Below are positions 1 through 64,000 of a stretch of 64,000 nucleotides of DNA, piece by piece. The notes below the pieces were generated by a model. The model saw only the letters and a list, made by a program, of their open reading frames with translations, searched no databases and had not been told where the DNA came from. Within the stretch, counting starts at the first letter, position 1. Each line of letters starts with the position of its first letter. Origin of the DNA: Membranipora membranacea (Eukaryota > Bryozoa > Gymnolaemata > Cheilostomatida > Membraniporidae). The position numbers and the translations under genes were made by a program. The stretch lies in NCBI GenBank assembly GCA_914767715.1, contig OU612068.1, forward strand, positions 308,001-372,000, written 5' to 3'.

Positions 1-354
1 CCTCTAGTGGAGCGCCTCTAGTGGAGCGCCTCTAGTGGAGCGCCTCTAGTGGAGCGCCTCTAGTGGAGCGCCTCTAGTGGAGCGCCTCTAGTGGAGCGCC
101 TCTAGTGGAGCGCCTCTAGTGGAGCGCCTCTAGTGGCGCGCCTCTAGTGGAGCGCCTCTAGTGGAGCGCCTCTAGTGGAGCGCCTCTAGTGGAGCGCCTC
201 TAGTGGAGCGCCTCTAGTGGAGCGCCTCTAGTGGAGCGCCTCTAGTGGAGCGCCTCTAGTGGAGCGCCTCTAGTGGAGCGCCTCTAGTGGAGCGCCTCTA
301 GTGGAGCGCCTCTAGTGGAGCGCCTCTAGTGGAGCGCCTCTAGTGGAGCGCCTC
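1..354. repeat. 14-bp minisatellite (window edge)
   Basis: About 25 near-identical head-to-tail copies of a 14-bp unit (CCTCTAGTGGAGCG) run from the first base of the window to about 354, with one substituted copy near 136. There are no unique spacers, so this is a simple satellite and not a CRISPR array. Its true length is unknown because it is cut by the window edge. Confidence 0.97.
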
Positions 355-2030
355 TTGGTTGACAGTAGAACATTGGTGATCATATCATTGCCACACTTCT
401 AAATCACCTCTATATTCTATTTTTTGTCATTTTCTTGCCAGACGACCTTGTAGCAACATCACTCCAATCTTAGGCTTATCCCCTCAGCCTATCCTATCGC
501 CTGACATGGCATAGTTCATGTATTCTGTGTCTGATTCGGTTTTATTTATTCAGTTTCACTGCTCACTTTACTCATATAGTTACATACTTATATATTTCTT
601 ATAGACGATCATGTATCGATGGTGACTAATAATGTTATCTAGATAATTCGATAAGCTGCCACCATAAAACATAATAAGCCTCCCCCTCCATAATAATTAC
701 AATAAATATTGGTTTTGTAGTGTGAATTGATTGACAACTGCACATGCACAAATTTATCTCTAATTTCGATACCTGATTTGTTGAATTACTGTTGGTTATA
801 TTGTGTTTAATATTCCCAGCTATTTAATATGCTGCTAAACAAACACTGAACTAAGCCCAAAATATTTAGGCAGTGAAGTGATTCTTTCAGAGCACCATTC
901 GAAAATATAAGCTCAGGGCTGCTTTAGAGACGGTCTATGTTGTTCCATTTTTTCCATATACCAGGATGACATAAAAGTTTTCTTGTTCCTTATCATCACT
1001 TTTATTGTTTCAATCAGAAAAATGTTAGCAGAATTGTATTAATATCCATCAGTATCTCAGTGTCAATGGTACACTATGGTGATACTATGGCTATATTCTT
1101 TTGTTACATAATACATATTATATCCATAAACGTCTTCCAATCCAAACTGCGAGGTGTCAGAGATAGATATGCATTGATGTCTAATATCCAGTCAAGACAC
1201 AGAGTGAGGATATGTTCTTCTAGCTAGCTTGACCACATTTGCTAATTTGACATCTGATTATTTTATGGCCATTACCGTCAGGTTTTACAAGCTACACTTC
1301 ACTAAAAATGACATGACATTATTCCGCATGCATCAGGTCAGCATGGCTCACAGGACAGCATGGCTCACAGGTATCATACAAACCTAAGCTTAGGTTTGCA
1401 TGTTACACAATAAACGTGCTGACCTGCAGTCACACACTGCACGTTGTGGGCTTTTACCCCCTGCATAGGAGTCAAAAATAAAAATTGTTGGATTCTATTT
1501 TAAAATTTCAATAAGGATTAATTTCTTGACTACTTGTCGACAGCTAATAAAACAAACATGAGCCGGGGTTGATTAAGGCAGTGCCCGTCTCAGGGTTGAT
1601 TACGGCAGTGCCCGTCTCAGACTCCACTTACTGCTTACTGTCCCACACTATAATCTTATGTACTAATTGAGCCTGGAATCAGCCTGAGCCGGCTATGTAT
1701 GTTAATTAACTTTGAGAGGCTTAAGTTTTGCTAAGAAGCCTTTATTATTACATGATAAGAGATTTATATCTCAATGCTGCCTTCAACGCTTGGCAGCATG
1801 TCTCTCTACTTTCCTTTTTTATATCACCAGATTTGATTGGCTGCTAATTTTGCACTGTACTGAGCTATTTTTGTCTCATTATTATGGTATATTATGTGAT
1901 GTTATGAAGTAGTCAGCGTTATTTAGAACTTATCTGGACTCAGACTCTGCTGCTATAGATAACCTGCCACCTTCCAGGTTAGCCCAGGCTAATCGTACCA
2001 TCCCTCATGACTGTCTCTAGTTCAGGATCG
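355..2030. other. AT-rich non-coding stretch
   Basis: No convincing exon was found here. Small items are an 18-bp perfect palindrome at about 1381-1398 (AAACCTAAGCTTAGGTTT), a doubled stretch at about 1565-1620 containing GGCAGTGCCCGTCTCAG, and a possible donor (GATCG then GTGAGT) at about 2030. That donor could end a non-coding first exon of the gene that follows. Confidence 0.5.
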
Positions 2031-2356
2031 GTGAGTTTGAATTGAGTTTTTTCTGTTTATTAGTTTCCTCTATTTGAGTGATGTCAGTATTTTCATGTCC
2101 TGCTCTTGATGACTCAATGACTATGACAAAAGGCCACTGAGAACCCTCTTAGTTTGACGAATCAAAGTTTGAAGCCAAATTTATTTGCTCCCGCAATCTT
2201 TTTCTCTATGATGATAGCTAGTTTGAAACATGCTGTTGAAGTTAGAGCAAGATTTAAGAGCTTTGCTCATTCCACTTCAACAACATGTTTTGGATATTTC
2301 ATTCTCTACAAAATGACCGAAGATCTGAGCATTTAATATTTGTTTATTTATAGAGT

Positions 2357-4237
2357 ATGAGTGATGCGATGCTCACTGTCTCACCGGCTCGCAGAACTCG
2401 AAAATTCAGTATCAAAACTCCACATGGCTCTCCGTCCCCTACTTGCAATCAAAAAGGATCACAGGGTTCTCCCTCACCCAGTCGCAGCAGTCACAACACA
2501 TGGCAGCATGGCATAGAGCTTAGATCACAGGCTAAATATGATGATAAGTATCTATCTGCTGATCAGCTGTGGGTTGATAATGCAGTCAAGGTAAGTTATA
2601 CAAGTCTCATATAAAATTATCTGTGATCTTTTTATGATTGCAGCTCCGATAGCGATGTAATCACAGCGAAATGGTGCAAGGTAAATACATCGATATAAGA
2701 AGCACTGCTTATAATCATTGATATTACTTATATGAAATATGTAGCTATAGAACAAGGAACAGGATTGTGATTGATAAAGAAATTCTACCAACATTTGAGC
2801 ACTTAAACTACTCCAATACCTTCGATCTGTTTCGAATCATTTCTGAAAAATTCACATCATTTCATAAAATCACCAAGCAAAGACACATCTATTACATGAC
2901 ATAACTAACGACTCATCACACATTATTCTTAACCTAGATCCAAATTTCGACAGTTTTTTCTAAATTAAATGCAATAAATTTGATTCCGCCATCCATGTTT
3001 CCAGAAACTGGCTTTTCTACCTCATTTCTTCTATAAAAAGACATTATGTTGTCAAATCAAATTGTTGTTGATAAGTTCACATTCGATTGACTCCAGTGAA
3101 TTTGTCAATTTTTTCTAGCTGAGTATCTCATATGTAGCTCGTAAAGAAGCAAAGTGTAAGAGAGATAATAAACTCAACAATAAAACCCAACAGCAGCAGA
3201 AAATGGAGGTATGTGGCGCAGAATAGCAGCTGCATTTACACTGCAGATTTTTCCGTCAGATTTTCCCAATAGATTTTTCTTTCGTATGGGCTGTCATCGA
3301 AACCAACTACAAATCTGTGTTTTATGTGATTGTCACAAAATCCAGATTGTTAGTTAAGAGCTGCAATCTGAGAACCGCAGTCTGATCACTCTAGTCAGAG
3401 AGCCACAGTCTTAGCTGCTGGCACACCGAAAAATGTCTTGCGTTGTTGTGGAGTTTATTTGTACATTCATAATTATCTTTTGAAGTGGGGAAGCACCAGT
3501 GATTTATTATTCATAGGTAGCTGCTGATTTCAAAAATTGTTACAATCCTTCAGTCACATATACATAAATATTCCAGTAATTGTTGTTGTTATTATTTTGA
3601 TTGTCTTATTGTTATTATTATAGAGAAGACGATCTACAGTAGCACAGTTAGACAGCCTACCTACAATAAAACATAGAAGAGGATCTTATCACAAACATCA
3701 CACTACGGTGAGCTCAATAATCACTGCAAAACTATCCAGTCAAAATATCACCAATAAAACCATGTGTATTGTCCTATGATTGAAACAAAACAGAGTCAAT
3801 TTAGGGTGCCTAAGCTTACTAATTCATCAGCAGCCTGCGAAAACACTTCTAACCAGAATTAAGTAGTCAATTATGGAACCTACTCAGTAAAAACCAAATG
3901 TCTACTAATAGTATTTTGATATTTTCAGACCAAAGATTCACAAGGATCAGATAAATCTAGATACAGCAGTACTCCAAATCTTAACTTTAGTACAAAACAG
4001 AAAGGCGCTCAGCAGGAATCATCCGTAAAACAGAAAATATCAGGCAGTGATGCGGATTTACTAACACTGTCTAAACTAGCCAAGAGGAGACAATCTGCAC
4101 CTGCTATAAACTTTCACCTGGATGTCTCAATCACCAGTGGTGACAATGTAGATAAAGATTTATCTCCCAAACTCAGGCATAACAGAGCCTTATTACCACC
4201 TATAGCAACCAGACCCCCCAATATGAGATACCTATAG
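2357..4237 (+). CDS. Unknown basic, Ser-rich protein, 4 exons
   Basis: I do not recognise this gene. Four exons join in frame, all in phase 0: 2357-2589, 3119-3208, 3624-3707 and 3929-4237, giving about 238 residues. Every junction has AG/GT signals. The ATG lies 3 nt after a good acceptor (TTTATAG at about 2347-2353), so a non-coding 5' exon is likely, possibly ending near 2030. The product is rich in Ser, Lys, Arg and Gln. It has SPSP-type repeats near the N-terminus, a short conserved-looking patch (DQLWVDNAVK) before intron 1 and a Gln run in exon 2. I see no signal peptide, membrane segment or known fold, so it may be largely disordered. The stop TAG at 4235-4237 lies inside a short tandem repeat, and an AATAAA occurs at 4350-4355. 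It is convergent with FOXRED2. Exon structure is fairly sure; function is unknown. Confidence 0.7.
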
Positions 4238-4335
4238 TCTAGACCTCACCGTGTGAGAAATATGAGATACCTATAGAGTCCAGACCCCCCCAATATGAGA
4301 TACCTATAGAGTCTAGACCTCCCCGTGTGAGAAAA
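4217..4335 (+). repeat. Tandem repeat over the stop codon of the unknown gene
   Basis: The last coding bases, ending AATATGAGATACCTATAG, are repeated about twice more downstream with intervening AGACCTC and CCGTGTGAG segments. The repeat therefore duplicates the C-terminal codons together with the stop. Confidence 0.8.
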
Positions 4336-4355
4336 TTGTACATAGTGTAAATAAA

Positions 4356-5091
4356 ATATCAAAGGTATTACCATACTCCAGTTTGTATAGCAACATTTCA
4401 TACATATTGAAACTACATATTTTTTGTTCCTTTCATTCCTCATATGATATTTGTTGATTTTGTTGTACAGGTATGATGTGTGATATATTTAAATGTTCCA
4501 CGAATAAAGACCATATGCATAAGGCGTAAATTACGAAGAACAAGATTTTCATCATAGCACATAGCGATGTAAGATAACAAAAATACCAAACTAAGAACTG
4601 CATTTCTATTCCCTTTTTATTATATTTGAATAGATGAGTACATATAAGATTCGGGATTAGGTTCAGGTTGAGCTATGTTGTCTGTATGATGTCCCTCAAT
4701 TCATTTACTGGATCCCACAGATAGAAGAGAAAAACAGATGAACAAAAATTCCTAAAACACGAGTACTGAATGAAATGGCCATTTATTTAGACAGTCTAGG
4801 TGGAACTACAGATTTAGTTTTAAAAAATATACTAGATTTCACTTAAAATGTGTCAGTATCAAGGGTTGTGTCCCCTTATTCAGCTGTTGGTACCATAGAG
4901 CAGGGAGAATGCACAGAGTGATTATATATATATAAATTATTATACATAATAACTCCATGGTTGGTACTCCGGGTTGTGTCTTCTTACTGAGCTGGAAGAC
5001 TTCTATAGATAATATATCTGACTGTGTATGACTAGATTAGAGCGTGTCGTGTGACTGATTCCAGTGGTGTATGCTTAGTGTAATCAGCTGA
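4356..5091. other. Intergenic between convergent genes
   Basis: This holds the 3' flanks of the unknown gene (+) and FOXRED2 (-). A second AATAAA occurs near 4503, with short TA runs at about 4922-4950. I see no further exon. Confidence 0.5.
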
Positions 5092-5606
5092 TTATGACAG
5101 CACAGATATCGCCTCGTTGTTTGTGAGATACTTGAGCTGACAGTCCAGCGGCAGAGTCTGATGAGTCATTGCTAACTCAAAACATTCAAAATCAAAGTGA
5201 GATCTCAGGTCAGTACCCAAACATGTCTCAAAGTATCTAAAAACATAACAACAATTATTCGTAACTACTTGTGCATTACTAATACTGGATACAGCATCAA
5301 GTGTGGGCTGTGGCAGCTACACACACATTATCAATGGGTAATTCATTATCCTAATACTCTAGTCATGATTATTGGTTTGTTTTGCTGTTAGAAGACGAAA
5401 TAAAGTCAGAAGGAACATCTGGTTTACCTTCTGGTGGGAAGTATGTGAGAAATCGGAGCATCAAACTCAGTAAGGAAATCCTCTACAATATGGTGAAGTC
5501 TGTCTGGTGTGGGGAGTACATCAGGGTATACAGAGTCTATCATCTCAGCTTCTGTAAGATAAACAGACAGACATACTGTGAGAGTAACCCCGGCGATATA
5601 CAAGAC

Positions 5607-5655
<49 letters not shown>

Positions 5656-8600
5656 TACAGCAGAGTTAGGCAGACTGAGACAGCGGACAGAAGAAAACGG
5701 CACATTCTTAAAAATAGCGATAATGATCAGTTTTTCTTGTCGCTGAACAATAAGCTATAGTAAAGCTCCGGTCCCTGTCTCATCTGGAGGCTGGTGTGTG
5801 TATAATTATATATACATATATAGATATGATTTAAGATAAGCGATTAGACATACCAGTGGGTGGGGTTTTATAATAGTAGAATGTTGGATGTAAGAAGTTA
5901 GACTCATGAGCCTCTGCTGGTTCTCCAGTAGCTCGGTTTGTTCTGAAGATGTCCTTTCCTGGTCCTGAGAAGTTCTTCCCATACTCAAATAACATGACTA
6001 CCATACGGTCGGCTTTGTGACCAGTGAACTTCTCCACGTCATATACAAGCTTGATAGGGTACTCCTCCAGTATGGTCACCTGCTGCTTATCACTATAACA
6101 GCAAGACACAAATCATAGACATCACAGACGTACAGAATCAGTGCCATAACCAAAACACAAATCATAGAGGGTACAGAATCGGTGGTCCTAACCAGACATT
6201 GTAATAAGCAATCGCAATCAGTCATTGGAATCATTACTTACTCATCAATGAGGAAAACATCCCCTAATACTCCAAACATCTGATATGTGCCTGATGCTTC
6301 ATTATTTCTCTTGATAGCAAAGTTCAGCATTTCTGTCCATGACATAGTGACGGAGGGCCATTTAACACCCTGATATTTCCACTCAAGAAGGTTAAACAGG
6401 GTCCGGGCTATAAGAAAATATATTGGCATGACATAAACTTGACTCTAATCACAAGAGAAATAACTAGTGAGCAGGCGGTCATCTTCTGTTTAACTATTCA
6501 GTAGACTCCATATGTGACGCATATCTCATAGTCATGGATTCAAAACACAATATTACAAAAACTTAAAATTTGAGTCACAACCATTAAAGTCAGCACAACT
6601 ATAGCAATCCATCATTTACCCTGATTCAACATGGAGAAATTCAATTTTTGGGACTTCAGGGTCTTCACTCACTAGTATATCTATAACCATGGATGAATCC
6701 GCCGGCAGATTGTCTGAAGTCTAATGAGTGAGTTGAGGTTCCAGCGAAGAACATATCATTGACTGTATGTGACTCAAAGTTGTGCTTAATATGAGGAAAC
6801 TTATTATAATGAGGGTTCGGCTTAGGATGGTCTCCAGTCCTACAAAATAATTATGAGAACAGTTACAAAAATGGGAAAAAGTCTTATTAACAGGCATGTG
6901 TGTTACAGGACATATTCATAGGTGTTTGGGGCTCGGGGATGTATGAATTAAGGAGAAAATGACCTGCAAAAAACATGCTGCTCCTCACAGGGAGCCACAA
7001 GGTCACATGGAGCCACAAGGTCGCATCCAAGGCAGGTATATAGAAGTATTTACAGAGTTCAGTAGTCTCCGAAGGCTTTTGTCTTCTTGACATTTAATCT
7101 CCTTACTCATTGAATCTACTTACTCTCATTGAATCTACGTACTCATTGAATCTACGTACTCATTGAATCTACTTACTCATTGAATATAGAAAAGTCATAT
7201 TTGAATCCCAGACATGATATAACTTCATCATATTCCTCCCTCAGAGCAAAATTATCATAATGGAAATCGTCAGAGAGGTTGAGTCTCAGACGACCCTCAG
7301 GTGTTTTGATAAGATTCATAAATGATACTGGTGCTTCCAGCAGCCCATCCAGAGATTTCAGCTGATAAGTATCCAGTAATCCGTTATTTACCGCCCTGAG
7401 AATACAAGAAACATAGAGTAGCAGGGGTAAGGAGTACTTAGTGATTACTCCAATGACAAGTCATTGGTGCTGGTTGGCTTTCAAAATAAGTCGGACAGCA
7501 TAATATACTGGCCAACTTATTTTACAGATAAAATACCAGCATGATGATTTATGAGCTTTTCCTCATATTATGAGGGAAAGCTCATAAATCATCATGGTAT
7601 CTTATCTGTGGGTCTAGCCTTGTCACCGGCTACTTTTTATGTTTTGGAAAAGCAAAAAAAAGTAGCAGCGTGACGAAGGCTTATATTTGCCATATCACTA
7701 ATCAGTACAATACCTAGAGCCTTGCAATACCTAGAGCCTTACAATACCTAGAGCCTTACAATACCTATAGCCTTGCAATACCTAGAGCCTTGCAATACCT
7801 AGAGCCTTGCAATACCTAGAGCCTTGCAATACCTAGAGCCTTGCAATACCTAGAGCCTTGCAATACCTAGAGCCTTGCAATACCTAGAGCCTTACAATAC
7901 CTAGAGCCCTACAATACCTAGAGCCCTACAATACCTAGAGCCTTGCAATACCTAGAGCCTTGCAATACCTAGAGCCTTGCAATACCTAGAGCCTTGCAAT
8001 ACCTAGAGCCTTGCAATACCTAGAGCCTTGCAATACCTAGAGCCTTACAATACCTAGAGCCCTACAATACCTAGAGCCTTGCAATACCTAGAGCCTTGCA
8101 ATACCTAGAGCCTTGCAATACCTAGAGCCTTGCAATACCTAGAGCCTTGCAATACCTAGAGCCTTGCAATACCTAGAGCCTTACAATACCTAGAGCCTTA
8201 CAATACCTAGAGCCTTACAATACCTAGAGCCTTACAATACCTAGAGCCTTACAATACCTAGAGCCTTGCAATACCTAGAGCCTTGCAATACCTAGAGCCT
8301 TGCAATACCTAGAGCCTTGCAATACCTAGAGCCTTGCAATACCTAGAGCCTTACAATACCTAGAGCCTTACAATACCTAGAGCCTTACAATGTCATACAC
8401 TTTGATTTATTACATACCCCATGGCCAAAACTAATACTTTAACTTTTAATCCCGTGATTTTTCAGACCTCATGTTGGGAAGTTGTTAAAACGTCCCTGTG
8501 TTGAGTTTCGCTGGTTGAATTTCCCACCATTCCATAATGTGCCCTGTTCACAGTTCAATGATAGTATAGCCAACAATTTTCTACTTTGGCTCCTCTTTCC

Positions 8601-11600
8601 TTTTCGTTTTTATAAATCCAGAAATAACAATCACTATGAGATCATGTTGCGATTTCGTAAGGATTTCGGGAGTAATCGCCCCATGGAAATTTTACAATGA
8701 ATGCAATCTCTTAGTATACATTCCACCTGTTTTGAAAAATCTTGCAATCAATTTGAAACCTCCATCTGCATTGACAAAAACATTCCTCCCTAAAATGACA
8801 CAACGCCATCGAATCAAGTTTTTGATTAGGTATTCATTTTCAGTAGCTCGGCAGCTTTCCAACAATATATGATATGTTGATATTCGGATCGGTCTTTGAC
8901 ATCACCTTAAAGTCACTTTCAGATTGTGACGAATGACTTTTTGGATGCGAATAGCTATACCGTGTTAATTCGCCACAATGCCTTCAAAGGGATTAGAGGC
9001 GGGAGACCAGGGTTCAAGTCCCGGCTGCGGCAGATGTTTTTCATGTTTTTTCCATCATGGGAATGGTTAGAATCCACTGGATTCTAACCATTCGAAATTG
9101 GTGTGAACCACAAGTTCGAAGCATGGAACCATAATGTTTGATGAATATTACTTACAGCACATGAGGGAATATGTTGCAGTGAAAAGTATTTGACAAGAAT
9201 TTACATTCATTGTAAAATTGACAGTTTTTATCTATGAAGCATGTTTGAAAGTACTACTTTTGATATCACAGTCAGTACAGTCATAGTACCTGAGATCCCC
9301 GACGTAGTGAGTTTCCCATGATAGTTTAACTCTGGATCTACCCATCATGTGTACAAGGTTAGTGGCCCCAAGGATACTGTCAGCCACCTCAAACGCTGAG
9401 TTACCTCTACCTGTGTGAAGGAGAGTTAGACATAACTAAAGATTCACAAAAAATCCACCGAGTGTCTGCCCTCACAGTTCACCGAGTGTCTGCCCTAACA
9501 GATTACCTCTCTAAGGGTACAGTATAGATGAGGTGATGAGACACTTACAGTTTTATCTTATATACCCACACGTTTGAATTCCATTTCTTATGTACAGAGG
9601 CTCAGGAGAATGACCAATCATGCATACTCTATGGCCTCTTATACACATCAGGCTTCGGATCCCCAACTAACTGAACAATACTTTTTGCAAACAACAGTGA
9701 TACCAGCATCAGTTTCAGGTAACCACAGGTATTTATATGTGGACTTTAATATGTCAGTGTGTCTGCTTCCATACCTAGAATGAGAACTGACTTTCCCTCG
9801 TAGTCATCAGGGTTCACGCTGATATCCCCGTACATTTTAACATATTCCATTCCTGGAAAGTTTTCCTTTTTTTCCTCAGAGTAACCAGTAGCCATAATCA
9901 CCACTCTGTAAAAAACAGATTGAGTGTTCACATGTCGCATCATCAATGAGGGGCAGATCCACAAACTCTAATAACTATCGGGCCAACTTATGAGTTTGTG
10001 AGTAAATCTAGGATCATATGCTGTCAACTTACCCGACAGACATAAACCTTACTAGATATATAATTGAGAATCAGTTGCTACAACCTCGGGTTTGAAATTA
10101 AAATTGCAGGGGCACATAATATCTAGATAGATTCTATTCTCATAAGACGAGAACATCACAGCAGGCAGATCAAGAATATATCATTATCAGGATAAATGAT
10201 AGACAGACTAAAAGTTACAGTTAAGGACTTAAAGGTTACAGCTAAGGACTTAAAGGCTACAGTTAAAGACTAGAAGGTTACAGTTAAGGACTTAAAGGCT
10301 ACAGTTAAAGACTAAAAGGTTACAGTTAAGGACTTAAAGGTTACAGTTTAAGACTAAACTCACTTGCACTGATGTACGTCGTTATTCTGATCCTGTATTT
10401 TGAACACATCACCCTGTATAGCTGGTGATGTTACGGAGGTGACTGTTGTGTTATATCTCACATTGATATTGTAATGATCTCTGAAATCTTCCAGGTAGTC
10501 CACTAATGTCTGCTTGGGAGGAAAGAATTCCTTAGAATATCTGAAAATATAAAGAAATATGAAAACGCCTGAAAATTTGTGAAAAAGGCAGTGTACAAAA
10601 TACACATTCAGGCTCAAACCTCTAACAAACCGTAATGCTCCTTCGAACTTGGTGTTGGTGATTTATATTATTTGATACCACGCAATCAAATGTATGACTT
10701 TAAGGATTTAAAGGTGTCCCATACTCAACTTCTTTGACCAATCTAACAGTACATGTTTCTCAGTAGCCAATGTCAGACTTATTAGAGTCTAAGTGGGTGA
10801 TCAAGATTCGTATTTCATGAGAATATAGATAAAGCTACTTGACAGTACTCCAAATTGATATCACTATTCTGAACTCTGTTATTATTGTTATTTTTAGGAA
10901 GCATTCACAATCAGAAAAGCAACAAGCGACTCGAATAAGACTATTTGGGTTGATGGCTCCGTATGACCATACAGGGAGGAGAGGAGGTAGAGGAATAGAT
11001 ATCTTACTTTGTCATACGTAGAGAAAGATTGTCAGTCAGTAGAGAGTTCCAGTCGTGTCTCATATTAAACTCATCGTTAGATTTACCCGTATATCTCTTA
11101 TTTATACTGATTAATCTACCGTGTCGGGGATACTTCACAAAGAAATTACCTGTAAATACGAGAAAGGACATTACCTGTAAATACTAGAATGGACATTACC
11201 TTTAAATACGAGAAAGGACATTACCTGTAAATACGAGAAAGGACATTACCTGTAAATACAAGAAAGGATATTACCTGTAAATGTGATAAGGGATATATGA
11301 GGAGTATTTGCGCCACGTCATTCTCACCCAGACCGAGGGTTATTGTCATATTTAACCTGCAATTGATTTCAGTTTCCTACCAGCATTTGCTCGTACTGTG
11401 TCTGTTTCTATACAGTGGATATCTCAACCATCATCGTTGTGCTATTTTGACATTTTTAATATGCCAGCTAATATTTATTATGTTGACACCTCTGTATATG
11501 TGCCCTATGGGTGACACCTAAGAGAACATGATCAATGATGATTTATTGGATTCAGTAGACAACCATTACTGATAAAATAAAAAAACTCAGAATAAAAATG

Positions 11601-13482
11601 ACTACGTACAAGGTTGTTTAAAAGGGAGAAAATGATTTGGCACAATTCTGTGAACGACAGCTCTTTGGTAACAATAACAACAGAGTGTTGATTCGAGACA
11701 TTCTCTCAGATATTTGTGGTTATAAAACTCTTCTCCCTAAATCCTAAGACTAACATTAACATGACAGCCCTCATGGCATTCTTACGTAATCATAGTGTCT
11801 ATATATCTGTATATCCTGGTATTACATCCTATATGCTGGTGTTACATGTGTGCTGAGAGCACGCTCCCTCTCACTCTCTCCCAAACACTCTCCCTTCCAC
11901 ACACATACACAAGTATACACATAATATGTCTGTGTGTCACCAAGGTGTCACAGTATCATTATCTCTCAGCATTCACTGTTCTGTTTTGTTGCCATAGTTT
12001 ATTGTTGTAGTCAAAGCATCTTTTAATTGTATCAGTATATTGCATGACAGGTAATTAGTTAATATAAGGTGTAGAGTGAAATTTTGGCGCTTCTAAAGTT
12101 GAGAGATTAAATATTTCTAAAGCTGTTTATTACATGCTGAGATACATAAGCTTAATATAACTGCTCTAATTATCTGGAGCTGCTGATAACTTCATGTAAT
12201 AACTACGACTACGACGGCGTGTCATCTGAGAATAGAGAAGTTGTATAACCTTTAATTTAATTGTCTTGTTTTGTGTATAGAAAGAAGGGAACCATCTTCT
12301 ATGTTTGTAGCCACGCATAACGACTTCCTACCATTGCAGGTTTCTAGCCAGTGTAAGTTTGTAACAGGAGAGTGGTCTTACATGGTGATATCACTGAGCT
12401 ATATCTAGAGCTCATACTCTGCCTGACCATTTCAAGCAAACCCAGACCCTGCCAGGGTTACTGTCGGTATTATGACTGTTGAATACCACTACTAGAAAGT
12501 AACCTGGGCAGAAGTTGAGCATTCAACTGGATTCTTCCCTGAAATTCCCTGTCTACATGTATCAGAGCAGCTTTACGCTTGAATTATGAAACCCAAGGTT
12601 AAGTGAAGGTCAGGATATCACTACCAGATTTCCTTGTCAATGTTGTTGTGCTGATCAAGGAAACAAACAGCCTTGGCTCTCTATGATGTACACGTGTATG
12701 AAATATTAAATAAAATATGTTATGTCAGGCTTTATTTATGACCTACATATCACCAGCATAGAGCATTCATGCCACTGAGTATAGAGATTGATGATAGATT
12801 GATACAGGATAAGTCATCTGTTGGGGTTAAGTCTTTTTTCCCTTGTCTTTAGTCTTTATTACCTTGTATGGTATTGTATTGGTTTGATCAGGTTTGATTA
12901 AGATGGATTTTCTAGTAACAGTTTTCAGTACATTGACATGTCATATTGTCACGCTCATTTAGTGACAGACTGGATCATTCATAATTTTATCTTGAGACAC
13001 ATGGTAGCGATAAAGTCTCGCATTCATTCAGAGAAAGTATGTAATAACATCACACTCATACTGTCAGAAAGTTTTCTATCGTGCGTCTCTCTGTTACAAA
13101 TAACCTTAGCTATGGTGTGGTTATAGCAATGAACTAAACCTTTAGGTTTAGTTTGGTTCATTGGTTATAGAGGCCCATAGTGTGGTTCTGTGTATCTTGT
13201 AAATATTGGAGACACGGAACAAGAAGGAAAACATTCTGGTATCCGTAATCTGCGTTGGCTTCTTAGACAACTTATGGTTGTAAGATATTTACCTGCGACT
13301 GGGCCACGTTCAAATATGACATAGTCTCTGCCCATAGTAGACATGAAGGAGCCAAGCTGCAATCCAGCGGGTCCAGCTCCAACAACACAGTAGTCTTTAG
13401 ATAGAGCTTCAGCGCTCATATCACGTACCAGCAGCGCACATCCTACCAGCAGGATTAGTGACATTACAGTGACACTCATCAT
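5092..13482 (-). CDS. FOXRED2: FAD-dependent oxidoreductase of the ER lumen (FOXRED2/ERFAD)
   Basis: FOXRED2 (ERFAD) is an ER-lumenal flavoprotein linked in vertebrates to ER-associated degradation. Eleven coding exons join in frame on the minus strand: 13482-13293, 11149-11008, 10540-10364, 9905-9775, 9410-9290, 7395-7177, 6839-6673, 6407-6242, 6092-5854, 5551-5428 and 5236-5092 (606 aa). Residues 1-24 are a hydrophobic signal peptide. The FAD-binding GAGPAG motif lies at residues 35-40, followed by [17 protein letters not shown] and [10 protein letters not shown]. An ATG motif (MATGY) comes next, then a second dinucleotide site (GRGNSAFE) and late family blocks ([32 protein letters not shown]). 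The start is the first ATG of an exon entered through an acceptor at about 13491, so a 5' UTR exon lies upstream. The protein ends in SVLS, shorter than vertebrate members and without a KDEL-like tail. Introns carry a 17-bp and several other minisatellites. Confidence 0.93.
5612..5654. repeat. (TA)n microsatellite
   Basis: About 21 TA dinucleotides in a FOXRED2 intron, just upstream (in gene sense) of exon 10. Confidence 0.97.
7101..7178 (-). repeat. 17-bp repeat carrying the FOXRED2 exon-6 donor
   Basis: On the minus strand the exon end and donor (ATTCAATGA then GTAAGTAG) recur about five times at a 17-bp period, with GTAAGT or GTACGT in the donor position. The coding junction is the copy nearest the exon (7176/7177). 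Reading past it meets TAA at once, so downstream donors would truncate the protein. Confidence 0.85.
7527..7607. repeat. Hairpin, about 40-bp arms
   Basis: Near-perfect inverted repeat in a FOXRED2 intron. The left arm runs from GATAAAATACC through GATGATTTATGAGC, and the right arm returns through GCTCATAAATCATC to GGTATCTTATC. Only a few mismatches are visible and the loop is almost absent. Confidence 0.8.
7615..7681. mobile_element. Small foldback element (TAGCCTTGTCAC ends)
   Basis: Imperfect hairpin starting TAGCCTTGTCACCGGC and ending GCGTGACGAAGGCTTA. Its termini match those of the perfect hairpin at 39335-39401, so the two look like copies of one short non-autonomous foldback family. 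Confidence 0.55.
7713..8392. repeat. 17-bp minisatellite in FOXRED2 intron
   Basis: About 40 head-to-tail copies of a 17-bp unit (ATACCTAGAGCCTTGCA), with variants ending TTACA or CTACA clustered in blocks. It lies wholly inside the intron between exons 9290-9410 and 7177-7395. There are no spacers. Confidence 0.97.
8985..9035 (+). other. tRNA-like 3' half (SINE remnant?)
   Basis: A box-B-like GGTTCAAGTCC lies in a plausible T-arm context (CAGGG, loop TTCAAGT, CCCGG). I could not find a matching D-arm or cloverleaf upstream, so this is at best a fragment of a tRNA-derived repeat in a FOXRED2 intron, not a tRNA gene. Confidence 0.3.
9061..9093. repeat. Perfect 16-bp hairpin
   Basis: GAATGGTTAGAATCCA, one base, then TGGATTCTAACCATTC: a perfect inverted repeat in a FOXRED2 intron. 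Confidence 0.85.
10205..10352. repeat. About 21-bp minisatellite next to a FOXRED2 donor
   Basis: About seven degenerate copies of a unit like GGTTACAGTTAAGGACTTAAA. It ends about 12 bp from the donor of the exon at 10364-10540. Confidence 0.9.
11143..11290 (-). repeat. 25-bp repeat carrying the FOXRED2 exon-2 acceptor
   Basis: Six head-to-tail 25-bp units. On the minus strand five of them read TTTACAG then GTAAT, which is the acceptor and first bases of the coding exon that ends at 11149. The exon-proximal copy is the real junction, and the others are decoy acceptors 25-125 nt upstream in the transcript. Confidence 0.88.
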
Positions 13483-13490
13483 ACTTTCTA

Positions 13491-14543
13491 CCTGAAATGT
13501 AAAAAAATGTGCCGGGTTAATATCACAGCCTTCTGTAGTTGGCCTGTGGTTAATATCATGGTGAGATAAATCTCTTCCAATTATTCCTACCATAAATATC
13601 ATGAAAATAAGTGATATGTTATATATGATACAGTAAAAGGCTGACGCATAAGGATTAGCCTGGTCCCGCAATTAATGCTAAATTATGAATCGGTACATCA
13701 CATCGACCCATGTCACCGTCTTACGAATTCGATCTTGTCCACGCTAACAGCCAACTAAGCATCAACATGTCCTAAGCAGGTATGGGGAAATGATGAAGAT
13801 GGCCATTCTTGTCCTTGAAATGAGTGAAGCGATAGCTTCTCCATTGATTTACTTTAGTTTAGTATAAACAGCGGAAAATGGTGTATGGTAAGCCAGGGAG
13901 AATGAATCCATTCTCCCTGCTCTGCATTGATAAAGAAACAAAGAAGATTGATTGACATACTTTTAATTTTAAAAATTGAACAATGAACAACAACTCCAGT
14001 AGTATGGCAAAGCAACTGTAAATTACTACACCCAAGGAGTAACAGCTGCTCATTGTTACACCATACAAACCACAGATGTACTGCAGCAAAGCTGCAGCCC
14101 AGAATGAAAGAGGGAATTCTTTCCCTCATTCTTTCACTGCAGGGGGCCTTTGATACAAACATCATATGGGTTGTCATGATGATTATTAGGGTTCTTAATA
14201 AATTACTCCAGTTCTTATTTAGGAGACATCAACAGCTACTCAGTCATAGCAAACTAACAAATATTTTATTGAGTCTGGTTGTCCACAACTTACTTCTCTT
14301 AGCAGTCAGTAATGAAGGCTCTCTCAGAAGCGGCTGTCCCTCTCCAATAGCCACAATCAAGTAAATAAACATGATGGGAAAAACTTTATCAAACAGCACC
14401 TGTCTCTTTGGTAATCACTAACATGTGGTAGGCGTGGTCGAAGGCCGGGCTTCACATCATGATGGCCAATCAGAATTTACAAACAATGTTTACAACTTTA
14501 CCCAAGATGCACCTTACACTGAGGTGTCACTAAAAATAAAAAA
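13491..14543. promoter_or_regulatory. Shared FOXRED2/DNAJB11 upstream region
   Basis: The two coding starts (13482 on minus, 14544 on plus) face away from each other about 1.06 kb apart. A FOXRED2 5' UTR exon and both promoters must lie here or just beyond. A CCAAT box in a good NF-Y context (GGCCAATCAGA) occurs at about 14464-14474, about 75 bp before the DNAJB11 ATG. I looked for a canonical ER-stress element (CCAAT-N9-CCACG) and did not find one. An imperfect inverted repeat sits at about 14098-14140. Promoter function is inferred from geometry only. Confidence 0.45.
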
Positions 14544-17500
14544 ATGGCAGCCCCCATGAAAATTTGTGTTGCCTTGATCATCTTCTCTATTTTGGTGATA
14601 TCTGCACTAGCAGGGTGAGTATGATAATATCCACTATCACCATTTAGTCATATAATGGTTGTTATTCTTGACTTCTGTTGCATTCTTGTTGAAACTACTC
14701 AGAAAATGCTGAAAAAGTATGAATTTCATGAAAACTTTTTATTATCATGATGATGATGATGATGAAAGTTATGTGTGGTGTATCTATTTCCCATGCAAAG
14801 CCTCAACTCATTCAATCACCATTAAAAGAAAAGAGCCAGTAATTCTCTGCTAGGTAGACCTAAGATCAAGAAGTTCCTCCTTGCTAGGACTAGCTAGAGT
14901 AATCATCCTTTCACACAGCCCCACCCCCCTCTCCCCAACAAATAATATAACAAAAAAATGACGTCCCTTTCCGTCAGTTGTGAAACTTATCTGAACCTGA
15001 ATCTGTTACCTGAACCTGAAGATATCAGGCCTCAAATATATATGCATAGTGATTTTGATCTTTTCTGGCCAATTTTTTTCTGAAGAGACTTCACAGGAAG
15101 TCATATTGAATCTGAAGTACACACTTTTATGTTAATAATATATCCTTCACCTGCACTATTACCAGTGTTATGTTATGCTATGTTAGTTTCTAGGGATAAT
15201 TCCATCTGTTTTGTAACCCATGACAATTCACAACTATCAGCCTCAACGCTGTGATAGCTATTCAATGTGACTTCCTGTATATGCCTCGGATGTCATGGCA
15301 CTCTCTTGTTCTTAGCTTAAATCCATATTTCAATTCTGAGTAGGATTTACTGCCTTCTTTTACAACAGCTTGATTTTAATTTTACAGAAGGGACTTTTAT
15401 AAGATTCTGGGTGTGAAGAAGAGTGCAAATAAGAATCAGATTAAGAAAGCATACAGGAAGTTAGCGAAGGAAATGCACCCTGATAAAAATAAGGATGACC
15501 CGATGGCCACAGAGAACTTCCAGAACCTGGGAGCTGCGTATGAGGTGCTGAGTGATGACGATAAGAGGAAGAAGTATGACCGGTGTGGAGAGGATTGTCT
15601 GAAGGAGGGAGATATGGGAGGAGATCCATTCTCCAGGTGAGTACAAGTTAACTACTCTCACATAGGGACATTCTCCTGCAAAGAGTAATATATAATGTTT
15701 GTTTGTGTGGATGTCTGGCCGTATGTATGTAATACTTTATAACGATGACATGAATATGCTGTAATATGTCTCCTGCTTATCTGAAACACAATAAGTTCTG
15801 TATTTTCAGCTTTTTTGGAGACTTTGGAGGATTTGGATTTGGAGGCGGACAGAGAGGTGAGAGAGAGACACCGAAGGGTGGAGATGTTAAGATGGATCTG
15901 TTTGTGAGCCTCGAGGAGATGTACAATGGTAACTTCATTGAGGTAACGTTTACTTCCTGTTTGTCATAATGTGTCAAAAAGCTTTTGTAAAAGTATTTGA
16001 AATGTTTAAATTATATACTGTTACAGTTATCACTCTAGGCGATTTATTGAGTGGTATGTTTGTTGTAGTTTCCTATTAATTTCATGAACTCAGTATTATT
16101 ATTGGCTCTGATTGGCCAGGGAACTACCAATGATATCAGGAGTTTACTTAATGACAGAACAGCTCATTATTATTTGTGTTTGATGTCTGTAAATGAAACA
16201 CATCTGCAGTAAATAAAAGCTATTTGCGAGAGCCGTAATGTTTCTATTTTTATAATTATCTCTTATTGATCTTATCTTAACAGGTGGTAAGGAGAAAGAG
16301 AGTACCAAAACCAGCTAAAGGTACACGAGAATGTAACTGTCGACAAGAGATGATAACTCAACAGATCGGACAGGGCAGATTTACTATGACTCAACAACAA
16401 GTGTGTGACGAGTGTCCTAACGTCAAGTAAGTCTGGTGATGTCACGGTGATGTCAAGTAAGTCATGTGATGTCAAGTAAGTCATGTTATGTCAGGGTGTC
16501 ACTTGTACCTCACAGGCGGAGAATCCATAATCTTAGAATTCTAATTCCACTTTAACGCTCATATGGCTTATCATTATATCGGAGAATCTTCTTCAGCAAG
16601 GAGCTCTTGAAAAATCAAAACTTCCTAATATTCTAGGAGCTGTGTGTGTTTTTATTATTCTGTAGGGTATTGTTGTAAGATTCAGTATAAACACCATGAG
16701 CGTGGTCCTGAACTGAATCTTTCTGTAACAACCGCTAAAGTCATCTCATCATCATTAATGGGGGCCCTAATAAGAATTTTCTGGTTTTTTTCCACTTATA
16801 TCAATTAGTTGGTTGGAGTGCGTTTATATTGATTAAATGAGCAGCTCCACATATAGAGTTTTTCTCCAGGTGACATATTGTTATGACACTCCTCTCTCTC
16901 TCTCTCACACCTACAGATTAGTTACTGAGGAGAGAGTATTAGAAGTAGAGATAGAGCCAGGTATGAGAGACGGACAGGAGTATCCATTCGTCGCTGAGGG
17001 AGAACCTCACATAGACGGAGAACCAGGAGATCTCAAGTTCAGAATAATGCAAACAAAGCATCCTAGATTTGAGCGTAGGGGAGAGGATCTATTCACCAAT
17101 GTTACTCTCTCACTAGTCGAGGCACTTACTGGCTTCGAGTATCATATACCTCATCTTGATGGTAGAAAGGTGAGCCAATCACACCGGGCGAATCACACCG
17201 GGCTCCACCGCCAAACAATATACAAAAAACTGAATTCTTTTTGCCTCAACAAATAAATAGGGCAGGAGTTTAGCGATTGCATAAAAGTAACTCTAAACTG
17301 ACTCTAAATTTTGCAGAAGGTATAGTGATGGTTTGGTAATAACCTCAAGTTTTTTGTTTCACTTATTAATCATTTGTCTGTTTATGCTAATATTATGTTG
17401 AGTTATTATGTTAGGTTACTTGTCATCTTCTGATTGGTCCCTTCAGATGCATGTAGTTCCCTTTCTACCAGGAAGTGCTTTAGTTATATGTGTGTAAAGT

Positions 17501-18407
17501 GTAATGAGCTGTATACTATAATAGCTCAGCTGGTTATAGCTGAGTGAGGCGGCTTAGAGCTACTCATACAAATCATCAACTCAGGTTTTATATATTCTAC
17601 TAAAGTCTACTGCACATGAGTAACTTAGGTAGATAGAGATCATACTGTGACATGTAGGTGTCACTATGGCATACTGTTAGGCAGTAATATAGCTAAACTA
17701 ACACCTCATAATAAACAAAACCCTGGTCCTCAACAGCAGGTACAAATAACCAGTCAGAGTGAGGAGATAGTGAGCTCCTGTCTCAGCCTATATCTCAGCC
17801 TATATCTCAGCCTATATCTCAGCTCACTATTTATTAACCAGGTGAAAGTAACTCGAGAGAAGGTGACATGGCCAGGAGCTAAGATAAGAAAATCAGGAGA
17901 AGGAATGCCTAACTATGAGAACAATAATGTCAAAGGATCTCTATATATTACATTCGATGTACAGTTCCCAAAAATAGAATTTAGCGAAGAGGAAAAGAAA
18001 TGTAAGTAATGGCTAATATATTCTTGTTCACGGATGGTTATATGAATTATTGACCTTATGACCCGGGAGATTGGCAGTCCTGTCACCTGAACAATGTACA
18101 TTATATTTTATTCAATCTAAATATCAACTTCCTATAAGTTCTACTAGGCCTTCAGAGCAGGGCTGCTCCTGACTATAAGTTGTTCAATTGTTAATCCCCC
18201 AAAGTAGTTTTATGCAACCCTTAATCTTCTGCACCTGTCGACTGACTGATGGTGGCCATCAATACTGCGTAGGTTGACATGCTTGTTTTCAAGATAGGAT
18301 TTGTTAACTCACTGCTTTTATTTCTTATTGTAGTATTAGAATCAGTCCTCGGACCAAAGTATGAGAAGTTTATGAGTCGGTCGTATAACGGACTCCAGGG
18401 CTTCTGA
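14544..18407 (+). CDS. DNAJB11: DnaJ homologue DNAJB11 (ERdj3), ER co-chaperone
   Basis: ERdj3 is a soluble ER-lumen Hsp40 that stimulates BiP and binds unfolded clients. Seven exons join in frame: 14544-14614, 15388-15636, 15810-15942, 16284-16426, 16917-17169, 17842-18001 and 18334-18407 (360 aa, close to the vertebrate length). Residues 1-24 are a signal peptide. The J-domain starts at about residue 25 (RDFYKILGV), with the HPD catalytic triad at 54-56. A Gly/Phe segment follows ([13 protein letters not shown]). The C-terminal domains include the short cysteine cluster typical of ERdj3 (ECNCRQ and VCDECP) and the family C-terminus YNGLQGF. Exons 4-7 lie in duplication copy A. Identical or near-identical copies of them occur at 25445-27894, so exon 3 could in principle splice to either set. 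It is convergent with NAGS. Confidence 0.96.
16421..16490 (+). repeat. Tandem donors at DNAJB11 exon 4
   Basis: The exon-4 donor context (GTCAA then GTAAGTC) occurs three times in a row here, at 16422, at about 16452 and at about 16471. Copy B has only two (from 25583). Reading past the first donor gives AAG TAA, so downstream donors would truncate the protein. Confidence 0.8.
17790..17841 (+). repeat. 12-bp acceptor-like repeat before DNAJB11 exon 6
   Basis: About four copies of a pyrimidine-rich unit ending in CAG (CCTATATCTCAG) lead into the true acceptor (TTAACCAG) at 17841. The same array is present in copy B at about 26970-27021. Confidence 0.75.
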
Positions 18408-19554
18408 CCGGGACAACTCCTCACTTAGGAAATTCATCGTCATACTATCAAAGTATCCATCCAGGCATAACGTGCAAAGCTGTTCAAATTAGTTATTATA
18501 CATTAACAGTGTATAAATGTTTTCAAAGCTCAAAAAACTTATAAGAAGGCATGTAAATCATTGATATATACCTGTATATTTCTGAGCTGGTTGTAGCTAC
18601 CCACACAGTGTATTGTTTTGTGTGACAGCCGCTCAAGTATTACCATGTTTATTATCGATCCTCTGATAAGCACTCTGTTCTTGTAGCCATAATTGACTGC
18701 TGATAGATGATGTGTACTCTAAATTCTCAGTGTGTGCATTTTTTCGTTTCTATGAAGATTTGAAGTTTATCTCATAACTTTGCCTACAGCTAGTATATTG
18801 TCAATGTTCACAAAGCAAGAACTTAACTCATCCTCAATCAATTATAGCTGAACATTTTCCATCACGGAGTAGAAAATCACCGATATCATTTCAGACTTAA
18901 AAGTAAATAACATGGTAAATGATGCATAGTTAGAGGATATAATTAATGTATTTATTTTGTTGATGTATAGATTGAAGAATATTTTCAATATAAACACACA
19001 AGGAGATTGCTGTCTAAATCATATCATATGCATGGAATGTTTGTACCAGAAATCAATCAGACTTATAACAGAGATACACGATTCAGACATGTACTGGGGG
19101 GGGGGGGGGGGATATATAGTCCTCAGACAAGCTGACAAAAGGAAAAATTGCAATTGATAAAAAATACTTTAGGCAATGCTGGGTAGCTGGTTTATGTATA
19201 TTATTTGGCATGTAGGTTTTTATCTAGATGATATATTGACTAATATTGACGACTAAATATTAATCTGCTGGTGTATCAACTACAAGTAGAATTTAATGGT
19301 GCAGAACATTACAAGGTTCGATGATGTAGAAGTGATTCAAATGAGGAGGAAGTGATGTCCTAATAGTTGATACAGATTACTAATGTATACCAGTAACTGT
19401 ACAGCAGTAGCTTGGTTGTGTTATGACATGAGGGAGCCTGTTTCCTTGTTAGTTGTATGACATACAGTAGCTAATTTTTGGTGTTATATTAATAAGAGAC
19501 CCTGAGTTTCAGACTCATGAGGTATTTACAGTGAACAACAGACAGCCAGTTTTG
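18408..19554. other. Intergenic gap between DNAJB11 and NAGS 3' ends (copy A)
   Basis: Non-coding in my reading. It holds a poly-G run at about 19097-19110, which is absent from copy B, and AT-rich 3' flanks. The copy B counterpart is 27895-29061. Confidence 0.55.
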
Positions 19555-19727
19555 TCACTGAGCTCCTTTTTGTTTTGTAGTCTTGTTTCCTTCACCTCCA
19601 TCAACAAATGAATCGGGGCGTGTCTCGCACTCTTCCACTAATGCGTGTAAATCCTGTGCACTCATCCCATACCTATAAAATGAGAATACAGGCTAATATA
19701 CACTTGATTGCGATGTTCATTGTGGTG

Positions 19728-20100
19728 GATGGATGGATTTTATTACTATCACTGACAAAATGAGTCGCGAAATACAGTGTAATTGCTGGCACTTTGAATC
19801 AGCAAGAAAAAGCGAAGACACTTGGAATAAAAAATCAAATCTCTGTCTAAAAAAGTATTTCGTTTAAAACAGTCTCTCCCCAGTGAGCTTCTATGTTTTA
19901 CTGTACAGTATCTGCCAGATGGACATTTACTCAACAAACCATTGATGAAATGATCCTCATCGTGAATATAGCATAAGGCCAGGGTTCGTGTCTGATTGTC
20001 CATCATGGTATAAATATCGGGATGTTCAATGCCTAACTTAATAGCGTCCTTGAAAATTTTGAGATCTGATTGATTAGCTATGCAGCCTATGATGCAAGTG
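19728..20100. mobile_element. 373-bp insertion specific to copy A
   Basis: This segment interrupts sequence that is continuous in copy B at 29233/29234. It begins with GATG repeats. On the minus strand it reads open as CIIGCIANQSDLKIFKDA through HDEDHFINGLLSKCP and beyond, which looks protein-like but which I do not recognise. I see no clear terminal repeats. It could be an insertion after duplication, a captured exon or retrocopy fragment, or a segment lost from copy B. Confidence 0.6.
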
Positions 20101-23100
20101 AATTTGAGCTGTGTAGTACGGCACGAGGGGCGGCTGCCTTGACAATTGGACTCTAAACTGATCACAAACAGTTGAAGAGCAAACCCCCCCCCTCCCCACG
20201 TACACTGGTTTGACTTAGACTTAGTAGTAATTAGGTGGCTACTTGCTGCAGTGAATCAACGAAGAAATAGCTGCCTCCAGTGACAGTGAACTAACATCAA
20301 TTATGTCAGTGTGTGCTGATAACCTTGTCACACAATTAACACATGCTGCTGGGGCCGGCTATAAGGAGGCTATAAGGAGGCGGTAGGCCTACTAGAGAAA
20401 GCCTTGAAGCAGCGCTCGACACATGGTTTTCATCTGGATAACTGTGTGCAGTGGTATGCACACTACTGTATGTTACATCTCACACCAAAGGGATATACAT
20501 GCTCAAGATCCCAATACCTTTTATCCAAAGTTAGGACCAGCAGATTATTAAATAGCTTCATACCGGATATCATTACGATATTAAACAACAGAGACATTCC
20601 TACACCCTCAATGTGATAGGTCACTTACTATTATTACCAAATAAATTAATCTTATCTTATAATCAAGTTTCTATACATCTCATCTTCCTCAGCAGAATGA
20701 CCACTTCATTGCATCTCATACTTCTATTAAGTTGGCTGCAGGCATGAGATGTACAGACAATGCCTCAAACCGTTCTGAGTCTCTGTTATAGTGATGTAGG
20801 GCTCAAACACAAACCTGCGATGTGCTGACATGCTACGGACTGTCTGTTTATTAAAATTGATATTTCTGAAGGCATTTAAAATTAAAAAGTAACTACTTAC
20901 CAGAAAACATGGTAGTGGTCAAGCTTAATTATCCCATCGCTTCTGACTTCATACCTGTCAATAAAAATGGTTTTTAAATAAAGTACCATGTAAACAGAGA
21001 GGGGGAGTGGTCTAGGGCCCCTGGCCTATGACATCTGGTACTCAGTCTGAGAAAACCTCAGGTACTCAGTCTGAGAAAACTTTGTGAATAAGGCTGGTCT
21101 TGTTCCATTATTTGTACATCATTTCTTTGGTATTGCTAATGCTATGATATTTAGTCAAACATTTAGCATAATAATGAAAAAAAGAGTAGTTTGAAGCAAG
21201 GGCTCAGCCAGTAGTCTGCAGACCAGATTGGCCGCTCGATTAGGACTTCCTCACATACAGTAATATAACTGCAGCAGAGGCAACTCACCAGCTGTTGAAG
21301 ACATTATTAGCCCGAGATCTCCAGAACATATTACTATAATCGTGTTTGAGCTGCTGCCACAAGATCTCACTGTTAAAGTTTCCTCTCTCTTCTTTAGATA
21401 CGGCAAACTTATCGAGATAATAAATAGCCGGCGGCAGCGAGGGGAGACAACGTACAATAGCACACGACTTCATATCAAATGTCAGGTAGATAGACTCTAG
21501 TGTATCGGGGAGGTCCCTCCAGTACTCGGCTGAGACGCGACGCTCAAACGAACTGAAACAAATTATATGGGTATAATACACATATAAAATACAACAACCT
21601 GACTTTATGGGTATAAGATTTTGTGAAGGAAATACCTAACAGTAATATCTCTTATTTCCTATCATAACTTTGCCTCCAACCAATAAATTTAATCTAATTT
21701 TAAGAGTTGTTATACAGCGTCGAAAGAGAGGGCAACTCCCTATAGTCATATTTTATTCACATAGATAATTGAAATCAGGGAGTGTAGAATTGTTAGTAAG
21801 AGAGAACAAACCTTTCAACCAGAGCAGGGAGAATACTGGACAGTTTCTTTCCTTGTTTATCCCCAATCTGCACAACGTCATCGAGACTTGAGTATCGCTT
21901 CACTGGTACCACTTTTTTAAACATTGTTCCAACACCTGAAAAAAATATCAATATTATTCTTAACACAGTAATCCTCGTAAGCTAAGGGCCAATTCCGTTA
22001 CTTATATGTTCAAATTTAATCAGGTTAGTATAACTATCATGTCCTTCTATTTGAGTTTCTCAGCTCAATTATAAAGTCTTAGGGATTTTAGGTTTAGGAC
22101 CTACTCTTACGATGGTACAAGACAACCGAGTAAGACAACCGAGTAAGACAAGTGTGATATTGTTCTTGCGTATATATCACTCACATCATCTTATTAAATA
22201 GAAAGTTATGAGAAGGTTCTGCTATACAAGGTATGAAGTTTTAGTGTTCTCTGTCAATCTTTGACAATGATATGACCTATATGGTGCAACATTCTGAGGG
22301 ATTACAACTCAGCAAAGAGACAAACATTGTTACGTACAAGAAATCTCTAAAATTGACATAGAGACTAGAGATTAGAGACTACCAGGATCTGATTTGTTGG
22401 ACTCTTTCACAGATGAAACTTGCTGATCAAGATTTTATGGTCAAAGTCGTATTGAAAACAATATAATGTACAATTATATACAGTATCTCAACTTCTCCAT
22501 CAATCAGCATATAATAATGTCTTATACAGCTGACTGTGGGCTGACAGTAAGCTGACCTACTGACCTCTCTGTGTGAGCAGCTCTGTAAGCACATCCCCAG
22601 CTGATGTAATCACATATGAGCTCTTCTTAGGTAACATCTTCAGTATATCACATACTTTACCAAACTGTAATCAAAATCTCAACTTTAACAAGGGCGCACA
22701 ACTAACAATACTTCTAAACATAGAATATATAAACACATCCCTTCAAGATTGGAAATTTGTAATATGGGGCCATGATTCAAAAACGCTAGACAACTTGTGG
22801 AGGGTTCATTTCATTCAGAAAACTTCTTCTCCAGTAAAAATTTTCAATCTGTATCTTACATCTACCAATCATCAGTATCTCTGCACTACTACTACTATTT
22901 GATATACAGGCCATTTCTTAGCATTTCATATTTCATAGCTTGAACATCATAACTGGAGGTGAGATAACAGAATGATTGAGTAGAGCACAGCAGCTATAGA
23001 TAGTGATTGAGTAGAGCACAGCAGCTATAGATAGTGATTATAAGATAAGACTTACTCTGTCAGCGATATCGTCATTCCACCACGGCTGACCTTCAAACTT

Positions 23101-23342
23101 CTGTAACTCAGATTCTCTGGGTAAAAACACGGTAGTTACTCTCTGTAATAAATAACAAATATCATTGTGGGAGCTTTTAATTTGCTTAATCTATCCAGGC
23201 AGATTGAGTGCCCTATATTAATTACTTTTTGGATTTTCTTTTGACCACATCATATATGGAAGAGAGAAGAAGAAGAAGAAGACAGATTAAGACATAATGA
23301 TATACACGACGAGTAGAGAGTAGACTATGACTAACCCAGATC

Positions 23343-23455
23343 AAGTTTAATCCAATTGCCTGCATTGCAGTTGCTCCTTTCCACTGGTCACGCCTGACCA
23401 GTGGATCGGGAGCAACTTCGAATGAAGGCAATTGGACCAAACTTGGTTTATGACT
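23343..23455. repeat. Long imperfect hairpin beside the NAGS exon-6 donors (copy A)
   Basis: Arms of about 49 bp (AAGTTTAATCCAATTGCCTG on the left, returning through CAATTGGACCAAACTT) with a short centre. In the NAGS transcript it lies immediately after the tandem donor array. The same structure is in copy B at about 32482-32590. Confidence 0.8.
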
Positions 23456-23534
23456 CACCTGACCCTTGTGACTGTGACTCACCTGACCCTTGTGACTGTG
23501 ACTTACCTGGCCCTTGTGACTGTGACTTACCTGG
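23456..23534 (-). repeat. 24-bp tandem donors at NAGS exon 6 (copy A, 4 donors)
   Basis: On the minus strand the end of exon 6 (CACAAGGGCCAG then GTAAGT) is repeated four times at a 24-bp period, each with GTAAGT or GTGAGT. The unit is in frame and stop-free, so each downstream donor would add eight residues, VSHSHKGQ. Copy B has three donors. Confidence 0.9.
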
Positions 23535-23824
23535 CCCTTGTGATCGTTGATTCCTCCTGTAGAGTTTAGTAGTATAACTTTGAGAGGTTTAGTATAAGCT
23601 GACAGAGCGTGTGCTCCTTCATCTAGCTGTACTAGTCCTAGTTTACCCTCATCGCTCTCCCCCACACAGGCTATAACTGGTATACTAGAGACGTGTGATG
23701 TCATCCAGTCTAACTGATCTCTGTTTAGTGACTGCAGCCTAATCAACACAGTACACAGTCAGATTAATACAGAACTGAAAACACTGCAGGGTAAACATCA
23801 AATTTAGTAGAGTTTCTCACTCAC

Positions 23825-23918
23825 CATTCCCATTCTCATCAAAAACTTTCATTAGAGCATCCAAATACCAAAATTGTTTCCTAAACCATGTCCCCATGAG
23901 TTGAAAATGGTGCAGACG
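23825..23918 (-). other. EF-hand-like cryptic exon in NAGS intron 5 (copy A)
   Basis: A 94-nt minus-strand segment is bounded by a good acceptor (GTTTCAG) and donor (GTGAGT). In one frame it encodes an amphipathic stretch ending LMKVFDENGNG, whose DxNxNG pattern resembles the start of an EF-hand loop. If spliced between NAGS exons 5 and 6 it would be read in another frame and hit a TAA, so it would act as a poison exon. The same exon is at 32939-33032. It may belong to no gene at all. Confidence 0.35.
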
Positions 23919-24129
23919 CTGAAACAAACAGATCTTTTTTCCACCAATGAACGATTTTCAAGATAGGCCAATTTCAGCTCCGCTTTGCTATGCTGTGTGT
24001 GCCAAAGAGTACCCAAATAGAAAGGACAACTCCGATGATATGCTTAAATTCAAGCTCAAAAAAATTTGTCTAATTTAACCGACACTGTCTTTATGCCTGG
24101 GAGGATGAGGTATATATATGTATATATAT

Positions 24130-25370
24130 ATGGCAGAACACACACGGTGTAGACTGTAGATGCACAGAACACACACGGTGTAGACTGTGGATGCACAGAA
24201 CACACATGTGATGTAGACTGTAGATGCACAGAACACACACGGTGTAGATTGTGGATGCACAGAACACACATGTGATGTAGACTGTAGATGCACAGAACAC
24301 ACACGGTGTAGACTGTGGATGCACAGAACAGACATGTGATGTAGACTGTAGATGCACAGCACACACACGGTGTAGACTGTGGATGCACAGAACACACATG
24401 TGATGTAGACTGTGGATGCACAGAACACACATGTGATGTAGACTGTAGATGCACAGAACACACACGGTGTAGACTGTGGATGCACAGAACACACATGTGA
24501 TGTAGACTGTAGATACACAGAACACACACGGTGTAGACTGTGGATGCACAGAACAGACATGTGATGTAGACAGTAGATGTACAGAACACACACGGTGTAG
24601 ACTGTGGATGCACAGAACACACATGTGATGTAGACTGTAGATGCACAGAACACACACGGTGTAAACTGTGGATGCACAGAACAGACATGTGATGTAGACT
24701 GTAGATGCACAGAACACACGGTGTAGACTGTGGATGCACAGAACAGACATGTGATGTAGACTGTAGATGCACAGAACACACACAGTGTAGACTGTGGATG
24801 CACAGAACACACATGTGATGTAGACTGTAGATGCACAGAACACACACGGTGTAGACTGTGGATGCACAGAACAGACATGTGATGTAGACTGTAGATGCAC
24901 AGAACACACGGTGTAGACTGTGGATGCACAGAACAGACATGTGATGTAGACTGTAGATGCACAGAACACACACAGTGTAGACTGTGGATGCACAGAACAC
25001 ACATGTGATGTAGACTGTAGATGCACAGAACACACACGGTGTAGATTGTGGATGCACAGAACACACATGTGATGTAGACTGTAGATGCACAGAACACACA
25101 CGGTGTAGACTGTGGATGCACAGAACAGACATGTGATGTAGACTGTAGATGCACAGAACACACACGGTGTAGACTGTGGATGCACAGAACACACATGTGA
25201 TGTAGACTGTGGATGCACAGAACACACATGTGATGTAGACTGTAGATGCACAGAACACACACGGTGTAGACTGTGGATGCACAGAACACACATGTGATGT
25301 AGACTGTAGATACACAGAACACACACGGTGTAGACTGTGGATGCACAGAACACACATGTGATGTAGACTG
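24130..25370. repeat. About 32/64-bp minisatellite (copy A)
   Basis: An array of a roughly 32-bp monomer (core GTAGACTGTAGATGCACAG), mostly arranged as a 64-bp dimer alternating GTGTAGACTGTGG and GATGTAGACTGTAG forms. All three minus-strand frames are open for over 400 codons only because the unit lacks stops; this is not a gene. The duplication junction lies at its right end. Confidence 0.96.
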
Positions 25371-26306
25371 TAAATAAAAGCTATTTGCGAGAGCCGTAAT
25401 GTTTCTATTTTTATAATTATCTCTTATTGATCTTATCTTAACAGGTGGTAAGGAGAAAGAGAGTACCAAAACCAGCTAAAGGTACACGAGAATGTAACTG
25501 TCGACAAGAGATGATAACTCAACAGATCGGACAGGGCAGATTTACTATGACTCAACAACAAGTGTGTGACGAGTGTCCTAACGTCAAGTAAGTCTGGTGA
25601 TGTCACGGTGATGTCAAGTAAGTCATGTTATGTCAGGGTGTCACTTGTACCTCACAGGCAGAGAATCCATAATCTTAGAATTCTAATTCCACTTTAACGC
25701 TCATATGGCTTATTATTATATCGGAGAATCTTCTTCAGCAAGGAGCTCTTGAAAAATCAAAACGTCCTAATATTCTAGGAGCTGTGTGTGTTTTTATTAT
25801 TCTGTAGGGTATTGTAAGATTCAGTATAAACACCATGAGCGTGGTTCTGAACTGAATTTTCTGTAACAACCGCTAAAGTCATCTCATCATCATTAATGGG
25901 GGCCCTAATAAGAATTTTCTGGTTTTTTTCCACTTATATCAATTAGTTGGCCGGAGTGTCTGATTTTGTCTTAATGAGCAGCTCCACATATAGAGTTTTT
26001 CTCCAGGTGACATATTGTTATGACACTCCTCTCTCTCTCTCTCACACCTACAGATTAGTTACTGAGGAGAGAGTATTAGAAGTAGAGATAGAGCCAGGTA
26101 TGAGAGACGGACAGGAGTATCCATTCGTCGCTGAGGGAGAACCTCACATAGACGGAGAACCAGGAGATCTCAAGTTCAGAATAATGCAAACAAAGCATCC
26201 TAGATTTGAGCGTAGGGGAGAGGATCTATTCACTAATGTTACTCTCTCACTAGTCGAGGCACTTACCGGCTTCGAGTATCATATACCTCATCTAGATGGT
26301 AGAAAG

Positions 26307-26384
26307 GTGAGCCAATCACACCGGGCCAATCACACCGGGCCAATCACACCGGGCCAATCACACCGGGCCAATCACACCGGGCTC
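26307..26384 (+). repeat. 15-bp repeat after DNAJB11 exon 5 (copy B)
   Basis: The unit CCAATCACACCGGGC occurs about five times just after the exon-5 donor. Copy A (17170-17202) has about two. The difference shows that the site changes copy number quickly. Confidence 0.9.
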
Positions 26385-27486
26385 CACCGCCAAACAATAT
26401 ACAAAAAACTGAATTCTTTTTGCCTCAACAAATAAATAGGGCAGGAGTTTAGCGATTGCATAAAAGTAACTCTAAACTGACTCTAAATTTTGCAGAAGGT
26501 ATAGTGATGGTTTGGTAATAATCTCAAGTTTTTTGTTTCACTTATTAATCATTTGTCTGTTTATGCTAATATTATGTTGAGTTATTATGTTAGGTTACTT
26601 GTCATCTTCTGATTGGTCCCTTCAGATGCATGTAGTTCCCTGTCTACCAGGAAGTGCTTTAGTTATATGTGTGTAAAGTGTAATGAGCTGTATACTATAA
26701 TAGCTGAGCTGGTTATAGCTGAGTGAGGCGGCTTTACAGCTACTCATACAAATCATCAACTCAGGTTTTATTTATTCTACTAAAGTCTACTGCACATGAG
26801 TAACTTAGGTTGATAGAGATCATACTGTGACATGTAAGTGTCACTATGGCATACTGTTAGGCCGTAATATAGCTAAACTAACACCTCATAATAAACAAAA
26901 CCCTGGTCCTCAACAGCAGGTAAAAATAACCAGTCAGAGTGAGGAGATAGTGAGCTCCTGTCTCAGCCTATATCTCAGCCTATATCTCAGCCTATATCTC
27001 AGCTCACTATTTATTAACCAGGTGAAAGTAACTCGAGAGAAGGTGACATGGCCAGGAGCTAAGATAAGAAAATCAGGAGAAGGAATGCCTAACTATGAGA
27101 ACAATAATGTCAAAGGATCTCTATATATTACATTCGATGTACAGTTCCCAAAAATAGAATTTAGCGAAGAGGAAAAGAAATGTAAGTAATGGCTAATATA
27201 TTCTTGTTCACGGATGGTTATATGAATTATTGACCTTATGACCCGGGAGATTGGCAGTCCTGTCACCTGTCACCTTAACAATGTACATTATATTTTATTC
27301 AATCGAAATATCAACTTCCTATAAGTTCTACTAGGCCTTCAGAGCAGGGCTGCTCCTGACTATAAGTTGTTCAATTGTTAATCCCCCAAAGTAGTTTTAT
27401 GCAACCCTTAATCTCCTGCACCTGTCGACTGACTGATGGTGGCCATCAATACTGCGTAGGTTGACATGCTTGTTTTCAAGATAGGA

Positions 27487-27786
27487 TTAAGATGAGGTCA
27501 ACAATTTGTCTTCGATATAATCACAATCCACAAATCATTTGTTTGCCTCAAGGTTAGCTAAAAAATAATCATGAAATCTGTCTTGACAATCCATTATAAT
27601 ATACTTCTGAATAATGCTGATGACAGTCCATACAATTAAGGTTATTTTGAGCACTTTTATTGGCATTTGATGTCGACCTTTGTGATCATGCTTCCCATAT
27701 AATGCCGAAAAAAGAAGTGGAATCAATAAACGAAATAAAAGGACATATTTGACAGATTTGGTCCTTTAATATTCCTGTTTTCTCCA
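27487..27786. mobile_element. 300-bp segment specific to copy B
   Basis: Sequence absent from the matching place in copy A (between GATAGGA and TTTGTTAACTC, near 18300). It is AT-rich, without a clear ORF or terminal repeats. Either an insertion in B or a deletion in A. Confidence 0.5.
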
Positions 27787-27894
27787 TTTGTTAACTCACT
27801 GCTTTTATTTCTTATTGTAGTATTAGAATCAGTCCTCGGACCAAAGTATGAGAACTTTAAGAGTCGGTCGTATAACGGACTCCAGGGCTTCTGA

Positions 27895-29061
27895 CCGGGA
27901 CAACTCCTCACTTAGGAAATTCATCGTCATACTATCAAAGTATCCATCCAGGCATAACGTGCAAAGCTGTTCAAATTAGTTATTATACATTAACAGTGTA
28001 TAAATGTTTTCAAAGCTCAAAAAACTTAAAAGAAGGCATGTAAATCATTGATATATAACTGTATATTTCTGAGCTGGTTGTAGCTACCCACACAGTGTAT
28101 TGTTCTGTGTGACAGCCGCTCAAGTATTACCATGTTTATTATCGATCCTCTGATAAGCACTCTGTTCTCGTAGCCATAATTGACTGCTGATAGATGATGT
28201 GTACTCTAAATTCTCAGTGTGTGCATTTTTTCGTTTCTATGAAGATTTGAAGTTTATCTCAAACCTTTGCCTACAGCTAGTATATTGTCAATGTTCACAA
28301 AGCAAGAACTTAACTCATCCGCAATCAATTATAGCTGAACATTTTCCATCACAGAGTAGAAAATCACCGATATCATTTCAGACTTAAAAGTAAATAGCAT
28401 GGTAAATGATGCATAGTTAAAGGATATAAGTAATGTATTTATTTTGTTGATGTATAGATTGAAGAATATTTTCAATATAAACACACAAGGAGATTGCTGT
28501 CTAAATCATATCATATGCATGGAATGTTTGTACCAGAAATCAATCAGACTTATAACAGAGATACACGATTCAGACATGTACGGGGATATATAGTCCTCAG
28601 ACAAGCTGCTAACAGTCAAATGAGTGAGATAACTTTTAAAAGGAAAAATTGCAATTGATAAAAAAAATACTTGGATTAGGCAATGCTGGGTAGCTGGTTT
28701 ATGTATATTATTTGGCATGTAGGTATTTATCTAGATGATATATTGACTAATATTGACGACTAAATATTAATCTGCTGGTGTATCAACTACAAGTAGAATT
28801 TAATGGTGCAGAACATTACAAGGTTCGATGATGTAGAAGTGATTCAAATGAGGAGGAAGTGATGTCCTAATAGTTGATACAGATTACTAATGTATACCAG
28901 TAACTGTACAGCAGTAGCTTGGTTGTGTTATGACATGAGGGAGCCTGTTTCCTTGTTAGTTGTAAGACATAAAGTAGCTAATTTTTGGTGTTATATTAAT
29001 AAGAGACCCTGAGTTTCAGACTCATGAGGTATTTACAGTGAACAACAGACAGCCAGTTTTG
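27895..29061. other. Intergenic gap, copy B
   Basis: The counterpart of 18408-19554. Nothing coding was seen. It lacks the poly-G run and has a small extra segment at about 28608-28640. Confidence 0.55.
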
Positions 29062-32000
29062 TCACTGAGCTCCTTTTTGTTTTGTAGTCTTGTTTCCTTC
29101 ACCTTCATCAACAAATGAGTCGGGGCGTGTCTCGCACTCTTCCACTAATGCGTGTAAATCCTGTGCACTCATCCCATACCTGTAAAATGAGAATACAGGC
29201 TAATATACACTTGATTGCGATGTTCATTGTGGTGAATTTGAGCTGTGTAGTACGGCACGAGGGGCGGCTGCCTTGACAATTGGACTCTAAACTGATCACA
29301 AACAGTTGACAAGCAAACCCCCCCCCCCCACGTACACTGGTTTGACTTAGACTTAGTAGTAATTAGGTGGCTACTTGTTGCAGTGAATCAACGAAGAAAT
29401 AGCTGCCTCCAGTGACAGTGAACTAACATCAATTATGTCAGTGTGTGCTGATAACCTTGTCACACAATAAACACATGCTGCTGGGGCCGGCTATAAGGAG
29501 GCTATAAGGAGGCTGTAGGCCTACTAGAGAAAGCCTTGAAGCAGCGCTCGACACATGGTTTTCATCTGGAGAACTGCGTGCAGTGGTATGCACACTACTG
29601 TATGTTACATCTCACACCAAAGGGATATACATGCTCAAGATCCCAATACCTTTTATCCAAAGTTAGGACCAGCTTCATACCGGATAGCATTATGATATTA
29701 AACAACAGAGGCATTCCTACACCCTCAATGTGATAGGTCACTTTCTATTATTACCAAATAAATGAATCTTATCTTATAATCAAGTTTCTATACATCTCAT
29801 CTTCCTCAGCAGAATGACCACTTCATTGCATCTCATACATCTATTAATTTGGCTGCAGGCATGAGACGTACAGACAATGCCTCAAACCGTTCTGAGTCTC
29901 TGTTATAGTGATGTAGGGCTCAAACACAAACCTGCGATGTGCTGACATGCTACGGACTGTCTGTTTATTAAAATTTATATTTCTGAAGGCATTTAAAATT
30001 AAAAAGTAACTACTTACCAGAAAACATGGTAGTGGTCAAGCTTAATTATCCCATCGCTTCTGACTTCATACCTGTCAATAAAAATGGTTTTTAAATAAAG
30101 TACCATGTAAACAGAGAGGGGGAGTGGTCTAGGGCCCCTGGCCTATGACATCTGGTACTCAGTCTGAGAAAACCTCAGGTACTCAGTCTGAGAAAACTTT
30201 GTGAATAACGCTGGTCTTGTTCCATTATTTGTACATCATTTCTTTAGTATTGCTAATGCTATGAAATTTAGTCAAACATTTAGCATAATAATGAAAAAAA
30301 GAGTAGTTTAAACAAGGGCTCAGCCAGTAGTCTGCAGACCAGAGTGGCCGCTCGATTAGGACTTCCTCACATACAGTAATATAACTGCAGCAGAGGCAAC
30401 TCACCAGCTGTTGAAGACATTATTAGCCCGAGATCTCCAGAACATATTACTATAATCGTGTTTGAGCTGCTGCCACAAGATCTCACTGTTAAAGTTTCCT
30501 CTCTCTTCTTTAGATACGGCAAACTTATCGAGATAATAAATAGCCGGCAGCGAGGGGAGACAACGTACAATAGCACACGACTTCATATCAAATGTCAGGT
30601 AGATAGACTCTAGTGTATCGGGGAGGTCCCTCCAGTACTCGGCTGAGATGCGACGCTCAAACGAACTGAAACAAATTATATGGGTATAATACACATATAA
30701 AATATAACAACCTGACTTTATGGGTATAAGATTGTGTGAAGGAAATACCTAACGGTAATATCTCTTATTTCCTATCATAACTTTGCCTCCAACCAATAAA
30801 TTTAATCTAATTTTAAGAGTTGTTATACAGCGTCGAAAGAGAGGGCAACTCCCTATAGTCATATTTTATTCACATAGATAATTGAAATCAGAGAGTGTAG
30901 AATTGTTATTGAGGGAGAACAAACCTTTCAACCAGAGCAGGGAGAATACTGGACAGTTTCTTTCCTTGTTTATCTCCAATCTGCACAACGTCATCGAGAC
31001 TTGAGTATCGCTTCACTGGTACCACTTTTTTAAACATTGTTCCAACACCTGAAAAAAATATCAATATTATTCTTAACACAGTAATCCTCGTAAGCTAAGG
31101 GCCAATTCCGTTACTTATATGTTCAAATTTAATCAGGTTAGTATAACTATCATGTCCTTCTATTTGAGTTTCTTAGCTCAATTATAAAGTCTTAGGGATT
31201 TTAGGTTTAGGACCTACTCTTACGATGGTACAAGACAACCGAGTAAGACAACCGAGTAAGACAACCGAGTAAGACAAGTGTGATATTGTTCTTGCGTATA
31301 TATCACTCACATCATGTTATTAAATAGAAAGTTATGAGAAGGTTCTGCTATACAAGGTATGAAGTTTTAGTGTTCTCTGTCAATCTTTGACAATGATATG
31401 ACCTATATGGTGCAACATTCGGAGGGATTACAACCCAGCAAAGAGACAAACATTGTTACGTACAAGAAATCTCTAAAATTGACATAGAGACTAGAGATTA
31501 GAGACTACCAGGATCTGATTTGTTGGACTCTTTCACAGTTGAAACTTGCTGATCAAGATTTCATGGTCAAAGTCGTATTGAAAACAATATAATGTACAAT
31601 TATATACAGTATCTCAACTTCTCCATCAATCAGCATATAATAATGTCTTATACAGCTGACTGTGAGCTGACAGTAAGCTGACCTACTGACCTCTCTGTGT
31701 GAGCAGCTCTGTAAGCACATCCCCAGCTGATGTAATCACATATGAGCTCTTCTTAGGTAACATCTTCAGTATATCACATACTTTACCAAACTGTAATTAA
31801 AATCTCAACTTTAACAAGGGCGCACAACTAACAATACTTCTAAACATAGAATATATAAACACATCCCTTCAAGATTGGAAATTTGTAATATGGGGCCATG
31901 ATTCAAAAACGCTAGACAACTTGTGGAGGGTTCATTTCATTCAGAAAACTTCTTCTCCAGTTAAAATTATCAATCTGAATCTTACATCTACCAATCATCA

Positions 32001-35000
32001 GGATCTCTGCACTACTACTACTATTTGATATACAGGCCATTTCTTATCATTTCATATTTCATAGCTTGAACATCATAACTGGAGGTGAGATAACAGAGTG
32101 ATTGAGTAGAGCACAGCAGCTATAGATAGTGATTGAGTAGAGCACAGCAGCTATAGATAGTGATTATAAGATAAGACTTACTCTGTCAGCGATATCGTCA
32201 TTCCACCACGGCTGACCTTCAAACTTCTGTAACTCAGATTCTCTGGGTAAAAACACGGTAGTTACTCTCTGTAATAAATAACAAATATCATTGTGGGAGC
32301 TATTAATTTGCTTAATCTATGCAGGCAGATTGAGTGCCCTATATTAATCACTTTTTAGATTTTCTTTTGACCACATCATATATGGAAGAGAGAAGAAGAA
32401 GAAGAAGAAGAAGAAGAAGACAGATTAAGACATAATGATATACACGACGAGTAGAGAGTAGACTATGACTAACCCAGATCAAGTTTAATCCAATTGCCTG
32501 CATTGCAGTTGCTCCTTTCCACTGGTCACGCCTGACCAGTGGATCGGGAGCAACTTCGAATGCAGGCAATTGGACCAAACTTGGTTTATGACTCACCTGA
32601 CCCTTGTGACTGTGACTTACCTGACCCTTGTGACTGTGACTTACCTGGCCCTTGTGATCGTTGATTCCTCCTGTAGAGTTTAGTAGTATAACTTTGAGAG
32701 GTTTAGTATAAGCTGACAGAGCGTGTGCTCCTTCATCTAGCTGTACTAGTCCTAGTTTACCCTCTTCACTCTCCCCCACACAGGCTATAACTGGTATACT
32801 AGAGACATGTGATGTCATCCAGTCTAACTGATCTCTGTTTAGTGACTGCAGCCTAATCAACACAGTACACAGTCAGATTAATACACAACTGAAAACACTG
32901 CAGGGTAAACATGAAATTTAGTAGAGTTTCTCACTCACCATTCCCATTCTCATCAAAAACTTTCATTAGAGCATCCAAATACCAAAATTGTTTCCTAAAC
33001 CATGTCCCCATGAGTTGAAAATGGTGCAGACGCTGAAACAAACAGAACTTTTTTCCACCAATGAACGATTTTCAAGATAGGCCAATTTCAGCTCCGATTT
33101 GCTATGCTGTGTGTGCCAAAGAGTACCCAAATAGAAAGGACAACTCCGATGATATGCTTAAATTCAAGCTCAGAAAAATTCGTCTAATTTAGCAGACACT
33201 GTCTTTATGCCTGGGAGGATGAGGTTTATATATATATGGCAGTACACACACGGTGGAGACTGTGGATGTACAGAACACACACGGTGGAGACTGTGGATGT
33301 ACAGAACACACACGGTGTAGACTGTGGATGTACAGAACACAAACGGTGTAGACTGTGGATGTACAGAACACACACGGTGGAGACTGTGGATGTACAGAAC
33401 AGACATGTGATGTAGACTGTAGATGCACAGAACACACACGGTGTAGACTGTGGATATACAGAACACACATGTGATGTAGACTGTAGATGCATAGAACACA
33501 CACGGTGTAGACTGTGGATGTACAGAACAGACATGTGATGTAGACTGTAGATGCATAGAACACACACGGTTGAGACTGTGGATGTACAGAACACACATGT
33601 GATGTAGACTGTAGATGTACAGAACACACACGGTGTAGACTGTGGATGCACAGAACAGACATGTGATGTAGATTGTAGATGCACCGAACACACACGGTGT
33701 AGACTGTGGATGCACAGAACACACATGTGATGTAGACTGTAGATGTACAGAACACACACGATGTAGACTGGAGATGCACAGAACACACATGGTATAGATA
33801 GACTATAGATGTGCAGACCACACGCATGGTTGAGACTGTAGACTTAGTCCCCTATATTATTACGGGAGGGAGGGAGGGAGGGAGGGATTCTTACCTGAAT
33901 GATGAATCTGTGTTGAAGAGATGTCCACCATCAAATACCGGAGTAGTTCTTGTCCCGCACTCCTCAAATCTGTCAACTAGTGTCTTAATATTCCTGTATA
34001 TCTCTTCTCTCTTACACTGAAGATAAACCATACAAATATATAAGATCTGCCTGTAATAAGTTATGTAATTAATATATATCAATCATATCTATATTGAAAG
34101 ATGACTGTCGGTGAGTTTTTGGGGAAAATATGGCAAGTTGAAATGACGATGTTACTTGGATCATAATAAATTTTGTATTATTCAAATATTTGTAACCTTA
34201 GGACGGCGCTGTATAATTTAAGAACCAAATTAAAAATGATTTGGGCACACTGACTTGTGACTGTTTGTTATGTAGAAGTGGTAAGATATCATCAACAATG
34301 TACAAGGCAAGATATCATCAACAATAATAATTAAATACAGTAAAATTTTAAGAGCAGTCATTAACCTAATTCTATGGACTTACACATTAACCTAATTCTA
34401 TGGACTTACACATTAACCTAATCCTATGGACTTACACATTAACCTAATTCTATGGACTTACACATTAACCTAATTCTATGGACTTACACATTAACCTAAT
34501 CCTATGGACTTACACATTAACCTAATCCTATGGACTTACACATTAACCTAATTCTATGGACTTACACATTAACCTAATTCTATGGACTTACACATTAACC
34601 TAATTCTATGGACTTACACATTAACCTAGAATTAATAATACCACTTATATTGATCTTTTCCTACAGCTGGTTGAAATAACATAGGGCCCCCCCCCCCCCT
34701 ACTTATAGTATAGATTATAGATGACCATTTCTTAGCTTATAGGCTTGTAGGCTTATAGATAGATGCAAGTAAAGATATAGATTTATAGATGTTATCAATG
34801 TAAAGATATAGATTTATAGATTTCTTAATGTATCTCTAAAGTGCTGTCAGTGCTGTGTGTCTCCTGTGCTCTCTTTGTGTGTGTATGTATGGTCGTTGTG
34901 TAGCAAAGCAAACATTCAGATATGTTTACAATCTAATGGGTTTTCCCCAGGTTTAAGTTTATAGATTGGGATTCTTAATTTATAGATATTATAGACAGTC

Positions 35001-38000
35001 CTGTGTGGGGGGAGCCCCAACATAAACTGTCTGAGACTAAATTTCAAGCTGTCGGGACAGCAGATTCAGGCCTTATATTGGGCACTCCGGAAACAGAACA
35101 GAACTTTGGATTAGACTGAAGTTAGCGGAATTTTGGTTCACTTTATGAAATAGTTTGAAATTACATCTACAAAAGACACACTTTTACCAGGATTTAAATT
35201 AGGCCTATTAATATGATTGGCTACATTATGATTCCACACACTCTAAGTAAATTCAGAAAAAAATTCTTTCTCATGACTAAAACCTACGATACATGAACAT
35301 GAACCTAGTCATCTCCACATACCCCTATCATTCCATCCCATGTCTACAAATGCGGATAGCGAGTCGAAATTCTATTCTTATGCATTCTACTATGTTTATA
35401 TGCACCCTAGCCCAGTAGTGTTATCTGATCATATGATAGAGGAAGGTACTGACCTTATGTGACTGAGAGTTGGGAGGTTTAGTAGAGCCGACTAAAAGTA
35501 CTAAATTCATCTTATTCTACTGTAAGTAGTGTTATATCTGATCATATGATAGAGGAATGTACTGACCTTATGTGACTGAGAGTTGGGAGGTTTAGTGGAG
35601 CCGACTAAAAGTACTACATTCATCTTATTCTGCTGTAAGTAGTGTTATATCTGATCATATGATAGAGGAAGGTACTGACCTTATGTGACTGAGAGTTTGG
35701 AGGTTTAGTGGAGCCGACTAAAAGTACTACATTCATCTTATTCTGCTGTGAGTAGTGTTATATCTGATCATATGATAGAGGGAGGTACTGACCTTATGTG
35801 ACTGAGAGTTGGGAGGTTTAGTGGAGCCGACTAAAAGTACTATATTCATCTTATTCTGCTGTAAGTAGTGTTATATCTGATCATATGATAGAGGGAGGTA
35901 CTGACCTTATGTGACTGAGAGTTGGGAGGTTTAGTGGAGCCGACTAAAAGTACTACATTCATCTTATTCTGCTGTAAGTAGTGTTATATCTGATCATATG
36001 ATAGAGGAAGGTACTGACCTTATGTGACTGAGAGTTGGGAGGTTTAGTGGAGCAGACTAAAAGTACTACATTCATCTTATTCTGCTGTAAGTAGTGTTAT
36101 ATCTGATCATATGATAGAGGGAGGTACTGACCTTATGTGACTGAGAGTTGGGAGGTTTAGTGGAGCCGACTAAAAGTACTATATTCATCTTATTCTGCTG
36201 TAAGTAGTGTTATATCTGATCATATGATAGAGGAAGGTACTGACCTTATGTGACTGAGAGTTGGGAGGTTTAGTGGAGCCGACTAAAAGTACTACATTCA
36301 TCTTATTCTGCTGTAAGTAGTGTTATATCTGATCATATGATAGAGGGAGGTACTGACCTTATGTGACTGAGAGGTGGGAGGTTTAGTGGAGCCGACTAAA
36401 AGTACTACATTCATCTTATTCTGCTGTAAGTAGTGTTATATCTGATCATATGATAGAGGAAGGTACTGACCTTATGTGACTGAGAGTTGGGAGGTTTAGT
36501 AGAGCCGACTAAAAGTACTACATTCATCTTATTCTGCTGTAAGAAGTACATACTAAGAGATAATGTCTCTAGGATAGTTCTCCTCATATCACCATTCCTT
36601 TTAGCTTCCTAACAAATAGACATAATCACAGCATACAAATTACATTTGTATCATAGTAATTAATCAGGTGACACCATGCAAAGTTTTGTTCTGTATTTAG
36701 TAAAGTAACAGCATGGCGTTTTTATATATTGAGAACATAGCATTGTGGGGGGAGGGGCGTTTCATGTTCCATAAAAGAGCTTTAGTTCCTGACACGTATT
36801 AATTCTCACATCATGTGTTCATAGGATTTAAAATCGAAAGTTAAAGGGCAACCAAGGTTTCGCAGCAATGCATTAATGGGTAACAAATAATGTGCTGGGC
36901 AGCATCAGCTTTGTGCATTACGCGATACAAAACTCAAAGTAGTTGCTGACTCTAAGCTGGGTAACACTTCAGTTTAGGGGAAGTTCCAAGACTTTGCTGT
37001 AATAATTATAGAGCACAGGCTAAATAATAACAGGAACAGGAAACTGCTATGTGGTATTCTCTTTTAGATGAGTTTGAGTACCCTGATGGAAGAAATGTTT
37101 CACAAGAATTCTGGCTGAATAATCATCCGAATTATATTTTGTCTTTTTCCCCATGCAGAAGGTGTAATCTGCTATTAATCAATGGCCATCAATGAGAAGT
37201 TGTTTGAAAACTTGGTTGCCCTTTAAAACTTATAATGATTATACCCATTGATTAAAGGTTTATACATCGTGATTCATTGAAGCCAATATTGCTTGAAATG
37301 CACCATCTTTTGTTATAATAAGCCCTTGTTTGTCCATCATTGAGTTTTTCCCTATAGATGTGGCACACTACTCGTAGCAGAGAAAGCTTTGATCTTATAC
37401 CTGATCCTCCATTTCCTGTCTGAAGACATCTTCGGTGATCTGAATAACAGCGAATGGTTTACACGGATCTGTAGCCTGACTGAAATACTTCATCCAGTAT
37501 CTCACCTCTCTCTGATCGGGACGTACCTAAACAAACAATCACATCTACAGTATATACCCCTCGTATACACATCTACAGTATATACCCCTCGTATACACAT
37601 CTACAGTATATAACCCTCGTATACACATCTACAGTATATACCCCTTATATACACATCTACAGTATATACCCACATATACGCAACTACAGTATATACCCCT
37701 CATATACACATCTACAGTATATACCCCTCATATACACATCTACAGTATATACCCCTTATATATACATCTACAGTATATGCCCCTCATATACACATCTACA
37801 GTATATACTCCTCATTTACACATCTACAGTATATACCCCTCACACACATCCCAATACACATGGATCAGTTGAAGACTTCCTACATACCAAGATATCGTGG
37901 TCAGGCAGCAAGCACTGCTATTGGAATGCAAGATTTTTCAGTCAAAAAGCTCCTACCTCTTTTGGATAATAAAAGGAAATTAGGAATTACCCTCTCCTTC

Positions 38001-39786
38001 TTGAGCTGTCTAGTCATAGATTGAAACAACACATAGTGAACGCTTAATGGACCTGTATATTAAAGGGCAACCAAGGTTTCGCAGCAATGCATTACTGGAT
38101 AGCAAATAATGTGCGGGGCGGCATCAGCTTTGTGCATTACGCGATGCAAAACTCAAAGTAGTTGCTGACTCTAAGCTGGGTAACACTTCAGTTTTGGGAA
38201 GGTTCCAAGACTTTGCTGTAATAATTATAGAGCACTGGCTAAATAATAACAGGAACAGGAAACTGCTATGTGGTATTCTCTTTTAGCTGAGTTTGAGTAC
38301 CTGATGGAAGAAACGTTTCACAAGAATTCTGGCTGAATAATCATCCGAATTATATTTTGTCTTTTTCCCCATGCAGATGGTGCTATCTGCTATGAATCAA
38401 TGGCCATCAATGAGAAGTTGTTCGAAACCTTGGTTGCACTTTAAACTCCATACCCACACGACTACATCATATTTGATCAAGAAGGGAATTCTTGATCACA
38501 TCTGTCATTTTTTTCCCAAAATATGCTTGGATTTGTGAACTGTTTGAATCTAGGTTCAGCCCAGCAAGAACTACAAGAAGTAGTTGCCTGTGTAGTCTTG
38601 CCTGTGTAGTCTGTATTGCCTGTATTGCGTTGTGTATTGGTGCCTGGTATTGTGTTGCCTGTATTGCCTGTGTAGTCTTAAAAACCCAACCCTCGATGCA
38701 GAATCTAAATATCCCTATACATCATACATGGCAGTCAAGAATTCAGTCACTTTTTGGGTAAAACACCTCTCACTATGTTGGTATAGGTCATGAAACATGA
38801 TTGTATCTCATGTTGAGAAAATGGGTTATTTCAACAACAATCAATCTCGATATCTGAGATTACCAGAACCAAGAATGCTAAGATTACCTCGTCAAAGAAC
38901 CACTGCAACATAGGAACCCCATTCAGCATCGGATTGGAGTGTCTGCTACAATAACAAATACAGAGACAAGTAACGGCACAGTGATCAGATCTAAGTAACA
39001 ATACTATGAACATGTATCACTAGGGTGAATGAACAACCTATCAATGGTAAAATATATCAAACTTTATCTCAGGTTGTTGACAATTTTTGAGATTAAGTTA
39101 AACGCAACTTTTTCTTTTCAATAATCACTCGTGCTGATCATGATAGTTATTGAGCTGTCATGTATTCTTTTGATTAATTGAAGGTGATTAGCATACAGGC
39201 AAGAGGTATTGTTTGGTGACCGATATAACTCTCATATCCTGCAGTCAAAATATGAGGTGATGAGATCAGGTGATTAAAACTACCGATCTCATCTGTGAAT
39301 ATACAAATTCTGATTTATTCACAGTGCAATAAACTAGCCTTGTCACGGGCTTTGGTTTTTTGGTTTTGGGAACCAAAAAACCAAAGCCCGTGACAAGGCT
39401 ACTAATAATGCCCTTGAACAGGACATTGTGAGATTATCGAGCGTTCCATTAATAGAGCAGAAGCCATATGAACTCTCTACTAGTAATTATCTCTGGACTG
39501 ACCATCAACCCCCATCTGTGTATGGAAGCATGGCTCATAAACCAAGCCCACCAGAGCTCATGATGTATTATCTGTAGCTGTGCTGTACTTACTTGGCTTG
39601 CTGTGCTGTAGTAGTGTGGTGACGTTGTGACGTTGTATTATTTGGATGTTTTGTAGACACGGATGAAGTGCTCCGACATGATCTCAGGTTCTCTCTGAAT
39701 GATGTCTTATATAGATCATCAGCTCCTCCCTTCCACAGACATTTATGAAAGAGGCGCACAGCTTGTGTGGTCATTCGGGAATTCAT
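29062..39786 (-). CDS. NAGS: N-acetylglutamate synthase, mitochondrial (NAGS)
   Basis: NAGS makes N-acetylglutamate from acetyl-CoA and glutamate in the mitochondrial matrix; in urea-cycle animals this activates carbamoyl-phosphate synthetase 1. Twelve exons join in frame on the minus strand: 39786-39593, 38945-38888, 37526-37401, one copy of exon 4 (ten occur at 35454-36536), 34016-33895, 32852-32645, 32268-32182, 31790-31691, 31048-30925, 30665-30405, 30071-30018 and 29179-29062. This gives 505 aa with one exon-4 copy, near the vertebrate length. The Arg/Ser/Thr-rich, acid-poor N-terminus (about 60 aa) looks like a mitochondrial presequence. The inactive amino-acid-kinase domain spans about 85-330 (REVRYWMKYF, VFDGGHLF, LKVILLNSTGG, SSYVITSAGDVLTELL). 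The acetyltransferase domain spans about 360-500 (YYLDKFAVS, MFWRSRANNVFNSW, YEVRSDGIIK). Exons 6-12 come from duplication copy B. Exon 4 amplification and the tandem exon-6 donors are described separately. Confidence 0.93.
32390..32420. repeat. (GAA)n microsatellite
   Basis: About nine GAA units in a NAGS intron; copy A at about 23264-23281 has about six. Confidence 0.9.
32482..32590. repeat. Long imperfect hairpin (copy B)
   Basis: Copy B equivalent of the 23343-23455 inverted repeat. It is again directly downstream, in transcript sense, of the NAGS exon-6 donors. Confidence 0.8.
32591..32648 (-). repeat. 24-bp tandem donors at NAGS exon 6 (copy B, 3 donors)
   Basis: Three in-frame donors at a 24-bp period. 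This copy belongs to the complete NAGS gene, so use of the second or third donor would insert 8 or 16 residues (VSHSHKGQ units) right after the GGINDHKGQ loop of the kinase-like domain. Confidence 0.88.
32939..33032 (-). other. EF-hand-like cryptic exon (copy B)
   Basis: Same 94-nt acceptor-to-donor segment as at 23825-23918, with no visible coding difference. It lies in the intron between NAGS exons 5 and 6 of the complete gene. Confidence 0.35.
33237..33838. repeat. About 32-bp minisatellite (copy B)
   Basis: Shorter version of the copy A array (about 0.6 kb against 1.24 kb), with more divergent monomers at both ends. A (GGGA)n run follows at about 33862-33888. NAGS exon 5 (33895-34016) starts only a few bases beyond. 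Confidence 0.95.
34352..34630. repeat. 26-bp minisatellite in NAGS intron 4
   Basis: About ten copies of a unit like CATTAACCTAATTCTATGGA plus CTTACA. On the minus strand every unit contains GTAAGT, a donor-like motif, although no exon is adjacent. Confidence 0.95.
35443..36546 (-). repeat. NAGS: NAGS exon 4 amplified ten times (113-bp unit)
   Basis: Ten head-to-tail 113-bp units. Each contains a full 66-nt exon with acceptor (CTTACAG), donor (GTCAGT) and 47 nt of intron. Exon copies run 35454-35519, 35567-35632, 35680-35745, 35793-35858, 35906-35971, 36019-36084, 36132-36197, 36245-36310, 36358-36423 and 36471-36536. The peptide is QNKMNVVLLVGSTKPPNSQ plus SHK, phase 0 at both ends, and fits the first strand of the NAGS kinase-like domain. 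Copies differ by few substitutions (LVG to LVC in the 36019 copy; N to T in the 36358 copy). The acceptor is a NAGNAG pair in most copies. The 35454 copy has TAG in place of the second CAG, so it must skip that codon to avoid a stop. Confidence 0.93.
36845..37222. mobile_element. TTAA-flanked MITE, copy 1
   Basis: A 378-bp element with terminal inverted repeats (AGGGCAACCAAGGTTTCG at left; right end AACTTGGTTGCCCT), flanked by TTAA on both sides, as in piggyBac-type target duplications. A second copy lies 0.8 kb away. No ORF. It sits in a NAGS intron. Confidence 0.75.
37545..37845. repeat. About 26-bp minisatellite in NAGS intron 2
   Basis: About eleven copies of a unit like ATACACATCTACAGTATATA plus CCCCTC. 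On the minus strand each unit holds CTGTAG, an acceptor-like motif. The array starts within 20 bp of the true acceptor of the exon at 37401-37526. Confidence 0.92.
38064..38440. mobile_element. TTAA-flanked MITE, copy 2
   Basis: Same element as 36845-37222 in the same orientation, about 377 bp, again with TTAA on each side and a few substitutions and indels. Confidence 0.75.
39335..39401. mobile_element. Perfect foldback element (31-bp arms)
   Basis: Starts TAGCCTTGTCACGGGC and ends with its exact reverse complement, with a 5-nt loop. It shares its termini with the hairpin at 7615-7681. It lies in NAGS intron 1. Confidence 0.7.
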
Positions 39787-39899
39787 ATTCGATACCCTCT
39801 CCGCTCAACTCTACAAATAATATAATACTTACATGTACTGAGCATGATATACTAGTACAGGTTGATTAAGGTTGATTGAAATAAGGTGTGTTATCACAC

Positions 39900-40120
39900 G
39901 CCACATCCCGAAGTATGGGCGGTGAAATATTAGTTGACTTAGTGGCAAGGCCGCAATATATGCGCCATGTGCTCTCTTTTTTCAGGCATGCAGGAGCACA
40001 CCTAGGAGCCAACCAAACCCATGTAATCGATGGACTGCAGTGGGATTCAAACCCGTGACTTCCAACAATTGCATGCTAACGGTACTGCGCTCTAACCAAC
40101 TGAGCCACCTCCTACTCCTT
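39900..40120 (-). mobile_element. tRNA-derived SINE
   Basis: On the minus strand a tRNA-like head has a box A (TGGCTCAGTTGGTTAGAGCG, about 40088-40107) and a box B (GGGTTTGAATCCC, 40042-40054), with TTAGCAT at the anticodon-loop place suggesting Ala(AGC) ancestry. The anticodon stem pairs poorly and a non-tRNA body follows (GCACATGGCGCATATATTGC), so this is a SINE and not a tRNA gene. It lies 100-330 bp upstream of the NAGS start. The 3' limit is approximate. Confidence 0.7.
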
Positions 40121-42689
40121 TGCAGTTCAGTGTAACATGTTCTTCTATCCAGTTCCACACCAAACTCTGATATGTGCCAATCAGACACAATGGAATGCTA
40201 AATTCTAATCAATTTTCAAAATCCCTTCGGAGCAACGAACTCCCTCATTGTTCTGAAGATTTAAAATCACTGGCGCCGTGATACTTTTCAATAACTCGAG
40301 GGAGAAATAAGGTTTCTTACCATACGAGCAGAGACACACTCAGCAACGCGCGAACTCACCAACAGCTTCTTATTTTATTTCTCACGAGGCAGGATTTCTG
40401 TCAGAGAGCATTCTAAAATGAGAGTATAACTGATTGTATAAAGGATTGACTCATTTTCAGGCAAAATGATGGTCAGAAATTAAATATGACACCAATAATT
40501 TGATGATGTTCCATATCAATATGATATAATCGACGGTAAATGAGACGATAGCTAACAACCAGCAGAGCCAAATGGAACTACAATTTCTTAAATGATTATC
40601 TACGGTAACAGTGATTATTAGAAAGAACACAATCAAACGTTTATATTTACACAGTATTGGATAGAACAGAAGTTAAGAAATCATATGGCCGTCTTCCCCA
40701 TAATATTAGTTATTATTATAATTATTACCCATGAGCTGAGAATAGGCATTGACTATAAATCTGTGAAAAATGCAGAAAACTGGTAGTAAAAGGATAATTG
40801 CCGAATTTCTCAAAACAGTTCAAGTACAAAGTTTCACATTGTAAAGACCTTTTATTTTTAATAACCAGCCTAGTAAAGAGAAATTATCCTGTGCATGTTT
40901 GCTCGACACCACATCCACAATGTAAGGAAACACTATCAGCACAACTATCTTTGGAATTGTCTTAATAGCAGAATTAGAAATAAAATGCACATCTATCCAT
41001 TCCTAAGCTATTATGGGGTTAACAAGCCAATTTGCCATGGTACCCAGTATCAACCTTTCAGATGCTGATCATTGTTCAAATCCTCTAGCTAGTGTCATAT
41101 TTTTTGCTTGACCTGTGTAGACTTACCTACAACTAAGAGCTTCACCCACCAGTTTTGTGGTTGGGTGCTTTATAGACTTGTATATAATGAGCATAATCAT
41201 ACATTATATTTTGGAGTGACAAATGATATAAATAATCAAATCACTAACTAATTGTAATTATTAATATGCAATTACAAGCAACAGGTTTAATTAATCCCTG
41301 CTTACTACTCTTAGTCTACTCTACTACTTAAAGAGGGGTACGGGTCAGATTCACTTTCTCCCTTCCCTATCCAGGTTGATAGATCACCCAATTCCGATTA
41401 TGTACATGTGCTCCGATTTGGCGCCAAATACATCATATCAATTTGTTTACATTTATAAGCAAGAATATGATGTCATATGTAGGACTCTCATAAACAATGC
41501 CCTATCAATCAATAATGACTGATTTATATTTAGCGATTTTTCTCAGTAAATATTTAGAATTTTTGAAAATCATTTAAGCTACACATTCCTCAACTATATT
41601 TGACTCTGGTGATGTAGTTTTGAAACCTAATTTTTTTTTAGAAGAAAATTAGATGTAAAAAAGTGTAGGAATACAATAATTTTCAGTTCGGTTTATAGTT
41701 AGATTACAGTGTCACAATGTGTGTCAAAGCAGGTGCACTGCATGATATTGATTCTCTAATGAATTGTAAATCAATATATCATTAAACATCATGTTTTACG
41801 CTATTAAATATGGCTCAATGTAGCCTGTCTTGACAAGACATGCTATGCTCCGTGTAATTACCGTGATCTCATAAGTTTTTAGGATTTAATTTTGAGCATA
41901 GCAAATTGGTAAAAGTAAGTCTCATAAAAAAAAAATTTGGTCCATATTATTACTCCCCGCACAAGAAAATCCCTGTGGATATACTACCAAGTGTCTTCAA
42001 TTAATGCTGGATCTGAATTACACTCCATCTTTAATATTCACTTCAATATATTGCTGGTTAAAAAAGACCAGCTCAATCAGTAGTTTAATCACTTATTACT
42101 TGGCTCAGTCCATCAAACTAAAGTGTGAGAGAATCCCATGAGTTGGTTGAACCAACTAAATTCAGTACTGCCACACACTTCTTACATGCCATGAGCATGA
42201 CATTTTCAATGTTGAGTTCCGGTTCACTTAGAGTTCCGGTTCCGGTACAACATGGCGGTAATAAATTTTCTCTTTGAAACTTTTGCAAATATCTGCTCAA
42301 AACCAAACGGCACACAGCCTACAGCCGATCTGATATCACCAAAGATCATCTCTAAAACTTCCCAATCTCCCCTAGAGCCATCAGTTCGTAAGTCAGGCAA
42401 TATATATAGCAATATTTACCAGTTGACCAGTGGTGGCCTGTTAGCTTAGTCAAACAGGCCAAGAACAAAGAAAAGGTCTAGACTACTAGTTCAGCAGTGA
42501 GAGACTGAACGAGGTACCAGTACCGGAGAGGAAGCATCATTACTAGATTAAATCAATGAATCAGGTATTAGGCCATTGTTCAGTTTCCAAAACTCTCACA
42601 GCAATGAACTCACAGCCAGCATTTTTGACAAGGAATAGGAGAAATTTTTCAATTGTGATCTTAGTGCATTGAACCACTGATCACAGTAA
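40121..42689. other. Gene-free stretch upstream of NAGS
   Basis: AT-rich sequence in which I see no exon with support. The short ORFs here lack coding character and splice context. Confidence 0.5.
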
Positions 42690-43363
42690 AGGCTGGTCCA
42701 GAATTGCAGCAAAATCGCACGATTTCGGGAGTTGTGCGACTACTGCAATTGTAGACCACAAAATCGCAGTATCGCAGGAGTCGTGCCACCTCTGCGCGTG
42801 GCCGTGATTCCTGTCGCAGAAGTTCAGCAGTGTCAGACCCGCAATGGTAGCCTGAGATTTTATTGTGGACCATGGTCGTGTGATTTCATTGGTTCTGCAA
42901 CAGCTTGACCTTTTTACTTTCCAGCCCACAATGCATTGTCCTTTGTAAATATGCCAATACAGGAGCGAGCCATTTATCAGTAATGAAGTAGTTAGTAGTG
43001 TGAACATCAAAGTTCCTCACATTCTTCACTCACTCCAGCCTTCTCAAGGAGCAAGAAAGCAGCATGCCTTCATACATAGTTCACCGTGATTTGATGGATA
43101 TAATAAAATAATACAGAATCTTATATGACAAGAGTGAGTGAGTGGCCAGCTAAGAAATTTTGGTCAATGTTTTGACAATATCTTACAACTTGTGCAATTG
43201 TGAGCTATGGCTGCAACCTGCTGCAATGGCTGCTGCAACCTACTGCAACTCTACAATATTGCAGCGGTCTGCAATTGTGAACCATTGATTTTTAAAACCC
43301 TGCAACAACACTGCAACTCACTGCAACCGTCTTACCACCAACTCTGCAATTCTAGACCAGCCT
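42690..43363. mobile_element. Harbinger-like MITE, 674 bp
   Basis: Terminal inverted repeats of about 20 bp (AGGCTGGTCCAGAATTGCAG at left; right end reads CTGCAATTCTAGACCAGCCT) with one mismatch. It is flanked by TAA on both sides (42687-42689 and 43364-43366), matching the TWA target duplication of PIF/Harbinger elements. Subterminal CTGCAA/TTGCAG words recur in opposite orientation at each end. No transposase is encoded, so it is non-autonomous. Confidence 0.75.
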
Positions 43364-43579
43364 TAAAAGAGACAAGAGTCCAAGTAAATTGAATAGGTTG
43401 TATCAAACTTTACCACTCCTTCCACTACTTTTTGCTTTGCTTTTTGGCACCAGCTCAAGCAAAAGAAAGCCTAACTTGATCTTGAAAATTGAATAGCACT
43501 CCCATCTCAACAATTTGTGACTTTCTGCTTGTATTTGTGATTTTCACCCCTTGCACATCTCTTCACTGTCCATATGTCA

Positions 43580-46500
43580 TAGATATGTTTGCACCATTTT
43601 CTCTCAGATAACATCCAAGAGGCCAGAACATCAGTAGATATGACGAAAACTTTGACATCCCCTCCCAAGACCCAGCCTGCTGCAAAGAGGCGTAGAGGAA
43701 CAAGTGCATCAGGTAAAAAGAACAGTACCCAGACTCCCCCTGCTGATCTAAGTGCTGCTAATGCACACATATGCGCAACCTGCAACCAAACATTGTCTGA
43801 TGGTGTAAAAGGTATGATTTTTGAGGGAAATACACTCACTTAGATTGTGACCCCCAAATCAGTGATGATTTATACGATTCGACAGAGAGAAACTTGGACA
43901 ACTCTTTAACTTATTTCTGCATTGACTGTAAAACAATGATGGTCATATCCAACTCATCTGAACTGTGGGGCGGGATCATCAATAAGGTAGAGCGCATGTT
44001 AGACCAAGCCATGTCAAAGCGTAATGCACCACTTGCGGATGAGATAATGAATAAGCTTTCTGCTGAGATTGAGGAGCTCAGCCAGTCTAATAGGGAGCAT
44101 ATGAGTAATATGGTTAAAATCAAAGAAATAACTAATCAATTAGAATCGCAGAGCATAGGCTCAGACCACCATACAGATTTAGTAAATAAAATAGACAGGC
44201 TGATTGAAACCCTAAACAACCGAGTCCACAGCCCATGGGGCAACCCTGGGTTACAAACAAACCAAGGCCAACCTATGAGAGCAAACCCTAGAGAGCAACC
44301 ACCATCTCTAATGTACCTAGCAACCGGCAGGCCTCCGCTTTCTAATCAACCCAGACCAATAAATCATGACCATCTATCAAACAGCCCATCAGAGAATGTC
44401 CTTGATCCTGTGAACACGATTGTTATCTACAACATGAACATAAATAGGCCTGCATACATGAAAATTGAGCAGTTTATGCTGAAATGTAGAATCCGACGGT
44501 CTGAGGTGCAATTAGGTGATTGGTTGTACAAACCCCGTTCTGAACGCCAACCCCGTTGGTCAAAGGCTAGCCGCGTTGGTCAAAAGGCTAGCCGCGATAC
44601 GCTTGAAGCGCTCTGAACGCACCTTCAAAATCTACAAAGGTGATATCTATGAGGCAACTACAACTGAATTTTGTCGTTTTGATGATAGTAATGACACCAG
44701 CAATTCGCCCGGATTGGTGGATGAAACAAATCAGACAATCCCAGATCCTGCCCAAAGCATCACCAAGCATCAAGCTACCAGTGAGACCAATCAGTCAACC
44801 CCTGATCTTGCCCAAGACACCAACAATCCTCATGCTATCAATGTAGAAGAATCAGGGGAAACTCAAGATATTGACCATGACCCCTAATCTCAAAACCTTT
44901 CAAATGCTTTACATGAACTGTAATTCTGTTGTTGGTAAGCTAAGTGATATCCAAGCCTAGGTAGAGGTACTTAAACCCGATATTATTGCTATAACTGAAA
45001 CTAAAATTGACTGTAATTTTGATGATAATGAGCTGCTAGGTGATAGTTTTACATTGTGGGGTAACGATAGAGACGCTCATGGAGGTGGGGTTCTAATTGG
45101 CCTCAAAAACAGTGAGGGATTTAGTGTACTTGATCACAAAAACGGCCCTGGGGAATCTGTTTCCTTGTGCCTGCAGATACATCCCAAGATCAAATTCAAT
45201 CTCGTTACCTTTTACCGCCCACCTAGGGAATATCATTTGAACAATCTTATTGAAACTTTGGAAGCAAACTCGACTGAAAACGCTGTTTATCTCGGTGATT
45301 ATAACTTACCTGATTTCGATTGGTCAACTGAACCAGGAGTTGGTAAAATTAAGTTTATCTCTACTAGAAAGAGCCAACACCAGATGGCTCTCGACGCCAT
45401 CATTGAAGCTGACCTTATGCAACTGGTTTCCGAACCAACCCACATACTTGGAAATACCTTAGACTTGGTCATTGTTAATAAATCTTTCTTGAATGACATA
45501 GAATTACAGTGTGAAATTTTGCCGCGAATCTCTGATCACAATATGATACTTGCTACTATGAAAATTCAGGACATGGCGCATGTTGGCTCACAACTATAGG
45601 CCTATCAGTCTAACATCAATTATTGCTAAAACTCTTGAGCATGTAATCTGTTCCTCCATGTGGCAACACATTAATGACTATGGTTTACTCAAAAACAATC
45701 AGCACGGCTTTTGTAAATCTTTGAATACAACAACCCAACTCCTCCATGTGGTCCATAGAGCAGCTGAAGACTACGATCAAAAAAGGAGCACCACATGATT
45801 AGCTTTGATTTTAGCAAGGCCTTTGATCATGTCCCACACAATCTCCTTATCTATAAACTTAAAACGTATAATTTTGATAAGCGCTGTATAAACTGGATTG
45901 AAGAATGGCTCCATCAACGAAGCTCTGTGGTCTCAGTGAATGGACTCCTCTCCGAGGAGTTCCATGTGAAGTCTGGGGTTCCACAGGGCTCCATTCTTTA
46001 GCCTCTTCTCTTTATACTGTACGTAAATGATATGTCAGAGGATATTAAAAACAGTGACTGTAGATTATATGCAGACGATACCATCCTAAGCTCTGCCTCT
46101 GATCCAAATCTTATTCAGGATGACATAAATTATATATCTGGGCAGGGAAATGGGGAATGAAGTTCAACAACCTTAAATGCTGTCATCTCCAATTTGGTTC
46201 AGAAATCCCCACCCATACTTTTTTTCAGGGATATGAACCGATTCCAGCTTCCGTCTCTGTTAAATATCTAGGTGTGCATATTGATTACAACCTAAAATCT
46301 AATCTAAATACCATTGAGAAGGTCCAAAACAATGCCCTCCGATGGATTTACAGGTTAAATAAAACTGATAGCATAACTGAATGCCATATCTTAAATAACA
46401 TTGTATCTCTAGCTGATAGGCGAGCGGAGTTAGACTCCCTCTTCCTACGCAAGGTGGAGGCAGGGCTATTTGAAATAAAATTGAATAAATACATAAGGTT

Positions 46501-46660
46501 CTCATCCAAAGCACACAACACTAGAGGCAACACCATAAGCTGGGTCCATCGTACCAATGCATGGAAATTTTCGTACTGTAATCGAATTTAGGACCAAGTG
46601 AAGGTCTACTTCCCCCCCCCCCTTAACCCTGTTAACAACATCAATGACTAAATCTTAGTA
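43580..46660 (+). mobile_element. Decayed CR1/L2-like non-LTR retrotransposon
   Basis: ORF1 remains at about 43600-44887: a PHD-like cysteine pair (CATCNQTLSDG, with a later CIDC after frame breaks) and a coiled-coil region (WGGIINKVERMLDQAMS). ORF2 follows. Its endonuclease part (about 44900-45579) has TETK, GDYNLPDFDW and SDHNMI motifs. Reverse transcriptase pieces have NYRPISLTS, FDFSKAFDHVPHNLL, GVPQGS and YADDT, plus a C-terminal stretch (YLGVHIDYNLK, VQNNALRWIYRL). The endonuclease reads straight into the RT at about 45580, so the intervening part is deleted. In-frame stops and frameshifts at several points show it is dead. The clade is inferred from motif style only. Ends and target duplications were not found. 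Confidence 0.85.
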
Positions 46661-48493
46661 CTATGTATGTTATATTGTGTTCTGTCTGTTTATTCTCTCT
46701 TTTTTAAGTGCTTACTAGTATCCTTCAGGTTAGGTTACATACCCGGTCGGCCTAGCACTCACAGTCGCAGAACTATTCCACCAAAAAGTAGAACTGCACA
46801 CTTGGGGAAGAATCTGTTCTTTAGATATTTTTGAATTATTTTCCGTGTAATTTCCTGACCAGAGAGCAATTTTTTAGATTATTTTATAGATTCATTCTTC
46901 TTAGTAATTAACTTCATCTTGATGTCTACACATGATCTCATTTGTTTTGACAGAACATTGATCAGTGAAATAAAGTGCATATATAATATAATATAAAAAG
47001 TCATTCTTTTTGCCTTAGTTGATGCTGCAGTCCATCCATGTCTGGCCTGCTGCTGATGTGTGAGATTATATATTTTTTTTCCTAATCTTTGCATTAAACT
47101 GTGTAGCCATGCTTACATACATGTGAGTTTATACAGTGTGATAAACCTATATGTTCAATAGGTAATGGTGACTCACATTCTGACAACATCTCTCCCCTCA
47201 AGTTACCCCCAATGGTCATAAAACTGGTTTAATATCCTATATATGCCTTGAACTGGCTCCTAGGATTAATTTGGAAGTAAGTAAGTAAGTAACTTACTTA
47301 CTTACTTACTACCATAGGTAGTGAGTAATAATCTTACTTAGTTACTTACTTAGTAAGTAACTAAGTAAGATTATTACTCACTACCTATGGTCAAATAGCC
47401 TGTTTCACTTACTGGTATATATAAAATAGCAGTTATAGATTTTGCAGAAGTAAAGTAATCTCTTCCCATGCTTTCTCCAACATTGCACAACCAGACGAAA
47501 TTGTTGAATGTGCTGTTCATGAAATAGAATTGAAAAATGTCTTCCCCACTCTAATAAATTTCTCCTCAAAGTCTTATGTTACCGCTAAAAACGTCACTAC
47601 CGATGCTGAATTTAGTCTCTAAAGACTGATTTTGATCTTCTTACTTATGAGTCTTTGAGACTATTTTGCCTAGCAACAATAGCCATTTTGTATACATCAT
47701 GGCTGAAGGATAGTGATTTCTTGTAAGTGAACTGAGATTCAAGTTTTATTTTCAGAGCAACATTACAATTCAGCCATAAACAGTTTTGAAAAAGAAAGAA
47801 TGTGCACAGAATTTACTCACTAAAGCTATGCACATTACTCAAAAATTGTTGCTGTGATCAATAGGGGGCTTTTGTTATCCCCAAAAGATCACCACTCAAT
47901 CTGTCTCCTCTGCTGGTAGAAAGAAAGAGTAGTGTTGTTTAGGCAGTGAGTTAGTTACTATAAGTAAGGCCAGTGGTATGATTGAGTGTAGGTCAGTGAT
48001 ATTATGGAATGCTAACACTGAGTCTATTTGAAAGCATGGATAGGAATGGCATGTTACAAAATAATAGCTCTGAGTGTTTGCAGCCTGGTATCAGTGACTG
48101 TTGGGGATGTACAAGAGCAGTCCTGTCACTAAGAGGTTCCCCTCCTATTTTGAGTTGGTGTTTTCAGCTTGTGGATTTTCAGTAAAATGACAGTTACATA
48201 AACGAAGTTGGACTGAAAAAAGGTCTGACAAACCTTTTTTTGTTTCGATTCAACAAACCTTAGTTGATTAGATATGTGAGTGCACCAGTATAATAACATC
48301 GGATATGGCCCTCATATATAACATACAACAGTGAGCCGTTTTTCTCACTCTATTGATGAGCTGCCTACCGTAATCTCACTTAATGCCGCTATGCATCAGG
48401 TGAGTCAGAGCTCCATGCTGAATATCAGTCAGATTGATAATATTTTATGTTACAGCGTGCTAAAATATCTTAAAGGCAGATAAAATTCCCAGT
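46661..48493. other. Intergenic, with palindrome
   Basis: The LINE 3' flank, a perfect palindrome at 47311-47391 and the 5' flank of CFAP65. No exon was recognised. A 5' UTR exon for CFAP65 may lie near 48400-48493. Confidence 0.5.
47277..47391. repeat. 81-bp perfect palindrome next to a (GTAA)n/(TTAC)n palindrome
   Basis: Arms 47311-47350 and 47352-47391 (starting ACCATAGGTAGTGAG) are exact reverse complements around a single central base. Immediately to the left, GTAAGTAA repeats fold on TTACTTAC repeats. This would extrude as a strong cruciform. Confidence 0.92.
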
Positions 48494-51400
48494 ATGCCTT
48501 GTGTTGCTGAAATGGCGTCAAAGATTGTCCACAATGGGATTGAGACAAGCGAAGCCGTCACATATCAGGGATGGGAGCCCGGCAAAGAGTACACCAAAAA
48601 TATTGTTCTGAAGAATGTCAAGGTCAAAACACAAAAAATCACTTACAAGTAAGTACCTAACATCTTGTGTTCTGTTTGCTCTATAATACAGTTAGTTGAT
48701 ACTAATGGATGTCAAACTGTTACTTGTCTTTTAGCCCATTATGATCTTATCAATAATTGGTTAGTGGGTGAGGGTTGATTTTCAATGTTAATAGTGTGAC
48801 CATTGTAATTTTACACTTGTTAGAATGAATCATTATACAGTATACCTTTTTGTTACAGCTCACCATCCTCAAGGTTCTTCTCTACACTTTATCCAAAACA
48901 AATAACTCTGAGTGCCGGAACAAGCTATGTGCTGCCTGTCACCTTCAGACCTCTGGAGAAAAACATCTATGAGGATCAAATCCAGTTTGCTTCCAAGGTG
49001 ATGATTAACCTGATAATTTGAGTTGTGAATTTATCATTTAGGTACTGACACCTTCAATCTAATCAAGTTTTTCCTTCCCTGAATATTCATGTTCCGAGCC
49101 AATAAATCTGTTATGATAGATCCTTCAACAATGTACTATGCGAGGATCTGTTATTGATGTTTAATCTAAACTCACCTCTTATTTCTAGGATGGAGATTTT
49201 GCTATTCCTATAAAGGCTGTCCTACCTGTATTCAATGTTGGTACACCAGAACAGATGACATTAACTACTTGTGCTGTGAAGGATGAAACCCAACTTCACT
49301 TCACCATCACCAATAAAAGGTAAGTACAGCTCTGCATATTACTACATCAAATTTATAACCTGCTGTCCAATATTGGTCAGATTCAATCTAAGCGTAAATA
49401 CAATTACAAAAGGCTTAGGAGAAATTTCCTCTCATAAACAGATATCCCATATGGCTTTTTTTCTTTCACAGTGAACTGGTCACTCCCTTTCAGTGGGATG
49501 TACAGGAGCCATTCTCTATAGAACCATCCAGTGGAACGCTAAAGCCTTTCGGAACTGCTAAGATGACTGTCTATTTCAGACCAACAGTGAGTTAATTATA
49601 TTTCTCTGTGTATTAACTTAGTTAGCCACAGATATCTCTGATGAGCCAATGTATTCAGTAATCCTGATTAACAGTAATAAAATATCATTATCCATGTCTC
49701 TGTACAACTAGAACTGAAGCATACCATGACAAAACACAAATCAACATTTTGTTCATTTTTGGAATGCATTCTGTAATGCTACTTGATTAATTTCAGGCTG
49801 CTTTGGTTTATCAGTGCCAGGCAAAATGTTTACATGGAACTAACCTTGATTCAGTGGCTACCACTATCCTCGACGGAACAGGTATGTTGTCACAAGTTAA
49901 CGTAAGCTTAGTACAAATTGTCGTTTTCTCTCATACATCTTGTAACACTTGACAAAAACACAGAAAGCATAATAGTACAGGTATCAGTTTCAGTAGACTT
50001 TCTAAACCCTAATCAATGAACCTAATGCTAATGATGATATTAATGATTGTAAATTTACAGGTAAATACCCACTGCTGCTGATAGCTGCAGCAAACAAACC
50101 ATATGACAGATTCACTCAGGCTACGCTTGACTTTGGTCATGTACCAATCAGCACGGAGGTAATCAGGACTATCGAAGTCTTCAATCAGGCTCAGGTAATT
50201 GTTACACAATGATACGGGATATGTCTGTGTGTCTATTTAATAATGAGGATTTACAGGCCAACATAATCCGATCTCAGAATATTTATTTGCTGATGCGACG
50301 CTGTTGCCTGATGCTGATGCTGATGATGGTTGTTTTGTGTTTGCAGGTTGAAGCTAAGTGTACAATCGAGCAGCCTACGAGTGTAGCCTCTCTGGATACT
50401 GTATTCTCTCTGGCAGCTACTAGGATTATAGTACCTCCTATGAGCTCTGTCACCGTACAGGTAAGTCATATCACTGTATGACAAACTGTCCGTCTTACAA
50501 TCTACATTTTGGCCAACTGCTTGTATGATGGCATGAGTGAGTTTAAGGTTAACAAGCTGTTAGATACCCAGTAATGAGCCTTCTATGTTTACAGGTGAAG
50601 TACAGGCCGATGAATGTCGGCACATCAAGTATAGATTACATGTACATCAGTTCTATAAGTGATATAAGGAAGATGTGCATCAAGTGTACCGGCCATTGTA
50701 CAGGTGAGACAAAACATAACTCAATAGTAAAACTTGCTATCTGAACAAAGACTTGAATAGATCTGAACCACTTCAATAGGCTAGAAGATTTACACACCCA
50801 TGCATGCATCCGCCCGGAGCTTTGTAGGATGGAGGGCCAGGATCAACCTGAGTGATGAGTGTTTTTCTGCTTATTCCATGACCGGTCTTTTGTGTCAGAT
50901 AACTTGATATCATGTTTATTATTTCAGGTCCCAAGGTCAGCCTCTCAGTAAACCTGATTAACTTCTCACTGATAAACGTGGGAGAGTCAGCGACTAAAAC
51001 ACTGGAGATAACTAACCAATCAGATGCTGTCACTCACTATCAGTTCAAACTGGACTGTGCAGAGAGTGTATATAAGTTTGACTATCCTGAGGGACAACTG
51101 GCTCCTGGGCAAACTAAGAAGATCATCATTAAGTTCTGGCCTACTCACGCCATCAACTATTACAGGAATATCGCCTGTGTGGTGGATAATCAGGTAATTA
51201 TGTTATGTGGGTCGACATTGTTGCAGTAGACACTCCAAAATACAAACCATGTGATACAAAATATCCAGCTATCTGCTAGTCCAATGGTATGATAGTCACA
51301 CACACAACAATGTTTATTCATATACACATCTTTTTTTCTGTGTTCTTTTTACAAACCAAATATTGTCTGAAGTTGTCTGCCTAATATGTCTGAGGAGAAA

Positions 51401-54400
51401 ACTCCATATAATGTAAAATCAAATTTCACTAATTTATGTTACAGGATCCCATATTCCTGGAACTTTTAGCCACTGCACATTCAGAGACGGTGAAGCCTGC
51501 TGTGCTTGAGAGTAAACACCTCACACAATTCCGAACTCATATGGAGAGGGGTCTATCCATTTTCCCTCCTGAACAACTCAATGAAATGTTGGCGACAGGA
51601 AAACTTGAGCTAGATTCCAACAACACTCTGATGAGCCCTTTGGTGAGTTCCACTGTTTCCCGTTGTCCAATAAAAGTAAAAGGATTGTGACCCGCTTGTG
51701 TTACACAGTTTCTTTGGTTGCTCTTTTTATTTATATGTAATGTCACTATTTTAGCCTAAGCTCATATTAGAGGAGTTTGGGAAAGGGGGGACATTATCCC
51801 AGCCTTCTCTTGACTATGAGGTCAGTACTGATCAGGTATTCATGCATTGTCTCTAGGCTATCTTGCTCTTTAAGCAAGTGGCCTATGCAACTACAGTTTA
51901 TAGTTTAGCAAAGTTATTGTGTTCACATGTGACCTATCAGATTCTTCTCATCGTATACAGCGCATGACGCAGCTCAAATTTATCTCTCAAGCTAAAGCAA
52001 TTTCCGTGTTTATAAGTTCCGTTATACAGTTTCGCTAGTCCTGTCCTGAGTTAATCTCTGATATAGTCAGCAAGTCGATTATGTTGCTTTCCATGTTTGA
52101 TATTTATAAGGATGGTACCACTTTGGAAAAGGTAAAAAGCTCAATCCAAGCGATGTTATTGTTTGCATTGTATTGCACCAATCTGATTAGTGATATTATG
52201 ACTGCATGTACTTTTATTGTCACAATGCGTCACCTTTCAAGGTTGACTTTACACACACCTTACTTCTTCCACTTCTACGATTGAAATTGAAGTAAACCAC
52301 TATTACTTTTCCTTATTCTATTTCCTTACTACACTAGAAACATTAACCCAATATTGCTGAATTTGATTGCTAGCTACACCCAAAAAGAAATAGTCAGACA
52401 TACCCAAAGAGATAGGGTTTTGTCTTCCCCTACCATTTTACCTTCTCACCCAACAATGAGATGATTTAGACTGAGTTATAGTTGAGTGTCATTACCACGG
52501 GTATATAATCAGTATTTAGTAGATACTAAAGTACACATATCACACTGTAATATGATGAGACCCTGCTGTTTACCTTGTAGGCTGAGAGTATAGAGCCCTG
52601 GCTCAGCCCTGTAGAGACAGTACCTGCCATGGATCTACATTTTAATGATGGCTATCACAGTGATATTGTAGTAAGTGTGACGGAAATTGAGCCAAAATAT
52701 TATTGACATAAAAGGTTTAGTCCAGAGATTAGCCTCCTGCAAATTTCTGTTTGGAGAGCCTCCTGTTTGGTGACGACTGTAGAAAGAGTAGCTTGATCAG
52801 GTTTATACCATAATCAACGTTTACATAAATTACATGTATTGAATAATTTCGTTGTGGGATAAACCTATGTTTTTCTGACACTACCCATACCTTTATAGCA
52901 CTTGCAACCACATGTCAGCTTAGAGGAAATCCATACAGACTTTGGCCAGTGCATTGACTGGAAGAATGTAGAACCAAAGACAGTGAGAATGACGAATAAT
53001 ACTAAAGGAAAGATAATAGCTCAGTGGATGGGAGACGACTCTCATGTATTCTATGTGACTCCAGCGGTTATGGAGATACCTCCTCTCAAAACTATCGACT
53101 TCAGAATTCATTTCTCTCCGGTAAGCTTGCGTCTAAATCAGGACACTTGTAAGCTTGTCATGATTATATATATATATATACATAGGTTGCTAACAACAGA
53201 TGGCTAAAGCTTCACTGGTGCAAATAATAATGGGCAACAGGATCTTTTGTTTTTCTTGTTAAACAATTTTCCTTTCTCTGTTTGCAGGATAAGCCAAATA
53301 ACTTCTACAGTAATGAGCTGGAATGTTTCTGCTACTACAAGAGCCTGAGGGACTTCAGGCTGGTTGAGACGCTCTCCCACGCCCCACCTTTCTGTCTTAC
53401 ACACACGGCTATCGCTAGCACTTTCCAACAAAATCAGCAAACCTTCCCTCCGAGTGTAAAGCTGAGTACACAATCATTAGTGTTCCCAGCGACCAATCAG
53501 AACGAATCGTCATACAGAACTATAACAGTTACTAATGAGGGGAAGACTCCTGTTGTCTATGACTTCCCAGATATGGAGTGAGTATATATAATAAATTATA
53601 TATAATATATAACGAGGCCAGTGATCCAAACTCCTGAAAGTATAATACAATAATTACAATGAGAACTGAAAGTTAAATTAATCTTAAGGAGAGGTGAAAG
53701 TAACTTCTAATTTTTACGGAATTCCAAATTTTTGCCCTGATTATAACAATTTTTACCATCCTTCATTTTCAGAACATTTTCTATAAAACCAAAGAAAGGG
53801 ATGATCAAATCAAAGTATGAGGTATTTGTTGTGAAGGCTCTACCTACAAACACCAGATCATACAAGAAATCGCTCAGTCTGTGTATGAACCAGGATACTA
53901 AATTTACACAGGTAGGCGATGCTTGCTCAGTCTAAGATCATCTCAATTTTACACACTATACATATATGCTGGTCTGACATTTCCAATTGCCAGACTATCC
54001 AGGTATGGTCTTCATTATCCCTTTTGTCTCAGTGTATCAGTGTCTCGGTGTCTCAGTGGATGGTTTAAGAATTAAGGGGAATCGTCTTGCTGACAGCTTG
54101 AAAGTCAGTTTGCAGCTTGCGACATGTAAAGTTAGACTGTGAGATAAGGGCACAGTTAGTACAGATAATACTGACCAGTGTGTCAATCACTGTGATATTA
54201 CCGATGATTATTTTGAAGGAAATTCCGGTGAGTTGTACTGCAGAGACAGCTGAGATTCTACTCTCTAACAATGGAGAAATCTTCTTTAAACAAACCTGCA
54301 TCGGCACGTCCACCTCTCAGCTCTACCAGATAAAGAACATCTCGAGGATGCCTCTCGAGTTCAGATGGCTGGTGAAAAACCAGGATCAGGGTCTTGTGAC

Positions 54401-57400
54401 GGCTGAGCCTTCTACTGGCCTAATCTTACCTAACGAGTTCCAGGTGAGTTCTAACTTTGATCATATATAAGATACATGAGAGGATAACTTCAGATGGTAT
54501 ATGTTCAGGTAATGGTCATATTGTTAGTTCGATAGTACCAATCCTACCAGAGTGGTTAAATTTTTTAATGGTTCCCTAAATGTTTGCGTGATGACACAAT
54601 ATTATGACATATTTTTACATTAATTATACAGGAGCACAGATTCACTTTCACACCGACAGACACACAGAGATACCTGATGAAGCCTGTGATTATAGTACAG
54701 GCTAAGGGACAGAGTAAACAGCAGTCGGGGGGTAAACCCAGAGCCTTCCCTGTCAGAGCTATCGGTCTCGGCTGTGTGGGAGAACTCAAGGTCAGTGAGC
54801 TTCTCATTCATCCAGTCATCTCAATGATAGGATGGTTTGTTGTTATTGAGTGACAAATTTTAGGTCGGTGTAGTAACAGTTTCAGAATTAAATCCTTCAC
54901 ACAACCCACCCTATTCGCAGGCCAATCTTTCCCTATCAATGAAGTGAGCTGATCTGAAGTGCCTTATATAGCATCTTCCTCTTGATTCTTCTTATCTCAT
55001 AAAGGTTTTCCTGACGAAGCATGACTATTAGAGTGTTATCTGCACCTAATGTTTATATGTGTGTACTACCATGAATTTAAATGTTTTCCAATGGATGATT
55101 TTACAGGCTGGAGATGCTTATGTAGAGTTTGGTAATGTACTGGTGGGAAGCTCTGGTACAAAGACATTTAATATCTGTAACAACGGAGATTGCTTGCTGA
55201 AGTACAGATTATCTGTAGATCAGAAGGTAGAGGGCAACTCTGCAGATCAACAGATATCATCAGGTCAGTATGAGGAGATAAAGACTATTGAGGGTGGGAT
55301 ACACTCCCACCCTCCCTGACAAGACTATGAAGAATATGTAAAATATGAGAGCCAGGTCTATAACACTTACACATGGTAGCGTATGAGAAGGACCACTTAT
55401 AGAGAGGACCACACTGACCTTGACATGTATGTTATATGTGTATTCTGTAGGTGTGCTAGTATTAGATAGATATGAGGGAGAGATACCAGCCCGATCTAAG
55501 CAGACAATACGAGGAGTTGTCAAACCTTTACTCAGATGTCAATACAGCTTTGAGATCAAATATGAGCTCATCAAACCTGAAACTAAAGTCAAGGTGTCAG
55601 AGCCTCAACAACTAACCACTGTATGTATATACTGCAGCTGAAGATACATTTTAGATTGGTTATTGAAGTTGTCCTATTAATGCAAAAGGGAGGGCAAATC
55701 CTAGATTATGAGTGAGATGTATGGTATTCTCATCCCACCCTCCCTGATCCTAGTAAAAAAATTTTACTAGTGACCGTCATAACTGACAAGTCTCCCTATT
55801 GTAGGGGTGACTCCTGTTTCAGACCGAATTAAAGCCTAATCTCTGATTCTTCTTTGTTTATTTTCCTCCCTACTATTAATTATTGCATTTTTTTACCATA
55901 AAAAATGATAACCGATGGTCTATCAATAAGTTAAAAGCCACACACCAATGCAGTGTGTATTGGTGACAAGAGTTCAGGCTTAGACATCAAACTGTGACAA
56001 GTGGCAGGTCCACAGAAGGAAGTTTCAAACATTGTTTTCAGGCGTTTGTTTGTGGAGTATTCCCTCTAATGGCTGTGACTGATGCTCGTATCCATGGTTC
56101 TGGAATCGGAATCGGTAAGAAGCAGCTGTGGGATCTCTTCCAGCTCGATAATCTGAACATGTTCCTCGACTCGGATCCTTCAGAGAAAGAACTACGATAT
56201 TCTGTACAAACAAGAAACAGGTGAGAGCAAAAATAATATAACTGCAACAAAAAATTTAAAATTCTGTCTTATTGGGAAAGTATTCGTTTTCATTAACCAA
56301 TGTATCATCATCAATGAGAAAGTTTAGAGCAATCAGAAAGTGTCCAGCTCAGTTGAAGATTTTATACTGAAGAGTTGTGGTCCTTATAATATATCGATAA
56401 TATCTATGATTTACTCCGCAGTACGAGGAAGAGACCACCAGTGCTGACTAGGGCTATAATAGACTTTAACTTTGGAGCTGCTCCGACTGACTCAGAGCCT
56501 TGTTATGTTACTCTACATGTGGAGAATACTGGGACAGTCAGCTGTGAATGGTATGTTATATTATATGGTACAATATATAATATGGTATAATACATAATGC
56601 AAATCAAAATACAATATACATCTAATACATTACATAATAATACTATTATGACAGATACGATAACACAATAAAACTGATCAAAGACTAATGCCATGGGTAA
56701 GTGCAAATATTTTCAGCCAAACTACTGATGGGGTTAAATTCTGAGATTAAGTCTTGTGAACAAGCATATTTCAGAAATATCTAAGATAGAATCATGATGT
56801 CGATCAGACTGTATGCATATTTCCATATCAATACACCATAAGCATCAGTCATTATAAATAGTAAGTAATAGACTTTGATATATATGATATATATTGATAT
56901 TGATATATTCTATATTACAGGGAGTTTCTCTTTCCTAATGATCTACAGATAGATTTAGAGCAATGGTCTGAGAGCGGTGAATATACTCAAGATGAACTTC
57001 ATGAGGTTTGTTCTTACTCTTTAATCTGACTCTACAATCTGACTCTGCAAAACAATCATTCGATGTCTAATAAAGAGTCGCAAGAATGAGTCTCCTGTTA
57101 AGGATTTACTAGCTTTTAATATTGTCTGTGTCTTTTGAAATATATTTAGGGAGGGAGAGATTCGTTTCCGCTTATGATGTGTGTGCCCATGCCCATTTTG
57201 TAGATGAAGGTGATGGATAACAAGTTGTTCTCAGTGAGCCCTAAGCTAGGTAAACTAGAGCCAGGAGGAACTTGTGCTATAACTCTCACTTATCATCACT
57301 TTATGCCCGGTACAGATCGAGTACCCGTCCTACTCAAACTATCCAGAGGCAGAGAGATTCTCGTAAGTTTATCACCCAGAAGTCTGTCAGAGTGATTACT

Positions 57401-60400
57401 GCTCAACCTTTGAGCGGTTACAAGAACCTATCAAACTTTCTCTCTCACATAAGCATCATTACATGATAGTATTCTTTAGTAATCTTGTGTAGTCATTTGT
57501 TCGGATTTAAAAACAGGCGAAGTCAGCCTCGAGTACAAACTGCTGCGAGCTGTCTCTTCTAAGCGCACTGAATATCTGGGTAATCGTTCTTTTGTTTAGT
57601 AACACATTATTGTTATGATTTTCTTCTTATTGCCCACATTGAAAAAAAAACTGTTTAAATGTTACATCAACAAGTTATCTAACTTTTTACACTTGCATAT
57701 TTCTGCTGATCTTTCTTACTCAAAACCAATCATTATGTACTTCAGATGAACTTTATCGGAGTAACAGTAGAAGACAATGTACCTTATATACATTTCCCGT
57801 CTAACACTCACCACTTTGCCCCTGTGGCGGTGGGAGAGAAGCAGTGTCCTAAGCAGCTGTATGAGCTGTATAACGGAGGATCTATCCCCGTCACGTTCGA
57901 GATCGACGCTCTACCTCTGGATGAGCTGCAGAGTGAGAACTTTGATCACAGAGTCTTAGAATGTCTCAACCCGAAAGGAGTTATCGCACCTGGAAAAACT
58001 CATCTTATTGAGTGGATGTTTCATCCTCTCGAGGCCAAAACCTACCAGGTCAGTCAGCCTAAGCAGCTACCCTGATAGCTATAGCAATAACGACTCATAT
58101 CAGGACTCATCACCGCTATAATATTCAAGCATAAGTAGTTTGTAATGTTGGTACATCATGATTGCCACATACAAAACATTGATGATTGACAAAACTGCTC
58201 GGCAGGGTATATATATATCTATATGCAGCTGTAACTTTGTTACTTTACAGGTTGATGTGCCTATAAGGATTAGTAAGGGAGACCCTGCTCTCATCACTTT
58301 TACTGGAATAGGATATGATAAGACACAGCTAGGCGACACAATGCCTCCTGTATCCGAAAACACGAGAAGTACAGTACCATCCATTCAGGCCGTCACAGTG
58401 CCGGGGCAGAATGTCGTACTGTCTCATGAGAGAGTTTCATTTGGTAATCTACCTCTTTTCTGTAAATCTAGAAAGGTGGTATTTATGTCAAACACATCAG
58501 ATCACACTGTATCCTACTCATGGCATGTCACAAACGCAGGAGACCAGAGGGTACGTACATAGCTACACTAAAACAAACTTTGTGATAGTTAAAAAAAAAC
58601 AATTGAATTATGACTTTGGTCATATTTACACAACTTCCAACAGCAGTTTTTATGTTTTTGATTACTTAATCAACAATTATAGTTTAGGCCATACTGGAAC
58701 TTACTCTGTATTTTGGTTTCACAGATAGTAAATATATTCCCAGCTAAAGGAACGATCAAACCCAGGTGTAACCAGATGATAAAAGTAGCTTTCACCTCGT
58801 TCGGAGACCCAGCCTTCTTTGATATGGACATGATCTGTGAGGTAAGGGTTCTATCATGACAGTATATAGACCAAGACCATAGCCATAATATATAGCCTGT
58901 CGACAAATCCTCATCCAAAGTAAAACCTCTAAAATATGATGTTCTTATCATCCTTCCAATCACTACAATTCCAAGGTTTTACCTGAAATCAGTACTACAT
59001 TATATAAATTCTCATCGTAGATCATTGACGAGACTGAACTGGCAAGGTATAGGAGGAAGCTAAGAGATTGGGAGACAGAACGAGAGAGACAACTCCAAGA
59101 ATTCACAATAACCGAGAAGGATCTCATTCCAGCAGCTGCTGATACGAAGCACTCCGCTACCTCTACACATAAGAGTAACAAATCACTCAAAATAAACAAA
59201 GCAGCCGATCAACCTGATCTCTTCTCTGCTCAACCAAAAGAGAAAACGTACAAGCCATATAAGGTAAACACAAAAACGTACAAACTATATCAGGTAAAAG
59301 GATTTCATATTATGCTAACCAGCTAATAGATGTGAAGTTGAAGTTTAAATGAATCATATAAATTAGTTTAGTCAAAGTCTTCTGCTCTTACTCTAAGACC
59401 AATCTCATTCATCTTTACAGACACTGCCCCCAATACTAGACAGAACAATAGATAAAGACAGACAAGAAGCCTCAGAGAGCCAGAGAATGAAGATAGCTAT
59501 GTGGCAGAAGCCGATCGTCCCCAAACCATTCCTGATCCACCTGGGAGTGATAGCCAGGACTCACTCCATCCCAACATTCCAAGATCAATTCTTTGACGAA
59601 TTTACGAATTTTTTCATAGACAAGTATGTGGTATTACGAATCTTTTCAATTTAACGATTTATCATAATGTGAAATAATTATAAGCGAGCTCACTTTTCTT
59701 TCATGTCAGAGAATATACAGCAGTTTGTCAATTCGAAGCTTAAGTAAGGAACAGTAATAATCCAGCCATTGCTAAGAGTTATCTGATCACACGCATAGCT
59801 ATGACAACTCCCACAACAAAGGATCAATTAACACCAAATAATTATGGTATTTATGCTGTCATCTATCATTGGGGAAAACCGTCAATACCTTTATGTTCTA
59901 TAGAACACTTGGACAGCAGCCAGGAGCCTCAGAGACAGAGTCCCAGGTTACAGATGAGCCTTCACCGTTCTCATGTACAGAGGCAGAAGGTGATATGATG
60001 ACTGGGGTGATCGCTAATGTACTTCGATCACTGGTCGATGATCCAAGCTTCCATCAATCTGTCACTAAACTCACATCAGAGGCAACTCCATACTTCAATC
60101 AGTTCAGACCTAAACCATCTGTGGAGGGAGGGATGGAGGACAGCTCACGATCAGCTCTGAGTATTATGGATACTCCTCTACCACCGAGTCAAGCGAGCGC
60201 CATACCGCTATCCGGCAGTCCTACTAAACAACAGCCTGTCACGAGAGAAGGGCTATCTAAATCCAGGGTAAGCTTGGATAATCCTAACATATGAGAGGAG
60301 CAGCTTCTGTACCATCTCTCTACGTTTATAATATGATGCTGATATAACTCCGTCATGTAAGAAGTAGACTGACCATAACATTATATTCTCATACAGTTAG

Positions 60401-61032
60401 ACATTAGTAAGGGAATCATTAAGTTATATGTGTGATTTATTTAACAGGCTGGGCCTATCGTAGAGTCATCGGCAACAGGTAAATCTACAGCCAGAAGAAC
60501 CTCAACAGAGAAAACCCCAACAACAGAAACATCCACAGAAGTTTGTGATCGGAGTAGTGTTAATGAAAGGATCACAAGGTAATATTACAGTTTTATATCT
60601 CAGTCTTACTGTTCAGTAGTAGCCTGTATCACAATGTGACAAACTAACCAAACCATACAGTCTCACTTACACCCACATATACTCTGCTTAAAACATGGTT
60701 TCTACTGTCCTCTCACTATCAAGGAGTCCTGTTGCCACAAAACAAATTCTGATATGGAGGGCCCATTTATCTCATAAAGTAGGAATCTCAAACTTGTGTG
60801 TCTCTGTTTACCAGTGTTTGGTAATGTTGTGTCTCTGTTTACCAGTGTTTGGTAATGTTGTGTCTCTGTTTACAGGTTACCAGCGTTCGGTAATGTTGTG
60901 GAGGATATTATAGAGAATACATTGATGAACATAATGCTGGAAGCGGCGAGTAGTGAAGTGAATATCACAGCCAGACCTCGACTTATAGCCCTGCCTCCTC
61001 GTAAAGGAGCATCTCCCAGAGATAAACACTGA
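48494..61032 (+). CDS. CFAP65: Cilia- and flagella-associated protein 65 (CFAP65/CCDC108)
   Basis: CFAP65 is a large axonemal protein needed for motile cilia and sperm flagella. Thirty-one exons join in frame (1,798 aa): 48494-48648, 48859-48997, 49189-49319, 49472-49586, 49797-49881, 50061-50194, 50347-50460, 50595-50703, 50928-51193, 51445-51642, 51755-51820, 52581-52670, 52899-53120, 53288-53577, 53773-53911, 54156-54443, 54632-54790, 55107-55263, 55451-55620, 56042-56220, 56422-56550, 56921-57005, 57204-57362, 57746-58048, 58251-58550, 58725-58841, 59021-59263, 59421-59623, 59904-60267, 60448-60578 and 60876-61032. It carries repeated MSP/ASH-type immunoglobulin-like domains ([45 protein letters not shown]) and family blocks ([26 protein letters not shown]). 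A charged helix (about 59021-59263) precedes the C-terminal [11 protein letters not shown]-like block. The exon at 54156 has the least certain start, a 21-nt microexon at about 52110 is possible, and the N-terminal ATG is the first good one. Confidence 0.92.
59240..59300 (+). repeat. 30-bp duplicated donor at CFAP65 exon 27
   Basis: The exon end (AAAACGTACAAGCCATATAAG then GTAAAC) is repeated once, 30 nt on (AAACGTACAAACTATATCAG then GTAAAA). The second donor is in frame and would add ten residues ([10 protein letters not shown]). Confidence 0.85.
60795..60895 (+). repeat. 31-bp repeat carrying the CFAP65 last-exon acceptor
   Basis: Three copies at a 31-bp period of a segment with CTCTGTTTACCAG followed by exon-like TGTTTGGTAATGTTG. 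The third copy is the real junction (TTTACAG at 60869-60875, exon reading TTCGGTAATGTTGTGG). Confidence 0.85.
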
Positions 61033-61813
61033 TACTATATATATGACTGTCTTTTTCTATCTGAAAATCAGCTCAAAGTAATCTGATTATAAACGAGGAG
61101 AGAAGTAAGGAGAGTAGCTGATTTTCACCTCCGTTGCGTTCAGCAGAGAATTTCTAATGCTGTACAGCAGGTTAACTAAAGATGACTTATGAAGTAGGCT
61201 ATACTGAAAATGGACTCCTATTTTATAGACTCATCTCTCAGACATGAATCGTGTGACATATCATGAGACGTATCATGAGACGTATCATGTGACATATCAT
61301 GTGACATATCATGTGATGTATCATGTGACATATCATGTGACATATCATGTGACATATCATGTGACATATCATGTGACTTATCATGTGACATATGTGATCT
61401 AGTGGGTTGAGACAGTGCATCTTCACATAATACGTCCACAGCTATTTGCAGTTCTCATTATTTATTTATTGCATAGGCAGTGGAGACCGGAAATAAAACA
61501 ATAAATACAAAAAAATTAAAATTTCACCCAGACTGAATTTATTCAATGCAACTCTGATTGAGTTTAGAGTCACCCTTCCCCTCTGATGAATGTGGCACTG
61601 CTTTCACATAGAGGTTTGCAAGCTATGACAAAGATAAAGACGGTGAAAGATTTTAACAGAACTAAAGAGTCTAGAGAGTCTTTGCATTGAACAGCTCATG
61701 AATGTGTGCAATTTAACAGAACTCTCAGATATCCACATTGTTGATATCTCTTAGTAACACAATTCAAAACAACCTGGAAATATCAGTAGAGATTGATGTC
61801 ATGTGACCGATGA
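61033..61813. other. Gap between convergent CFAP65 and zinc-finger genes
   Basis: Contains a 12-bp minisatellite at about 61255-61390 (unit like GACATATCATGT, about eleven copies) and an AATAAA at about 61492 that could serve CFAP65. Nothing coding was seen. Confidence 0.7.
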
Positions 61814-64000
61814 CTAGGTCGTATTATGAGTTAGGTAGTTAGCCTGCTGACTGAGAAGTTCTTGTTCTTGTAAAGCTTGTAGAGCCAGAGCACCTTCAAA
61901 TATCTCTTGAGATGTCTGACTTTGGTGTATCCGACTTAGCTGGCTCAGATTTCTCTTAGCCAGCTCTCTCCCTGAAATAAATATACAAACATATCACTTA
62001 GGAAAACATGGCATCAGGAAAAACGTTATGATAATGCATACATATTTAGTGCAAAAATTAATATCTGATGCAATACATAGAGGCAAGTCTTCGATGATAA
62101 TTGCGCGTTGGCAGTTATTGGGAGAGAAGTGTAATCTACAGTAATGAGCCACTGTCTGAAGACAGACAGTAATTCACAAGCACAAGAGTCTCACCACTAT
62201 TACCGATATAAGGTGACATACCCTCGTGAGATTTGTAGTGCTCGTTTAGAGTTGGCCAATCAGGGAAAGCTTCTCCACAATGTAAACATTTCATATTATC
62301 AGTCATGGTCTTCTCCATATGCACTGTAGCGTTATGCTTGTCTAAACTTTCTCTGTCTGAATAATGACTTGGACAAAACTGGCAACGCTATAAATAGATG
62401 AGTTAGGAGTATAAGGCAGTATAAGTATAATACAAAATACAGGGCTTCTATTTCAGTGATTATGGATAAATACACATCGAAAACCATAAATATAAAATTA
62501 ATATGAGTATTTAACAGTCTTTCCCTCATCGTAATATCAAATCAGGAGAACAGGACAATATAACATGATATAGATACCAATACCCCACAAAGTCGCTCAA
62601 ATGTCGGATTATGGGTGGACATGGTAACTGTATTGACTTGATCAAGCGTTACTTACATGACGTATATTTATATCGACCTCCTCATTTCTACCAGCAGCAG
62701 GATAATCTACCCTCGGGAGTACTACAGTATTCACCTGACCCAAACCCGCCATCATAGTGTGTATGGGCGGAGCTAAAACACTCACATCAACAGGATACGT
62801 TACGTCATCAGTGTACGTTACGTCATTGGGATACGTTACGTTATCGGGATACGTCACGTCATCAGCAGGTTTAGTTATAACTAGAGATTCAGGAGCAGAG
62901 TTAGACCACAGTGCGTTGTGTCGAGCTCTGATATGTTTGATGAGAGAAGTCTTGAGATTATATCCCTCTCCACAGTAATCACAGAGGTGAGACCTCTTAT
63001 CCTGGTGTAACTGTACGTGTTTCTGTAGAGTACGAGCTCTGGTGAACGATTTGAGACATTTCTTACAGGTGTATGATTTACGTTGATGTACTTCGTCGTT
63101 GTGGTCCCGTAAATTTCGAGCACTTTTGAATGTTTTGTTACACTCTGAGCAGGTCGGTATGACGCTGACAGAATTCTTAGATAGTTTTTCCTTTATACTT
63201 TTACCCTGTAAAAAGAGATGTGCTATATGAATATATCAACTAAGTAACAGTAAGAACAATTTTGTGCATTAGCTAAAGGCTGCAGACTATCACATATCAA
63301 TAAGCAAGCAGTGGGGAGAGAAATAATTTTTTGCATCAAAGGATTTTAATATAACAAATATTTAATTTTCTGTACCTCTTACTTTTTTTATAATTTTGGG
63401 AGTGGCTACACAAAACTTTGCCATCTTTCTCTGTCAATATCAGTTATAGTGACATCTAATCAGATAATTACATACACTCACGTGATATTGGGCTCCATGA
63501 TGATTGTCCATGTGAAAACTGAGTAATTTCTCATGCTCGAACACATCACCACATAACTGACATTTGATGACAGTGTGTGTATGGTGGGATACTGACGGGA
63601 GAGTGTCTGTCTGTGTGTCTGTCTGTGACTGACTCGACGTATTCATACTCCATATATCTACTCTATCATTTTTATCCTAAAACATACAAATCAACATAAA
63701 TAAAAGGAGCAAATGAGTTTTATAACATGCACATATGTAAGCAAAGCACCTGCTGGCAGACCAACAATCAACATGAGACTACAATGAACTTTGGTACTCT
63801 GGTACCCCCTATGACAAATATACTACGAAGATCTGACATGTGACAGAGAAATGTCAAACCAATGAACTACCTAGGAGAGGTAGCTCATTGGTCAAACTTA
63901 CCATTTCTACATCAGCAGTAGGAGTAGCAGAAGGAGATTTCTTCTTACAATAAGTTTCTACAGTACTTCTACTCTCTGAACTATCAGACTGGTGCTCCTC
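61814..64000 (-). CDS. C2H2 zinc-finger protein, 5' end beyond window
   Basis: Five exons join in frame on the minus strand: from 64000 (cut) to 63902, 63676-63482, 63205-62657, 62387-62222 and 61971-61814. Six C2H2 fingers are visible: CQLCGDVF with HMDNHH; CSECNKTF with HNDEVH; CKKCLKSF with HVQLH; CDYCGEGY with HIRARH; CQFCPSHY with HNATVH; and CLHCGEAF with HYKSH. The family binds DNA, so a transcription factor or chromatin role is likely. Between fingers 4 and 5 lies a non-finger region with five copies of a VTYPD-like pentapeptide. The N-terminal part in the window is Ser/Thr/Lys-rich, and the C-terminus is Gln-rich (ALQALQEQELLSQQ). I cannot name an orthologue. It is convergent with CFAP65. 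Confidence 0.88.
62760..62870 (-). repeat. 15-bp coding repeat in the zinc-finger gene
   Basis: About five copies of a 15-nt unit encode (D/N)VTYP-type pentapeptides in frame. It is a coding minisatellite in a linker between fingers. Confidence 0.85.

Follow-up and report, generated by a model that had tools for sequence, protein, structure and literature searches.

The window, the 64-kb stretch of the Membranipora membranacea genome analysed here (C4:308001-372000; the genome searched comprised 339,339,785 bases in 18 contigs), carries NAGS on the minus strand, with DNAJB11 and CFAP65 on the plus strand. The NAGS exons were located by tblastn with a human NAGS sequence, and were modelled by spliced alignment to the Watersipora subatra orthologue (P0001, 517 aa) with our own script, in which donors are restricted to GT or GC, acceptors to AG, and introns to lengths of at least 30 nt. 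The best public protein match was the same W. subatra NAGS, with 64% identity across the whole 418-aa model. PDB NAGK/NAGS chains matched model residues 97-391, and PDB 4k30 (mitochondrial NAGS) matched part of the NAT domain. Judged by these similarities, the gene is NAGS, as the earlier note had proposed, with an amino-acid-kinase-like domain followed by a NAT domain, and is orthologous to animal NAGS. With the Pfam AA_kinase family, the exon-6 piece scored under the family cut-off, and the genome search gave no match at NAGS and only two places near C4:24.48 Mb. A search for literature on NAGS in bryozoans found none.

CFAP65 (+) occupied 48494-61029 and was modelled with 30 exons by alignment to W. 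subatra CFAP65 (P0121), its pieces being 66% identical to that orthologue, which was also their best public match. Twenty-eight of its 29 introns measured 134-421 nt and one 938 nt. Between 43825 and 46591 (+), reading frames resembled LINE-type fragments by eye (endonuclease-like and reverse-transcriptase-like). The features of the NAGS locus are listed in Table 1.

Table 1. Features of NAGS and of its boundary arrays, in window positions.
Feature	Position	Strand	Basis
NAGS (N-acetylglutamate synthase), 12 coding exons, 11 GT-AG introns; last few codons outside the model	29098..39786	-	Spliced alignment to W. subatra NAGS P0001
Exon 3, first strand of the kinase-like domain (KPFAVIQI)	37401..37526	-	tblastn, spliced alignment, model
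True exon 4, 138 nt, phase 0/0; last 66 nt = copy 1	36471..36608	-	Spliced alignment
First 72 nt of exon 4 (EAKRNGDMRRTILETLSLSMYFLQ)	36537..36608	-	Only the last 5-7 nt present in copies 2-10
113-bp tandem array	35414..36547	-	TRF (period 113) and junction comparison
Copy 1 (66 nt), 3' part of the authentic exon 4	36471..36536	-	Segment listing, spliced alignment
Copies 2-9 of the 66-nt segment with 47-nt spacers, putative pseudo-exons within intron 4	35567..36423	-	Sequence comparison
Copy 10, downstream edge copy, starts TAG	35454..35519	-	Sequence comparison
Exon 5, acceptor placed at tatcttcag/TGT (34016; aligner's choice 34010)	33895..34016	-	Spliced alignment
24-bp array over the exon-6 donor; three in-frame donors CAG/GTAAGT, CAG/GTAAGT, CAG/GTGAGT	32589..32657	-	TRF, junction comparison
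Counterpart of this 24-bp array, with four donors, in the duplicate of the NAGS 3' half	23451..23543	-	TRF, junction comparison

Exon 4 of NAGS and the 113-bp array

The earlier note had described ten 113-bp units, close to a minisatellite, each holding a complete 66-nt exon. The ten units and their minisatellite-like character were borne out by TRF (10.1 copies, 97% matches), and the interval given for them (35443-36546) was slightly shorter than the array. On the minus strand, ten 66-nt segments followed one another at 113-nt spacing, with 47 nt between neighbours and phase 0 at both ends, and the donor AAG/GTCAGT stood at the 3' edge of the segment in 10 of 10 copies. Ten matches to the 66-mer, a count to be read as a lower bound, were returned by a DNA search of the whole genome, all of them inside the array; amplification of the exon elsewhere in the genome was rejected on this result.

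The 66 nt did not prove to be a complete exon. Spliced alignment to P0001 gave an exon 4 of 138 nt (36608-36471) that opens at the acceptor tctatttgttag. At this exon P0001 reads RAKEKGDVKRTILETLSLSMYFLQENKMNVILLVG and the window EAKRNGDMRRTILETLSLSMYFLQQNKMNVVLLVG; the orthologue keeps ...RTILETLSLSMYFLQ/ENKMNV ungapped across the start of the repeat, and 19 of the 24 residues encoded 5' of the 66-mer were identical to P0001 (hand count from the alignment). What had been taken for the copy-1 acceptor, CTTCTTACAG, is coding and reads TAC TTC TTA CAG (then CAG). Phe146 and Leu147 (P0001 numbering), which it encodes, were invariant in 22 of 22 aligned homologues, as were Leu140 and Gly159; these 22, NAGS and bacterial homologues, were chosen from the 120 listed.

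The repeat unit consists of the last 71-73 nt of exon 4 and the first 40-42 nt of intron 4 (about 71 + about 42), and the end of exon 4 at 36471 lies inside the array, so that the tandem unit contains an exon-intron boundary. At the junction of copies 1 and 2, the intron sequence ...AACACTACT passes into the exon sequence CTTACAGCAG..., the two overlapping by 2 nt (CT). Copies 2-10 lack the first 65-67 nt or so of exon 4, which occur on copy 1 only. There is no phase-0 stop in copies 2-9, and copy 10, which begins with one, continues into unique intron 4 sequence. Because the supposed acceptor of copy 1 is coding, its Phe and Leu are invariant and exon 4 extends upstream, the repeat unit, as read from the DNA, is no exon: it spans the exon 4/intron 4 boundary. 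In a tandemly duplicated exon each copy is complete and has its own acceptor and donor; here the exon is the 138-nt one, and copies 2-10 are without its 5' part and its acceptor.

In the AlphaFold model of P0001 (mean pLDDT 81.8), helix 136-149 belongs to the exon part that copies 2-10 lack, and strand 154-158 is formed by the repeated peptide. This is the second strand, after strand 108-112, and not the first strand of the kinase-like domain, where the peptide had earlier been placed. The W. subatra protein has the repeated peptide once.

The anatomy of the exon also bears on the proposal that the copies are mutually exclusive, one of the ten entering each transcript. Spacers too short to splice can enforce exclusive exon choice, and the similar segments of the array do stand in tandem, separated by less than the shortest intron found locally. 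Nevertheless, the first 72 nt of exon 4 lie on copy 1 only (apart from the few nucleotides noted in Table 1), and any other choice would cost the protein 24 residues, among them Leu140, Phe146 and Leu147, and with these the conserved helix encoded by the first part of the exon. The copies are, moreover, near-identical, and a choice among them would gain almost nothing. As a productive scheme, exclusive choice is ruled out by the exon anatomy, and we give it hardly any credence.

Variation among the copies

Among the ten copies, 6 of the 66 exonic sites were variable and, with the diverged tail of copy 10 left out, 3 of the 47 intronic ones (Fisher p=0.73). The seven exonic changes comprised four missense, one stop and two synonymous ones, near the proportions expected under neutrality (71% missense, 25% synonymous, 4% stop). 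Pairwise differences among copies amounted to only 0-5 over 98 nt, which leaves little power for tests of neutrality; within the limits of this low-power test, the copies appear to vary as neutral sequence would. Codon 12 was TCT in the edge copies 1 and 10 and TCC in copies 2-9, copy 10 was the most divergent unit, and in copy 5 the Gly after the strand (invariant Gly159) was changed to Cys. The pattern would fit inner turnover with protected edge copies, as reported for the minisatellites across exon-intron boundaries known as mirages.

The same substitutions bear on the worry, raised in the earlier note, that the array is an assembly error and that the genome has fewer copies. Assemblies often go wrong by collapsing or expanding tandem repeats. 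A 1.1-kb array is, on the other hand, well within HiFi read length, and the units carry distinct substitutions. One mirage was aberrantly assembled in a genome draft, according to PMC3087553. PacBio HiFi reads at 66-fold depth underlie the published M. membranacea assembly, as stated in PMC10290214. On the evidence of the substitutions and of the read depth, an error of this kind is very unlikely.

Splicing potential of the copies

Splice signals and intron lengths were compared with 46 introns from three genes in the window (NAGS 11, DNAJB11 6, CFAP65 29). The shortest measured 134 nt and four were of 160 nt or less; none of the 46 was 47 nt or shorter, giving a 95% upper bound of 6.3% for such introns. 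The earlier note had held that the 47-nt spacers may be too short to splice, and by the local minimum they probably are. Because human introns of 43, 49 and 56 nt have reportedly been spliced (PMC4463651, in excerpt), we regard splicing across the spacers as unlikely here, though possible. Splicing from copy 1 directly to copy 3 would leave an intron of 160 nt, which is within the range observed locally.

With position weight matrices built from the 46 introns, the array donor scored 10.5, at the 67th percentile of the 46 real donors. The acceptor-like junctions of copies 2-10 scored 1.7-3.8, and about 7-9% of real acceptors scored lower; on the same matrices the true exon-4 acceptor scored 7.4 and the median of the 46 real acceptors was 8.1. 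In a 17-intron matrix, eight of the nine array junctions scored 4.8-5.1, above the true acceptor at 4.0, and copy 8 scored 0.5. The ranking of array and true acceptors depends on the training set (17 or 46 introns); both matrices take 34016, not the aligner's 34010, as the start of exon 5. Overall, the array seems to combine strong donors with weak acceptors, the weakness of the acceptors hinging on a small training set. Of the acceptor and donor that the earlier note had called conserved, the donor held in all ten copies, but the acceptor did not, being coding in copy 1 and near the 7th-9th percentile in copies 2-10. The statement that any number of copies would keep the frame was right as to phase 0 at both ends but not for copy 10, with its initial TAG.

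These values are relevant to the idea that the array is a series of cassette exons, in which copies 2-9 would be additional exons, every one of them lengthening the protein by 22 residues without a frame shift, so that its length would vary with the number of copies used. The 66-nt length in phase 0/0, the strong identical donors, the AG before each copy and the freedom from stops of copies 2-9 are all compatible with such exons, and a hop to a non-adjacent copy leaves an intron of at least 160 nt. The acceptors, however, are weak and the spacers only 47 nt. Coding constraint was not seen in the low-power test, with Gly changed to Cys in copy 5 and a stop in copy 10; the peptide is single in the Watersipora protein; and in the structural model each insertion would be expected to place another copy of a hydrophobic strand in the loop that precedes helix 167-187. 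Taken together, these observations make cassette exons improbable. An equally doubtful variant is that of nine incipient exons, in which weakly used junctions derived from former coding sequence (TTC TTA CAG) would let a small share of transcripts take up single non-adjacent copies in frame.

The reading that we favour, and hold to be very probably correct, is that a minisatellite lies across the 5' splice site of exon 4 of NAGS, as in a mirage, and is spliced out with intron 4. It would have arisen by tandem duplication of the end of exon 4 together with the start of intron 4. In the normal mRNA, exon 3 would be joined to the full 138-nt exon 4, closed by the first of the ten identical donors, and copies 2-10 would leave with an intron 4 of about 2.45 kb. 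The protein would then bear the peptide once, like the Watersipora orthologue, and the copies would turn over as an ordinary minisatellite, without selection as coding sequence. Reading past the first donor turns ...QSHK into VSTFLYHMIRYNTTYSRIR and then meets a stop within copy 2; use of a later donor would thus place a stop inside copy 2, so that the full protein is expected from the first donor only.

The exon-6 array and the 9-kb duplication

A second array in the same gene, of 24-bp units, lies over the donor of exon 6 (Table 1). Its three donors scored 13.7, 13.7 and 13.1 on the 46-intron matrix, and use of a later one would add 8 or 16 residues (VSHSHKGQ repeats). The array is present again in a tandem duplication of about 9 kb, whose halves lie within 16209-24720 and 25370-33824, are about 95% identical in aligned blocks, and include the 3' portions of both DNAJB11 (+) and NAGS (-). 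In the inner halves (DNAJB11 25442-27891, NAGS 23740-19597) the 5' exons were absent and the translation was free of stops. Since the duplicate halves have three and four exon-6 donors, one of these boundary arrays has changed its copy number since the duplication. The 113-bp array lies just beside the 9-kb duplication, not inside it.

A 64-bp (2 x about 32) minisatellite, CAGAACACAC..., was found at 24134-25371 (19.4 copies) and 33240-33823 (9.2 copies), at or near the ends of the duplication halves, and is possibly linked to the duplication breakpoints. A repeat of about 390 bp (AAAGGGCAACCAAGGTTTCGCAGCAATG...) was present in two copies, 95% identical, at 36841-37227 in NAGS intron 3 and 38060-38445 in intron 2.

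Tandem arrays of at least 60 bp with a period of at least 10 numbered 22 in the 64-kb window, compared with 17 in 200 kb made up of 20 sampled stretches, one of which was a single satellite array throughout. Arrays of at least 60 bp covered 9.4% of the window. Very regular minisatellites occurred at 1-355 (14 bp x 25.4, 99%) and 7708-8391 (17 bp x 40.2, 97%). Arrays were not in excess at splice sites: 5 of 120 exon ends lay inside any of the 49 TRF arrays, the 120 being the ends of 60 modelled exons, some of which are ends of a model rather than splice sites. All five overlapped ends were 3' exon ends, in a small sample in which two are mutual copies. One short tandem array, at 25583-25640, ran over the end of the first exon in the partial copy of DNAJB11, and another, at 56548-56598, over the end of exon 20 in CFAP65.

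Discussion

The NAGS array belongs to a known kind of structure and, as far as its sequence tells, is built like a mirage. In the amphioxus genes Adh3, BflGb6 and BflGb9, as in the bryozoan, minisatellite-like repeats lie across an exon-intron boundary, many of them with splice signals. Unit lengths are of the same order (10-72 bp in Adh3 and 150-160 bp in the globins; 113 and 24 bp in NAGS), edge copies escape homogenisation in both, and BflGb9 and the NAGS array both sit at the 3' boundary of an exon (PMC3087553). The two differ in host, a bryozoan here and a cephalochordate for the mirages. They also differ in number and uniformity: the NAGS array has ten copies with about 97% matches, whereas the BflGb6 haplotypes have 6 and 3 units of 81-100% identity. 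The phase 0/0 of the 66-nt segment would be a chance feature of the bryozoan array, unlike the amphioxus mirages. As presented in the excerpt of PMC3087553, the Adh3 data and globin RT-PCR suggest that regular splicing is undisturbed by mirages, and mirage clusters are unstable in length and are offered as a model of intron gain. RT-PCR is reported for amphioxus; the NAGS array is known from its DNA sequence.

Related cases are described from potato, fission yeast and human genes. In potato, an intron was gained by tandem duplication of a segment that crosses one splice boundary, the other site being a cryptic exonic one, and likewise in NAGS (PMC4974935). In NAGS it is the donor that was inherited, the acceptor-like site being former coding sequence, whereas in potato the acceptor side was inherited and the donor was cryptic. 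The potato intron is reported to be well supported as new; the bryozoan case comes from the DNA of one gene. In two fission-yeast genes, a 24-bp AGGT-containing segment underwent multiple tandem duplications, which resemble the exon-6 array of NAGS (PMC4974935). Human genes in segmental duplications contain variable minisatellites, some at exon-intron boundaries and some reportedly forming novel introns; those paralogues have transcript evidence, and here there is a single bryozoan locus (PMC2812944).

Structures named mirages were found in amphioxus only, in the literature on minisatellites and intron gain, and we make no claim to a first report. A bryozoan mirage would suggest that boundary-spanning minisatellites are not confined to cephalochordates. 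An RNA-seq run, ERR6464929, is listed with the M. membranacea assembly in the excerpt of PMC10290214. If the copies were incipient exons after all, NAGS would carry 22-residue insertions in a spectrum that shifts with repeat copy number between colonies, and new exons and introns would have been caught at birth in a minisatellite. With ten near-identical donors, one real exon end and a frame-preserving 66 nt, the locus would offer a natural test between silent removal of a boundary array and the birth of new exons and introns.
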